This document shows positions 1 to 64,000 of a DNA stretch of 64,000 nucleotides, piece after piece. The position numbers and the translations under genes were made by a program. The DNA comes from Papaver somniferum. Taxonomy: Eukaryota; Streptophyta; Magnoliopsida; Ranunculales; Papaveraceae. The notes below the pieces were generated by a model. The model was not told the origin of the DNA. It ran no database searches and saw only the letters and a program-made list of their open reading frames with translations. The stretch covers positions 6,486,088-6,550,087 of the forward strand of contig NC_039362.1 in NCBI RefSeq assembly GCF_003573695.1, written 5' to 3'. Position 1 is the first letter of the stretch. Every line of letters starts with the position of its first letter.

Positions 1-529
1 GCTAAGTCTCGAACTAGGACAGTTACGTGTAGTTGAGCTCCATACTCCACGACGATCATCTTACGAAGACAAAGAACTACTCAAGGAACCAGTGGAACTT
101 CATCCGACTAAAAGTTATGTGGAGACTTGAACTTATCTATCAATCAAAATTTTACCTCTCTATCTCCTACTCTTGAGATAAAGTCGTATAAGTATGATAG
201 TTTTCATACATGCACATTTGTTATTTCGAGCTGAGTTTACTCGCCTATCTTTTTCTCGAAATATGTGTTGGTAAGCTTTCACTTTAACCACTTTTCATCT
301 TAATCCGTGACGAAAGTCATGATGATGTTTCAATCTTGAAAATAGCTTTGATGACGATAGTGGTGAATAACGACTGTTATAACATTATAGAAGAATGTTT
401 CAATGATTGAAATGTAGAGTTGAGATTACGTAACCATCTATGGGTATAAGCATATATAGTGTGTTCGAACATTAGTGTATAAATCCATGTGCCGGAAACC
501 AAGTTTGTGCATATGTGTGCATACGGTAT

Positions 530-760
530 TGGTGAAGGAGATAGGTTGGGTACGCGTACCCCCAAGCGTACTGGCGGAAGTTTTCTAACCGAAAATTTCT
601 TCTGAGTTTGTAGTTTGCAAACTGTTAAACCAATAATCTTAGGTACACGTACCCGTACGCGTACTCACGGAAGTTTTCGAGCCGAAATTTTTTGTTGAGT
701 TTGTAAACTCAAATCCGGTAGCCAAGGTACCTGTATGCGTACCCAACCTGGTTATATTTC
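530..760. repeat. Degenerate repeats built on a GTACGCGTACC core
   Basis: Three imperfect copies of a module are spaced at roughly 100 bp. Each has a near-palindromic core (GGGTACGCGTACCC and variants such as GTACACGTACCCG), followed by GGAAGTTTTC, a CCGAAA block and a GAGTTTGTA block. The ordered repetition of several sub-blocks shows a duplicated module rather than chance. The function is unknown. Confidence 0.5.
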
Positions 761-2044
761 TCAATTCGGAGTTCATGAACTTAAACAATAAATCAATAAG
801 GAATGCAATCTTTGCAAACCGTGGCTATATTGGTCATGAATTGATTCAAGTGAATCAAACCGATTTTGTTTCAATTATGTCTATGCATAAATACCTAAGC
901 AATTGAAAAAATCTTCAACTAGTTCTTTTGAAGTCATTTGAACTAGTTGTAAAGAAGATGAATACAGTTAATATGAAAGTGCTCATATGGCTAACCATTG
1001 GTTAACTATATGTGAACCAACTAAGTGTACACGTTTAGGTACGGTTACTCAAACCTAAATGAAATACATTTCATTTGTGTGTGACAAGCTAAGTTTCGAT
1101 CTAACGGTTGAAAGATATTAGCTTGGTTAAATCAGGTTTTTCATCCAACGGTGAATATTGAATGCTTTGTTACCAAGGTAACTTAGATTGCAAACCATGA
1201 TTTGAAAACTATATAAAGGGGAACTCTAGAAACTGGAAAAACTAATCCCCACACTTCATGTGTGATACTAGTTGGTTTTGTTAGAGCCAGTTCTGTTAGA
1301 GCATTGCTCGGTTGAATCCACCAAGCGTTGGTATGTCAAGTTTGGTTGTCATATTTTAGTGAATCAAAAATTATTTAAAGAGTCGCTTGATTATATACTA
1401 GAGTCAACTTCGTATAGGTTAGCTTGAAAGTATTAGGATTTGAAGACTTACAAGTATTACATGAAGACTTGAAGATTGCGAAGAATTATGGAGCTACAAC
1501 AACAACAATCATCCTTCCTCTTGAGGTTAGTAATATTTGACTTGAACTGTTTCATTCCCTAACCTATCTTTCAAGTCGTGCATATTGAAAACGAAACTGC
1601 GAAGATGTGTATGAAACTATAAACAGACATAGTATTAAGGAATAAAATACGAGGTTTATTTCTTAACCATTAAACTTTGCATATAAGACATCGACATAAT
1701 CGTATGAATTTTATTGTGATTATGTATGGGTATGAGTGAAGATTTCATCCTAGGAAACAATGTTTTTACATTCGTTTAAAAGAATTAAATTCACAAACTT
1801 GTTAGTGGATCGAAAGGGAAATACCTAGGCTTATTGGTAATGCTATTCATTGCAAATCTACTTTGAACTATCAATATGTGTGATGCGTATAACGGTCATA
1901 AACTTGTTTATGTTCTTGGTAAAACTATTCATAGAGGCCTGACTTAAGTTATTGGTATAACTTTTATTAGTAGAACCGATCTTAAGCAATCACTCAAGAT
2001 GGTATGATCGATGCCTTGTAAATAACAACTTTTTACTAGTGAAA

Positions 2045-2262
2045 GGGGAACCGATCCTAGTGAGAGGTGCAGTAAATTTATAAGAGGGGAATCAATCCTT
2101 GTAAGAGGTGAAACAAGTTTTTAGTGTGAAGGGAACCGATCCTATGAATATGTACAACAAGTTCTTAGAATATGGGGGAACCGATCCTATTCACATGTGC
2201 ACCAAATTACGAGTAGTTACCATAAGTATGTGGGGAACCGATCCTAGTACCTAGTCAACCGA
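2045..2262. repeat. Array of GGGGAACCGATCCTA motifs
   Basis: Five copies of GGGGAACCGATCCTA or close variants (one reads GGGGAATCAATCCTT) occur at spacings of about 40 to 60 bp. The spacers are less conserved and include AGAGGTGCAG, AGAGGTGAAAC and TGTGCACC. No ORF runs through the array. It ends about 35 bp before the LTR element. Confidence 0.6.
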
Positions 2263-2298
2263 GTTTTGGTAACTAGTGTGACTATGCACATTACTCAC

Positions 2299-3772
2299 TG
2301 ATGTAGTTTTGAAAGTGGTAGTAAATTTCGTTCAACTCGGACTTGTTGAAATTAGTTTAAGATTTAAAAATAAAATAAAGAAAATATATTCACAAAGTTG
2401 TCACAAGGTCGAGAGAACTGGGACTCGGGATTCACCATTAATCACAATCACTTGATTCAAATAATGACTCAAAACAATTCTAGCTCTTTTATAGACTCTA
2501 TTTCTTTGCCAAAGGTAGATTTTGTAAAATATTAATTGTAAATCACAAGCATGATGCATCAAACCTCTAAGTCTAAGCATACGACATCAAACGAAATCAC
2601 AAATAATTAGTAAAAATCATAAATCAATTTAAAACAAGTGCAAAAGTCATGAAGAATCAATTATAATTACCAAACAATTGTGAAATAAATCTTCCTCCGT
2701 CGTCCCAGTGATGGGGTTTGGCTCATGATGTTGTACAAACTCTAAAAAGATAGAAACATGACTCAAAGAGTGTTTAAAGATGAAAGTACAAGTCAAATCA
2801 CTAAAACAGATCAGCTGCAACGTTTATATGCGTTGCAATCGACTGTTACTAACGTTACAGAAGTTTTAGGACTGCTGGGAACGACCCTCTGTGCGTCGTT
2901 GATAAACAACACTTCTCTGCGACAGATGTGTGTGCGTCAATGTTCTTCGTGTTCTTCCCCTACACCAGCATAACTGAATGTATGTAATTTCAATTTTGAG
3001 CTTTCTGTGGTTATCTAAACTACCCCAAACTGTTCGACCTTCTCCCTTGAACTCCCAGCAACTTATATATAGCCAACAGAGTGATTTAATCTCCCCAAAA
3101 CTCCTCAAAATCTCTTCTTTCCTTCCTTGGAAGTTACGGCAATAATCTCTTCTCTAAATCGTTTCACGCGTTTTTGAGCTTTCCCGATTGTCTCAATCTC
3201 TTACTTACATAGATATGTATCTTTGGAAAGAGTTTTAGGTCTTTAGTCTCTCTAGAACTTCTAAAAATAAGCTTAATAAGGTCCGTGTAAAAATACTTTC
3301 CATGTTTAGCTCCAACTCGGTTTCTAGCCAATTTGGGTGCAATTCAAAGACTTCAACAGGCCTGTTTAGGCCTAGGGAGTAAACCCAATCAATTTCAGCC
3401 ATTGAATCGCTCTGGAACTCGATCGAATCATCACCCAAAAATCATGCAAACGTGATGAACATTTTCCCGCCAATTTTTTTATTTGAATTTGGGAAGAAAG
3501 TGACCTCCCCATTATCTGTGGCTGGTCTCCCTTTAAAAAATGCCTGGAAATGGGTCACCCCTTAGTAATTAGGTTACCCCTTATCCAAAGTGAGAGTTCG
3601 TATAGTAATTTTCTCCCACGAGCGCAAAAACCACTTTTCGAGCCAATTTCGCCGCAAAAGCTTATCTCTTCAAAAATACCTACAGGGACATAAAAAGCCA
3701 TAATAAATATAAAATATAGCGCTAATAATATATACAATTGAGATTATATAAGACACAAAAATGTGCCTATCA
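2299..3772 (-). repeat. 3' LTR of the minus-strand element
   Basis: A long terminal repeat of 1474 bp with TG...CA ends on the plus strand. It matches 7179-8479 closely, apart from a segment around 3335-3475 that the partner lacks. Seen directly: the shared start TGATGTAGTTTTGAAAGTGG, the shared end ATGTGCCTATCA, and the TSD CTCAC immediately outside. Confidence 0.85.
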
Positions 3773-3792
3773 AATACCCCCAAACTTATTAT
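3773..3792 (-). other. Polypurine tract of the minus-strand element
   Basis: Read on the minus strand, AAGTTTGGGGGTATT directly precedes the LTR start TGATAGGCAC. A G-rich tract abutting the 3' LTR is the expected primer for plus-strand synthesis and fixes the orientation of the element. Confidence 0.6.
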
Positions 3793-5010
3793 TTGCTAGT
3801 CCTCGACCAAATCAAATAGAAAATAAAATCCTAACTCACTAACGCAGGCATCGTCAATTGCATTTAGCGTATGCAATAAGCCTTTAAACCCTTAGGTGGC
3901 CCTAGTGGCCGATTTATAGTCTCGGGAGGGCTTACCATAGGTATACCCACAAAAACTTTATACTCCAGACCCTAACTATCTACGCATAACCTTGGAAGGC
4001 ACTAAAGAATCTCCTTGGTTGGCATACTTATTGACTACAAGAGGAAGTACCCTGATGCGAAATTCCAATTGTTGTACACGAGTTTGCACTCAAGCATACT
4101 AAAATTCATATATAAGTGACAGAGCTCTACTCAGATAGTCGCACTATGGACATCAATATCCGGAGTCAACAAATCACATGGATAGATTAAGAGATGGATA
4201 TAGAAAAATATAGATGGTTTTGATGTTTTACTAGGTGAACGGTGTTTCCCATATCTATCTGAAGGCACTACTAGGATGAACCTATCTTAATGGACTGAGA
4301 TACCGGTCTAACTAATATCAACACAACTGGCATATATAAGGGAACCAGATGGTGATAATCCTAACTCTAGGTCAACACAACTGGCATATACAAGGGTACC
4401 AGTGGTCGACTTTATTGAATTTATTCCAGTTGGTCTGATGGTCTGGTCTCATTTTTTTTCTTTTTCATAACAATAATTTTTTTTTTTGGCATCTCAATCA
4501 CTCTATTTCACCCTAGCAAAGGTAAAAACTTGAATCGTGTGCCCCACCAAATCACTTAGAAACATATTTAAAAGAAAAATATAAAAGAAGTGAAAAGGAC
4601 TCAACGAGATAAGGTGAAACTATCATGTTATTTCTAACACCTGAGCTCTGTGCTTTTATGAATAGACTCTTTTAGATGTTGCCATCTAATCAGATTGGTT
4701 CCTCAACTCCTACAATCAAAATGCTTCCATCCACTTAGATTGGTTAGTGCGATCATTAATAGGCATAAATTTCTAGGCTCTGGAGTTTATTTATTCATAC
4801 TGCAACTAAAAAGTTTCTCCCATACCCCCAAACTTAAATCTAACATTGTCCTCAATGTTCTAAAAATAAAATTAAAGCATGAACAAGGAGAAACTGTTAC
4901 CATTTGAAGCAAAAGAGTTAAGGAAAGATATTACTGTGTCGCATGAATGTTGGGTGACTTCCCAAGAAGTGATAAGTTTAAAGTCTTCATCCAGACTACG
5001 AAATGATTAG

Positions 5011-5388
5011 TCACCTCATAGAATCATAAAGTAATAGCCGAAATTTCTGTGGGTCCTCAAAACCAAATAAAGCTACCACAAATGAAAGGAATCTGCAACC
5101 TGCCAAGAGAATAAACAAATAAAGCGCACTCTTGTCTAGTTTCCTGTTGAACACAACTACATCTAGCTGTGGTTCAGGTTCAGGTTCTATAACCGGGTCC
5201 AAATAAAATATTTTCATGGGTTGGATTTCCTCGTAGCTAAGATCCGATTCAGGTAGTAGAGTTTGGCAATACTCAGGTAAAAACTTAGAAGCACATAATA
5301 ATAACCTAAATAACTGCGGATCCTTAGAGTCAATTAGGTTTGACTCACATAATTGACCATGATGAAAGTGGTGGTCATTCTTAAACAA
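5011..5388 (-). pseudogene. Detached C-terminal part of the element's ORF
   Basis: An open frame of about 125 codons without a proper ATG, on the same strand as and just downstream of the 5571-6617 ORF. It includes an acidic stretch (EPEPEPQL) and a hydrophobic segment of about 17 residues (FILLAGCRFLSFVVALF) that could span a membrane, followed by FEDPQKFRLLLYDSMR. The pattern DPQ-FRLLL occurs twice, near both ends, hinting at an internal duplication. The likeliest reading is that this is the tail of the upstream ORF, cut off by stops or frameshifts. I do not recognise a named domain. Confidence 0.4.
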
Positions 5389-5570
5389 ATGTTCGATTCT
5401 AATCTCCCAAAGTACTTAGCTTTAGTCTCAAAACTAAATAATTGACGCATCTGAAACTTATACGTTCCCACAATTGGTTAAAAAATATTTGGTGGGAAAA
5501 CAAAGTCAATTTGGGTATCGTAGCCTGGATAAACCACATCAACCAGAGGATGGGTTTCTAATAACTGAAC

Positions 5571-6617
5571 TTATTTATGGACATCACTAGGTTCAGGAAA
5601 ACGTGTATGAAGATAATCTTTTAAAATGGCTGAGGCACATATGTCAAGTCCCAAGTGAGGGACCTTTCTAAGAGTTAATGTACATGGAGAATGATAATCA
5701 CCCTCAAACTTAGAGATTTCAGTGTCTCTAGAAAGACTAGTCACAACTTCCCTAATTTCTAGGTCATCAGATTCTTGAAAATGGTTGGTTGATTCTTCTA
5801 AGTCTGGTACATCCTCACTCATCTCAACGAGTTCATTTTCTTTGTCTAAGACTAATGTTTCTAAATCGCTAGACTCTAAAACAATATTCTCAAAAGAAAC
5901 TCGTTCCTCTAAACCATTATTAGCTTCGTAATCAAAAGGAAATACTACATCGTCGAAAACGGTGGTATCTCTAGTCAAATCCTCGTCCTTTTGAATAGGT
6001 GAATAATTATTAAAATTATTTGGATTTGAACTACAAATAATATTATCATTGTAAAGCTCAATTGGAGTAACAAATTCCTGACCACTATGCCTATATGTGT
6101 CTGATTCTTCATCAACGCTGTCCTCATTATAATCGTTATAATAATATGAAAATGGTCGAACCTCATCTAAAAAAGTAGTGTTACCAATTCTAACCTCGTC
6201 ATCTTGATTATGTGAATAACTATCTTCATTTTCAAAGGTACTATTGAAAACACTAAGATTATTTCGAGCAAAACTTTTCTGGGCTTCTAAAAGATTCTGA
6301 ATCGACTCACATGACTTCCTGACTGAATCTAGGAAAGAAATTTCACTTGTTGCATTGCCTTCGTTCATAACCAAGTTATTCATTGCTGCGAACTTACATG
6401 CTGACTCAGCTAACTTACGTGTTGCCTCTATTAGAGAGGAATTTTGCTCGTACGACCGGTTGGCGTGTGGATAGTAATTGGTCTCACCATGGTATGGACC
6501 ATAACCTTCAAAAGTTTGATGTGCCCAACCACTATTCACACTATGGTCAAAGTAATTTTCATTTTGGAATTCAGTCGGGTATTCGTTGTATTGGCTATTG
6601 TAATACCAGTTCGACAT
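5571..6617 (-). CDS. Gag-position acidic protein of the LTR element
   Basis: The frame is open from about 6704, but the first ATG is at 6617, giving 348 residues starting MSNWYYNSQYNEYP. The N-terminus is rich in Tyr, Asn and Gln. A central helical stretch (LIEATRKLAESACKFAAM) is followed by a long Asp/Glu-rich region with several repeated EDE or DLE patterns. There is no zinc knuckle and no recognisable capsid motif. Its place, next to the primer-binding side of the interior, is that of gag. Single-ORF gypsy relatives that keep a gag-like protein and lack pol are known in plants, and this fits that description by position rather than by motif. It lies entirely inside the LTR pair and is not a host gene. 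Function unknown. Confidence 0.55.
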   Translation of the reverse strand: MSNWYYNSQYNEYPTEFQNENYFDHSVNSGWAHQTFEGYGPYHGETNYYPHANRSYEQNSSLIEATRKLAESACKFAAMNNLVMNEGNATSEISFLDSVRKSCESIQNLLEAQKSFARNNLSVFNSTFENEDSYSHNQDDEVRIGNTTFLDEVRPFSYYYNDYNEDSVDEESDTYRHSGQEFVTPIELYNDNIICSSNPNNFNNYSPIQKDEDLTRDTTVFDDVVFPFDYEANNGLEERVSFENIVLESSDLETLVLDKENELVEMSEDVPDLEESTNHFQESDDLEIREVVTSLSRDTEISKFEGDYHSPCTLTLRKVPHLGLDICASAILKDYLHTRFPEPSDVHK

Positions 6618-7156
6618 TCTATCGCAGGGGTGTGATTTGTCACACAAAATAAAACCCAATGACAGAGGATTCGTGGGTGGATAACGTCTTACCTCCCGTA
6701 CCAAACGGGCGATGAACCGTTGAAGTTGACTCAGGCCACCGACTCATATGTCAGTTTACGAACCCGAGGGGCTGAGACGATATCGTAATCGTTGGCCTTC
6801 CCTGCAAACAGTTTTTATTTAATCTTTAACCCTTCCTTAGGGTTTTAAAAATAATGTCCAGTCCAAAAAGTGTCCAAAAATAAAAAGAAAAATTACAAAA
6901 AAATGAAACCCTATTTACAATTTCCAAAAAAAATAAATAAAAAAATAAAAAGAAAATTGTCTTCTTTTCCGTTCTTTTTGCTTTGTGTCTTGTTTTAATC
7001 CCCAAAATCTTTTAGTCTCCAATTTCTTTTTGATTCAAAACCTGCAATAAATAGACAAATACCCAAGAACGTAAAATAGAACAAGATAATAAAACAAAAC
7101 TAAAAATAAAAACAAAACCTAAAAAAAAAATCTCAAACCCTAACCTAAAAATAAAT

Positions 7157-7178
7157 CCGCGTCGGCGGCGCCAAAAAT
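7157..7178 (-). other. Primer-binding region of the minus-strand element
   Basis: On the minus strand the LTR end is followed by ATTTTTGGCGCCGCCGACGC. The TGGCGCCG core is the usual plant Ty3-gypsy primer-binding form. It supports both the orientation of the element and its assignment to a gypsy-type helper. Confidence 0.55.
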
Positions 7179-8479
7179 TGATGTAGTTTTGAAAGTGGTA
7201 GTAAAGTTCGTTCAACTCGGACTTGTTGAAATTGGTTTAAGATTTAAAAATAAAATAAAGAAAATATATTCACAAAGTTTCACAAGGTCGAGAGAACTGG
7301 GACTCGAGATTCACCATTAATCACAATCACTTGATTCAAATAATGACTCAAAACAATTCTAGCTCTTTTATAGACTCTATTTCTTTGCCAAAGGTAGATT
7401 TTGTAAAACATTAATTGTAAATCACAAGCATGACACATCAAAGCTCTAAGTTTAAGCATACGACATCAAACGAAATCACAAATAATTAGTAAAAATCATA
7501 AATCAATTTAAAACAAGTGCAAAAGTCATGAAGAATCAATTATAATTACCAAACAATTGTGAAATAAAGCTTCCTCCTTCGTCCCAGTGATAGGGTTTAG
7601 CTCATGATGTTGTACAAACTCTCAAAAGATAGAAACATGGCTCAAAAAGTGTTTAGAGATGAAAGTACAAGTCAAATCACTAAAACAGATCAACTGCAAC
7701 ATTTATATGCGTTGCAATCGACTGTTACTAACGTTACAGAAGTTTTAAGACTGCTGGGAACGACCCTCTGTGCGTCGCTGATAAACAGCACTTCTCTGCG
7801 ACAGATGCGTGTGCGTCAATGTTCTTCGTGTTCTTCCCCTGCCCCAGCAGAACGGAATGTCTGTAATTTCAGTTTTGAGCTTTCTGTGGTTATCTAAACT
7901 ACCCCAAACTGTTCGACCTTCTCTCTTGAACTCCCAGCAACTTATATATAGCCAACATAGCGATTTAATCTCCCTAAAACTCCTTGAAATCTCTTTTTTC
8001 CTTCCTTGGCAGTTACAACAATAATCTCTTCTCTAAATCGTTCCACACGTTTCTGAGCTTTCCCGATTGTCTCAAACTCTTCCTTACATAGATATGTATC
8101 TTTAGAAAGAGTTTTAGGTCTTTAGTCTCTCTAGAACTTCTAAAAATAAGCTCAATAAGGTCCGTGTAAAAATACTTTCCCTGTTTAGCTCCAACTCGGT
8201 TTCTAGCCAATTTGGGAAGAAAGTGACCTCCCCCTTATCTGTGGCTGGTCTCCCTTTAGCAGATGGCTGGAAATGGGTCACCCCTTAGTAATTAGGTTAC
8301 CCCTTATCCAAAGTGAGAGTCCGTATACGCACTAAAACCACTTTTCGGACCAATTTCGCCGCAAAAGCTTATTTCTCCAAAAATACCTACAGGGACATAA
8401 AAAGCCATGATAAATATAAAATCTAGCATTAATAATATATACAATTGAGATTATATAATACACAAAAATGTGCCTATCA
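7179..8479 (-). repeat. 5' LTR of the minus-strand element
   Basis: A 1301-bp direct repeat of 2299-3772, with the same TG...CA termini on the plus strand. The TSD CTCAC follows at 8480-8484. It lacks the internal segment seen in the other LTR and differs by scattered substitutions. Confidence 0.85.
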
Positions 8480-8484
8480 CTCAC

Positions 8485-9204
8485 ATGGAGGTAGAACCGA
8501 AACTTGTTTTGTTAAAACCGTGAAACCCATGTTTGGTGATTCGATAAGATAATCAATCACATAGTTCTTTTGAATGTGCGTGTGCCGTTCACATGCGTGG
8601 TATAATGTTTCATCTTACACCGTATATGCCTAAGGTAATATCTGTAACCTTCATTCTAGTCTCGAGATTCATCTCAATAATAGAACCCTAGATTTTATTC
8701 CTACACCATATTTTTTTCATCTCTTTCTCTATCTGTTTAACTCCGCCTCTTCGTCCCTCTTCCTCTCTCTCGATCTCTCTACACAGTGAGGAGATACAGT
8801 ATTCAAAATCCTGAAAAAAACAAGATCGAAGGAATCTCAGTTCTCTTATTCTTCTTCTTCTTTTTCCTTATTCTTCTTATGTTCTTTGTTTTTATTCTTC
8901 TCAGAATGAGAAATTTTTCATATCAATTAAGAAGAAATCTAGGGTTTCAATCGAAGAACGAGAAGATTCGGATGAGGTTTGAATGGATCTGAAATTCAAA
9001 ATGGGTTTGATCCAAATGAGGTTTTCAGTTTTATGGATTGTGAAATGAAGTTGAGGATCTGAAATTGGGGTTCTCGTGGTGCTGCTGGTGTGAACAGTTA
9101 GAGAAATTAGAAGATTGAAATGGGTTGAACAGGTTGAAGGTTTCTGTTGAAGATGAATGACTAGATGTATGCTTTGTTTTGATTTTTTCCAAAACAAGAG
9201 AGAA
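8485..9204. other. Continuation of older repeat, then pyrimidine-rich leader
   Basis: 8485-8650 continues the repeat interrupted at 2298 (GTAGAACCGAAACTTG echoes the GAACCGATCC motif). From about 8700 the sequence becomes pyrimidine-rich (CTCTTTCTCT-like), then resembles a plant 5' leader, with AGGGTTTC and GATTCGG blocks, before the ATG at 9205. No confident exon is seen before that ATG. Confidence 0.35.
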
Positions 9205-9620
9205 ATGGATTTTAAAAGAGGAGATAGAGTAGAAGTATCTTCAAAAGAAGAGGGTTTTGTTGGTTCATACTACTCAGCAACAATCTTAGCGAAACTAGCA
9301 CCAACAAATTAGCTGTGGGTTGAGTATGAAACGTTATGTCAAGAAGAAGATGAAACGAAGCTGTGGAGAGAAATAGTTGATGTAAAGAATGTAAGGACTT
9401 TTCTGCCTGAGATTAACTTATACGAGTATTCACTTCTTGATAAGGTTGATGTTTATGATAATGATGCGTGGTGGATTGGGAGAATTAGTGTTGTTCTTGA
9501 TGATTCTATGTATTATGTCTATTTTGAAAATTCTAGGGATGAAATTGCTTACCCTGTTGATAAACTGAGGATTCATCAGGAGTTCGATAATGGGAAATGG
9601 TCTGTTACTAATCACAAATG
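9205..9620 (+). pseudogene. Agenet/Tudor-domain (DUF724-like) exon with an in-frame stop
   Basis: The frame opens with ATG and reads MDFKRGDRVEVSSKEEGFVG, then GSYYSATILAKL, LWVEYETL, VDVYDNDAWWIGRI and DKLRIHQEF. This is the standard layout of two plant agenet modules, as in DUF724 proteins. Such proteins are nuclear and are thought to read chromatin or act in transport. Seen directly: one stop (TAG at 9310-9312) breaks the frame after APTN, and the exon ends at a GT donor (CACAAATG then GTGAGT). The downstream sequence is from other genes, so this is a captured or truncated first exon rather than a working gene. Confidence 0.7.
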
Positions 9621-10427
9621 GTGAGTCTCATTTCTTCTTCTTTTCTATTTTCATATCAATTTTGTCTTCTAGGTTTTCATTTTTAGATTTGTGATTTGTA
9701 TTTTTGCTAATTTGTTTGGTCTTTCATGGGTTTCTTTGCCTCCTGTTATGTTCGTTAATAGATCATGAAATTTGGGTTTTTTGTTCTGTAATCTAAATGG
9801 TAATCTCCAGGTTCCTGGATGATAAAACAGGTCCTCATTGATAAGGATTTTGGCCCTAAATCTCAAATTTGTACCCCTTTTTGGAAACCCTTTTCAAGAT
9901 TTTCAATGTTAGACTAGTTATATATGTATATTATGATCTTATGGTCTAATTCTGTAATGGGTTTGTTCCCATGTTGAAAATTGAACAGTAGATTCATAGT
10001 TTTTCTATGTCATAAAGTCTTAATGATGTGTATTTGTATCAATTTCTGCAAACAAACTTCAATTTTTAACTGGATTCATAGTTTTTCTATGTTTGTCTCA
10101 TTGTTTAGAAGTTATAGTCCCTAACTTATGTTTACTTGGATCAATTTCGGCAACCAAACTGCAAATTTGTTTACTTCTTTCTTGATTTTCAAATCTGATG
10201 CAATGGTACTCGAATTGTGTTTCAGGTCTTGAATCCACATTGCTGATGGTAGTGTTTATGGTGCTGACTCTATAATCTTGTGTTGGTATTTTTAATCGCC
10301 ACTCTGGTGACGGGTTCTAGGGCTGACGAACAAGTACTATCACCTCTCCTCTTAATAATCTGTTACTTCTAAGTTGTTGCAATTTCGTATGTATTAACAT
10401 AGCCCGATGTCGTTGGATATCCTACAG

Positions 10428-11040
10428 ACAATGGACCAATTGATCGTGACTGGAGACAGTGACCAAATCTTGCAGAAAGCTATTCAGCAACACGGGCGAG
10501 GCCAGGTCTGTTTAATTGTGCCTATCTTCTGTTATGTATTTTTGTAATGAAAATTCTTTGCAGTTTTAAGATAGAATATCCCACTGTTTGCAGGTAATGG
10601 ACACCCTGGCAGAAATTCAGGAACGTCATGGGGCTGTTAGAGACGTCGAGAGTAAGCTTCTTGAGTTGCAGCAGGTATTGCTTCTCTTTCCCATTAGATA
10701 TCAGACAATGGTACAACGACTACAGTTATCTATTTCTTCAGTTGCTGCTGGTGGGTTGGACAATTTACAGTTTGTGCATATTCATTTGTAGATTTTCATG
10801 GACATGGCAGTGTTGGTGGAGTCACAAGGTGACATGCTGGACAACATAGAATCACAGGTATGTAAACCCTGAACACCAATAAAGATAAGTTTTTTAAGCA
10901 GCACGTAGATGTAGAAACGACCGATACTTGTTCTTACTACGTTTCAATATGGCTAGGTTTTAAGTGGTGTGGACCATGTTCAATCTGGAGCTGCTGCTCT
11001 TCAAAAAGAAAAGAAGCTTGAACGGAATTCTCGAAAATGG
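10428..11040 (+). pseudogene. Truncated plant syntaxin (SYP1 type), four exons
   Basis: Four exons in phase 0 (10428-10505, 10594-10674, 10792-10857, 10957-11040) read [60 protein letters not shown] and VLSGVDHVQSGAAALQKEKK, ending NSRKW. This is the C-terminal half of a plasma-membrane Qa-SNARE, including the SNARE motif with its central Gln region. All junctions are clean GT-AG. The N-terminal Habc domain is missing. The membrane anchor that should follow NSRKW is also missing, and the frame instead runs WILLKGLVNPSIEEL and stops. Without an anchor it could not work as a normal syntaxin. It sits between exon fragments of unrelated genes, which points to transposon capture of genomic DNA with its introns. 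Confidence 0.85.
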
Positions 11041-11380
11041 ATTCTATTGAAAGGCCTCGTGAATCCAAGTATTGAAGAACTTTGACGAATTTCTGCCTAC
11101 TTAGAAGGTATAAGTTTTAAAATATGTATTGATTTTAGGGTTTTATGTTAATTTCTGTTTTAGAGTTTGGAAATATGAACTGATTCTAGGGTTTGTTGTG
11201 TATTTGTTTTATGATTCTATAGGGTTTGTGTTGCTCATCGGAATTAGAACTTTGAAGATCGAATTACTCCATACTAGGATACCACAAATAAAAAGTTTGT
11301 GCTTGGATGTAAAGCCAGATGTGGCCTTAAAACAAAATTTGTGCTTGAATAAAAGTTTGTGTTTCTTTTTAGCTTTACAG

Positions 11381-11468
11381 GTTTGTTTTAACAAAATTTG
11401 TCAATGTACAACCTGAAGATTGGGATGACAAGGAGTACATGGATGATCCTGAAGATAAGAAGCCAGAG
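11381..11468 (+). pseudogene. Calreticulin P-domain exon fragment
   Basis: After an acceptor (CTTTACAG) the frame reads to [19 protein letters not shown] and ends at a GT donor. The pattern [14 protein letters not shown] is the proline-rich repeat of the calreticulin P domain, the lectin arm of this ER calcium-binding chaperone. Only one exon is present, with neither the N-terminal lectin core nor the acidic C-terminus. The introns on both sides show that it was copied from genomic DNA rather than from mRNA. Confidence 0.75.
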
Positions 11469-11628
11469 GTATTCACCCACCTTCAGACTTTATACTGATA
11501 AACATGTAAGTTGCAGGTTACAACACATAATTTCATGTGCATTTCAGGAATGTAGTCCTATAGTTGCTCCATCTTGTTACCATATGCATCACCCCAAGTG
11601 TTTTAATTCATCTTCTTTGTTCATACAG

Positions 11629-11737
11629 GTTGAGCAGTTAAGAAAGAGGTTTATCCACTCTATTGCTCCAAGAGGGCTTGCCGGTGATAGACGGTATGTA
11701 GTCCCTGCTTCAGGATTTAGTTTTAGTGCACAGCAGA
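11629..11737 (+). pseudogene. RHD3 (ER-shaping GTPase) exon fragment
   Basis: The acceptor TCATACAG is followed by [20 protein letters not shown] and then [17 protein letters not shown]. This is the conserved block after the GTPase domain in plant ROOT HAIR DEFECTIVE 3, a dynamin-like GTPase that fuses ER tubules. The match stops at QQI, where a stop or exon boundary follows (ATATGTTAAAG). No other part of the gene is present. It is the last of four same-strand fragments in this 2.5-kb block. Confidence 0.8.
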
Positions 11738-12111
11738 TATGTTAAAGTTATCCTAAACAACACCTTAACCTTCCTGCTTATAAGGTCTATAAATTTTTCA
11801 GTAGGGAATCAATTTTTTGTTTCATTTTTGATTTCAGTTTCTTCAACATATTTTTCTTTTTGCTCATAAGGTGTTATCCTAGACAATACCTTAACCTTCC
11901 TACTCAGCAAGTTTTTTAACTTAGAATTTGATACTTACAAGAATTTGGTACTTCGAAGATTTTATCTTCTTCTTTGATAGAAAGTTATATGAATTGAATG
12001 TTCTTATTTAATTGAAAAGTTATATGAATTGAATGAATGTGATGGAATGGAAAGTGTAGGCAGGCTATTGGAATCCGGCGTATTTCCCTCTGAAAATGAA
12101 TTGGTGGTTAA

Positions 12112-12511
12112 TATTGACCAGGTCAAAATTGGTCGTATTGACTGATTTTGACCAGGTCAATGTTGACTAGCAGTAACTTTTTGTTGTTACAAAAAGTTTC
12201 GCAACGGCTTTTAGCTGTTTCAACTTGCCACGTAGTAACGGCTGAGCACGTTACTATTTTCCTCGAGTAACGACTCATCTTTGTTAAGACCTGGTCGTTA
12301 CAAATGAATACGTAATGGCCCCCAGCTGTTACCACGTGTCAATTCGTAACGGCTGGTAGCTGTTACTAAGGCCATTACAGCAAAAATTCGTAACGTCTAC
12401 ATTGCCGTTACAAACAAAATGTAGCAACCACTTTTGAAACAGGCGGCGGCTGTTACAACTTGTTTTAGTAACGGCTTGTTTCTGTTACTAATCCGAAAAT
12501 TTGGTGTAGTG
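12112..12511. mobile_element. CACTA (En/Spm) transposon end
   Basis: The segment ends TTTGGTGTAGTG, the reverse complement of a CACTACACCAAA terminus, the hallmark of CACTA elements. The 350 bp inside it hold about ten copies of GTAACGGC/AGTAACGG or their complement GCCGTTAC/AGCTGTTAC, in both orientations. These are typical subterminal transposase-binding repeats. It begins with an inverted TTGACCAGGTCAA pair. I found no matching CACTACACC start to the left within the window, so the other end is lost, diverged or absent. The upstream gene fragments could be its cargo. Confidence 0.75.
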
Positions 12512-14740
12512 TGGGAAACTAGATAATTGTGGTTTATTATTAGTTTTCGATTGATTTGATTGACTAATGGTGGTTGAGCTTTGATTGTACCTAGTTTTTT
12601 TATGCTTGAGAATCTTCTCTTCTGATATAAGATTCACTCAAACTAGATCGAAGTTTCGACGGGGATCTTTAGACTGTTTGTAGATCTAAAGACGTCTTGT
12701 GATAATCCGACGTTAACAGACTCCGTTCTGTGTGGATTGATCATAAGAGATCCAAGTTGATTGTGTGCAGTTGCTTATTGAAGATCAAAGAATATTTGAA
12801 GACAAGAAGACTTTTTGGGTTCATAATCTTTAGTGTACACAATACTTGTTTCGGCTGGAAAGGGATCCGACTATAATCCGGTTTATCTTTGTGATAATCG
12901 TGATTGATTAATTGAGCAGATCGGCATCAATACACTTCTTTGTGATTAAAAGTATTGATTGCTTAAGGCTTACAATCACTTTGGTGATTGGTAAGAAAGA
13001 AATCTAAGGACCCGAAAAAAGTGTTTATTAGTTAAACGAGAGAGCCTTTGTCAAACTCATATCACTTGTTTGAAAAGAGTTGTTACCAAACAGATTTTTT
13101 GTTCCTTTACTGTTTGGAAAACGAACCAAAGGAACTGTTGCAAGTGCGTGACTTATCATAAGTTGGAGGCGCAAGGATACTGAGGAAACTAGGTGAATTA
13201 TAGGTTTAGTTTCTTAGTCTCAACTATACGAAGTTGGTTTAGATTTTGTATAACGGCTTAATCTGAGAGTATTCAATCTGAACTAGGTCCCGGGGTTTTT
13301 CTGCATTTGCAGTTTCCTCGTGAACAAAATCTTGCTGTGTCTTTTACTTTCTATTTCCGCAATTATAATTGTTTATTATAATTAGAAGTAAAATACACAA
13401 ACGTTTTTTCCCATTTACTTGATAGATAATCCTATAGTTTTTGTTTAAGTACGAACCTATTATCAAGTAAACATTACTTCGTTGTTGTATTGTCTCGATC
13501 TCGTATCCATAGACAATCACACGAAGTGTTCAACAAATTAGTTGTATTGTCTCGACATAGTCCATAGACAATCACTTTCGGATAAGGGACTTATAGGTGG
13601 AAAAGTTTTAGATTGAGGTATATTTGGGTACCCTCGTCTTTTCAGGTTCTCATTTAACCTTAGGTTTCTTCTCGAGACCCTGTAGGTTAACGACTGAAAG
13701 ACTTCATTAGGATTGTGAAGCCAGACGAAACTACTTCTCTTGTAGTTGTGCGATCTGATCTTGCCATTTTATATCGTACGAGTTCAATTGAATAATTTAC
13801 TTGAGATTTTATCTCCGATAGGGCAAGATAAAAATAAATCACAAACATCTTCGTCTCATCATTTGTGATTCCGCAATATCTAGTTTTTCTACCATAAGAT
13901 TTAGATTATTGTGAGGTGATTGGTAATTCTAGGCTGTTCTTCGGGAATATAAGTCCGGGTTATCGATTGGTTCCTGTTCACCTAGATTTTATCATAAGAC
14001 GAAACAGAACTCTTAGGTTTATCTGTGGGAGACATATTTATCTATTATCGTAGACTTTTCTATGTGATACAGATTTGTTTATTAAAGTCTTCGACTTTGG
14101 GTCGTAACAACTATTGGTTGTGGGTGAGATCAGCTAAGGGAATCAAGTGCGTAGCATCCTGTTGGGATCATAGACGTAAGGAACGCAACTGTACCTTGAA
14201 TCAGTGTGAGATTGATTGGGGTTCAACTACAGTCCAGACCGAAGTTAGTTTGTAGTAGGCTACTGTCTGTAGCGTCTTAATACAGTGTGGTGTTCAATCT
14301 GGACTAGGTCCCGGGGTTTTTCTGCATTTGCAGTTTCCTCCTTAACAGAACCTCTGGTGTCTGTGTTATTTTTATTCCGCCTCATATTTTTTTATATAAT
14401 TGAAATATCACAGGTTGTGCGTTAAGATCAATCAACTAGAATATCCAACCTTTGGTTGTTGATTTAAATTGATTGACACTTGGATATTGATCTTTGGTAC
14501 CATCCAAGTTATGTCTCTTGTATTTGATAAAGACTCGCAGATTTCTATTTGCTTGAGTATAGATCAAATCGAGAGATCGAGATAATAACTCCTTGATATA
14601 CTTTTTATTAAGATTGAGTCTGAATGTCTAGTTGATTCTCTTAAAAGTATATTAGAGTTTGTCCATATAAATTTCTAATCAAAATATTTGGTGAGGTTCT
14701 TAGACCCCCGCATTTTCAGTTTCCCATCAAGGATTTGGTC
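12512..14740. other. Unclassified repeat DNA
   Basis: No coding exon is supported. The sequence resembles retroelement leader DNA and contains a long direct repeat (listed separately) and a shorter one, GTATTGTCTCGA...CATAGACAATCAC, near 13490-13525 and 13543-13575. It leads directly into the copia remnant and may be that element's diverged 5' DNA, but the order is not preserved well enough to say. Confidence 0.35.
13271..13320. repeat. Direct repeat, first copy (partner 14292-14340)
   Basis: The block TTCAATCTGAACTAGGTCCC and the following GGGGTTTTTCTGCATTTGCA recur at 14292-14340 with one substitution, in the same orientation about 1020 bp apart. The flanks are only weakly alike. It is either the residue of an old tandem duplication or two parts of one decayed repeat family. 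Confidence 0.6.
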
Positions 14741-15598
14741 CCTCTACATTATATTTTAGGTCTTGAGGTTCATAGAAACTCTAATTCCTTATTTTTATCT
14801 GAATCTATGCAATGGATCTTCTCAACAAGTTTCATATGGAAGGCTCCAAGTCTTGTATAACTCTTATAGCTGCTTCATAAAAATTAGTTAAAGATGACGA
14901 CATTCTTTTGGAAAATCCAACTGAATATAGATCTTTGGTGGGGGCACTTCATTATCTTACTTGGACATGGCCTGAAATTTCTTTTGCAGTTAACTCTGTA
15001 TGTCAACACGTGCAGCATCCAAGGACAACACACCTAGTTGCTGCAAAGAGAATTTTAAAATATATTAAAGGAACTCTTGGCTTTGGTATTCATTTTACAA
15101 AAGATAATTCTTTTTGTTGGGATTCTCTGATGCTGACTGGGATAGTTGTATGACAGAAGATCAACATGAGGATATTGTGTTTTTCTGGGTCCTAACATCA
15201 CTTATTGGTCCTCAAAGAAGCATACCACAGTAGCTCGCTCAAGCACTGAAGCAGAGTACAGAACTCTGGCTCATAGTGTTGCTGAAATAGTTTAGATCTT
15301 CTTTGTCCTCAATGACCTTCATCTGCAGTTACATGGTGTTCCCAAGCTTGCCTGTGATAATAGCATCTCTCTCTCGTTGGCATCCAATCCTGTGTTACAC
15401 TCAAGAATAAAACATGTTCATCTGGACTGTCACTTTATTAAGGAGTTGGTGCAATCTAAGGCGTTAGATGTGTTTTATGTCAGTACAATTGATCAGATTG
15501 CTGATATCTATACAAAGGGTCTTCATGCTCCAGGGTTCACTCTGCTCAGATACAAGCTCAATGTCAGTTCTCTTCCCCTGAGCTTGAGTTGGGGGTAA
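14741..15598 (+). pseudogene. Ty1-copia RT/RNase H remnant
   Basis: Three frames together give the C-terminal part of a copia polyprotein: YILGLEVHRNSNSLFLS, DLLNKFHMEGSK, PTEYRSLVGALHYLTWTWPE, HLVAAKRILKYIKGTLGFG, SSTEAEYR, ALASNPVLHSRIKHVHLD and VSTIDQIADIYTKGL. These are the end of the reverse transcriptase and the RNase H domain in the correct order. A stop (TAA after LIAAS) and at least two frameshifts break it. Gag, protease, integrase and most of RT are missing. It ends in a GAGTTGGGGG purine tract, as expected just before a copia 3' LTR. Confidence 0.9.
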
Positions 15599-15970
15599 TG
15601 ACACACATCCAGTGGTGCAGGATAAGAGTTGTTGCAGTGCAGGATAGATCTTTTAAAAAATGAATTTTCCCTCTCACGTGTGCTAACTGTCTCACATATA
15701 TATGTCAGTCAGGTGGTGTACATTAGTAAGCCTATAAATACACACTTATCGTGTGTCATGTCTGTAATAAAAGTTAGATATTCTCTATAAGAAACAATGT
15801 GTTTCTCTATGTGCTTTTAGTAGATATTTATATTAAAATAGTGTGTAACATATGCATGTGATATCACTGTCCCGGGAAACATACGCGTCCACGTATCGAA
15901 TGTAAGTCTGACGTGGACGCATGAGCATTTTAGGCACGTTCATGTTACCCAGTTCGTAAGGGGTTTGTAT
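15599..15970 (+). repeat. Probable copia 3' LTR remnant
   Basis: Directly after the purine-rich GAGTTGGGGG tract comes TGACACACATCC, a plausible LTR start. It is followed by a TATAAATACAC promoter-like box near 15733 and AATAAAAG near 15768, as expected of a short copia LTR. No second LTR is present for comparison, so the outer boundary is a guess. Confidence 0.4.
15826..15963. repeat. 138-bp block repeated at 19988-20125
   Basis: Both copies share TTTTAGTAGATATTTA, TATGCATGTGATA, GGAAAC, GCGTCCA, CGCATGAGCATTTTAGGC and CATGTTACCCA, in the same order and orientation. They stand on either side of the solo LTR (16141-19793) but are not its target-site duplication. Divergence is about 15 percent, so the duplication is fairly old. 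The second copy is at 19988-20125. Confidence 0.6.
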
Positions 15971-16140
15971 TATAATATATATATATGTATACTATTATTA
16001 TATTAAAAATAAATAAAATAATAAAGAAAAGAGGTATTTTGGTTGGTCACAAAAGGACAAAATAACTTGGTGTAACCTTCATATCACAAGTATAATCTTT
16101 AATATCAATTATCACTTCACATATATTTAAGGATAAAAAT

Positions 16141-19100
16141 TGTAAAGACCCTCAAGCTCGTCAACGCTATTAGACTAGTTAAGAGACGTCTTAGCTGCTA
16201 ATTACTCGATTAGTGTAACTCGAACGTTAATTATTAGAAATTAATCTAACAACGATTTAGATACAAAACTTAATACCGTTGGATAGATCTCGAAATGTTA
16301 CATGGAATGGACTACTCGCACGTGTCATTCGGGCACCGGATGAAGAAGATATCTGTTATATTAGGTAAAGGGTAAAATGGTCTTTCGCATTAAAGTGTTA
16401 TCAAGGCATCCGATTTACCTTCTCAGGGCCGCCACCGTGGATAACTCAAAAGCAAATCGATAAGTTTGAGAATTTCTAATTCTCTTTCATTCTCTTTTCT
16501 TCTCTTTCTTCTTCTTCTTCTTCTTCCGTCCCTCTCCTGTTATTTTTCTGTTAATAATTTCGAGAATTAGTTCTTGATTCTGATTTGATATAAGCTGGTA
16601 GAGATCGAAGGTTAAGTGATGCTGGTGGTGCTGGTCGATCTGGTGAAATTAAACCCTACAGGAAAGGTAAAACAGAGATATGAATTAGGGTTTATAGAGT
16701 TGAATGATGTTCTGGAGATTTGGAAAACGATTATGGAGTTGTTGTTAGATGAAGAATCTTGGGTAGATTTTTAATTGATGTTTTGAAGTGGTTCCGATAA
16801 AGATCTGAGAAGAATTAGGGTTTGTTAGAAGAGTCGGGGAGGATGAAATTGAGAGTTTAGAGAACTGATTTGGAGGTGGGTTTGACGTGAATTAGGGTTT
16901 AGGTTGAAGAACACTTGAAGATTTATGGTTAGGGTTTTGATTGAATCTGAGATTGAAGTTTGAAGCTGTGAACGAGAACTTGGGTTTGTTGTTGATGTTC
17001 TGAGTTAAGTGAAGAAGAAATTGAATGCAATTGCCAGAATAACATAGATTTGAGGTAATTGTTCTGATTTCGTAGTTTGTATAATTTTTTATTGAACTGA
17101 GATTGATGTGATTATGTATTTGGAATTGAATTGATGGTGTTGATGAATGAAATTGTAATTAGGAAGTTAAATCTGGAATTAATGATGAGACAGTTGAGGG
17201 TTGGAAATGGTGAATGTGAAGTCTAATTATGGATAGTGGAATTGAACAGGTAGTGTTATTAATTGAGTATGTGTAATTGATGATTGAGCTAAGGTCTGAG
17301 ATGGGTGTTTATTGAAGTTTGGATGTGAATAAATGGAACTGTTACGTGTGTTGCTTGTTGGCGGTTATGGATATGAACTGTATGAGCTGTTGCAGGTGAA
17401 GTTGTTAGTGGCTCATGTCAAGAAGAAAGATCTGAGAGTTTAGAATATTGTTATGATCTGAACATGGAATTGGTGTTAGTGAAATGGTTTTGTTGGATGC
17501 TACTGTGATAAACAAGGTGACTGGGGTTATTATAATGATGGTTGTTATGTGTGGATGAGATTGGAGAAAATGGAATTCTGGAGATGTATGAGGTTGTTGT
17601 GGTGAATACAAAGAATTGTGATACAATTTCTGGTGCAGAGTTATTCAGTCAGTGTGTGTATGAGTTTAAGGTTGGATGTGCTATCAGTATTGAATCACAG
17701 GCTTAGATGAATGGATTAAGAGTATGTGAGATAGAGAAAAGAATTGAAGGCGACTGTAGTTGAGCTTGGTGTTGATTGCTGTTAGTGATTCATACTGGTG
17801 TTGTGGTGTAGTGAAGTTATAAGGGTTGTGGTGCAGATGAAATGAGAAAATGGATGAATGCTTAGGATGATACAAGACTGGTTTGAGTTGTAAGAGTAAT
17901 TAAAGTTGTTTGGAACTCTTAAATGGAGTCTGGTGGTACAGTTATTGTTTGGACAGTTAAGTGGTGATGCTGTTGAAGTTGCAAGGAATATGAGTGGCTA
18001 GAGATGGTGGTGTTTTCTGTGTGGTTGAATGGCAGAACAGGAGTTAGAGGTAGTTATGAAACTGTGGTTGAATCAGTCGGGTGCTTATGATGTTGCCTGT
18101 GATGCTGTTGGAGTGTGAATGAGAGGAAATGATATTAATGTTGGTGTATAGTATATGGAGCTAGAACTTCTCAGAGTTGAAGAGATATAGGAAGTAGGAA
18201 AATTAAAGGGTGTTGCTTAGAGCTGCATTTTTGCAGGTAAGCTGTATTGTTGTTGTAAATTACTTTTGAATTCTCAACTAGAATGAATGAATTATTTATA
18301 TATTGAGCAAATGATAGAATTAGGTTGGTGAAATAGAAACTGGAGTTAGAGTTGCAGGTGTGGTAGAATCTTTGGCTTGTGCTTAGGGCTCTTGCATGAA
18401 CCTTATGCCTGTCTGACTGAACAGATTCAGTCTGACTTAGTTCATTTCTGTCTGACTCAGTTTATCTGACTGAGTCGAGTTGCCCTTATTAACCAGAGTT
18501 GAGTCATGTTTGACTCAGTTGACCGATTTAAACTTTAGACTTTGACTATTTGACACTGGACTTTGACCCGACCTTGGGCGTTGACTGTTTGTTGACCCTT
18601 GACCGGTAGTTCGACCGTTAGTGACAGTTAGTTAACTTTGGTGGACTTGGGCTTAGGGCAGTTTTCTTCATTAGATGTGTTGGACCTCTTGTGGTCCGAA
18701 TTAGACTTTGACTTCTTCTACAAACTTGTTGATATTCGTAAGACTTGGCTAGTATACTATAAAACCAGTCCAATTCAATTAGTAAACCTTAGATTTGTTA
18801 AAGATAGATAAATAAAAGGTGTAGAACCTTAAATAGACCTATAATCATTAGATAGAATTGTATGATTCTTGTACGAGCCATTTTGGCTAGTTTCTTAGAG
18901 TTCTCGTGTGATTAACGGTTAGTTTTTATTAACAACGATCGATTCAAAGGATGAAACAGTGGATCGTGGATCTCGAGGTAGGCGTGGCCTCTCATCAAAA
19001 GAGGTGAGAATCTATATTTAACTCTTTTGTGATTATTGTTGTTTTATTTTACCAATGTTTATGTTTAACAAATTCATGCATTGTTTGGTTGTGTTTTCCC

Positions 19101-19793
19101 CGCATTGTTTAACGTTGATTTACGAAAGTTCTGTTATTTCTTTTAATCTTTCCATTGCTTGGAAAAGAATTGTAATGCTTTGTTCGCCTTTATGAATTGA
19201 TTGGAAAATGAGAATTTCCATGTGGTATATAGGATACTGCTCCTTCATTTATATCTACATGAATTCGAGTTTTTATGCAATCATTAGGTGCGGGACGAGT
19301 CACCGTATAGCTATCTAGGTATGGGACGAGTCACCAATATTATATATTGTTTGGAAGGAGTTAGTTCCATATACATGATTGTTTACCTCTGTGATTTGAT
19401 TGTGTTTAGTGTTAGAGAAAACATGAATTGTTTGTAAGTCATTTCAATGATTACCTAAAAGTTAAATGTTATTCCTACGGGGCACCCCTTTTTGGGGATG
19501 ATGTGCTCACATATTCCCACTTTCAGTTTCAGAGACAGATCAAGATGTGCAGAGTTGCGCAGCGAAAGCTTCGAGGAGTTGATTACGTTATTTAGATTGT
19601 TTTCGCTATGTTTATTTTGTGTTTATATTTTATTTGTAAATCAACTCACTATTGAATATGTATCATTTGAGAGGAGTTCTTGTTTTTATTTCAGAGCGGG
19701 TCTAGATTCGGGTTAATCTTTGGTTAGAACTTCTTTCTTGTTGTTTAAACAGATGTTTTGGACTAGTCAGCTGCTAGTTTTGGGGACCCTATA
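16141..19793 (+). repeat. Probable solo LTR, long-LTR family
   Basis: It begins TGTAAAGACCCTCAAGC and ends GTCAGCTGCTAGTTTTGGGG...CTATA. Both ends match the complete LTR at 36669-40427 (TGTAAGGACCCTCAAGC... and GTCAGCTGCTAGCTTAGGGG...CTACA). Internal blocks are also shared, such as CATCAAAAGAGGTG and CAGAGACAGATCAAGATGTG near 19520. The middle 2.5 kb is different. AAAAT precedes it and AAAAC follows it, a near-match to a 5-bp duplication. No internal region, primer site or second LTR adjoins it, so it is best read as a solo LTR left by LTR-LTR recombination. It contains no confident exon. Confidence 0.6.
18505..18610 (+). promoter_or_regulatory. Cluster of eight TTGAC cores inside the solo LTR
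   Basis: Eight TTGAC motifs lie on the plus strand between 18509 and 18606, several as TTGACC or TTGACT, after a run of TCTGACT repeats (18412-18478). TTGAC[C/T] is the W-box core bound by WRKY factors. Density here is far above the surroundings. Whether it drives transcription is inference. Confidence 0.35.
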
Positions 19794-20994
19794 AAAACGT
19801 ACATTAAATCAATACTTACATGTTTATAAATAAGAACATTAATTTTTTTTATGAAAAGAATAACACTGTAATTAAAAGAGAAAAATTCATGCATATACGT
19901 GGCACATGATTTTACTAGTTTGTATAAGAATACTCATATTTCATGTATACCAATAAGATAATACATATACAAAAAATTCAAAGATTTTTAGTAGATATTT
20001 AAAATATATGTAACTTATGCATGTGATACCATTGTCTCGGAAACTTATGCGTCCAAGTATCGGATACAAGTCAGACGTTGACGCATGAGCATTTTAGGCG
20101 CGTCCATGTTACCCAATCCGTAAGGGTTAATTAAGGTTAATGTTATGTTCTTTTTTTTCCCTTCATATTGCTTGTCTTGTTCATTTTCTTTGTTAATATA
20201 GTTTTTTTTTTTTTTTTTTAAGCTTTTTGTTAATATAGTGGTTACGATTTGTGAGTACATTTCTCTTCGGAGTAAAGAAAGGAAGAAAAAAAATAAAAAA
20301 AATAATAGAAAAACGAGACAGGTTGCCCTTAACATAACACGAGGTTTTCTGGTAACTTTCACTTTAGAACCCAGGAACATAATCTGGACACCGTTTAACA
20401 CCGCATCTTCATCTTCGTCTTCGTATAAACTTGTTAGCGGGAGCTTTTTTTGCTTCTGCTTTTTCACTCTTCTGTTTATCAAGATTTTGCGGAGAATCAA
20501 AATTTTGTGGAACAAGAGCAACAACAAGAGATGCAGGCTGTCAATGCAGTCAATCAAGGACACCAATTCAATCTGAATGCGTTTCCAGAAAACGTTAATT
20601 TGTAAGTCTTCGCTTAAATTTCAATAAAAATGCCATCTTGATGCAATTCAAGAATCACATGTTCTTGTTCATCATTATCACCATCATCTTCTTCTTCTTC
20701 TTCTTCATTATGTTTATCGCACTAGTTAAATTTGAATAAAAATGCCATCTTGATGCAATTCAAGAATCACCTATTCTTGTTCTTCATCATCTTCTTCTTC
20801 ATTATGTTTATCGATTGTGCTAGTTAAATTTCAATAAAAATACCATCTTGTCGCAATTCAAGAATCACCTGTTCTTGTTCATCATCATCATCATCATTTT
20901 CTTCTTCATTATGTTTATCGATTGCACAAGTTGAATCATATCATGATGTAAAATTAACAGAGTATTCGGTTTGAAAGATGGGGTTTTAAAACAG
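19794..20994. other. Non-coding DNA with poly-T run and triplicated segment
   Basis: It holds the second copy of the 138-bp block (19988-20125), a 17-base T run near 20202 and A-rich DNA. A short open stretch at 20466-20602 reads SSVYQDFAENQNFVEQEQQQ and ends at a possible donor. It could be a first exon for the glyoxal-oxidase fragment, but it has no ATG in frame. The 20615-20930 repeat is listed separately. Confidence 0.3.
20615..20930. repeat. Three tandem copies of a ~105-bp unit
   Basis: The unit contains TTAAATTTCAATAAAAATGC, CATCTTGATGCAATTCAAG, AATCACCTGTTCTTGTTC, a CATCAT/CTTCTT microsatellite and CATTATGTTTATCG. The three copies differ mainly in microsatellite length, as expected of slippage plus tandem duplication inside an intron-like segment. 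Confidence 0.75.
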
Positions 20995-21240
20995 ATTATT
21001 GGGGTATCAGCAATGCATATGCAAGTACCGAATGATGATAAAGTTGAAATTTTTGATTGAACTGATTTCGGTGCAGAAAATTTGTCAGTACTACTATTTG
21101 GAGTATGTAGATTTGTTTCAAATGATGTTGCTTTACCAAATCATCCAACAACTGATTATTTGATTTATGATATCGATACTTGGTGTTCTTCTGGTTCTTT
21201 AATTTCAAATAGCACTCTAATTCAAGCTTTTGGTTATAAG
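20995..21240 (+). pseudogene. Glyoxal-oxidase-like N-terminal exon with a stop
   Basis: An 82-codon exon bounded by TTAAAACAG and a GT donor reads IIGVSAMHMQVPNDDKVEIF, TDFGAENLS, NDVALPNH and YDIDTWCSSGSLISNSTLIQ. This is the first conserved part of plant glyoxal/galactose-oxidase-like (GLOX) secreted copper enzymes, where GISAMHMQ, FDRTDFGPSNLS and DTWCSSG are typical. The codon expected to encode Arg in FDRTDFG is TGA here (21058-21060), and the family's usual Gly-Gly after the last block reads AFG. The remaining domains, including the copper ligands, are absent. It is a truncated, broken copy. Confidence 0.7.
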
Positions 21241-21328
21241 GTGATGTCGTTATTCGTTATAATATCTCCATCTCTAAAAAGGGGTTTGGGTTTCATTGAT
21301 GTTAGCTTAAAGGCTTTGTATTGTGCAG

Positions 21329-24300
21329 GATTCTTGGGGACAACCCATCTGATTTTACTTTACTAGACCATTTACGAGCAAGACTCGACCACGGTGAAGC
21401 TTACATAGTCGATGGAGTTCACGAGCTGGAACAAAGCTTTTTCAACTACCATCCAGCGAACCTACTGAACCAATGTAAATATAACTTAACTGATCAAGCC
21501 AGCGTATTTACTTGTATTATAAAGTGTATAAAGTTTATATTATGCCATCTTAATAACCCGGCGTTTTTAGGGGCCACTCAAAAGAATTTAGGGGCCAATA
21601 ATAAAACAAAAAAGGTCACCCAAAGGGAAAATGTAGCCAGCCCTTATCTCGCGTGATTCGTAATGGCGAAATTACCCTTATATATTCGGAGGATATGATA
21701 ACATTGTTACCCTCCGAATGCAATCGGAGGCCAAAATATTTGCCAGACGTACGATTATACGAGGTGTAGTATTTCTTGGTTCGTGTTTTGGATTCAGCGT
21801 TAATCGGGAGTTAAATATATTACAAAACCTACCGATTATAAGTTGCCGCAAATTTAAATTTTGAAAGCTACCATAATCGGTAGATATGCTAAATCCAATA
21901 CCTACCGATTATTGGTTTCTCCACATTCAACTTTCGTCAAATTAGCCATTGGAGTTTTTGGGAAAAACAAAAAGAGCCGTTGGACCCTAAACCTATATAA
22001 AGAAACTCATATCTATCACCCCAATTGCACCAAACTCTTTCCTCTCTTCAGTTTTAATTTTCATAGCAAAAAACATGGATATTGCTTTTGCCGAAGAAGA
22101 AGATTGTGTTATTTATAGAGCGTGGGTTGTGGTAACTACTCATGATAGTGTTCACAAGCTCCACAAATCGGAATCCGAAGAGCAGATATGGAACCGTATC
22201 TTAATGGTATTTGAGGCCTTAGATGGTAATCGAATTCGAAGATCATCCAATGACATTAAGATGAGAAAGAATGCGCTAGATAAGGAGATTGACAAACTTG
22301 AAGATGAGGAACGGTTTGTTAGGAACGCTTTTCCTTGGTGGACGTATGAAAAACGAGTAAGTATCTCTGTAACTCCAATTCACATTAACAAAAGTTAGTA
22401 CTAACTTGTTACTCATTCGTAATTTCAGAGAAATCTTGCGGATCGCCGGTATGTGGACCTCTACGGGAAACGATTTGAACATGAAGGATGCTACAAAATC
22501 AAGAGGGACAATTTCTATGGTCACTGGAAGTTATGATCTGTTTTAATACTTTTATGGTCAATTAGGAGTATGGATTTAGGTGCTTTTGACGAAATTGTAA
22601 GGTTAAGGCCGTTTGAACTTTATGTAATGGATGTAATCGGAGTATATTATATAAAAACTAGCCGATTATACGAAATCGGTAGATTATTTTGTTAAACAAC
22701 CTACCGATTGTAATATTCGGTTATTTTATGAGTCAACTTTCTTTCCGATTATGGTGTTGTTTGGTTCCAGGAAACAGTTTTTTTTGAACTTGTAATATTC
22801 GGAGGATAATGTTTTTGTAAAGTTCCGAATGTACGATGCCCAAAAATCAGAATTTGGAAAAACTTATACTTTTCAAATTTTGTCTTTGAAATAATCGGAC
22901 GTTAAATTAGTTACCAAAACTTCCGAATATGGGATGTCTAACCTTCAATATGGGCCCTTGGAACCACCTGGAGCCATGGCGTGGTTTTTTTGAACTTGTG
23001 ATATTCGGAGGATAGGTTTTTTATAAAGTTCCGAATGTACGATGGCCCAAAAATCAGAATTTGGAAAAACTTATACTTTTCAAATTTTGTCTTTGAAATA
23101 ATCGGACGTTAAATTAGTTACCAAAACTTCCGAATATGGGATGTCTAACCTTCAATATTGGCCCTTGGAACCACCTGGAGCCATGCGTGGTTTGTTTTGA
23201 ACTTGTGATATTCGGAGGATAGGTTTTTTATAAAGTTCCGAATGTACGATGGCCCAAAAATCAGAATTTGGAAAAACTTATACTTTTCAAATTTTGTCTT
23301 TGAAATAATCGGAAGTTAAATTAGTTACCAAAACTTCCGAATTGGGCTGTCTAACCTTCAATATTGGCCCTTGGAACCACCTGGAGCCATGGCGTGGTTT
23401 GTTTTGAACTTGTGATATTCGGAGGATAGGTTTTTTATAAAGTTCCGAATGTACGATGGCCCAAAAATCAGAATTTGGAAAAACTTATACTTTTTAAATT
23501 CTGTCTTTGAAATAATCGGACGTTAAATTAGTTACCAAAACTTCCGAATATGGGATGTCTAACCTTCAATATTGGCCCTTGGAACCACCTGGAGCCATGG
23601 CGTGGTTTGTTTTGAACTTGTGATATTCGGAGGATATGTTTTTTTATAAAGTTCAGAATGTACGATGGCCCAAAAATCAGAATTTGGAAAAACTTATACT
23701 TTTCAAATTTTGTCTTTGAAATAATCGGACGTTAAATTAGTTACCAAAACTTTCGAATATGGGATGTATAACCTTCAATATTGGCCTTTGGAACCACCTG
23801 GAGCCATGGCGTGGTTAGTTTTGAACTTGTGATATTCAGAGGATAGGTTTTTTATAAAGTTCCGAATGTACGATGGCCCAAAAATCAGAATTTGGAAAAA
23901 CTTATACTTTTCAAATTTTGTCTTTGAAATAATCGGACGTTAAATTAGTTACCAAAACTTCCGAATATGGGATGTCTAACCTTCAATATTGGCCCTTGGA
24001 ACCACCTGGAGCCATGGCGTGGTTTGTTTTGAACTTGTGATATTCGGAGGATAGGTTTTTTATAAAGTTCCGAATGTACGATGGCCCAAAAATCAGAATT
24101 TGGAAAAACTTATACTTTTCAAATTTTGTCTTTGAAATAATCGGACGTTAAATTAGTTACCAAAACTGCCGAATATACCACACAAATCATTGTCATTTGA
24201 ACTTGTCTAACTTAGTTACCCAAATTAATTTCCGAATGTACAACAAAAATCATTGTCATTTATCTGCTCTTCTTTACTTTACGACCGTGACTACCTCCCA

Positions 24301-26839
24301 GTCCTGCACGACCACGGGTTTGAGCACCTTCAGTTTGAGCACCTTCAGTTGGAGCAGCTTCAGCGCTCGATGAAGCTCGAGTTCTTTACCCGTCTTTGAT
24401 ACTGCCACCTTGGGCTGATGCCTCTTCGTGACTTTCTCCCCAAACTGGGCAGCATAATCTTCGTTATCCATATTATCAACTAGATCTATAGCCTCTTTGA
24501 TCTTCTCAGTTGGCATGGGATCTCCGCTCTTCAAGCATGCAGTTAACATTTTGGAAACACGCTTGAACCTATTCACCTGTTTTTTATACGTAATGACATA
24601 ACATCAAACGGTAATTACCTAAGATTTATAGGAATAATATAAAATGAACAAAAATATAAGAACACGCACCAGTCTATCATAACCAGCTGGTTTGTCTTTG
24701 ATGATACAATTATAACTTGAACCCGCCGCAGTAGTGTTGGATTTGATTTCACGGATAACCAAAGGATGTGATACCTTGTTATACCAACTCATATAGTCTG
24801 GAGAATTTTCATCACCTCAGATGGTTCGTCTACTAGTGTCGATAATGAAGACATTCCTCTTATCCCAGTTATTAAGAACAGTAGGTGGGCCTGTGTGAAC
24901 AATCGTGAGATTGTCACCACTAGAAGAACACAACTCCAACTCCAATTTGTAGTAATCCCCCATTTTTTTCCAGCATCCTTCCTTACAACATCTTTTCCTT
25001 TTTTGGCTTTTTGGGTACCACTTGGTTGTCCTTCTTCTTCTACTCTTGCCACTGGATCAACTGGTTCAACACTTGGTCCTGCACTTTGTTGAGCGGCTTG
25101 TTCAACACTTGGTCGCACCCCTTGTTCACTGCCTTGTTGTTCAACAGTTGGTTGCACTCCTTGTTGACTGCTTTGTTCTTGTTCGCTTTGTTGAACACCT
25201 GAATTATCTTTGGCACTCCTATCCCTCCTAGCACTAGCTGTCACTTTCTTCCTCCCTTCTCGACTTTGTCTAAACAACAAAGAAAGGAACAATATTTACA
25301 AACTATACAATCGGAAGACAAAGTATGGAAATATAACCCGAATGTACACATTCGGACGTAAGAAGACACATATTGTTCCCGAATACAAAACAATCGGAAG
25401 CTAACTAAACATATTTGCAACCGAATATACATCAATTGGAGTTCAGAAGCTGTAAATTTTTCATCCTACACAATCGGAAGAAAAAGTGCACCACTATAAC
25501 CCGAATGTACAAATTCGGAAGTAAGAAGACACATATTTTTTCCGAATGAAAAACAATCGGAATATAACTAAACACGTTTACAACCGAATATTCATCAACT
25601 GGAGTTCAGAAACTCTAAAATTTTATCCTACACAATCGGAGGTATAAAACATTATATTGTCTTCCGAATAAATACTGGCCCCAAAATGGGATTTTTCCTA
25701 TATCATAAATTTTGAGATTTTTTCAATATATACATTCGGTAGTGAGTGTTCTTCCGAATACTTTGTGTCTACTTAAATATATTCGGTAGCCAAAAAATTC
25801 ATTAAACTACCGATTATTAGCAGTTTGTATCCAGGAAGATATGACCACCAATATTCGGCAGATAATCATCAAATCTTTCTCCCGAATACTGTCGATGTTC
25901 TTGAAAAATGAAGAACACGACTACATTCGGAAGTAAATGAGCATGCATATCGTCCGAATCTGGATAAATAACCGAAAACCCTAGAAATTTTTTTTCTCGA
26001 TTCGACGAATTAAAGCGAAATAAACCCCAAAAATGATAGATTCTTACCTAATTGGGGCCATTTGAAGTTGACGAAGTGTTTGAGTCTCGGAATCACCACC
26101 ACCGACTACATTGACGGGTACTTCTTCTTCGCGTTCTTCGCGTTCTTCTTCATTTGCAGCAAGAATTTCTTTATTTCTTGATAAAATTCCAATGTTTGGA
26201 TCGATACCCCGAGCAACATTTTTGGTTCTAGGTCCGTGGGTTTCATTTCTCTTATCCATTGTTTTATAATCGAATCGACGATGTTTTGATTTTACGATTC
26301 ACGGCGATGTTTCGTTGGAACGAGGAAAGTTTTTTTTTCTTCCACAATCGGAAGATATGAAACTGGAAGAAGAAGAGTTGAAATGAGTAGAATTTTTTTT
26401 GATTTGGTTTTTATACAGTTTTACCAGAAAGGCATTTATGTAACTTCAATATCATATAGGGTACCCCTTAACTAGAGTCTTTAGCTGGGTATAAATTGAT
26501 GGCCCCTAAATCCTTTGGGATGGCCCCTAAAAACGCCAGGCTTAATAACATTACAAACCAAACGTTTATAACGTTTATATTTCAGTTCAAAACCGCGCCG
26601 AACTTGCCTTCTTTTTCACACCCGTGTTTAGGAGAACTGTCAACAGTGTTCTCCCTAATCGCAGACATCCAGATGGAACTTTGTGGAAATCTGTATGCAC
26701 AAGGCCTGCTTTTCAAAACAATGTCAGACAATATACAATCAGGGACTTGCATCACTTTGCGAATCCGAATTTAAAGACCAACTTCAGAGCCACTGAGTAT
26801 GTCTTCGAGGATAGCAAAATCCCACAAGGAAACCTTCAG
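21329..26839 (+). CDS. Divergent NAC-domain gene, two exons, intron split by a transposon
   Basis: Exon 21329-21474 reads NPSDFTLLDHLRARLDHGEA then FFNYHPANLLNQ. Exon 26586-26839 reads RAELAFFFTPVFRRTVNS, PNRRHPDGTLWKS and KTNFRATEYVFED. In order these match NAC subdomains A/B (PTDEELL-HYL, Y-P-DL), C (E-YFFTP, PNR, G-WK-T) and D (KT-W-MHEY). NAC proteins are plant transcription factors. The exon phases fit (one base left over, two bases completing). The intron falls after subdomain B, its normal place in NAC genes. Removing the 4983-bp Mutator-like element and one 9-bp duplication leaves an ordinary 119-bp intron. Subdomain E and the start codon were not found, and the family match is weak, so it may be a fragment. 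Confidence 0.5.
21558..21602 (+). repeat. Left terminal inverted repeat of the Mutator-like element
   Basis: It pairs with 26496-26540. Both contain GGCGTTTTTAGGGGCC, a short spacer (ACTCAAAAGAAT here; the complement of the partner reads ATCCCAAAGGAT) and then TTAGGGGCCA. The doubled TAGGGGCC gives each end two candidate transposase sites. Confidence 0.85.
22075..22536 (+). CDS. Small two-exon gene carried by the transposon (SANT/NAM-associated-like)
   Basis: Exon 22075-22356 starts MDIAFAEEEDCVIYRAWVVV, and exon 22429-22536 ends YGHWKL and stop. The junction is GT-AG (ACGA then GTAAGT; TTTCAG), the frame is continuous, and the product is 129 residues. The pattern EED--I-RAWV-V--D, then Q-WNRI-MVFE, then a charged helix with repeated Lys and Glu, resembles the trihelix/SANT-like proteins often annotated in plants as NAM-associated. 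Those derive from transposon DNA-binding proteins. It has no stop or frameshift and is a candidate accessory protein of the element. The family call is tentative. Confidence 0.55.
22776..24175. repeat. Tandem array, ~208-bp unit, nearly seven copies
   Basis: The phrase TTGAACTTGTGATATTCGG recurs at about 22786 (variant), 22991, 23199, 23405, 23613, 23822 and 24030, a period of 205 to 209 bp. Each unit has TTCCGAATGTACGATG, AATCGGACGTTAAATTAG, CTTCCGAATATGGGATG and CCACCTGGAGCCATGGCG. The later units differ by only a few bases, so they were amplified recently. The first unit is more diverged. Each unit carries four copies of the element's CCGAAT/ATTCGG/AATCGG motif, so the array multiplies that motif. 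No ORF spans it. Confidence 0.9.
24274..26259 (-). pseudogene. Broken minus-strand gene inside the transposon, possibly plant-mobile-domain type
   Basis: Exon 1 (26259-26048) starts MDKRNETHGPRTKNVARG and ends at an excellent donor (AG then GTAAGAA). Exon 2 starts at 25269, reads QSREGRKKVTASARRD and runs through imperfect repeats of Gln, Ser, Val and Pro (VQPTVEQQ, VRPSVEQA, AGPSVEPV). It then shifts frame at an A7/G5 run near 24960 to GDYYKLELELCSSSGDN, WDKRNVFIIDTSRRTI, a TGA stop, and SWYNKVSHPLVIREI. A last exon (24576-24274) has VNRFKRVSKMLTACLKSGDP. The WY-KVSHP pattern recalls plant mobile domain proteins, some of which ride on Mutator-like elements, but this match is weak. One frameshift and one stop break it. 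Confidence 0.45.
25280..26046. repeat. Intron dense in CCGAAT / AATCGG motifs
   Basis: The long intron of the minus-strand gene and its surroundings carry CCGAAT, ATTCGG, AATCGG or CCGATT roughly every 30 to 40 bp in both orientations, for example ACAATCGGAAG and CCCGAATGTACA. The same motif fills 21660-24240. Such density, limited to the element, suggests binding sites for its own transposase or silencing machinery. Confidence 0.5.
26496..26540 (-). repeat. Right terminal inverted repeat of the Mutator-like element
   Basis: On the plus strand it reads TGGCCCCTAAATCC, a spacer, then GGCCCCTAAAAACGCCAGG, the complement of the left end. It is followed immediately by the second copy of CTTAATAAC. 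Confidence 0.85.
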
Positions 26840-27369
26840 GTACGAAATTGCATTCAACTTGGACATACAGATAAGAAGAAAAGTTTCTGCAAAGAAATCA
26901 CTGACTTTGCACATGTTACGATACAGATTGAAAGGTGCATTGCGGTAAAACTCTGGAGGCAGGAGCAGCCACAAGCACATTGAGTACACTCTGGAGTCAG
27001 GAGCAAACACATGAACATCGAGTCTTGAGCGACATGAATACACTACAGCTGCAGCATCATAACAGACGCTGACAGTGTTGCTTATAAAGTACCTGAAAGA
27101 GAATGTAGAAACAAAGTTAAGCAAATATACATCTGAGGAATATAGTGCTGTATTCTTGTATACAGTGAGGTAGAAACATTAGCATGTTTTATGTCAAAAT
27201 GCTAAAGATGGCAGGGAATCTAGTTTTAGAGTTCCACATCTTACTCTTGTAACCCTGACTTGGGTGTTTCTTGGTTAGTAACAGTAGCAGTTTTGTTCCT
27301 CTCCAGTAATAACTCATATATGTTTGCTTTGCCATGGTCTGCCAGAATGACATGACATGGATCCCTGTC
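26840..27369. other. No supported gene
   Basis: This follows the second NAC exon. A subdomain-E exon (W-LCRV) would be expected nearby but was not found. The rest shows no recognisable exon and leads into the minus-strand gypsy remnant. Confidence 0.3.
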
Positions 27370-28785
27370 TATTACGTTACCAAGGATACTGACGCGTGAA
27401 CCCTTCCAAAAACAATTGGAATTTTACAGACCCTTTCAATCCTTGTTGCGAGCCTGATTTTGATCCAACCAACACGACAAGGGTGTGGGTGTGGCTCTGT
27501 TGGTAAGCCGGGTTCTCGAAGTAATCCCCACGAAACAAAATCACATACCTTTTCTAGGATAATGCCTTTGAACATGAACAATATTTTCCTTCGAGATTCT
27601 TCAAGTACTTTGGGAACAAGGAGTTCTTTCATGTTCTTTCCTTCACATTGGACTACTTTTCGCACCACAATACGCCCCTGGGGTCATCAGCATAGACACA
27701 ATCAATAGCTTCTTCTTCTTCATATAGTTTCGTGTCTGTCGCTTTACCGTCTTCGCCTTCGACTAGTCCTACTTGTCGTCGACATTCATTCGAGTGATGT
27801 CCTGGCATCCCATTTGCCCCACCAAGGTTCATAAGGATTATTACCTTTCTTGGCCCTAGAAGCGTCGATTTTAGGTACCTCTGGTAATTGTGGTGGCTGA
27901 TAGGTAGGCGGCCGGTGTTACCAATAACTCCATTGGTGTCGCTTTAAGTGCTGGTTCGGTTTGCTTCGTCTCACCCGTAGTTTCTGTGAACATCTTAGGC
28001 TGCAATTCAGTCCTTTGAGCTAGACTTACAGCTTCAGTGACTGTTTGTATTTGATGGAGGTAAAGCGCCTCTTTAAGTTCAGGATCCAACCTGCTTAAAT
28101 AACACTAACTTGTCGTCCATCAGTCTCCGGAAGATTAACTCTCGAACCCAATCTGCAAAATTTCCGTATACTCGTCAGCTGAACTCTTTCATTGTCAGCA
28201 TTGTTGATAACTTCGGAAAAGCTTCTGTGCATAGTCAATAGGGAGGAATCGAGCTCTCATAAGACGTCGCATTTGGCTCCAAGAAGTGACCATCGATTCA
28301 CCCCGAATTCTCCTATAGTGAACAGTTTGCCCACACCAAGATGCAGTTCCTCCTTTTAGCTTGTAAAACACCAATTTTACCTGTCCAGATTCAGGAATCT
28401 CCGTGCACTCGAAGAAGTCTTCAATAGCAGCAACATAATCTGAAGGCCCTTCGATGTTAATCTTCCCATCATAGGTTGGTATTTCCAACTTCATCTTATA
28501 TGAGGACTTTGTATCAACCTCATCATGTCCTGTATTGAATTGAGAACCCTGCTAGCAATCATCTCCCCTTCTTCTATCTCGAATGGGGCTGCTCGTCCAT
28601 GTATTTTGGTTCCTGCCTAAACCTAGGCGAAGTTGCGCCATGTTAGGATTGTCTTGGATAGCATAGGGGACATCTCTCTTTCCAGTCATCCGCGCATGTG
28701 TAAGTTTCTTTGGCATGGAATCTTCTCCATCTTTAAAATCCATGAAATTATCAGGAGCAAAATACCAAATTCTGAAACCCCACAA
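27370..28785 (-). pseudogene. Ty3-gypsy gag-protease remnant
   Basis: Read on the minus strand the parts occur in retroelement order. First comes MKLEIPTYDGKINIEGPSDY, VEDFFE-type helix, QVKLVFYKLKGGTASW and RARFLPIDYAQKLFRSYQQC (capsid region of gag). Next is DPELKEALYLHQIQTVTEAV. Then there is a zinc-knuckle remnant with GHHSNEC. Last is a protease-region remnant with LPTEPHPHPCRVGWIK and RVCKIPIVFGRV. The protease active site (normally IDSGS) reads VSWG and is destroyed, and several frameshifts separate the pieces. RT and integrase do not follow within the window. No LTR pair could be assigned. Confidence 0.85.
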
Positions 28786-30209
28786 AAAATCCAGAATGTT
28801 TTTTTTCAGCCAACCATTACTCTAGAAACAACACCACCCTTTTGATACCCAGGTTCATATATAACTTCAAACTAAACGAATTCTCGTTCCATAACGATCA
28901 AATTTCTGATAAAGAAAAACAATCACAACTCTCAAAGCCTCCAGAGTTGAATATTTGCTGGTTCATGTTCTGGAAACTGACCATAAGGTCCCAATCTCCT
29001 TGACCATTATTCTCACCTTGGTCATATTTAACCAGCCTCAAATCCTCCATTGAACCTTACAGATCTTTCAAAACTTTTGTGTGAGGCAACGGCGTTTCCC
29101 CTTTACTCAGCAATGATGTTGTCTTGAGAGGATGTCTTGAAGTCTGTCTGTGAGAGGATTCATAATCTCGATTGAATGAATTTGAGAAAGCATGTTCTCC
29201 TGTGGACTACATTGTGATATTATAGTTGATGATCCTAAGAAACAAATCGAACCCATATTCAGTATTCAAAACATAATCATAAAATTCAAAACTTTCAGAT
29301 GGTGTTTTAGTTGTTCACAGTGAAAGTGTAACAATTTACAACACTATAATTTTAATCACAAAATCCAAACAAAACACTAAAAGCAAGTAATAAACAAAAC
29401 ACTAAAAGCGATGTATTTTATTAACTATCTGAAACAAATAATTGTGAAAAACCAAACTTCCTTGTTCTGTAGTTGTTCTGATCATAGATTTCCCGTGAAG
29501 TAAAAAGTTTTGAATGGAAGAAGATCGAATTGAGATCAAATGAAATCCAGCTTGAGAAAATGATATAAACCCTTAAAATCGAAGCTACTACCTGGAATCA
29601 ATATGTGATGCGAATGGAAGGAGATCGAATTGAGATCAAACCGAATCCAGTTTGAGAAGATGAGGTAAAGGGAACTGTGTTCGACGGAAAGAGAGCGAAT
29701 TTGTGAACTAGTTCGATTTAGAAGAATGAAGGGTGGATCGAGAAAGGAGATCCATATAAAGGATATTGGCAAGGATAAACCGATTTCACGTGGATTCTTA
29801 GTGATTAAAATATTAGTTATGGGGTGTCTTGCGGTAATATTAAATGACACCGTTATCCTCCGTTTAAAATCAAAACATAAAATTAAAATCAAACCTAATT
29901 CTAATTTAAAATCTATCCATTGTATTTATCTTATTCTTCTAAACTTTCTCTTTTTTGTCAATCATAAATTTTTTTCTCTTTTTTTTCTTCAATTAAAATT
30001 ATTCCATCGTCTTCGATCTATCGGCAATTCAAAAAACTTACTTTTATCGGCTGAAACAAATTGATAGAAAGGATGAAAATCAACAAACTAGTTAGTTTGA
30101 AATGGTTAAATCGATTGAAATTACTAGAAAAATTAGGTGTCTCTAAAATGGCGAAGCCTTTTAACATGACAAAATTACGCTATCAAATTTAACCAACATT
30201 GCTAATAAG
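28786..30209. other. No supported gene
   Basis: The part next to the gag remnant (28786-29220) is probably its diverged leader. From 29480 on the segment has GATCGAATTGAGATCAAA twice (near 29523 and 29626), each followed by an ATCCAG-TTGAGAA block, so a 100-bp piece is duplicated. The remainder is AT-rich without exon signals. Confidence 0.3.
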
Positions 30210-30727
30210 TAGAGGTGAGCGTGGGCCGGTATGTGCCGATTTTTTCCGCATCCACATCCAATCCAGTCCCTTATGGATTTTAAACTTGGCATCCACATCC
30301 AATCTAACATCGACGGATTTGCATATAATGGATGTACGGATGAACGGATTGGGTACGGATAATCCAGCGGATTTGTTTTAGTTAAACTATATAACGAAAA
30401 AATAAAAAATATATAGATGACTTCTTATAAAACCTACACATTTTATATATGTAAGCAAATATAAAAGTGTCATGGACAACACTCCAAGGAAACACCTTAA
30501 GAATTCCTAAACTATGTATATATCTTCTAAAACCTATATAAACGCTTTAATTTAACGGTGATGTCCAACAAATTTTCAAGGTTGCATCCGAGACCAATCC
30601 GTAATCCGTTGGATCTCAAAAACTCCATCCGCATTTAACCCGTAAGTGAACGGTACGGACATCCATCCAGAATCTCCTTATTGGTCCCGGTAAAATCCAC
30701 ATATTATAGAAGAAATGCTCACCCCTA
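30210..30727. mobile_element. hAT-like MITE
   Basis: It starts TAGAGGTGAGC and ends GCTCACCCCTA, an inverted pair of 11 bp with one mismatch. The flanks CTAATAAG (30202-30209) and TTAATAGG (30728-30735) match at 6 of 8 bases, as an aged 8-bp duplication would. The interior repeats GGAT/ATCC words (ATCCACATCCAATC twice, GGATTTG, CGGATTGGGTACGGATAATCC). It has no coding capacity. TIR, TSD length and size all point to hAT. Confidence 0.65.
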
Positions 30728-30735
30728 TTAATAGG

Positions 30736-31140
30736 AGTGCAGGTTTACTGCTATTTGGTACCCTCCTCAATAAACCACTACCACCAACATCATATTTGTT
30801 TTTTCTCCATATAGGTAGAGTGTCTTCATATAGGTTGACCTCTATATTTATATTAAACCCAATACATAATGCCTCTTAAATTTTTTATTTATTTATTTAC
30901 CATTTCAACCCAACAAAATTTACAAATTCCATAAAGATATACTCCAACCCATGAAATACAAAAACTCCTGAGATTCTCAAATATGAAATTCAAATACATT
31001 TAAAAAATTGAACATTCCATATAATTCAAATATAGACAAGCAGCATACAAAAAATTCGCAATTGCACCGCATACGTTTAAGTTTCTTGGACTAAATCCAC
31101 TCTAAATACATCCTCAAAGAATTGAACACTACTTTCCTCG
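30736..31140. other. No supported gene
   Basis: AT-rich DNA between the MITE and the LINE remnant. No ORF, repeat or splice pattern of note. Confidence 0.3.
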
Positions 31141-32151
31141 CTCTTATTCCCAAGATAGAAAATACTAGTACTCTTACTGACTTTAGGCCAATTAGTCTAT
31201 GTAATACCACCTAAAAAATAATTTCAAAGATTATGGCTATGGGCTCAAACCTCTCCTCTCAAAATTCATTTCTAGAAGAATTACTGACAATATTGTCACG
31301 GCCCAAGAGGTTATCCACACCCTTAAAAAGTCCAAGAAAAAGTCTGGTCTTATGGGTCTCAAACTAGACATGAGCAAGGATTTTGATAGAGTTAGGTGGC
31401 CATATTTATTGAAGATATCGGCCAAATTAGGTTTATCTGATGAGTGGTCCAATTGATGAACCAATGCATTAACACACCCTCAATTGCTGTGTTGTGCAAT
31501 GGATCCCCATGAAAGATGTTTAAACCTAAGAGAGGTCTTCGTCAGGAAGACCCTCTGTCCCCCTACCTATTCTTACTTTGTACGGAAGCTCTAACTAGGC
31601 TTCTTAGCAAATAAGATGAAGAGAGGAAACTTCATGGGATTAAGGTTGCAAATAAAAATATTCCCATTTCCCACCTATTATTTTCCGATGATTGTCTCAT
31701 TTTTTGGAAGGCAACCCTAGTTGAAGCTAAGAACCTTCTTGAAATAACCAATACTTTTAGCAATGGCTCGGGCAAATGACTGATTTTCAGAAATTGAGTG
31801 TTTTCTTTAATAACCATATCTGCCAAATAGGTTTGGAAAAGTTATCATAAAAATCCTTAAAGTTAAGAAAATAAGAATGAAGGACAATTATTTAGGCACA
31901 CTTATGTTCATATATGGATCTAAAATCAAATGTTTTGATTCAATGACCAAAAGGTTCAAGGGTAGAGTACAAAATCGGAAAGGAGGGAACCTTTCTCCGG
32001 CAGCTAGTCTATCGCTGTCAAATCTACTTTGGAATCCATGCCCCTTTACCAAATAGGATACTATGAAATTCAAAAGGAAACAATTGCCAACTTAACTCCC
32101 TCCAAAGAGATTTTTGGTGGGGAAAGACGGAAGGCGAAAGAAATTTTGACC
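31141..32151 (+). pseudogene. L1-type LINE reverse-transcriptase remnant
   Basis: Across frames it reads [95 protein letters not shown] and LQRDFWWGKTEGERNF. These are RT blocks in correct order. The catalytic FADD motif appears as FSDD, and the usual RQGDPLSP as RQEDPLSP. Several stops and frameshifts break it. The endonuclease, RNase H and tail are missing. It ends exactly where the truncated LTR starts. Confidence 0.9.
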
Positions 32152-34941
32152 CTTAGTAGCAAATTATGTTTAGGTTAAGGTTAATCACCTAATTATGCTA
32201 ATTAATTAAATAAATATTATTTTGTTCGAAACTTATCTTTTGTAACTTGAGAAGTAGTTGCATTTAGTTAGTTAGATCGTGGTGTTGATGAAACAAATTT
32301 TGAAACTATTTTAGGTTCGGTTGGTAAGGAGGAGGTGGTATATAAAAAGGGTGTAGAGTGTTTTTTTAGGAGAGAATGAGAAGAGGAGAGTTGATAATGA
32401 AAGAGTTATGATTGATTAGAACCTTGAAAGATTAGAGAGATATAATTAGAGACTTAGGAGAAGCTTCTAATGAGGATGATAGTAATGAGAAAAGACATGG
32501 AAGAGGAAAGATGATGAAGATATTCATGGAGTTATCTTTATGGAGAGATGATTGATAATCATGATGGAAAGTTGCTAGTGATGAAGGAACTCATTCAAGT
32601 GATCATGATAAACCTTATAAATGTTTGTAAACCGTTTCTGATGATTGGGTTGTTGTTATATATGAAAATATAGCTTAGAAACAATGAAACATAAAACTTG
32701 GAATACATGATTCCGTGCATGGTATTTTGTTTACTGCTTAATATGTATAGATTTAATTAGTTGCATTAGAGACATAATTGGACTTAGCTCTATAAATAGA
32801 ATTTATAATGCGCCGCATGTAGTTTGTGAGCATATAAAGTTTGTTGACCGAAAACTAGTCGACGCAGCTGAAACCATGTAGAAACAGTCGCGGGTAGGGA
32901 TAAGTAAAAGGGTTTCTAGATAGGTTAAAGCAATAATTAGAGAATATTCAGTAAGAAATTATTGTAGTGGGTGACCCGATGATTTTAAAGAACTTGATTT
33001 TGATCCTTTTGGATTTGTAATGGATTTTATAACGACCTTGGAAGTTGACCCCTTAGGCTGTTGGAATTCCTAACACTAGGAAGAATTAGAGTTTTGGGGA
33101 AGAAGATGAGTGAGTAGGCCGAGTTAGCTTCTGACTCAGCTGAGTAGGTGTGAGTCACACCAGTTCAGGCCTTGGAGCGGGTTATCGGGTCGGGTCGGGG
33201 GTTGACCTGATGGGTAAGTAAATGATTAGTGGGCTGGTTTAGTGGGGCGTGCCGGATTAGGCACATGGGTTTGGGCTTAGGGCCAGATTTAGTATTTTGA
33301 TGTTTTGGACCCTTTATGGTCCGAATTAGCTTTCTGTTCCTTCTTCACAGTTACAGGGTTTTTCGATTTAACCCTATTTGGATTAGTAGATATTGTTTTA
33401 TCCCAAAATTACTTATTACTAAGTTATAAAGCAATTAATAAAACTAGAATCACTAGTTAGCTCACTTAGCCCATAACTAGAGCATTTTATGAGATTATGT
33501 TATGAGCCTTGTATGATCTTTTGGTTAATATTTAGAGCGTTTGTGTGATTAACAATAATTTTCTTTTAATAACCCTCGATTCAAAAGACGAACCAGTGGG
33601 TTGTACATCTCAAGGCATGCGAGGCTTGTCATCAAAAGAGGTGGGAATAGATAACAAACTCTCTTGTATTCATTATTGTTTTACAAATTTATATCTTATG
33701 AAATGCATCCATATCTTTGTTAGCATATGATAGTGTATGCATGTATATATGTGTGTTATATAAACTAGTTTTCTTTTACACTTTGGAATTGATTGGATCT
33801 TTAGAAACAACTAATATCTGTGTTTTGGGAGTATTTACTTATTTTTAAAAAGTGATTCTTTCGATTGACTGGAAAAGTGGTTACAATCTTTACTTATTAT
33901 TAGCATGAAAGGGAGAAGGTTTCCTTTTGATTGGTGTGTGATGTGGTTTCCCAAAAGTTATATCTATATTTATGTATTAAAGGAGTGAAAATTGCTGCCA
34001 GCTAATAAACTATTAGGCGTGTACTCATGTCACCGAATATTATTTTCCCTATTTCTGTACGAGCAACGCATGTCTCATACATGAATGTTTACTGTTCTTT
34101 TAAATTACTTTTAAAAGATATTATATTATGTTTTGGTGTTTAGAGAGAATGATATTGAGAAAATTGTATATGATTATTGGATTTACGAGTGGGCGGATTG
34201 TGTGCTCTCCATTGTGTAAGCACTTCGATCGGATATAATGTTGTTACCATTAGATCTCTTTAGATACTTGATATGTAGAGCGCGCTTAGAATAAGGTACT
34301 GGTAAGGTACATTTCGTTTATGACTTGAGGACGGAAACCTCATGGGCGCTTTAATGATCATTGAAGAATCCACAACAGTCATGCCTTGCTACTCCGAAGG
34401 AAGACGTCGCTCAACTATTATTTATGTTGTGAATGTGTGTCGGTTTAATGGTTGGTAGAACTTTATTTTTCAGTACAACTTATTATTTTTAATATGTTTT
34501 ATCTGTTGTTCCGCGTTTTATCAGTTTTTAGCAAAACCTGCATTGTTTCCAAATCATTTTAGTGATTACTTGAAAGTTAGTTGTTATTTCTGCTGGGCAC
34601 CCCTTTTAGGGATGATGTGCTCACCCATTCCCACTTTCAGTTTCAGAGACAGATCAAGATGTGCACATGGCGACTAAAGATTCGAGGAATTGGTTTCGTT
34701 AGTTGGTTAGCTTCCGCTATGTTTATTTTTGTGTTTATATTCTATTTGGAAACCAACTCATTATTAAATATGTGTCACTTGAGAGGAATTCTTGTATTTA
34801 TTTCAAAGAGGGTTTAGATTCGGGTTAATCTTTGTTTAGAACTTCTTTCTTAGTGTTTTAAATAGATTTTTTAAATTGTTAGTGCATCATTTTATAGTTA
34901 ATCTCTTGGATTAGTCAGCTGCTAGCTTAGGGGGCGGTACA
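32152..34941 (+). repeat. 5' LTR, truncated at its left end
   Basis: It aligns with 37051-40427 at high identity from CTTAGTAGCAAATTATG onward and ends GGGGGCGGTACA. The first 383 bp present in the right LTR (36669-37051) are missing. The break abuts the LINE remnant, so a deletion or a LINE-linked rearrangement removed the LTR start and its target-site duplication. It preserves the empty target site (CACTTAGCCC, 33463-33472) of the MITE found in the right LTR. Confidence 0.8.
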
Positions 34942-34945
34942 GACG

Positions 34946-34958
34946 TTGGTATCAGCGA
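34946..34958 (+). other. Primer-binding site (initiator tRNA-Met type)
   Basis: TTGGTATCAGCGA, four bases after the LTR end, matches the plant initiator-Met primer-binding consensus TGGTATCAGAGC through TGGTATCAG. It fixes the element in plus orientation. Confidence 0.75.
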
Positions 34959-35532
34959 ATGGGAACTACCAGGTAATAACCAGTGCTAATTTGTGAGCTA
35001 GATTAGTTTAGAACTGGGTTGGGTTTCTGAGATAAATCTTAGTTCACTAAAAACAATCAAGAACAAAAATATTTTTGAATTGAATTGTTGATTGTTTGTA
35101 TAAAATGCTGATTTTTTTATTTATTGTGATGTGCATGTATGTTACTATATAAGATATGAAGTAAAAGTGTAGGTTGGAATCAGTTATCTTATAGTTAGAT
35201 ATTTCAATAGAGAATTAGAGATTAGTTAGACTCAATTTTTAACACAGATGATCTAGCACTAGAGAATAGTGAGGTTTGAAATTCTGGTGTGTTTGTGTTT
35301 TCTTTGTTCGTAGGAAACCATCGTCGGGTCTTGCTAACCTGGACATGCCAATTACAAGCTTGGATTACTATTCATATTGGGAAGACTTGCTTCTATTAGT
35401 GAACTGATAGATCCCAAATTTTTCTTAGAAACTAATAGAGTACCTTCTCTTGTATTTAGAACCATTAATCTATTAAATTAGAAATGAGGTTAAATTGTAA
35501 AAATAATTAAGATAATAGTTCAACCATTAGTC

Positions 35533-35533
<1 letters not shown>

Positions 35534-35571
<38 letters not shown>
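35534..35571. repeat. (AAT)n microsatellite
   Basis: About a dozen uninterrupted AAT/ATA trinucleotides within the element interior. Confidence 0.95.
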
Positions 35572-35574
<3 letters not shown>

Positions 35575-36652
35575 GATAATAGGATCACTAATAATCATAA
35601 CAAAAATAATAAATAGTATTGTATCGAATTTCATGTAAATTAAAAATCTTATTAGTAAATATAAAACGATAAAATTAATATAGGATTAAGTAGCTACGTA
35701 AAATTATTAGTAATTATTTACGGTCAGATTTTGTAAGTTAAATAAAATTAGAAATATATTCTTGTGTACTGGAATCAGATGGATAATATAAGACTTATAA
35801 TATTAGATCTAAGAGCGCACGGTTATATTACATAAAAAAAAGGGCTAAAGTTCTTAGTAATCTTATACTTAAAAATATCTTTAGTCTAGCAAATGATTCA
35901 ATAAATCACTGTAATTAAACAAATGCACATGAAATAGTAAAATACCAGACTTAAAGAAGAATAAATTTGTATATGAATAAGATACTTTACATTAATAAAA
36001 AAATCTAAAGACTATCAGGAGACACTAAAATTTTATGCAGACTCAAATTAAAATAATATTAAGTTACCAATGCCATTATTATACAAGATATAGTATACGG
36101 GTTCGATATGAATAAGTAAAATCAATTATAGTAAGCTTTACATGAATCTAAAATCATGCTTAGAGAATTAGGATTTAGTGTGTCAACTGGACTATCAACA
36201 AACTGATAACGATAATAATTAAGAGAGTGAGAATAGTAACGCATCAAATAATACAGATTTACGTGAAATAAAATTTGGATTAGTTATATGGATAAACCAT
36301 CAAATTAATTAATTATTAAATATTGGACTACAAATTTTAGCGCGAAAAACTTAGACATACTTTTCTGTTAGAAATTAATTTAGCATAGTGAGCTCAGAGA
36401 CAAGCCATTTACGAATAGAAAAGTAGTCTTTTGAACCTAGAGCTACAAATTATAAAATCTAGTTTTAGAAAAATTATATAGGCTTGTATTTCATTTCTTG
36501 TTGTTTCGAACTCATTTAAAATGAGTTGTTTTCTTTTGCACGTTCGTAAGTATGAGCAATACTTGCATTTAGTCGAAAGACAATATTTCTCTATATAAGG
36601 TGGGGAGTTTTGAAGACCATAAGGATGGATTTATTTTCGAGGAATAAAATAT

Positions 36653-36668
36653 TATAAGGTGGGGAGAA
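36653..36668 (+). other. Polypurine tract
   Basis: ATAAGGTGGGGAGAA immediately precedes the 3' LTR start TGTAAGGACCC. The plus orientation agrees with the primer-binding site at 34946. Confidence 0.75.
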
Positions 36669-39600
36669 TGTAAGGACCCTCAAGCACGTCGAAGCTATTA
36701 GACCAGTCAAAAGACGATTTAGCCAATAATAATGTAATTAATTTAATATAATCATTAGTTAATAGAAATTAATAAAAATAATAATTTGAACCTCAGACTA
36801 GTACCATTGGATAGATCTCGGAAAGTTAGGCGAAATGGACTACTCGAACGCGTTGAGTGGATACTGAACGAAGAAGATATGGCATGTGGAAAATCATAAT
36901 GGAAATTAGTCACCGTTGACTTTGACGGTGGGTCTTGACGTTGACCGTACCTGCATATTGACTGGACCTTCCTTTAGTAAAAAGGTTTCCCCTAGTAACT
37001 TTTAGTTGTCAGTAACAGTAATAGCTTTTAATTAATTTAGACCTAATTCTTAGTAGCAAATTATGTTAGGTTAAGGTTAATCACCTAATTATGCTAATTA
37101 ACTAAATAGATATTATTTTGTTCGAAGCTTATCTTTTATAACTTGAGAAGTAGCTGCTGTTAGTTAGTTAGTAGGTGGTGTTGATGAAACAAATTTTGAA
37201 ACTATTTTAGGTTCGGTTGGCAAGGAGGAGGTGGTATATAAAAAAGGTGTAGAGTGTTTCTTAGAAGAGAATGAGAAGAGGAGAGTTGATAGTGAAAGAG
37301 TTATGATTGATTAGAACCTTGAAAGATTTGAGAGATATAGTTAGAGAGTTAGGAGAAGCTTCTAATGAGGATTATAGTTATGAGAAAAGACATGGAAGAG
37401 AAAAGATGATGGAGATATTCATGGAATTATCTTTATGGAGAGATGATTAATAATCATGATGGAAAGTTGCTAGTGATGAAGGAACTCATTCAAGTGATCA
37501 AGGTAAACCTTATAAATGTTGTAAACCATTTCTGATGATTGGGTTGTTGTTATATATGAAAATATGGCTTAGAAACAATGAAACATAAAACTTGGAATAT
37601 ATGATTCCATGCATGGTATTTTGTTTACTGCTTAATATGTATAGATTTAATTAGTTTCCTTAGAGACATAATTGGACTTAGCTCTACAAATAGAATTTGT
37701 AGTACGTCGGGTGTAGTTTATGAGCATATAAAGTTTGTTTAATTCCGTTACAAATCGAGTGAGTTATTGTTGATCGAAAACAAGTCGACGCAGCTGAAAC
37801 CATGTAGAAACAGTCGCAAGTAGGGATAAGTAAGAGGGTTTCTAGATAGGTTAAAGCAATAATTAGAAAATATTCAGTAGGCAATCATTGTAGTGGGTAC
37901 CCGGTGATTCTAAAGAACTTGATTTTGATCATTTTGGATTTGTAATGGATTTTATAGAGACCTTGGATGTTGACCCTTAGGCTGTTGGAATTCCAACACT
38001 TTGAAGAATTAGAGTTTTGGGGAAGAAGATGACTGAGGCGGCCGAGTTAGCTTCTGACTCAGCTGAGTCGGTGTGAGTCAGACAAGTTCGGGCCTTGGAG
38101 CGGGTTATCGTGTCGGTTCGGGGTTGACCTGATGGGTATGTAAATGAGTAGTGGGCTGGTTTAGTGGGGCATGCCGGATTAGGCCCATGGGCTTGGGTTT
38201 AGGGCCAGATTTAGTATTTTAATGTTTTGGACCTTTTATGTTTCGAGTTAGCTTTCTGTTCCTTCCGAAAAGTTGTAGGGTTTTTCGAGTGCTTTTCGGT
38301 GACACCCAATTTAACCCTATTTGGATTAGTATATATTGTTTTATCCAAAAATTACTTATTACTAAGTTATAAAGCCATTAACAAAACTAGAATCACTAGT
38401 TAGTTCACTTAGAGCAACTGCAGTGGTGCGACCATACTATAACTAAACTAAAGACTAAAAACTAAAAAAATAGGGTTATATTCGGGGTTGCACGCTACTG
38501 TTATGGAGTAAAATTTAGTCAAACGTAAGTTCAAGTTACTCTCCAATTCAAACGTAAAATAACGTTACGCCCCAATTCAAATGTAACTTAAAGTTGCGCC
38601 CCAACCCCAATCCATAAGCAACTTAAAACTACGCCCCAATTCAATCGTAACTTAAATCTACGCCCCATTTCAAACGTAACTTAAAGTTGCGCCACCATTC
38701 AAACTTTTAAATTACGCCCTAATTCAAACGTAATTTCAAGTTACGCCATAATTCAAACGTAACTTCAAGTTGCGCCCAGCTCAAACGTAATTTTAATTTC
38801 CGCCCGGTACAAGACGTACTTTGAAGTTGCGCTCGACTATAAACCAAACTAAAGACCAAATATGGTTTGGTTTTTGGTTTTAGTTTAGTTTTTGATCTTT
38901 ACTCCGTTCGATAGTGGTTGATTTCTGGACCAAATATTTGGTTTTGGTCGTCGACTGTGGTTGCTCTTAGCCCATAACTAGAGTATTTTATGAGATTATG
39001 TTATGAGCCTTGTATGATCTTTTGGTTAATATTTAGAGTGCTTCTGTGATTAACATTTACTTTCTTTTAATAACGATCGATTCAAAAGACGAACCAGTGG
39101 GTTGTACATCTCAAGGTATGCGAGGCTTGTCATCAAAAGAGGTGGGAATAGATAACAAACTCTCTTGTATTCATTATTGTTTTACAAATTTATATCTTAT
39201 GAAATGCATGCATATCTTTGTTAGCATATGATAGTGTATGCATGTATATATGTGTGCTATATAAACTAGTTTTATTTTACACTTTGGGATGGATTGGATC
39301 TTTAGAAACAACTAATATCTATGTTTTGGGAGTATTTACTTATTTTCGAAAAGTGATTCTTTCCATTGACTAGAAAAGTGGTTACAATCTTTACTTATTA
39401 TTAGCATGAAAGGGAGAAGGTTTCCTTTTGATTGGTGTGGGATGTGGTTGCCCAAAAGTTATATCTATATTTATGCGCTAAAGGAGTGAAAATTGCTGCC
39501 AACTAATAAACTATTAGGCGTGTACTCATGTCACCGAATATTATTTTCCCTATTTCTATACGGGCAACGCATGTCTCATACATGAATGTTTATTGTTCTT

Positions 39601-40427
39601 TTAAATTACTTTTAAAATCTATTATATTATGTTTTGGTGTTTAGAGAGAATGATGTTGAGAATATTATATATGATTATTGGATTTACGCGTGGGCAAATT
39701 GTGAGCTCTCAATTGTGTAAGCACTTCGATCGGATATAATGTTGTTACCATTAGATCTCTTTAGATACTTGATATGTAGAGCGCGCGTAGAATAAGGTAC
39801 TGGTAAGGTACATTTCGTTTATGACTCATGGGCGCTTTAATGATCATTGAAGAATCCGCAACAGTCATGCCTTTCTACTCCGAAGGAAGATGTCGCTCAA
39901 CTATTATTTATGTTGTGAATGTGTATCGGTTTAATGGTTGGTAGAACTTTATATTTCAGCACAACTTATTATTTTTAATATGTTTTATCTGTTTTTCCGC
40001 GTTTTATCGGTTTTTAGCAAAACCTGCATTGTTTCCAAATCATTTTAGTGATTACTTGAAAGTTAGTTGTTATTTCTGCTGGGCATCCCTTTTAGGGATG
40101 ATGTGCTCACCCATTCCAACTTTCAGTTTCAGAGACAGATCAAGATGTGCACATGGCGACTAAAGCTTCGAGGAATTGGTTTCGTTAGTTGGTTAGCTTC
40201 CTCTATGTTTATTTTTGTGTTTATATTCTATTTGGAAACCAACTAATTATTAAATATGTATCACTTGAGAGGAGTTCTTGTATTTATTTCAGAGTGGGTT
40301 TAGATTCAGGTTAATCTTTTTTTAGAACTTCTTTCTTAGTGTTTTCAATAGATGTTTTAGATCGTTAGTGCCTCATTTTATAGTTAATCTCTTGGATTAG
40401 TCAGCTGCTAGCTTAGGGGGCGCTACA
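36669..40427 (+). repeat. 3' LTR, complete, with nested MITE
   Basis: It starts TGTAAGGACCCTCAAGC and ends GGGGGCGCTACA. The length is 3759 bp, of which 558 bp is the MITE plus its duplicated TTA, so the ancestral LTR was about 3.2 kb. It aligns with 32152-34941 with few differences. A TTGACTTTGACGG...TTGACGTTGACCG stretch lies near 36910-36945. No confident coding exon is present. Confidence 0.85.
38412..38966. mobile_element. MITE with TTA duplication (PIF/Harbinger-like)
   Basis: It starts GAGCAACTGCAGTGG and ends CGACTGTGGTTGCTC, an inverted pair. TTA is duplicated at 38409-38411 and 38967-38969. The sister LTR shows the unfilled site (CACTTAGCCC), proving insertion after the LTRs formed. 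The interior has about eight imperfect 25 to 30 bp repeats of AAACGTAACTTAAAGTTGCG followed by CCCC or CCCA (38525-38830). A 3-bp TTA/TAA duplication is typical of PIF/Harbinger MITEs. Confidence 0.85.
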
Positions 40428-40654
40428 ATTTGACTATATTTTATTCCTGGAATATGCAGATTTCCTTGGTGCTTCGCTAGGATTTATATTATCGGATATA
40501 GTGGCTTATTTCGAGGATTTCGTTTCACTTCGAGGATTTCGTTTCACATACCTAGTGTTTTGACTCGTTTATTGTGTTCAATAATAAGCAATTATTATAA
40601 TTGATAAACATACAAATTATTGTAAATGAATATTAAAGTAATACATGTATTTTC

Positions 40655-40875
40655 TCTATGTGTAGTTTTGATTTATAACTAATAAATACACATCCATATG
40701 CATGTGTAACTTGTAAATACACATGCCATACGCATGTGTAACTTCTGCGTACACATTGTAACTACTGAGTATGCATTTATATACAAGTGTAAATTTACAT
40801 TACACATGACATATGCATGTGTAACTTCTGGATACACATGCCATATGCATGTGTAAATTCTGTGTACACATCCAT
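40655..40875. repeat. Array of ACACAT-CCATATGCATGTGTAACTT units
   Basis: Five to six imperfect units of about 35 to 45 bp, each with a partly palindromic CATATGCATGTG core and a GTAACTTCTGNNTACACAT link, run from the end of the LTR flank into the G-rich array. Confidence 0.7.
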
Positions 40876-41115
40876 ATGTTGGTGGTGGTCGGCAGTTGCG
40901 AGAGGTGGTTGATGGGGGTCGGCGGTGGCGGGAGGTGGTTGGCGGTGATGGTCGGAGGTGGTTTGACGGCGGTGGTCGGAGGTGGTTGGCGGCGGTGGTG
41001 GTGGTCGGAGGTGGCTGGCGTTGGTGTTTAGAGGTGGTTGGTGGCGGTGGTGGTCAGAGGTGGCTGACGGTGATGGTCGGAGGTGGTTGGCGGTGGTTAT
41101 GGTCGTTGTAGGTGG
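40876..41115. repeat. G-rich GGTGGTCGGAGGTGGTTGGCGG array
   Basis: About ten imperfect units of GGTGGTCGGAGGTGGTTGGCG with GGCGGTGG inserts occur, all G-rich on the plus strand. Runs of GG spaced by one to four bases could form two-tetrad G-quadruplexes. The open frames here are by-products of the repeat. A similar GGTGGTGATAATCGGAGGAGG array lies at 42697-42830 and varies between the tandem copies. Confidence 0.8.
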
Positions 41116-41527
41116 TGGAACATCATCACACTATATTTTAATAATTTAGGACCTACATTGAAGTTTTATTTAATTACGGGATTGAAAATATGCATAAGGA
41201 TATCAATGTCTTTTAATATTTAGGGGCCTAGATTTAAACTTCTTTTAATTAAGGGCTTGATACTATGGGTTATTCATGGGTGAGGCCTTAGCCTAAGTTT
41301 CCCTCTCTAAAATTTGAACGATTTTTTGGGACCATGGTTTTTTTTAGGGGACCATGGTTTTATTTTTAGTAAGACATTTAGAAGTAAATCTAGGTCACCC
41401 CTTATCTAGATATTTATATTAATACCTAAACTACCCTCCTGATTATTTTGGATAATGATTAGTAAAATCATTATTGAAATGATTAAGCTAAAGAAGTAGA
41501 ATTATTGAGAGAGTAAAGTTAGAGAAG

Positions 41528-41791
41528 ATGAAGATGAAAAACATGGAAAATATTTTTATTTTCCAATTCACTAAGCTTGAGTATTCAAGTGATAATAGCT
41601 CATCTGATTCTTCATCTCCATCCTCTCCTAGATTATTTGTTAATCGTCACAATGATCTAGATATGAGTTTTTTCTTAGATGGTGAATGTATTCTTCCACA
41701 AACTCAATCTCAAGATGAAAATGATGGATTTTACCAACCACAACCGGAGGAAGAGTATTTGGGTACCCAAGTATGCTTCAAACTTAGATAA
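41528..41791 (+). CDS. Short ORF inside element A, unknown
   Basis: ATG-initiated, 87 residues, MKMKNMENIFIFQFTKLEYS followed by a Ser-rich tract and acidic segments. It lies just inside the left terminal repeat, where Mutator-like elements often carry a captured first exon or their own leader ORF. It has no recognisable domain and no copy in the later tandem units, because those begin at 41971-equivalent sequence. Confidence 0.3.
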   Translation: MKMKNMENIFIFQFTKLEYSSDNSSSDSSSPSSPRLFVNRHNDLDMSFFLDGECILPQTQSQDENDGFYQPQPEEEYLGTQVCFKLR

Positions 41792-41849
41792 TGGTGGTTG
41801 AATTGGTCCAAATATTCATAAAACTGTAAATTTTTATAAAAAATTCCTG

Positions 41850-42545
41850 CTAGGTTCAGGTAGTTCGGTTACCAAGTGTGAAGAACAGGTAACCGAACAC
41901 GGAGTTCGGTTAATAAATGTCAAGAACATATAGCCGAACACAGAGTTCGGTTTCTTTCTTCAAACACGCAGGTAGCCGAACTTTAGTAATAAGATTTACA
42001 TAGGTATGTTCGGTTAGTTCGCAAACTTCAACGCAACCAAGTTCCCAACCGAACTTCAGGTTAAAAGTAACCTAGTGTTAGAAGTTCGGTTGGTTCGCAA
42101 ACTTCTACATATTTTTCGGATCAATCGAACTGGGCTTATATATGCTTATATGCAATTAGGCAAACGTTCAGTTACTACGAAATTTATTTCTTGGCGAATT
42201 AGGTAGAGTTCGGTTACGAAGTTTCAAATGTAGAGTTTGGTTACAAAGAAAACTTAACATTTTTGCGAACGAACCGAACTTTTGGACTTCTCATTATTTT
42301 CGTAAACTAAAGTTCAGTGATATTATTTTGCGAAGGAACCGAACTTATGGACTTATCTTGTTCTAATACAAGGAGTTCGGTTAAAAGTATTTTTTGCGAA
42401 TTAACCGAACTCTGAGTTCAGTTAAGAAAAAGTTAACTCGTGATAACCGAACTTTTTGCGACGAAACCGAACGTTTTGCGATGTAACCGAACTAAAAGTT
42501 CGGCTGAGACTTGTTTTTTGCGACGTAACCGAACTTTTCTCTGAA
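41850..42545. repeat. Dense AACCGAACT / AGTTCGGTT motif field
   Basis: More than 25 copies of CCGAACT, AACCGAAC or GTTCGG occur in both orientations over 700 bp, often with TTTTGCGA or TTCGCAAAC beside them. The motif stops at the element's edge. The field is repeated at 51640-52205 and 61300-61860 in the tandem copies. The tandem-array junctions fall inside it. Confidence 0.7.
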
Positions 42546-42696
42546 AAAAGAAACCTCCATTAGACCTCTCTGCAACTTCCATTTTCAACTCATTTTGGTG
42601 ATTACTTCTCATTTATTCAACCAAAAACGAATCACGAGTAATGGGTTTGTGTGAATATCTTTGTTAATGTTTTAAATTAAGCGATATATATAGAGC

Positions 42697-42830
42697 TGAT
42701 GGTGGTGATAATCGGAGGAGGTGGTGGTGGTGGTAATCGGTAGTTGGTGGTGGTGATAATCGTAGGTGTTGGTGGTGGTAATCGGCGGTGGTGGGCGCTG
42801 GTGGTGTGAAGAGGTGGTGGTTATACATAT
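42697..42830. repeat. GGTGGTGGTGATAATCGG minisatellite, variable between copies
   Basis: Units of GGTGGTGGTGATAATCGGAGG and GGTGGTAATCGG alternate. The tract is about 135 bp here, longer at 52358-52510 and shorter and error-rich at 62005-62135. It accounts for much of the length difference between units. Confidence 0.75.
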
Positions 42831-43147
42831 ATATATAGGTGTTTATTAGGTTGGTTTTAAATTAAATTAGGTTAAAGGAAGGTTAGTCATTTGAACGCTT
42901 TAGGACACCCATTATAACTGCAGGGAAGGTGGCCTAATAAAACCATGGTCCCCTCAAAAAAACCATGGTCCCTAAAAAATCATTCTAAGATTTTGTGTCA
43001 AATGGGTTAGGCCCTAACCTTTAACCCGGCCCGCTTGTACGATTCTAAAATGGCCTTGCCACCATCCTTTAAACAGAGCCCTGCTCTTATTAGAATTCCT
43101 CGGTACTGGTTTTCTAAAGTTACTCAAACAACCATTGATGACAAAGT

Positions 43148-43163
43148 TATAATAAGTATATAT
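43148..43163 (+). promoter_or_regulatory. TATA-like box before the fusion gene
   Basis: TTATAATAAGTATATATG lies 50 to 65 bp before the proposed ATG at 43213 and is identical in all three copies. The right end of Mutator-like element A is only about 230 bp upstream of the ATG, so the promoter is either inside this short gap or supplied by the transposon end. Confidence 0.3.
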
Positions 43164-43212
43164 GTTGGCGGGACGGGAACCTTTTATAATTTTCACAAGG
43201 CAAACTCTTTAT

Positions 43213-46200
43213 ATGGCTTATGTTGCATCTGACCATCTGAACTTTCAGCAGCAGCCAACAACAAACAGGTACTACTAATCTTTGACCCGTCGCAAGCATA
43301 TCAACTATCTTCTCTGCATGTTTTTATTAGGGTTTACAGCTTTTTCTTGTTTTGTTTTGCTTTTAAACGTTAAAAAAACTTTTTAGCATATGTATATGTG
43401 TTGATAATATGGTCAAAACTCATCTAAATCTATTTTAACAAAAAGAAAAACAATTAGGTTAGAATTCTTCGAGCAAAAACTACGAGTTTGTGTTGCTGAA
43501 TATGACTTCGTATAAATGTTATTACTATTAGAGGGGCAACTCTAAATTTTTAGTTCCCCTAGTTCTAAGTCCTTCGTTTTTTCTTTTGTACTCCAGGGGA
43601 AGGGCAGCTACTAATGATAATGAACCAGCAGTGGATAGTTATTTTCTACCTGGTCGTAACCATTGTCCTAATATGGATATAGTATGGATGAGTTGTCTCA
43701 AGAAAAAGAACGAAGATCCTGACAACTATATTAAGTATTCGTGGGGAAAAACTCCAACTCCTATTATTTCCGGGTTCAATCTGTACGAGATCCATCCTCG
43801 GGAGCTATGGGATCGCATCGGAGGTATAGGTAATCCTACCATCCTTACATTTGTTTTCCCGGCCTCAAGTTTTGGTCCTTAACTACGTGCATTAATGGAA
43901 ACTGGATCTACGTATGGCTGTAGGACAAGGAGCCAAAATACTATTTTATATGCCGAGACAAATTGTTGATAGCAACGGAAATTGCAAACGACAAAGCCGT
44001 AGAGGGAATATTGGCCACTGGAGGTCTACAGGAAAGAAGAAGGTTATTAGACATTTGCTTCTAATGGACAATGCTACACTTGGTTATAGGCGCAAATTTG
44101 CCTTTCACATGGGAAATGGAACCAAAACAGAATATCTTATGTACGAGTATCAGCTTGACGATGAAGAATTTCTTAGATATATCAACGAACAGGGAAATAA
44201 AAACTCCATGACTAAGGTCGGTGTGTTTCCCTCGTACATCATAAACCCTTTTAACAACACGTACTTTCATTCCTAAATTTATTACTATATTGAAATAAAT
44301 AATGTATCTTTTTTTTTTCATTGTGAAATTAATTAGATGGACAATAAATTGGTTATATGTGAAGTGTTTAAAGCTCGTGAAGTCTTCAAGCTCCCTGAAC
44401 AAGAAATCGTCAGTTTTGCAAACTCATGCGTTAATGATGGTTATCGTTTCGAATTTGATCCCATTGCCAAAGACGTTAATCAGGAACCAGAATTCCAAAC
44501 TCTGGACGAGATATTTAAGCATGCTTGCTCTTCTTCTTCCTCTTCCTCTAAGGGTGGCAAGGCATTAGAACCGTCCAAAGATGTCATAAAAACTGATCTT
44601 TTCGTGCATCAAAAATATGGATTAGGCTGGTTATATCACAGGGAAAACTCCGATGAATTGCCTCCTTTTTGGGTAGAGAATAAACAACGAGGATCTTATA
44701 AGAATCTATTGACTAAAAAACATACAAATCAGAGGCCGGAGCCTCTGAGAGGTGGTGTTTTTGCAGATGACATGGGTTTGGGTAAGACGCTTACTTTACT
44801 CTCTCTTATTTCAACTGATTTCTGTGCACCATTAGAATCATTAAGCGACAATCTAAGAAAAGAAGAAGAAGATGATGAACTGACATTGTCTCTTTCTACT
44901 AAGAAACGGAAATATAGTAGAGAAATTGTGGATTCTTCACATACTAAGAAAGTTCAGAAAATTGTTGATTTCAACGACTTATTTCCGGATGAGGAGGAGG
45001 ATGAAATCACCCCTAAACGGTGGTGGGTGGCTAGAAGAAAAACATTGATCATCTGCCCACAGTCACATCTTTCAGACTGGACAAAACAATTAGACCAACA
45101 CACAAAACCCGGTATCCTGAGAGCATTAACTTATGCTCCAGATTGGCGTAAACCAGGCCGAATATTAATAGTGACAACGAGAATTTTCAAAACTATGAAG
45201 TCGTTTTAACAACAGATGAAACTCTAGTGCATCAGTCTTTGGTTCCTTTCAAGGACATTGAGTGGCACCGAGTTATACTCGACGAGGCGCATCTAATCTA
45301 CACCAAGGAAAACTATCGCCGAGCTGCCTCGGCGCTTAAGTTTAGGCTCGAGTCTGTTCCGTTTCTTAAATCCAAGATTGTATGGCTAGTTACAGGGATG
45401 CCCATCTTGAACGGTTCATATATTTTGCCTTTTGCCATGGACTTGTTAAAATTCGCACCATTTTCTGATGCCAAGTATTGGCAAGTACTCGTCCAAAAGT
45501 TGCTTGATAAAGGATACAAGAACGGGATCTCCCGTTTACAGGTAATTCTTGTTACTCTTTGGTATTCTTGTTTTAATTTTATTGGATTTTGATTTTGGTG
45601 AATTTGTTGTAACAGGACTTGACATCAAACATATGTCTGCGAAGATTAAAAGAAGATGGCAAGGTTAAATTAATGCCCAAAACTGTAGAAACATGTTTTG
45701 TGGATTTCTCTGATGAAGAACGAGAGGAATATGCCCAAGTGGAAGCAGATTCCCAGAATGTGATTCGGAATTACATGAATCACGGCCGTATAGTGGGTAA
45801 CCATGCAAGTATGCTTGGCATCATTCAACGGCTTCGTCAACTCTGTAATCATTCTGCCTCATGTCCTACAGAAACTCTTCCGGCCTACACTATTGAAGGT
45901 AACAACTAGTTCAATTCAACCACATTTACAAGTTTCAGCATTATTCATTATTTGATAAGTTGGAAGCTTGCAATGGTGCAGATGTAACCAGGAACCCAAA
46001 ATTGCTGCAGAAAATGGTGTCAACTCTACAAGATGAAGACTGCTTTGACTGCCCGATTTGCATTTCTCCTCTATGCAACGCGACCATCACTTCATGCGCT
46101 CATGTCTTTTGCGAAAAATGTATCTTGAAATACCTGCTCACTAAGCAAAAGAAGAAGAAAACTCCTTGTTGTCCTATGTGCCGTCACCCTCTTTCTAAAA

Positions 46201-46811
46201 CAGACCTCTTCTCAGGATCACCAGAAAACCATAATGGTTTTGCAATCTCAACCTCTGGTGGAAGTGGTACTACTATCTACTCCTCCAAAGTGTCGGCACT
46301 GTTAAATTTGTTGGTGGCCTCCAAGAATGAAAATATGTCGACAAAGTCTGTGGTGTTCTCACAATTCAGAAAGATGTTGATCTTGCTAGAAGAGCCACTG
46401 AAGGCTGCTGGTTTTGAAGTAGTGAGATTGGACGATCACATGAAGAGTACCAAAAAGAGGAATAAGCTGGTAGAAGAGTTTGAAAACATGAATTCGGAAA
46501 ATTCGCACATTGTTCTTCTGGCAGATCATAAAGCTTCCAATACGTGCATGAATCTGACATTCGCAACAAGGGCATACCTGTTGGAGCCATGGTGTAACCC
46601 GATTATTGAAGATCAAGCAATAAATCGGCTACATCGGATTGGACGGCAACAAGAAATAAAGATTACAAGGCTAATTACTAAAAATAGCATCGAGGAGAGG
46701 ATAATGCAATTGCATGAGTGGAAGAAGAATTTTAGAAGTGAAAGTTCTGCTGAGAATATGGATAAAAGGCAAATCCACCGAGAAGAATTTCGCATTCTGA
46801 TGGCATTGTGA
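43213..46811 (+). CDS. NAC domain fused to SMARCA3/HLTF-like SNF2-RING protein (copy 1)
   Basis: Exons 43213-43268, 43597-43823, 43924-44216, 44337-45541, 45616-45898 and 45960-46811 have GT-AG junctions in matching phase and predict 971 residues. NAC (35-206): LKKK, NLYEIHPRELWD, KILFYMPRQ, GNIGHWRSTGKKKVI, KTEYLMYEYQL, DNKLVICEVFK. SNF2 lobe 1: LFVHQKYGLGWLYHRENSDE, DDMGLGKT (336-343), DEAH (508-511). RING C3HC4 (719-762): CPIC, CAHVFCEKC, CPMC. Lobe 2: VVFSQFRKML, HRIGR. A RING between helicase lobes defines the Rad5/HLTF/SMARCA3 group, DNA-damage-tolerance ATPases with ubiquitin-ligase activity. Their usual N-terminal HIRAN domain is absent. NAC subdomain E and the SNF2 start share exon 4, so the fusion is not a splice artefact. 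Two one-base frame breaks exist (near 45165, missing A; near 45880, extra C). Copy 2 is intact at both sites. Confidence 0.8.
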
Positions 46812-47604
46812 ATCTTGTCCTGTATGTGGATGTTGGGGTCTGTGATTGCTATTGTATCTTATATCAATGAATATCCTATTTGTATCTTTAGAAACTGCGT
46901 GTGATGCTTATATCACACGCGGTTTCGGGATTACTTTCATCTTGGATCCAAGCTGCACGAAGCACTCACTCGGAATCCAAACTTCTGTAGCAACATTAAC
47001 GACACTTCCACAATGCATAATGTTGGATCTTGGAGATGGTTAGACCCATCCTAAAAGGGGATCTCTCCTAGCATCAAGACAGGGATGGGTGAAAGTGGGA
47101 TCCACTGTTTGTCTCACACGGTATTTATCACGGGAGATACTCCTGGTAAACCTAGCATTATTGTAGTTTCTTGCATTTCCTATAATAATTGATTGACGAC
47201 CAAACAGAGAGCGGTAACTTTATTTTTCTGTAATTCTCATCTCTTCCTCCTCTAATCTAATGCTACTTTTTTCTCATTTCACTTTATGCTTCAAAAATAA
47301 AAATCATTTTCTTTTTAAGGGTTTTGAAGAACACAATTGGGTTGTAGTAAATGTAATTTTTGTACTTGAATCTGGTGGATTCCACAATCATCATCATCCG
47401 CATTATGATTTAGATATGATGATGATGTACCCCAGCAGATTCGTTGGTCAAAAAGTTGGAAGAGTACATGCAGAAATGAAGCTCGTAAAATTCTCATTCT
47501 TTGTTCACATTTAAATCAACCATTTTTGTATTTTCTTCTTATGATTTTTGATTTGAAATCTTTTGGTTAGGGTTTATTTGGTAGGATTTTAGGGCATACG
47601 TGTT
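46812..47604. other. 3' flank of the fusion gene
   Basis: This probably includes the 3' UTR. A palindrome GCGTGTGATGCTTATATCAC followed by ACGC lies at 46888-46920 and could form a hairpin near the transcript end. Further on, 47330-47510 has protein-like codon flow (FVGQKVGRVHAEMKLVKF) but is broken in copy 2 and unrecognised. Confidence 0.3.
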
Positions 47605-48050
47605 TCTGGCTGCTGTTTTTATTTTGTTGTTTGGTGTCGAGAAAGCGTCCGACAAGGTTAACTGGAAAAATTTGTCGAAGGTGATGCAGAGAATGGGGTT
47701 TGGGTTTACTTTGAGGAATTGGATTCTATCTTGCATTTCTCATGCTCATTTCTCGATCTTTCTCAATGGATCGTCCGGTATAAAATTTAGAAGCTCTAGG
47801 GGTGTCAGACAAGGAGACCCCTTATCTCCTTTCCTCTTTACTTTGGTTTTTGCAGAATGATTGCCAAGCAGAGGAAAATTCGCTTATCAATGGGTTCAAA
47901 GTGTGCTCCAACGGTTCCATTGTTACTCTTCGTTGACGACACTCTAATCTTTATTACCGACGATGCTCAAAACATTTATACTATTCAAGCAATTCTTAAG
48001 TTTATGTTTATTAAGGACTATGTTTGTTTGACAAGACTCTAGTTATTTCA
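47605..48050 (+). pseudogene. LINE reverse-transcriptase scrap (copy 1)
   Basis: It reads ASDKVNWKNLSKVMQRMGFG, WILSCISHAHFSIFLNGS, SSRGVRQGDPLSPFLFTLVF and LLLFVDDTLIFITDDA. These are RT blocks of an L1-type LINE, with FVDD standing in for the catalytic FADD. Only about 150 codons remain, with a frame shift after LVFAE that is shared by copy 2. It was therefore dead before the tandem duplication. Confidence 0.85.
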
Positions 48051-49114
48051 ATAATTGGTGAGAAATAACTTGTTATTCTGGTTTACGGGGGATCCGTAGA
48101 TAGAGAATTAGAACACTAGAGTTGTCTTTAGGTATTTTTTCTTCCGAAGCATGTCTTTGGGTAGTTGTGTGATATCAACTTGTCAAGCTGTTATCTGCAC
48201 CTAAGTCGAGCTTCTTTTTAAGTTTTTATTGAGGCTGTTATCACTGCAAAGAGAGGAGGAATTTGAAGGAAGCTGTTCTGCCTTTCTTTCTAATCCAGAA
48301 AGATTGGCTTTTAACTATGTGTACCCCATGGTCCATGGCAAAGATACTTTCTGGCTCACTGATGGATCCCAAATCGGAAGGTAAAGATTTTATTTCCGCT
48401 CTAAAAACTGTGGAGGTTGTCAATCATATGCTTAAATTGATAAATGATAGAAAGGGTTGATCTCTATCCCGTTTTTTTATTATTATTATTATCTTAGAGG
48501 GGCAATACAAAGGTGGTTTTCGCTAGGTTGTCTTTATTCCTAAATTTTTATGATGAACCAAGTAATATCTATGTGGATCTCTATGATGATTCAAGGGAAC
48601 TGCTCTCTTTGTTGAAAGTTTAGTTTCATCACTGACTGAGATCTATATCTATGGTAATTCCAACAGTAGACAAAGGTATATGAGTGGTAGTTGTAGAGGC
48701 GCCCCAATAGGGACCAAGGTATATTTGACTCGTTTTGACCTTTCTGGACTTCCACTTTTACTTTTATTTTGGCTCCTTCACTTCCTTTGACTTGCTGTTT
48801 GTCTTGTTTTTCCAGCTCCTATCATATTCCCAGGTCTTCTTCATGTGAGGCAAAAACCGTGCAACCAGTACCTCCACAACAAAAAGCTACTGAAAACAAA
48901 CTAAATCATCAAGAGCCCCAGTTGTTGAACCTAGAATAACAGCTACTCCCGCTGCTGAACTAAGTACAACAGGTCCTCATGTGAGGCCAAATCCTGCAAC
49001 TAATCCACCTCTATCTGCACAACAAAAAACTGCTGAGCAACATACAACATTAAGTACACCAGTTGTTGAACCTTGAACAACAGCTACTCCTGCTGCTGCT
49101 GCTGAACCAAGTAT
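48051..49114. other. No supported gene; degenerate coding-like DNA
   Basis: Contains 48263-48460, an open frame with PFFLIQKDWLLTMCTPWSMA that I do not recognise, a short (ATT)n tract at 48478-48492, and a Pro/Thr/Ala-rich stretch (48840-49110) that leads into the Gly/Arg region. Confidence 0.3.
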
Positions 49115-49475
49115 TGACACTATGACAAGGAGAAGGTCTGCATTTACAAGTATGGGAGGAGGTTCATGCGGTGGTGGTGCTGCAACTACTATACTGGTGC
49201 TAGAGGGAGATGTTCAAGAGGTGGTGGTGCTGGAGCTACCATTGTTGGTGCTGAAGGAAGAGGTTGAAGCGGTGGTGGTGCTTCAGCTTTAAGTTCTAGA
49301 CGAGGATATATTCATATACCAATAACCACTGCTCCTAGAGGAAGAGGTTCAAGGAGTAGTGGTGCTGCAGCTACCTGAACTGATGCTAGAGGAAGAAATT
49401 TAAGAAGGGTTGGTTCTAAAGGAAGAGGTTCAAGGGGTAGTGGTGCTGCAACTTCAAGTGTTGTTGGAGGATAAT
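49115..49475 (+). pseudogene. Gly/Arg/Ser-rich low-complexity coding remnant (copy 1)
   Basis: With frame changes it reads TMTRRRSAFTSMGGGSCGGG, GARGRCSRGGGAGATIVGAE, APRGRGSRSSGAA and SKGRGSRGSGAATS. Repeated RGRGSRGSGA blocks like these are found at the C-termini of some plant Mutator transposases and of RNA-binding proteins. No catalytic or zinc-finger motif precedes it here, so the origin cannot be decided. It is broken by stops in both full copies. Confidence 0.4.
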
Positions 49476-50109
49476 TATGTGAGGGATGTTATCCTCTGGC
49501 ATATATCCATATATCATAAAACGTCGAAGCTTTTGGGCAATAGGTGCTTCTGATTTCTGATACATATCATGTATAATGTCTTATAAGATCATTATTCACT
49601 CATTAGATTGTTATCAAGTAGAAGAAGTATGGGAGTTTGTTCCTGCCATTGGTCTTGCGTTCCTGACACTCTGACAGATAATAAAATTTTGTCTTTTTTG
49701 TATGTATTCTTGAAATTGAGCGTTTCATAAAGGTTTTGGGGATAGAATTGAACCTGCGGAAGGTCAGGGATGTGAAGTATACTGGTGCCGACCCCAAATG
49801 CCAATTACCAAAAACAACTAAGAATCCACTGCAGTAAAATCTAAGAAACCTGTAATAATAGATCCTGGGGACCTGGGGCTAGTCCCTCCCGGCTAGGATG
49901 CGTATCGGTATCCCGTGAAACAACAAAAATACTGGTTGTGTTGGATGCCTGTAATGTGATGCGTCTTGATGGTGAACAGAATAAGTATGGGAAATGGAAA
50001 ACTTGGACATGAGTACAGAGGAAGGGAATATAGAAGAGATTTTATGGAATGCAATGGCTAAACATGCCTGCACTCACAAATGTGTGCAAGTTTGCCTGCG
50101 AAAATCTAA

Positions 50110-50753
50110 GTATGTTACAAAAGCTGGTGTTGTGGATTTGAAGGGGAAGGAAGGTGGCCTGCGATATCACAAGTGCTGATGAGCTGATACTGACTGAACT
50201 CATGTGTAATGGAATGTTCAACAGGGAGTTACTGTCGAGGAAACAATTTCTTTGTTATCGTGTTTTGTGTGGCCTAAAAAACTTCAGGATGACCAGAAAC
50301 CCAGCAGGGAAGGGCTTGATGTGCTGTTTACTGAGCTGCAAGAGACGGCAAGACCAACGCCAACACCCAGCTTGATTTCCAAGTCCCAGTTAAAATATAA
50401 TAAAAGGCTTATAAATTCCGTCAGACCCGTTATTATGGAGGTTTTGGCAAAAGAGTATGAGTTCTATAAAATAATGGAAATCACGCTGGTTTCTGAGGTT
50501 AGTTTGATCAGGGCAATTCGGAGACTAGCGATAGTTCTCAGCAGCCTGGTGGCCGCCTGGCCGGATCTGTGGGTGATACCCAACTTGAATCCAAGTTCCA
50601 AGAAGCTGTTACCAAGACTAAAAGGGATTTACAGGGTCTCTGTAACTTCCCGAAAAATGCCAAATTTTGTGAATCCTTCCTCGAGATCAGAAGAAAAGAT
50701 TCATCCAGGAAGGAATTTCTGTCAGAGTTGAAGATTCTTGTGAATTTCCCCTA
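50110..50753 (+). pseudogene. MTR4/HEN2-type RNA helicase C-terminal pseudogene (copy 1)
   Basis: Pieces in three frames read YVTKAGVVDLKGK, ACDITSADELILTELMCNGM, VEETISLLSCFVWPKKLQDD, GLDVLFTELQETAR, NSVRPVIMEVLA, FYKIMEITLVSE, SLIRAIRRL and GDTQLESKFQEAVTKTKRDL. In order they form the DSHCT domain at the C-terminus of Ski2-like DExH RNA helicases (MTR4, HEN2), which feed RNA to the nuclear exosome. The helicase core is absent. At least three frame changes break it, and the first (GGGAAGGAAGGTGGCC) is shared with copy 2, so it was already a pseudogene before duplication. Confidence 0.8.
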
Positions 50754-50899
50754 GAAAGGAACTGCAATCAAGCTAGATTGTTTAGGTTTTCAAACATCTA
50801 ACATATTAATCTCTTGCATTTAGGTTGCTTTGGTATGTTTTTCTTGATTACGTGGTTTTCCCAATTTTTGGTCCATGATAGGCGATTGCTTGATACTAA

Positions 50900-51324
50900 G
50901 AGCCTGTTTGGTACAATTTTCAAAAATAGTTTTCCACTGTTTTAAAAAACATATCCTTTTTTTCTTTGTTTTCATTTTCTAAAAATTGTATGGTAAACTG
51001 TTTTTCAAAACAAGGAAAATCAACTAAATCGGATCAGATGTAAAGATTCGTCTAAGAGAAAGTGATATTAGCCATGACTCACTTGCAGTCATTCTGCTGA
51101 TCTCTTACTTTGTTCTGAAAAGAAAAAAAGAACAAAGAAAAGAAAAAAGAAAAAACACAGAAAACGATAATTTGTTGTTTTCATTTTTTTTTGTTTTCAA
51201 AAACAGAAAACAGATAGAAAACATTTTCTGAAAATGTCCGTACCAAACGCGTTTTCTCCTGTTTTCTGTTTTCTCTGTTTTCAAAAACAGAAAACTGTTT
51301 TCGAAAACTATACCAAACATGACC
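50900..51324. mobile_element. Tourist-like MITE (copy 1)
   Basis: It starts GAGCCTGTTTGGTA and ends TACCAAACATGACC, an inverted pair with mismatches. TAA is duplicated on both sides (50897-50899, 51325-51327). The interior repeats GTTTTCTGTTTTC and its complement. The terminal sequence and the 3-bp TAA duplication are typical of Tourist-like (PIF/Harbinger) MITEs. The segment just after it (GACCTAATATTCTTC...) recurs once about 85 bp further on. Confidence 0.75.
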
Positions 51325-51454
51325 TAATATTCTTCTAAAGAAATGTCATTGTTTGAAACCAGTTGGCTTATGATTTTTCATTTTACTTTAAAATGTCTTA
51401 TTTTGACCTAATATTCTTCAAAAGAAATGTCATTGTTTGAAAATCAATCTTGTT

Positions 51455-52669
51455 AAAGGGGCGGCATGATCCATTGGAGGGGAAGTAATCTAAAAAGACA
51501 AAAAGGGTCATTACATGGTAATTCATGCCACCCCTTATCAAAAAATATATGGAAATGACCAATTAACCCTTATTATTAATAATCAAGAATAGTGATGATA
51601 ATCAAGATTAGTGTTGATAACCAAGATAATCGGGTAGCTGAACTTTAGTAATAAGATTTACAGAGGTATGTTCAGTTAGTTCGCAAACTTCAACGCAACC
51701 AAGTTCCCAACCGAACTTCAGGTTAAAAGTAACCTAGTGTTAGAATTTCGGTTGGTTCGCAAACTTCTACATATTTTGCGGATCAACCGAACTGGGCCTA
51801 TATATGCTTATATGCAATTAGGAAAACGTTCGGTTAGTACGAAATTTATTTCTTGGCGAATTAGGTAGAGTTCGGTTACGAAGTTTCAAAGGTAGAGTTT
51901 GGTTACAAAGACAACTTAACATTTTTGCGAACGAACCGAACTTTTGGACTTCTCATTATTTTCGTAAACTAAAGTTCAGTGATATTATTTTGCGAAGGAA
52001 CCGAACTTATGGACTTGTCTTGTTCTAATACAAGGAGTTCGGTTAAAAGTATTTTTTGCGAATTAACCGAACTCTGAGTACAGTTAAGAAAAAATTAATT
52101 CGTGATAACCGAACTTTTTGCGACGAAACCGAACGTTTTGCGACGTAACCGAACTAAAAGTTCGGCTGAGACCTGTTTTTTGCGACGTAACCGAACTTTT
52201 CTCTGAAAAAAGAAACCTCCATTAAACCTCTTTGCAACTTCCATTTTCAACTCATTTTGATGATTACTTCTCATTTATTCAACCAAAAACGAATCACAAG
52301 TAATGGGTTTGTGTGAATATCTTTGTTAATGTTTTAAATTAAGCTATATATATAGAGGTGGTGGTGGTTGGTGGTGGTGATAATCGGAGGAGGTGGTGGT
52401 GGTAATCGACGGTGGTGGGCGGTGGTGGTGGGAGGAAGTGGTGATAGTAATCGGTAGTTGGTGGTGGTGATAATCGGCGGTGGTGGTGGTGGTAATCGGC
52501 GGTGGTGGTTATATATATATAGGTGGTTATTAGGTTGGTTTTAAATTAAATTAGGTTAAAGGCAGGTTAGTCATTTCAACGCTTTAGGACACCCATTATA
52601 ACTATAGGGAAGGTGGCCTAATAAAGCCATGGTCCCCTCAAAAAAACCATGGTCCCTAAAAAATCATTC
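51455..52669. mobile_element. Hybrid Mutator-like element at the unit junction (copy 1/2)
   Basis: The left end TTAAAGGGGCGGCATGA with a second GGAGGGGAAG motif belongs to a relative (element B) of element A. After it, ACCCCTTATC and AT-rich text parallel element A's own left part. From 51633 the sequence is that of element A, including the CCGAAC motif field and the right end (CCATGGTCCCTAAAAAATC, ending 52669). The switch point at 51633 is the tandem-array junction. Confidence 0.55.
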
Positions 52670-52896
52670 TAAGATTTTGTGTCAAATGGGTTAGGCCCTA
52701 ACCTTTAACCCGGCCCGCTTGTACGATTCTAAAATGGCCTTGCCACCATCCTTTAAACAGAGCCCTGCTCTTATTAGAATTCCTCGGTACTGGTTTTCTA
52801 AAGTTACTCAAACAATCATTGATGACAAAGTTATAATAAGTATATATGTTGGCGGGACGGGAACCTTTTATAATTTTCACAAGGCAAACTCTTTAT

Positions 52897-55800
52897 ATGG
52901 CTTATGTTGCATCTGACCATCTGAACTTTCAGCAGCAGCCAACAACAAACAGGTACTACTAATCTTTGACCCGTCGCAAGCATATCAACTATCTTCTCTG
53001 CATGTTTTTATTAGGGTTTACAGCTTTTTCTTGTTTTGTTTTGCTTTTAAACGTTAAAAAAACTTTTTAGCCTTTCTTAGCATATGTATATGTGTTGATA
53101 ATATGGTCAAAACTCATCTAAATCTATTTTAACAAAAAGAAAAACAATTAGGTTAGAATTCTTCGAGCAAAAACTACGAGTTTGTGTTGCTGAATATGAC
53201 TTCGTATAAATGTTATTACTATTAGAGGGGCAACTCTAAATTTTTAGTTCCCCTATTTCTAAGTCCTTCGTTTTTTCTTTTGTACTCCAGGGGAAGGGCA
53301 GCTACTAATGATAATGAACCAGCAGTGGATAGTTATTTCCTACCTGGTCGTAACCATTGTCCTAATATGGATATAGTATGGATGCGTTGTCTCAAGAAAA
53401 AGAACGAAGATCCTGACAACTATATTAAGTATTCGTGGGGAAAAACTCCAACTCCTATTATTTCGGGGTTCAATCTGTACGAGATCCATCCTCGGGAGCT
53501 ATGGGATCGCATCGGAGGTATAGGTAATCCTACCATCCTTACATTTGTTTTCCCGGCCTCAAGTTTTGGTCCTTAACTACGTGCATTAATGGAAACTGGA
53601 TCTACGTATGGCTGTAGGACAAGGAGCCAAAATACTATTTTATATGCCGAGACAAATTGTTGATAGCAACGGAAATTGCAAACGACAAAGCCGTAGAGGG
53701 AATATTGGCCACTGGAGGTCTACAGGAAAGAAGAAGGTTATTAGACATTTGCTTCTAATGGACAATGCTACACTTGGTTATAGGCGCAAATTTGCCTTTC
53801 ACATGGGAAATGGAACCAAAACAGAATATCTTATGTACGAGTATCAGCTTGACGATGAAGAATTTCTTAGATATATCAACGAACAGGGAAATAAAAACTC
53901 CATGACTAAGGTCGGTGTGTTTCCCTCGTACATCATAAACCCTTTTAACAACACGTACTTTCATTCCTAAATTTATTACTATATTGAAATAAATAATGTA
54001 TCTTTTTTTTTTCATTGTGAAATTAATTAGATGGACAATAAATTGGTTATATGTGAAGTGTTTAAAGCTCGTGAAGTCTTCAAGCTCCCTGAACAAGAAA
54101 TCGTCAGTTTTGCAAACTCATGCGTTAATGATGGTTATCGTTTCGAATTTGATCCCATTGCCAAAGACGTTAATCAGGAACCAGAATTCCAAACTCTGGA
54201 CGAGATATTTAAGCATGCTTGCTCTTCTTCTTCCTCTTCCTCTAAGGGTGGCAAGGCATTAGAACCGTCCAAAGATGTCATAAAAACTGATCTTTTCGTG
54301 CATCAAAAATATGGATTAGGCTGGTTATATCACAGGGAAAACTCCGATGAATTGCCTCCTTTTTGGGTAGAGAATAAACAACGAGGATCTTATAAGAATC
54401 TATTGACTAAAAAACATACAAATCAGAGGCCGGAGCCTCTGAGAGGTGGTGTTTTTGCAGATGACATGGGTTTGGGTAAGACGCTTACTTTACTCTCTCT
54501 TATTTCAACTGATTTCTGTGCACCATTAGAATCATTAATTGATAATCTAAGAAAAGAAGAAGAAGATGATGAACTGACATTGTCTCTTTCTACTAAGAAA
54601 CGGAAATATAGTAGAGAAATTGTGGATTCTTCACATACTAAGAAAGTTCAGAAAATTGTTGATTTCAACAACTTATTTCCGGATGAGGAGGAGGATGAAA
54701 TCACCCCTAAACGGTGGTGGGTGGCTAGAAGAAAAACATTGATCATCTGCCCACAGTCACATCTTTCAGACTGGACAAAACAATTAGACCAACACACGAA
54801 ACCCGGTATCCTGAGAGCATTAACTTATGCTCCAGATTGGCGTAAACCAGGCCGAAATATTAATAGTGACAACGAGAATTTTCAAAACTATGAGTCGTTT
54901 TAACAACAGATGAAACTCTAGTGCATCAGTCTTTGGTTCCTTTCAAGGACATTGAGTGGCACCGAGTTATACTCGACGAGGCGCATCTAATCTACACCAA
55001 GGAAAACTATCGCCGAGCTGCCTCGGCGCTTAAGTTTAGGCTCGAGTCTGTTCCGTTTCTTAAATCCAAGATTGTATGGCTAGTTACAGGGATGCCCATC
55101 TTGAACGGTTCATATATTTTGCCTTTTGCCATGGACTTGTTAAAATTCGCACCATTTTCTGATGCCAAGTATTGGCAAGTACTCGTCCAAAAGTTGCTTG
55201 ATAAAGGATACAAGAACGGGATCTCCGTTTACAGGTAATTCTTGTTACTCTTTGGTATTCTTGTTTTAATTTTATTGGATTTTGATTTTGGTGAATTTGT
55301 TGTAACAGGACTTGACATCAAACATATGTCTGCGAAGATTAAAAGAAGATGGCAAGGTTAAATTAATGCCCAAAACTGTAGAAACATGTTTTGTGGATTT
55401 CTCTGATGAAGAACGAGAGGAATATGCCCAAGTGGAAGCAGATTCCCAGAATGTGATTCGGAATTACATGAATCACGGCCGTATAGTGGGTAACCATGCA
55501 AGTATGCTTGGTATCATTCAACGGCTTCGTCAACTCTGTAATCATTCTGCCTCATGTCCTACAGAAACTCTTCGGCCTACACTATTGAAGGTAACAACTA
55601 GTTCAATTCAACCACATTTACAAGTTTCAGCATTATTCATTATTTGATAAGTTGGAAGCTTGCAATGGTGCAGATGTAACCAGGAACCCAAAATTGCTGC
55701 AGAAAATGGTGTCAACTCTACAAGATGAAGACTGCTTTGACTGCCCGATTTGCATTCTCCTCTATGCAACGCGACCATCACTTCATGCGCTCATGTCTTT

Positions 55801-56501
55801 TGCGAAAAATGTATCTTGAAATACCTGCTCACTAAGCAAAAAGAAGAAGAAAACTCCTTGTTGTCCTATGTGCCGTCACCCTCTTTCTAAAACAGACCTC
55901 TTCTCAGGATCACCAGAAAACCATAATGGTTTTGCAATCTCAACCTCTGGTGGAAGTGGTACTACTATCTACTCCTCCAAAGTGTCGGCACTGTTAAATT
56001 TGTTGGTGGCCTCCAAGAATGAAAATATGTCGACAAAGTCTGTGGTGTTCTCACAATTCAGAAAGATGTTGATCTTGCTAGAAGAGCCACTGAAGGCTGC
56101 TGTTTTGAAGTAGTGAGATTGGACGATCACATGAAGAGTACCAAAAAGAGGAATAAGCTGGTAGAGAGTTTGAAAACATGAATTCGGAAAATTCGCACAT
56201 TGTTCTTCTGGCAGATCATAAAGCTTCCAATACGTGCATGAATCTGACATTCGCAACAAGGGCATACCTGTTGGAGCCATGGTGTAACCCGATTATTGAA
56301 GATCAAGCAATAAATCGGCTACATCGGATTGGACGGCAACAAGAAATAAAGATTACAAGGCTAATTACTAAAAATAGCATCGAGGAGAGGATAATGCAAT
56401 TGCATGAGTGGAAGAAGAATTTTAGAAGTGAAAGTTCTGCTGAGAATATGGATAAAAGGCAAATCCACCGAGAAGAATTTCGCATTCTGATGGCATTGTG
56501 A
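52897..56501 (+). pseudogene. NAC-SNF2-RING fusion gene, copy 2 (frame-broken)
   Basis: Same six exons: 52897-52952, 53291-53517, 53618-53910, 54031-55234, 55309-55590, 55652-56501. Exons 1 to 3 and 5 are intact. Exon 4 lacks one A near 54892 (the site disrupted in copy 1, 25 bases earlier, is intact here) and one C near 55225. Exon 6 lacks a T near 55755, gains an A near 55841, and lacks a G near 56102 and an A near 56164. The first two exon-6 changes corrupt the RING between CPIC and CPMC, and the last two break lobe 2. All are single-base changes in short runs, and none coincides with a break in copy 1. Either this copy is freshly dead or the sequence has uncorrected indel errors. Apart from these it is nearly identical to copy 1. 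Confidence 0.8.
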
Positions 56502-57309
56502 ATCTTGTCCTGTATGTGGATGTTGGGGTCTGTGATTGCTATTGTATCTTATATCAATGAATATCCTATTTGTATCTTTAGAAACTGCGTGTGATGCTTA
56601 TATCACACGCGGTTTCGGGATTACTTTCATCTTGGATCCAAGCTGCACGAAGCACTCACTCGGAATCCAAACTTCTGTAGCAACATTAACGACACTTCCA
56701 CAATGCATAATGTTGGATCTTGGAGATGGTTAGACCCATCCTAAAAGGGGATCTCTCCTAGCATCAAGACAGGGATGGGTGAAAGTGGGACCACCGTTTG
56801 TCTCACACGGTATTTATCACGGGAGATACTCCTGGTAAACCTAGCATTATTGTAGTTTCTTGCATTTCCTATAATAATTGATTGACGACCAAACAGAGAG
56901 CGGTAACTTTATTTTTCTGTAATTCTCATCTCTTCCTCCTCTAATCTAATGCTACTTTTTTCTCATTTCACTTTATGCTTCAAAAATAAAAATCATTTTC
57001 TTTTTAAGGGTTTTGAAGAACACAATTGGGTTAGTAAATGTAATTTTTGTACTTGAATCTGGTGGATTCCACAACATCATCATCCGCATTATGATTTAGA
57101 TATGATGATGATGGACCCCAGCAGATTCGTTGGTCAAAAAGTTGGAAGAGTACATGCAGAAATGAAGCTCGTAAAATTCTCATTCTTTGTTCACATTTAA
57201 ATCAACCATTTTGTATTTTCTTCTTATGATTTTGATTTGAAATCTTTTGGTTAGGGTTTATTTGGTAGGATTTTAGGGCATACGTGTTTCTGGCTGCTGT
57301 TTTTATTTT

Positions 57310-57723
57310 GTTTTGGTGTCGAGAAAGCGTCCGACAAGGTTAACTGGAAAAATTTGTCGAAGGTGATGCAGAGAATGGGGTTTGGGTTTACTTTGAGGAA
57401 TTGGATTCTATCTTGCATTTCTCATGCTCATTTCTCGATCTTTCTCAATGGATCGTCCGGTATAAAATTTAGAAGCTCTAGGGGTGTCAGACAAGGAGAC
57501 CCCTTATCTCCTTTCCTCTTTACTTTGGTTTTTGCAGAATGATTGCCAAGCAGAGGAAAATTCGCTTATCAATGGGTTCAAAGTGTGCTCCAACGGTTCC
57601 ATTGTTACTCTTCGTGACGACACTCTAATCTTTATTACCGACGATGCTCAAAACATTTATACTATTCAAGCAATTCTTAAGTTTATGTTTATTAAGGACT
57701 ATGTTTGTTTGACAAGACTCTAG
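57310..57723 (+). pseudogene. LINE reverse-transcriptase scrap (copy 2)
   Basis: Duplicate of 47605-48050. RT blocks RGVRQGDPLSPFLF and DDTLIFITDDA are present. It has additional one-base losses (CTTCGTGACGAC against CTTCGTTGACGAC in copy 1). Confidence 0.85.
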
Positions 57724-58779
57724 TTATTTCAAATTGGTGAGAAATAACTTGTTATTCTGGTTTACGGGGGATCCGTAGATAGAGAATTAGAACACTAGAG
57801 TTGTCTTTAGGTATTTTTTCTTCCGAAGCATGTCTTTGGGTAGTTGTGTGATATCAACTTGTCAAGCTGTTATCTGCACCTAAGTCGAGCTTCTTTTTAA
57901 GTTTTTATTGAGGCTGTTATCACTGCAAAGAGAGGAGGAATTTGAAGGAAGCTGTTCTGCCTTTCTTTCTAATCCAGAAAGATTGGCTTTTAACTATGTG
58001 TACCCCATGGTCCATGGCAAAGATACTTTCTGGCTCACTGATGGATCCCAAATCGGAAGGTAAAGATTTTATTTCCGCTCTAAAAACTGTGGAGGTTGTC
58101 AATCATATGCTTAAATTGATAAATGATAGAAAGGGTTGATCTCTATCCCGTTTTTTTATTATTATTATCTTAGAGGGGCAATACAAAGGTGGTTTTCGCT
58201 AGGTTGTCTTTATTCCTAAATTTTTATGATGAACCAAGTAATCTCTATGTGGATCTCTATGATGATTCAAGGGAACTGCTCTCTTTGTTGAAAGTTTAGT
58301 TTCATCACTGACTGAGATCTATATCTATGGTAATTCCAACAGTAGACAAAGGTATATGAGTGGTAGTTGTAGAGGCGCCCCAATAGGACCAAGGTATATT
58401 TGACTCGTTTTGACCTTTCTGGACTTCCACTTTTACTTTTATTTTGGCTCCTTCACTTCCTTTGACTTGCTGTTTGTCTTGTTTTTCCAGCTCCTATCAT
58501 ATTCCCAGGTCTTCTTCATGTGAGGCAAAAACCGTGCAACCAGTACCTCCACAACAAAAAGCTACTGAAAACAAACTAAATCATCAAGCCCCAGTTGTTG
58601 AACCTAGAATAACAGCTACTCCCTGAACTAAGTACAACAGGTCCTCATGTGAGGCCAAATCCTGCAACTAATCCACCTCTATCTGCACAACAAAAAACTG
58701 CTGAGCAACATACAACATTAAGTACACCAGTTGTTGAACCTTGAACAACAGCTACTCCTGCTGCTGCTGCTGAACCAAG

Positions 58780-59142
58780 TATTGACACTATGACAAGGAG
58801 AAGGTCTGCATTTACAAGTATGGGAGGAGGTTCATGCGGTGGTGGTGCTGCAACTACTATACTGGTGCTAGAGGGAGATGTTCAAGAGGTGGTGGTGCTG
58901 GAGCTACCATTGTTGGTGCTGAAGGAAGAGGTTGAAGCGGTGGTGGTGCTTCAGCTTTAAGTTCTAGACGAGGATATATTCATATACCAATACCACTGCT
59001 CCTAGAGGAAGAGGTTCAAGGAGTAGTGGTGCTGCAGCTACCTGAACTGATGCTAGAGGAAGAAATTTAAGAAGGGTTGGTTCTAAAGGAAGAGGTTCAA
59101 GGGGTAGTGGTGCTGCAACTTCAAGTGTTGTTGGAGGATAAT
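58780..59142 (+). pseudogene. Gly/Arg/Ser-rich remnant (copy 2)
   Basis: Duplicate of 49115-49475 with the same stop codons and one fewer base near 58993. Function and origin are as uncertain as for copy 1. Confidence 0.4.
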
Positions 59143-59774
59143 TATGTGAGGGATGTTATCCTCTGGCATATATCCATATATCATAAACGTCGAAGCTTTT
59201 GGGCAATAGGTGCTTCTGATTTCTGATACATATCATGTATAATGTCTTATAAGATCATTATTCACTCATTAGATTGTTATCAAGTAGAAGAAGTATGGGA
59301 GTTTGTTCCTGCCATTGGTCTTGCGTTCCTGACACTCTGACAGATAATAAAATTTTGTCTTTTTTGTATGTATTCTTGAAATTGAGCGTTTCATAAAGGT
59401 TTTGGGGATAGAATTGAACCTGCGGAAGGTCAGGGATGTGAAGTATACTGGTGTTAAATCTAAGGATGAGTATACCCCCCCCCCAATTACATCCACTAGT
59501 TAAAATCTAAGAAACCTGTAATAATAGATCCTGGGGACCTGGGGCTAGTCCCTCCCGGCTAGGATGCGTATCGGTATCCCTGTGAAACAACAAAAAACTG
59601 GTTGTGTTGGATGCCTGTAATGTGATGCGTGCGTCTGATGTGAACAGAATAAGTATGGGAAATGGAAAACTTGGACATGAGTACAGAGGAAGGGAATATA
59701 GAGATTTTATGGAATGCAATGGCTAAACATGCCTGCACTCACAAATGTGTGCAAGTTTGCCTGCGAAAATCTAA

Positions 59775-60416
59775 GTATGTTACAAAAGCTGGTGTTGTGG
59801 ATTTGAAGGGGAAGGAAGGTGGCCTGCGATATCACAAGTGCTGATGAGCTGATACTGACTGAACTCATGTGTAATGGAATGTTCAACAGGGAGTTACTGT
59901 CGAGGAAACAATTTCTTTGTTATCGTGTTTTGTGTGGCCTAAAAAACTTCAGGATGACCAGAAACCCAGCAGGGAAGGGCTTGATGTGCTGTTTACTGAG
60001 CTGCAAGAGACGGCAAGACCAACGCCAACCCCAGCTTGATTTCCAAGTCCCAGTTAAAATATAATAAAAGGCTTATAAATTCCGTCAGACCCGTTATTAT
60101 GGAGGTTTTGGCAAAAGAGTATGAGTTCTATAAAATAATGGAAATCACGCTGGTTTCTGAGGTTAGTTTGATCAGGGCAATTCGGAGACTACGATAGTTC
60201 TCAGCAGCCTGGTGGCCGCCTGGCCGGATCTGTGGGTGATACCCAACTTGAATCCAAGTTCCAAGAAGCTGTTACCAAGACTAAAAGGGATTTACAGGGT
60301 CTCTGTAACTTCCCGAAAAATGCCAAATTTTGTGAATCCTTCCTCGAGATCAGAAGAAAAGATTCATCCAGGAAGGAATTTCTGTCAGAGTTGAAGATTC
60401 TTGTGAATTTCCCCTA
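59775..60416 (+). pseudogene. MTR4/HEN2-type C-terminal pseudogene (copy 2)
   Basis: Duplicate of 50110-50753 with the same DSHCT pieces (ITSADELILTELMCNGMF, GDTQLESKFQEAVTKTKRDL) and the same first frameshift. It also has private one-base losses (AACCCCAGC against AACACCCAGC; GACTACGATAG against GACTAGCGATAG). Confidence 0.8.
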
Positions 60417-60563
60417 GAAAGGAACTGCAATCAAGCTAGATTGTTTAGGTTTTCAAACATCTAACATATTAATCTCTTGCATTTAGGTTGCTTTGGTATG
60501 TTTTTTCTTGATTACGTGGTTTTCCCAATTTTTGGTCCATGATAGGCGATTGCTTGATACTAA

Positions 60564-60987
60564 GAGCCTGTTTGGTACAATTTTCAAAAATAGTTTTCCA
60601 CTGTTTTAAAAAACATATCCTTTTTTTCTTTGTTTTCATTTTCTAAAAATTGTATGGTAAACTGTTTTCAAAACAAGGAAAATCAACTAAATCGGATCAG
60701 ATGTAAAGATTCGTCTAAGAGAAAGTGATATTAGCCATGACTCACTTGCAGTCATTCTGCTGATCTCTTACTTTGTTCTGAAAAGAAAAAAGAACAAAGA
60801 AAAGAAAAAAGAAAAAAACACAGAAAACGATAATTTGTTGTTTTCATTTTTTTTTGTTTTCAAAAACAGAAAACAGATAGAAAACATTTTCTGAAAATGT
60901 CCGTACCAAACGCGTTTTCTCCTGTTTTCTGTTTTCTCTGTTTTCAAAAACAGAAAACTGTTTTCGAAAACTATACCAAACATGACC
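60564..60987. mobile_element. Tourist-like MITE (copy 2)
   Basis: Duplicate of 50900-51324 with the same TAA flanks (60561-60563, 60988-60990). It inserted before the tandem duplication. Confidence 0.75.
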
Positions 60988-61116
60988 TAATATTCTTCTA
61001 AAGAAATGTCATTGTTTGAAACCAGTTGGCTTATGATTTTTCATTTTACTTTAAAATGTCTTATTTTGACCTAATATTCTTCAAAAGAAATGTCATTGTT
61101 TGAAAATCAATCTTGT

Positions 61117-62292
61117 TAAAGGGGCGGCATGATCCATTGGAGGGGAAGTAATCTAAAAAGACAAAAAGGGTCATTACATGGTAATTCATGCCACCCCTTA
61201 TCAAAAAATATATGGAAATGACCATTAACCCTTATTATTAATAATCAAGAATAGTGATGATAATCAAGATTAGTGTTGATAACCAAGATAATCGGGTAGC
61301 TGAACTTTAGTAATAAGATTTACAGAGGTATGTTCAGTTAGTTCGCAAACTTCAACGCAACCAAGTTCCCAACCGAACTTCAGGTTAAAAGTAACCTAGT
61401 GTTAGAAGTTCGGTTGGTTCGCAAACTTCTACATATTTTGCGGATCAACCGAACTGGGCCTATATGCTTATATGCAATTAGGAAACGTTCGTTAGTAACG
61501 AATTTATTTTCTTGGCGAATTAGGTAGAGTTTCGGTACGAAGTTTCAAAGGTAGAGTTTGGTTACAAAGACAACTTAACATTTTGCGAACGAACCGAACT
61601 TTTGGACTTCTCATTATTTTCGTAAACTAAAGTTCAGTGATATTATTTGCGAAGGAACCGAACTTTGGACTTTCTTGTTCTAATACAAGGAGTTCGTTAA
61701 AAGTATTTTTTGCGAATTAACCGAACTCTGAGTTCAGTTAAGAAAAAGTTAATTCGTGATAAACCGAACTTTTTGCGACGAAACCGAACGTTTTGCGAAC
61801 GTACCACTAAATTCGGCTGAGACTGTTTTTTGCGACGTAACCGAACTTTTCTCTGAAAAAGAAACCTCCATTAACCTCTCTGCAACTTCCATTTTCAACT
61901 CATTTTGATGATTACTTCTCATTTATTCAACCAAAAACGAATCACGAAGTAATGGTTTGTGTGAATAATATTTTGTTAATGTTTTAAATTAAGCTATATA
62001 TAGAGTGGTGGTGGTGGTGGTGATAATCGGAGGAGGTGGTGGTGGTAATCGTACGGTGGTGGTTGGGTGGTGGTTGTAGTAATCGGTAGTTGGTGTGGTG
62101 ATAATCGGCGTGGTTGTGGTGGTAAGAGGTGGTGGTTATATATATATAGGTGTTATTAGGTTGGTTTTAAATTAAATTAGGTTAAAGGAAGGTTAGTCAT
62201 TTGAACGCTTTAGGACACCCATTATAACTAGGGAAGGTGGCCTAATAAAACCATGGTCCCTCAAAAAAACCATGGTCCCTAAAAAATCATTC
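61117..62292. mobile_element. Hybrid Mutator-like element at the second junction (copy 2/3)
   Basis: Same structure as 51455-52669: element B left end, switch at 61295, element A right end. The motif field here has many small deletions relative to the other copies (for example AAACGTTCGTTAG for AAAACGTTCGGTTAG), making it the most divergent stretch of copy 3. Confidence 0.55.
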
Positions 62293-62519
62293 TAAGATTT
62301 TGTGTCAAATGGGTTAGGCCCTAACCTTTAACCCGGCCCGCTTGTACGATTCTAAAATGGCCTTGCCACCATCCTTTAAACAGAGCCCTGCTCTTATTAG
62401 AATTCCTCGGTACTGGTTTTCTAAAGTTACTCAAACAACCATTGATGACAAAGTTATAATAAGTATATATGTTGGCGGGACGGGAACCTTTTATAATTTT
62501 CACAAGGCAAACTCTTTAT

Positions 62520-64000
62520 ATGGCTTATGTTGCATCTGACCATCTGAACTTTCAGCAGCAGCCAACAAAAAACAGGTACTACTAATCTTTGACCCGTCGC
62601 AAGCATATCAACTATCTTCTCTGCATGTTTTTATTAGGGTTTACAGCTTTTCTTGTTTTGTTTTGCTTTTAAACGTTAAAAAAACTTTTTAGCTTTTTAG
62701 CATATGTATATGTGTTGATATATGGTCAAAACTCATCTAAATCTATTTTAACAAAAAAAAAAATTAGGTTAGAATTCTTCGAGCAAAAACTACGAGTTTG
62801 TGTTGCTGAATATGACTTCGTATAAATGTTATTACTATTAGAGGGGCAACTCTAAATTTTTAGTTCCCCTAGTTCTAAGTCCTTCGTTTTTTCTTTTGTA
62901 CTCCAGGGGAAGGGCAGCTACTAATGATAATGAACCAGCAGTGGATAGTTATTTCTACCTGGTCGTAACCATTGTCCTAATATGGATATAGTATGGATGT
63001 TGTCTCAAGAAAAAGAACGAAGATCCTGACAACTATATTAAGTATTCGTGGGGAAAAACTCCAACTCCTATTATTTCCGGGTTCAATCTGTACGAGATCC
63101 ATCCTGGGAGCTATGGGATCGCATCGGAGGTATAGGTAATCCTACCATCCTTACATTTGTTTTCCCGGCCTCAAGTTTTGGTCCTTAACTACGTGCATTA
63201 ATGGAAACTGGATCTACGTATGGCTGTAGGACAAGGAGCCAAAATACTATTTTATATGCCGAGACAAATTGTTGATAGCAACGGAAATTGCAAACGACAA
63301 AGCCGTAGAGGGAATATTGGCCACTGGAGGTCTACAGGAAAGAAGAAGGTTATTAGACATTTGCTTCTAATGGACAATGCTACACTTGGTTATAGGCGCA
63401 AATTTGCCTTTCACATGGGAAATGGAACCAAAACAGAATATCTTATGTACGAGTATCAGCTTGACGATGAAGAATTTCTTAGATATATCAACGAACAGGG
63501 AAATAAAAACTCCATGACTAAGGTCGGTGTGTTTCCCTCGTACATCATAAACCCTTTTAACAACACGTACTTTCATTCCTAAATTTATTACTATATTGAA
63601 ATAAATAATGTATCTTTTTTTTTTTCATTGTGAAATTAATTAGATGGACAATAAATTGGTTATATGTGAAGTGTTTAAAGCTCGTGAAGTCTTCAAGCTC
63701 CCTGAACAAGAAATCGTCAGTTTTGCAAACTCATGCGTTAATGATGGTTATCGTTTCGAATTTGATCCCATTGCCAAAGACGTTAATCAGGAACCAGAAT
63801 TCCAAACTCTGGACGAGATATTTAAGCATGCTTGCTCTCTTCTTCCTCTTCCTCTAAGGGTGGCAAGGCATTAGAACCGTCCAAAGATGTCATAAAAACT
63901 GATCTTTTCGTGCATCAAAAATATGGATTAGGCTGGTTATATCACAGGGAAAACTCCGATGAATTGCCTCCTTTTTGGGTAGAGAATAAACAACGAGGAT
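62520..64000 (+). pseudogene. NAC-SNF2-RING fusion gene, copy 3 (partial, runs off the window)
   Basis: Exons 62520-62575, 62907-63129, 63230-63522 and 63644 onward. Exon 3, carrying NAC subdomains C and D, is intact and identical to the other copies. Exon 2 is 4 bp short of the others: one T is lost near 62953, two bases are lost in GGATGTTGTC, and one C is lost in CATCCTGGGAG. One base is lost in the Ser-coding run near 63838. Exon 1 has one substitution (Asn to Lys near the exon end). The frame breaks differ again from those of copies 1 and 2. Exons 5 and 6 lie beyond the window. Confidence 0.75.

Follow-up and report, generated by a model that had tools for sequence, protein, structure and literature searches.

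The window, that is, the whole stretch of 64,000 nucleotides of Papaver somniferum DNA that was analyzed, carries a gene in which a NAC domain is joined to a SNF2 ATPase with a C3HC4 RING between its helicase lobes, and this gene is repeated in a tandem array (Table 1). A profile scan of the translated exons of the first copy, copy A, gave the order NAM, SNF2, RING, Helicase_C on the plus strand, with NAM (PF02365) at 55.2 bits against a cut-off of 27, SNF2 matched as three pieces (66.6, 43.6 and 36.8 bits), the zf-C3HC4 RING at 25.8 bits (cut-off 21) and Helicase_C at 40.1 bits. These scores bear out the preliminary description of the locus, which had placed NAC, SNF2 and RING in one gene. 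All five introns are of the GT-AG type, with junction letters identical in copies A and B; NAC exons 2 and 3 are open in both copies, have canonical splice sites and are in phase with exon 4. In the six-exon model proposed earlier, exon 1 (18 codons plus 2 bases in copy A) is without homology support and the frame of copy A is broken near 45160; exon 4, which had been ended at 45177, runs to 45541 by homology. An intron restoring the exon-4 frame was considered and rejected, as all 22 candidates listed, of 20–250 bp, would delete SNF2 residues that the Papaver bracteatum protein P0001 retains.

Table 1. Coordinates of the gene copies, their exons and the repeat units in the window.
Feature	Position	Strand	Remarks
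Tandem unit A, 9,662 bp	41971..51632	+	blastn self-comparison
Copy A exon 1	43213..43268	+	Putative start ATG; phase and GT-AG junction; homology support none
Copy A exon 2	43597..43823	+	NAC subdomains A (degenerate) and B; NAM model matches from position 25 on
Copy A exon 3	43924..44216	+	NAC subdomains C–D including WRSTGKKK; domain and homology alignment
Copy A exon 4	44337..45541	+	NAC subdomain E in frame with SNF2 lobe 1 (Walker A, DEAH)
Single-base frame break	45160..45161	+	Private to copy A (absent from B, C, D)
Copy A exon 5	45616..45898	+	End of SNF2 lobe 1
Copy A exon 6	45982..46811	+	C3HC4 RING, helicase lobe 2, stop
Tandem unit B, 9,662 bp	51633..61294	+	98.1% identical to unit A
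Copy B gene	52897..56501	+	Open in the NAC exons; further on, seven single-base indels private to this copy
Copy B exons	52897-52952, 53291-53517, 53618-53910, 54031-55234, 55309-55590, 55674-56501	+	
Tandem unit C, cut by window end	61295..64000	+	Continues for about 6.9 kb in L009; identity to unit A 97.9%
Copy C gene, start only	62520..64000	+	Exons 62520-62575, 62907-63129, 63230-63522, 63644 onward

The NAC module is recognizable over most of its length. Since the NAM model is matched only from position 25 (positions 25–122 of 122, with 1–24 unmatched), subdomain A is degenerate; where a typical NAC protein has a LPPGFRFHPTDEEL-like subdomain A, none was recognized here, and the best phmmer match begins at query residue 48. 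Subdomains B to E of the A–E reported earlier are those that stand. The DNA-contact strand, HWRSTGKKK, aligns, with conservative substitutions, to YWKATGADK/YWKATGTDK of solved NAC domains. The phmmer alignment to ANAC019 crosses the intron position into exon 4 and runs through TKMDNKLVICEVFK, which is aligned as subdomain E to TKLDDWVLCRIYK, again with conservative changes. Within it, LVICEVFK reaches a score of 24 against the E motif of NAC19. Among the other 119 SNF2 relatives listed, none of 102,401 words of eight residues attains this value; in the six-frame translation of the window, 11 of 79,197 words do, three of these 11 being LVICEVFK itself in copies A, B and C. Because the NAC alignment continues into exon 4 and this motif is so rare in the relatives, subdomain E and the SNF2 start are joined within one exon, as had been claimed.

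The first codon of exon 4 is the sole ATG ahead of Walker A in that exon, and homology to SMARCA3-like proteins starts near its residue 43. In tblastn, the HIRAN-bearing P0004 extends back over the intervening linker to its residue 113, but the idea that this linker is the tail of a HIRAN domain was rejected: a profile of 109 HIRAN-bearing relatives matches exon-4 residues 43–61 only, and these correspond to the known linker of SMARCA3. With residues 13–51 by themselves the score against that profile was 0.3 bits, compared with 5.1 for the best shuffle among the 876 of 1,000 shuffles listed. Protein searches for NAC relatives returned none at E ≤ 1e-3 among 205 candidates, and none at E ≤ 10 among 3 candidates for residues 72–207; single-sequence structure prediction of NAC exon 3 gave an unusable mean pLDDT of 38.8. 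Elsewhere on the same chromosome (G000:C5:190468157-190642753), at least nine NAM matches lie within 175 kb, several with equal scores, and this cluster is probably another NAC tandem array.

Walker A, DEAH, both motif VI arginines and all RING zinc ligands are retained, in agreement with the earlier report of Walker A, DEAH and a C3HC4 RING between the helicase lobes. The best solved match to the RING and lobe 2 is Rad5 (6l8n), with an E value of 2.8e-40. Two motifs depart from the consensus, namely motif III, which reads TGMPILN (T to M) instead of TGTPI[L/Q]N, and motif V, which reads SNTCMN, without its glycines, instead of SG[T/A]GIN. These changes suggest that ATPase function may be reduced. 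Exon 4 also contains LTLSLS, an EAR-like LxLxL stretch, at 44880-44897, and similar stretches occur in several HIRAN-less Papaver proteins; the scores remain below the Pfam cut-off of 28.9 in P0001 (16.0), P0007 (20.9) and P0008 (16.2).

The array consists of four copies, two of them entire in the window, one cut at its end and a fourth, copy D, beyond it; the next 29.9 kb of chromosome (L009–L011) completes unit C and contains copy D. The latter is more diverged than the three near-identical copies A, B and C. Its exon 4 is split by an insertion of about 5 kb (L010, about 287-5293), which has ATACT on both sides, carries 392-nt direct repeats that are 98.2% alike and fits an LTR retrotransposon; with this insertion and a 4-base loss, copy D looks truly dead. 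Just 5' of the gene lies a GGT-rich simple repeat (42695-42823) whose length differs between units A and B, and downstream of the gene there are open frames (47585-48042), repeated in units B and C, which we take to be similar to a fragment of a LINE-type reverse transcriptase. Other repeats in the window are a tandem repeat at 22777-24176 (207-bp period, 6.7 copies, 96% matches) and two direct duplications, of about 1.3 kb (2299-3772 with 7179-8479) and about 2.8 kb (32152-34941 with 37049-40427), each with pieces 88-95% alike.

As assembled, every one of the four copies has a broken frame. Their majority sequence, with two-to-two ties resolved as in copy A, has an open frame of 964 codons. 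The exons contain 18 indels among the copies, and each of these occurs in a single copy (A 1, B 7, C 5, D 5); those of copy D include one at the insertion join and one immediately after the stop, and those of copy C, of 1–2 bases, are spread over the whole gene, with three in NAC exon 2. Between copies A and B there are 9 substitutions and 8 single-base indels in the exons, and 3 substitutions and 20 single-base gaps 3' of the gene, the gap density being similar in the two regions (8 in 2,888 aligned exon bases and 20 in 4,789 downstream). Because the downstream gaps far exceed the substitutions, residual assembly error in a repeat probably fits the indels better than evolution and is their likeliest source. 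It has been reported that the opium poppy assembly was merged from 10x and PacBio assemblies (assembly description in PMC6411899). The pattern is patchy, since 28 of the 29 single-base gaps between A and B lie at or after 45160, with none in the introns, and over the 1.2 kb upstream 34 substitutions stand beside one single-base gap; sequence stretches of differing quality could be the cause.

With regard to selection, the comparison of A with B was discarded as a source of evidence for purifying selection: substitutions amount to 0.14% in introns and 0.31% in exons, so that the introns are no more diverged than the exons and the pair gives no signal of constraint. Relative to the majority, copy D shows 10 synonymous and 6 non-synonymous changes, three of the ten synonymous sites being two-to-two ties with copy B that were counted for both, and this gives P = 0.0004–0.0036 under neutrality, where 73–79% of changes are expected to be non-synonymous. 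For copies A, B and C together, the changes from the majority are 6 synonymous and 6 non-synonymous (P = 0.025–0.08). Only two of the 16 changes of copy D fall in NAC exons, and the constraint therefore speaks for the SNF2-RING part and not for the NAC part.

The earlier proposal that related species be examined for the fused exon found its answer in P. bracteatum. Protein P0001 of this species (MKX03_015943, 786 aa) is 90% identical over 80% of the query and begins exactly at that exon: its N-terminus is MDNKLVICEVFK, continuous with SNF2, and its opening stretch MDNKLVICEVFKAREVFKLPEQ leads directly into the SNF2 region. P0001 also reads through the position of the copy A frame break. As the P. 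bracteatum assembly comes from another project, according to its description in PMC9174169, the fused exon exists in two species. The annotated start of P0001 is the ATG that opens exon 4, and the protein lacks the upstream NAC exons; therefore, separate translation of a SNF2-RING protein is possible. In P0002 of P. armeniacum, the annotated start lies further downstream. The search for relatives yielded 961 proteins at E ≤ 1e-3 from the best 7,986 candidates scored, and none of the 120 listed carries PF02365 (NAM).

HIRAN was found neither in the gene pieces, by profile scan, nor in P0001, and tblastn with the HIRAN-bearing P0004 and P0005 (E <= 1e-3) found none in the window DNA; the scan did find HIRAN in both of these proteins, which served as Papaver controls. 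The window gene, P0001, P0002, P0003 (Macleaya), P0007, P0008, P0015 and P0077 form one clade with a support of 100 in both a careful tree of 24 rows, comprising the window and 23 proteins out of the 120 listed, and a quick tree of 121 rows, comprising the majority sequence and the full set of 120. In the quick tree, long branches come together within the clade (P0003, P0015 and one other). HIRAN and NAM were each found in 0 of the 6 clade proteins scanned, and the precomputed domains of P0002 are SNF2 only. P0059 and P0068, also listed and without HIRAN, are N-terminally shortened, retain HIRAN-side sequence and place outside the clade. The branch of the fusion has a length of 0.77 in the careful tree. 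Because the HIRAN-less Papaveraceae proteins form one clade and the NAC part occurs on one branch, HIRAN was most likely lost first and the NAC part gained later by an already HIRAN-less paralog, as judged from annotated proteins. The suggestion that NAC had replaced HIRAN therefore oversimplifies the order of events, HIRAN being already missing across the clade. As annotated, the other clade members appear to be further decayed: P0007 and P0008 have lost one motif VI arginine, P0015 and P0077 have DDAH, and P0002 is without the RING end and motif IV. In the annotated HIRAN-less protein of Macleaya cordata (P0003), the region of the Walker A lysine is missing.

Taken together, the locus may be read as a fusion that arose in the poppy lineage from a HIRAN-less SNF2-RING paralog and a NAC exon, and that encodes a sequence-guided chromatin regulator; we consider the chance that this whole reading is right to be about even. 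In this reading, a paralog of the HLTF/SMARCA3-like (At5g05130-type) SNF2-RING proteins lost HIRAN in Papaveraceae, and on one Papaver branch the third NAC-coding exon became continuous with the SNF2 exon. The predicted product has about 964 residues, with NAC, a linker of about 30 residues, SNF2 lobe 1, RING and lobe 2, and its gene is present in the assembly as three near-identical tandem copies and a diverged copy broken by a retrotransposon-like insertion. The NAC module would bind specific DNA sites and bring the RING ubiquitin ligase and the SNF2 ATPase there; remodeling would be altered or weakened, and the role would be that of a local transcriptional regulator and not that of HIRAN-dependent fork repair. 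The domains, the join at exon level and its presence in a second species, the array and the descent from HIRAN-less proteins are seen in the data; transcription across exons 1-4, DNA binding, activity and targets are predictions from sequence.

The frame breaks could instead be true mutations, in which case the fusion would be real in the DNA and every copy in this genome dead. The private exonic indels of A, B and C, the insertion in D and the uneven spread of the A-B gaps, nearly all at or after 45160, favor this explanation; however, gaps are about as dense in the exons as downstream, where they far outnumber substitutions, no indel is common to two copies, the majority remains open for 964 codons and the P. 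bracteatum protein, as annotated, continues past the break of copy A, and we regard this explanation as rather unlikely. It overlaps in part with another explanation, in which there are two transcription units, the NAC exons being a remnant and the working SNF2-RING protein starting from the ATG at 44337; the likelihoods attached to these readings accordingly do not sum to one. The start of P0001 exactly at that ATG, the degenerate subdomain A and the spliced start context AAG|ATGG, which we judge favorable against plant start contexts, speak for two units, but NAC exons 2-3 would hardly be expected to be open, in phase with exon 4 and, in both A and B, canonically spliced, subdomain E would be an N-terminus without purpose, and opening a gene model at an exon's first ATG may, in our judgement, be an annotation choice. 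This arrangement seems improbable to us, though slightly less so than an array of dead copies.

That NAC and SNF2 are separate genes brought together by an assembly join, with the array an artefact of false duplication, is very improbable. The copies do carry indels like those of assembly errors, but the join lies within an exon and is common to four copies, of which D has its own differences, a protein 90% identical comes from a species assembled by another project, and runs of N are absent from the 93.9 kb examined. Returning to the fusion, the most economical reading is that of a chromatin protein targeted by its NAC module and capable of acting as a ubiquitin ligase; it may be repressive, and its ATPase activity would be uncertain. 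We infer that the enzyme could be redirected to NAC-type promoters; the contact strand retains its outline, subdomain A has degenerated and ATPase motifs III and V show changes. More tentatively, and with less than an even chance, a Papaver NAC and a HIRAN-less Rad5-like enzyme would make up one polypeptide that both selects a promoter and acts on the chromatin or ubiquitin at that site, and whose gene has recently been amplified in tandem in opium poppy.

As a rule, chromatin ATPases are brought to their sites by transcription factors that are separate proteins. A natural NAC-ATPase fusion, if true, would offer a direct test of recruitment and of how a Rad5-like enzyme acts once detached from the DNA-end recognition of HIRAN. 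Its intermediates are visible, in the form of related proteins that have neither HIRAN nor NAC, a tandem array and a copy in decay. Beside STORR, as presented in PMC9174169, Papaver would then have a second gene fusion of interest.

Compared with known systems, the poppy gene shares with the At5g05130-type SMARCA3-like/HLTF/Rad5 proteins the order of SNF2 lobe 1, C3HC4 RING and lobe 2, and At5g05130 itself (P0105) is 46% identical over 72% of the query. Unlike the HLTF/Rad5 group, which has an N-terminal HIRAN, it is without HIRAN, has NAC at the N-terminus and has changed motifs III and V. The HIRAN-less Papaveraceae proteins P0003, P0007, P0008, P0015 and P0077 belong to the same clade (support 100) and all lack HIRAN, but NAM is present in none of the five, and their identity to the poppy gene is 47-51%. 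P. bracteatum P0001 is like the poppy gene in the fusion of subdomain E to SNF2 and differs in being annotated without the upstream NAC exons. Chimeric NAC proteins have the NAM domain in common with the poppy gene; at least 45 such layouts from 160 species are described in PMC7147800, including NAC followed by JmjN and JmjC, and "SNF2" and "helicase" have 0 occurrences in its main text. Among the open-license papers listed in literature searches, no title or opening of an abstract names a NAC–SNF2 protein. Since the HIRAN of the Rad5/HLTF group is absent and the subdomain A expected of NAC factors is degenerate, the predicted protein is a plain member of neither group. Both families and chimeric NAC proteins are known, and what appears to be new is the domain combination of NAC with SNF2-RING.
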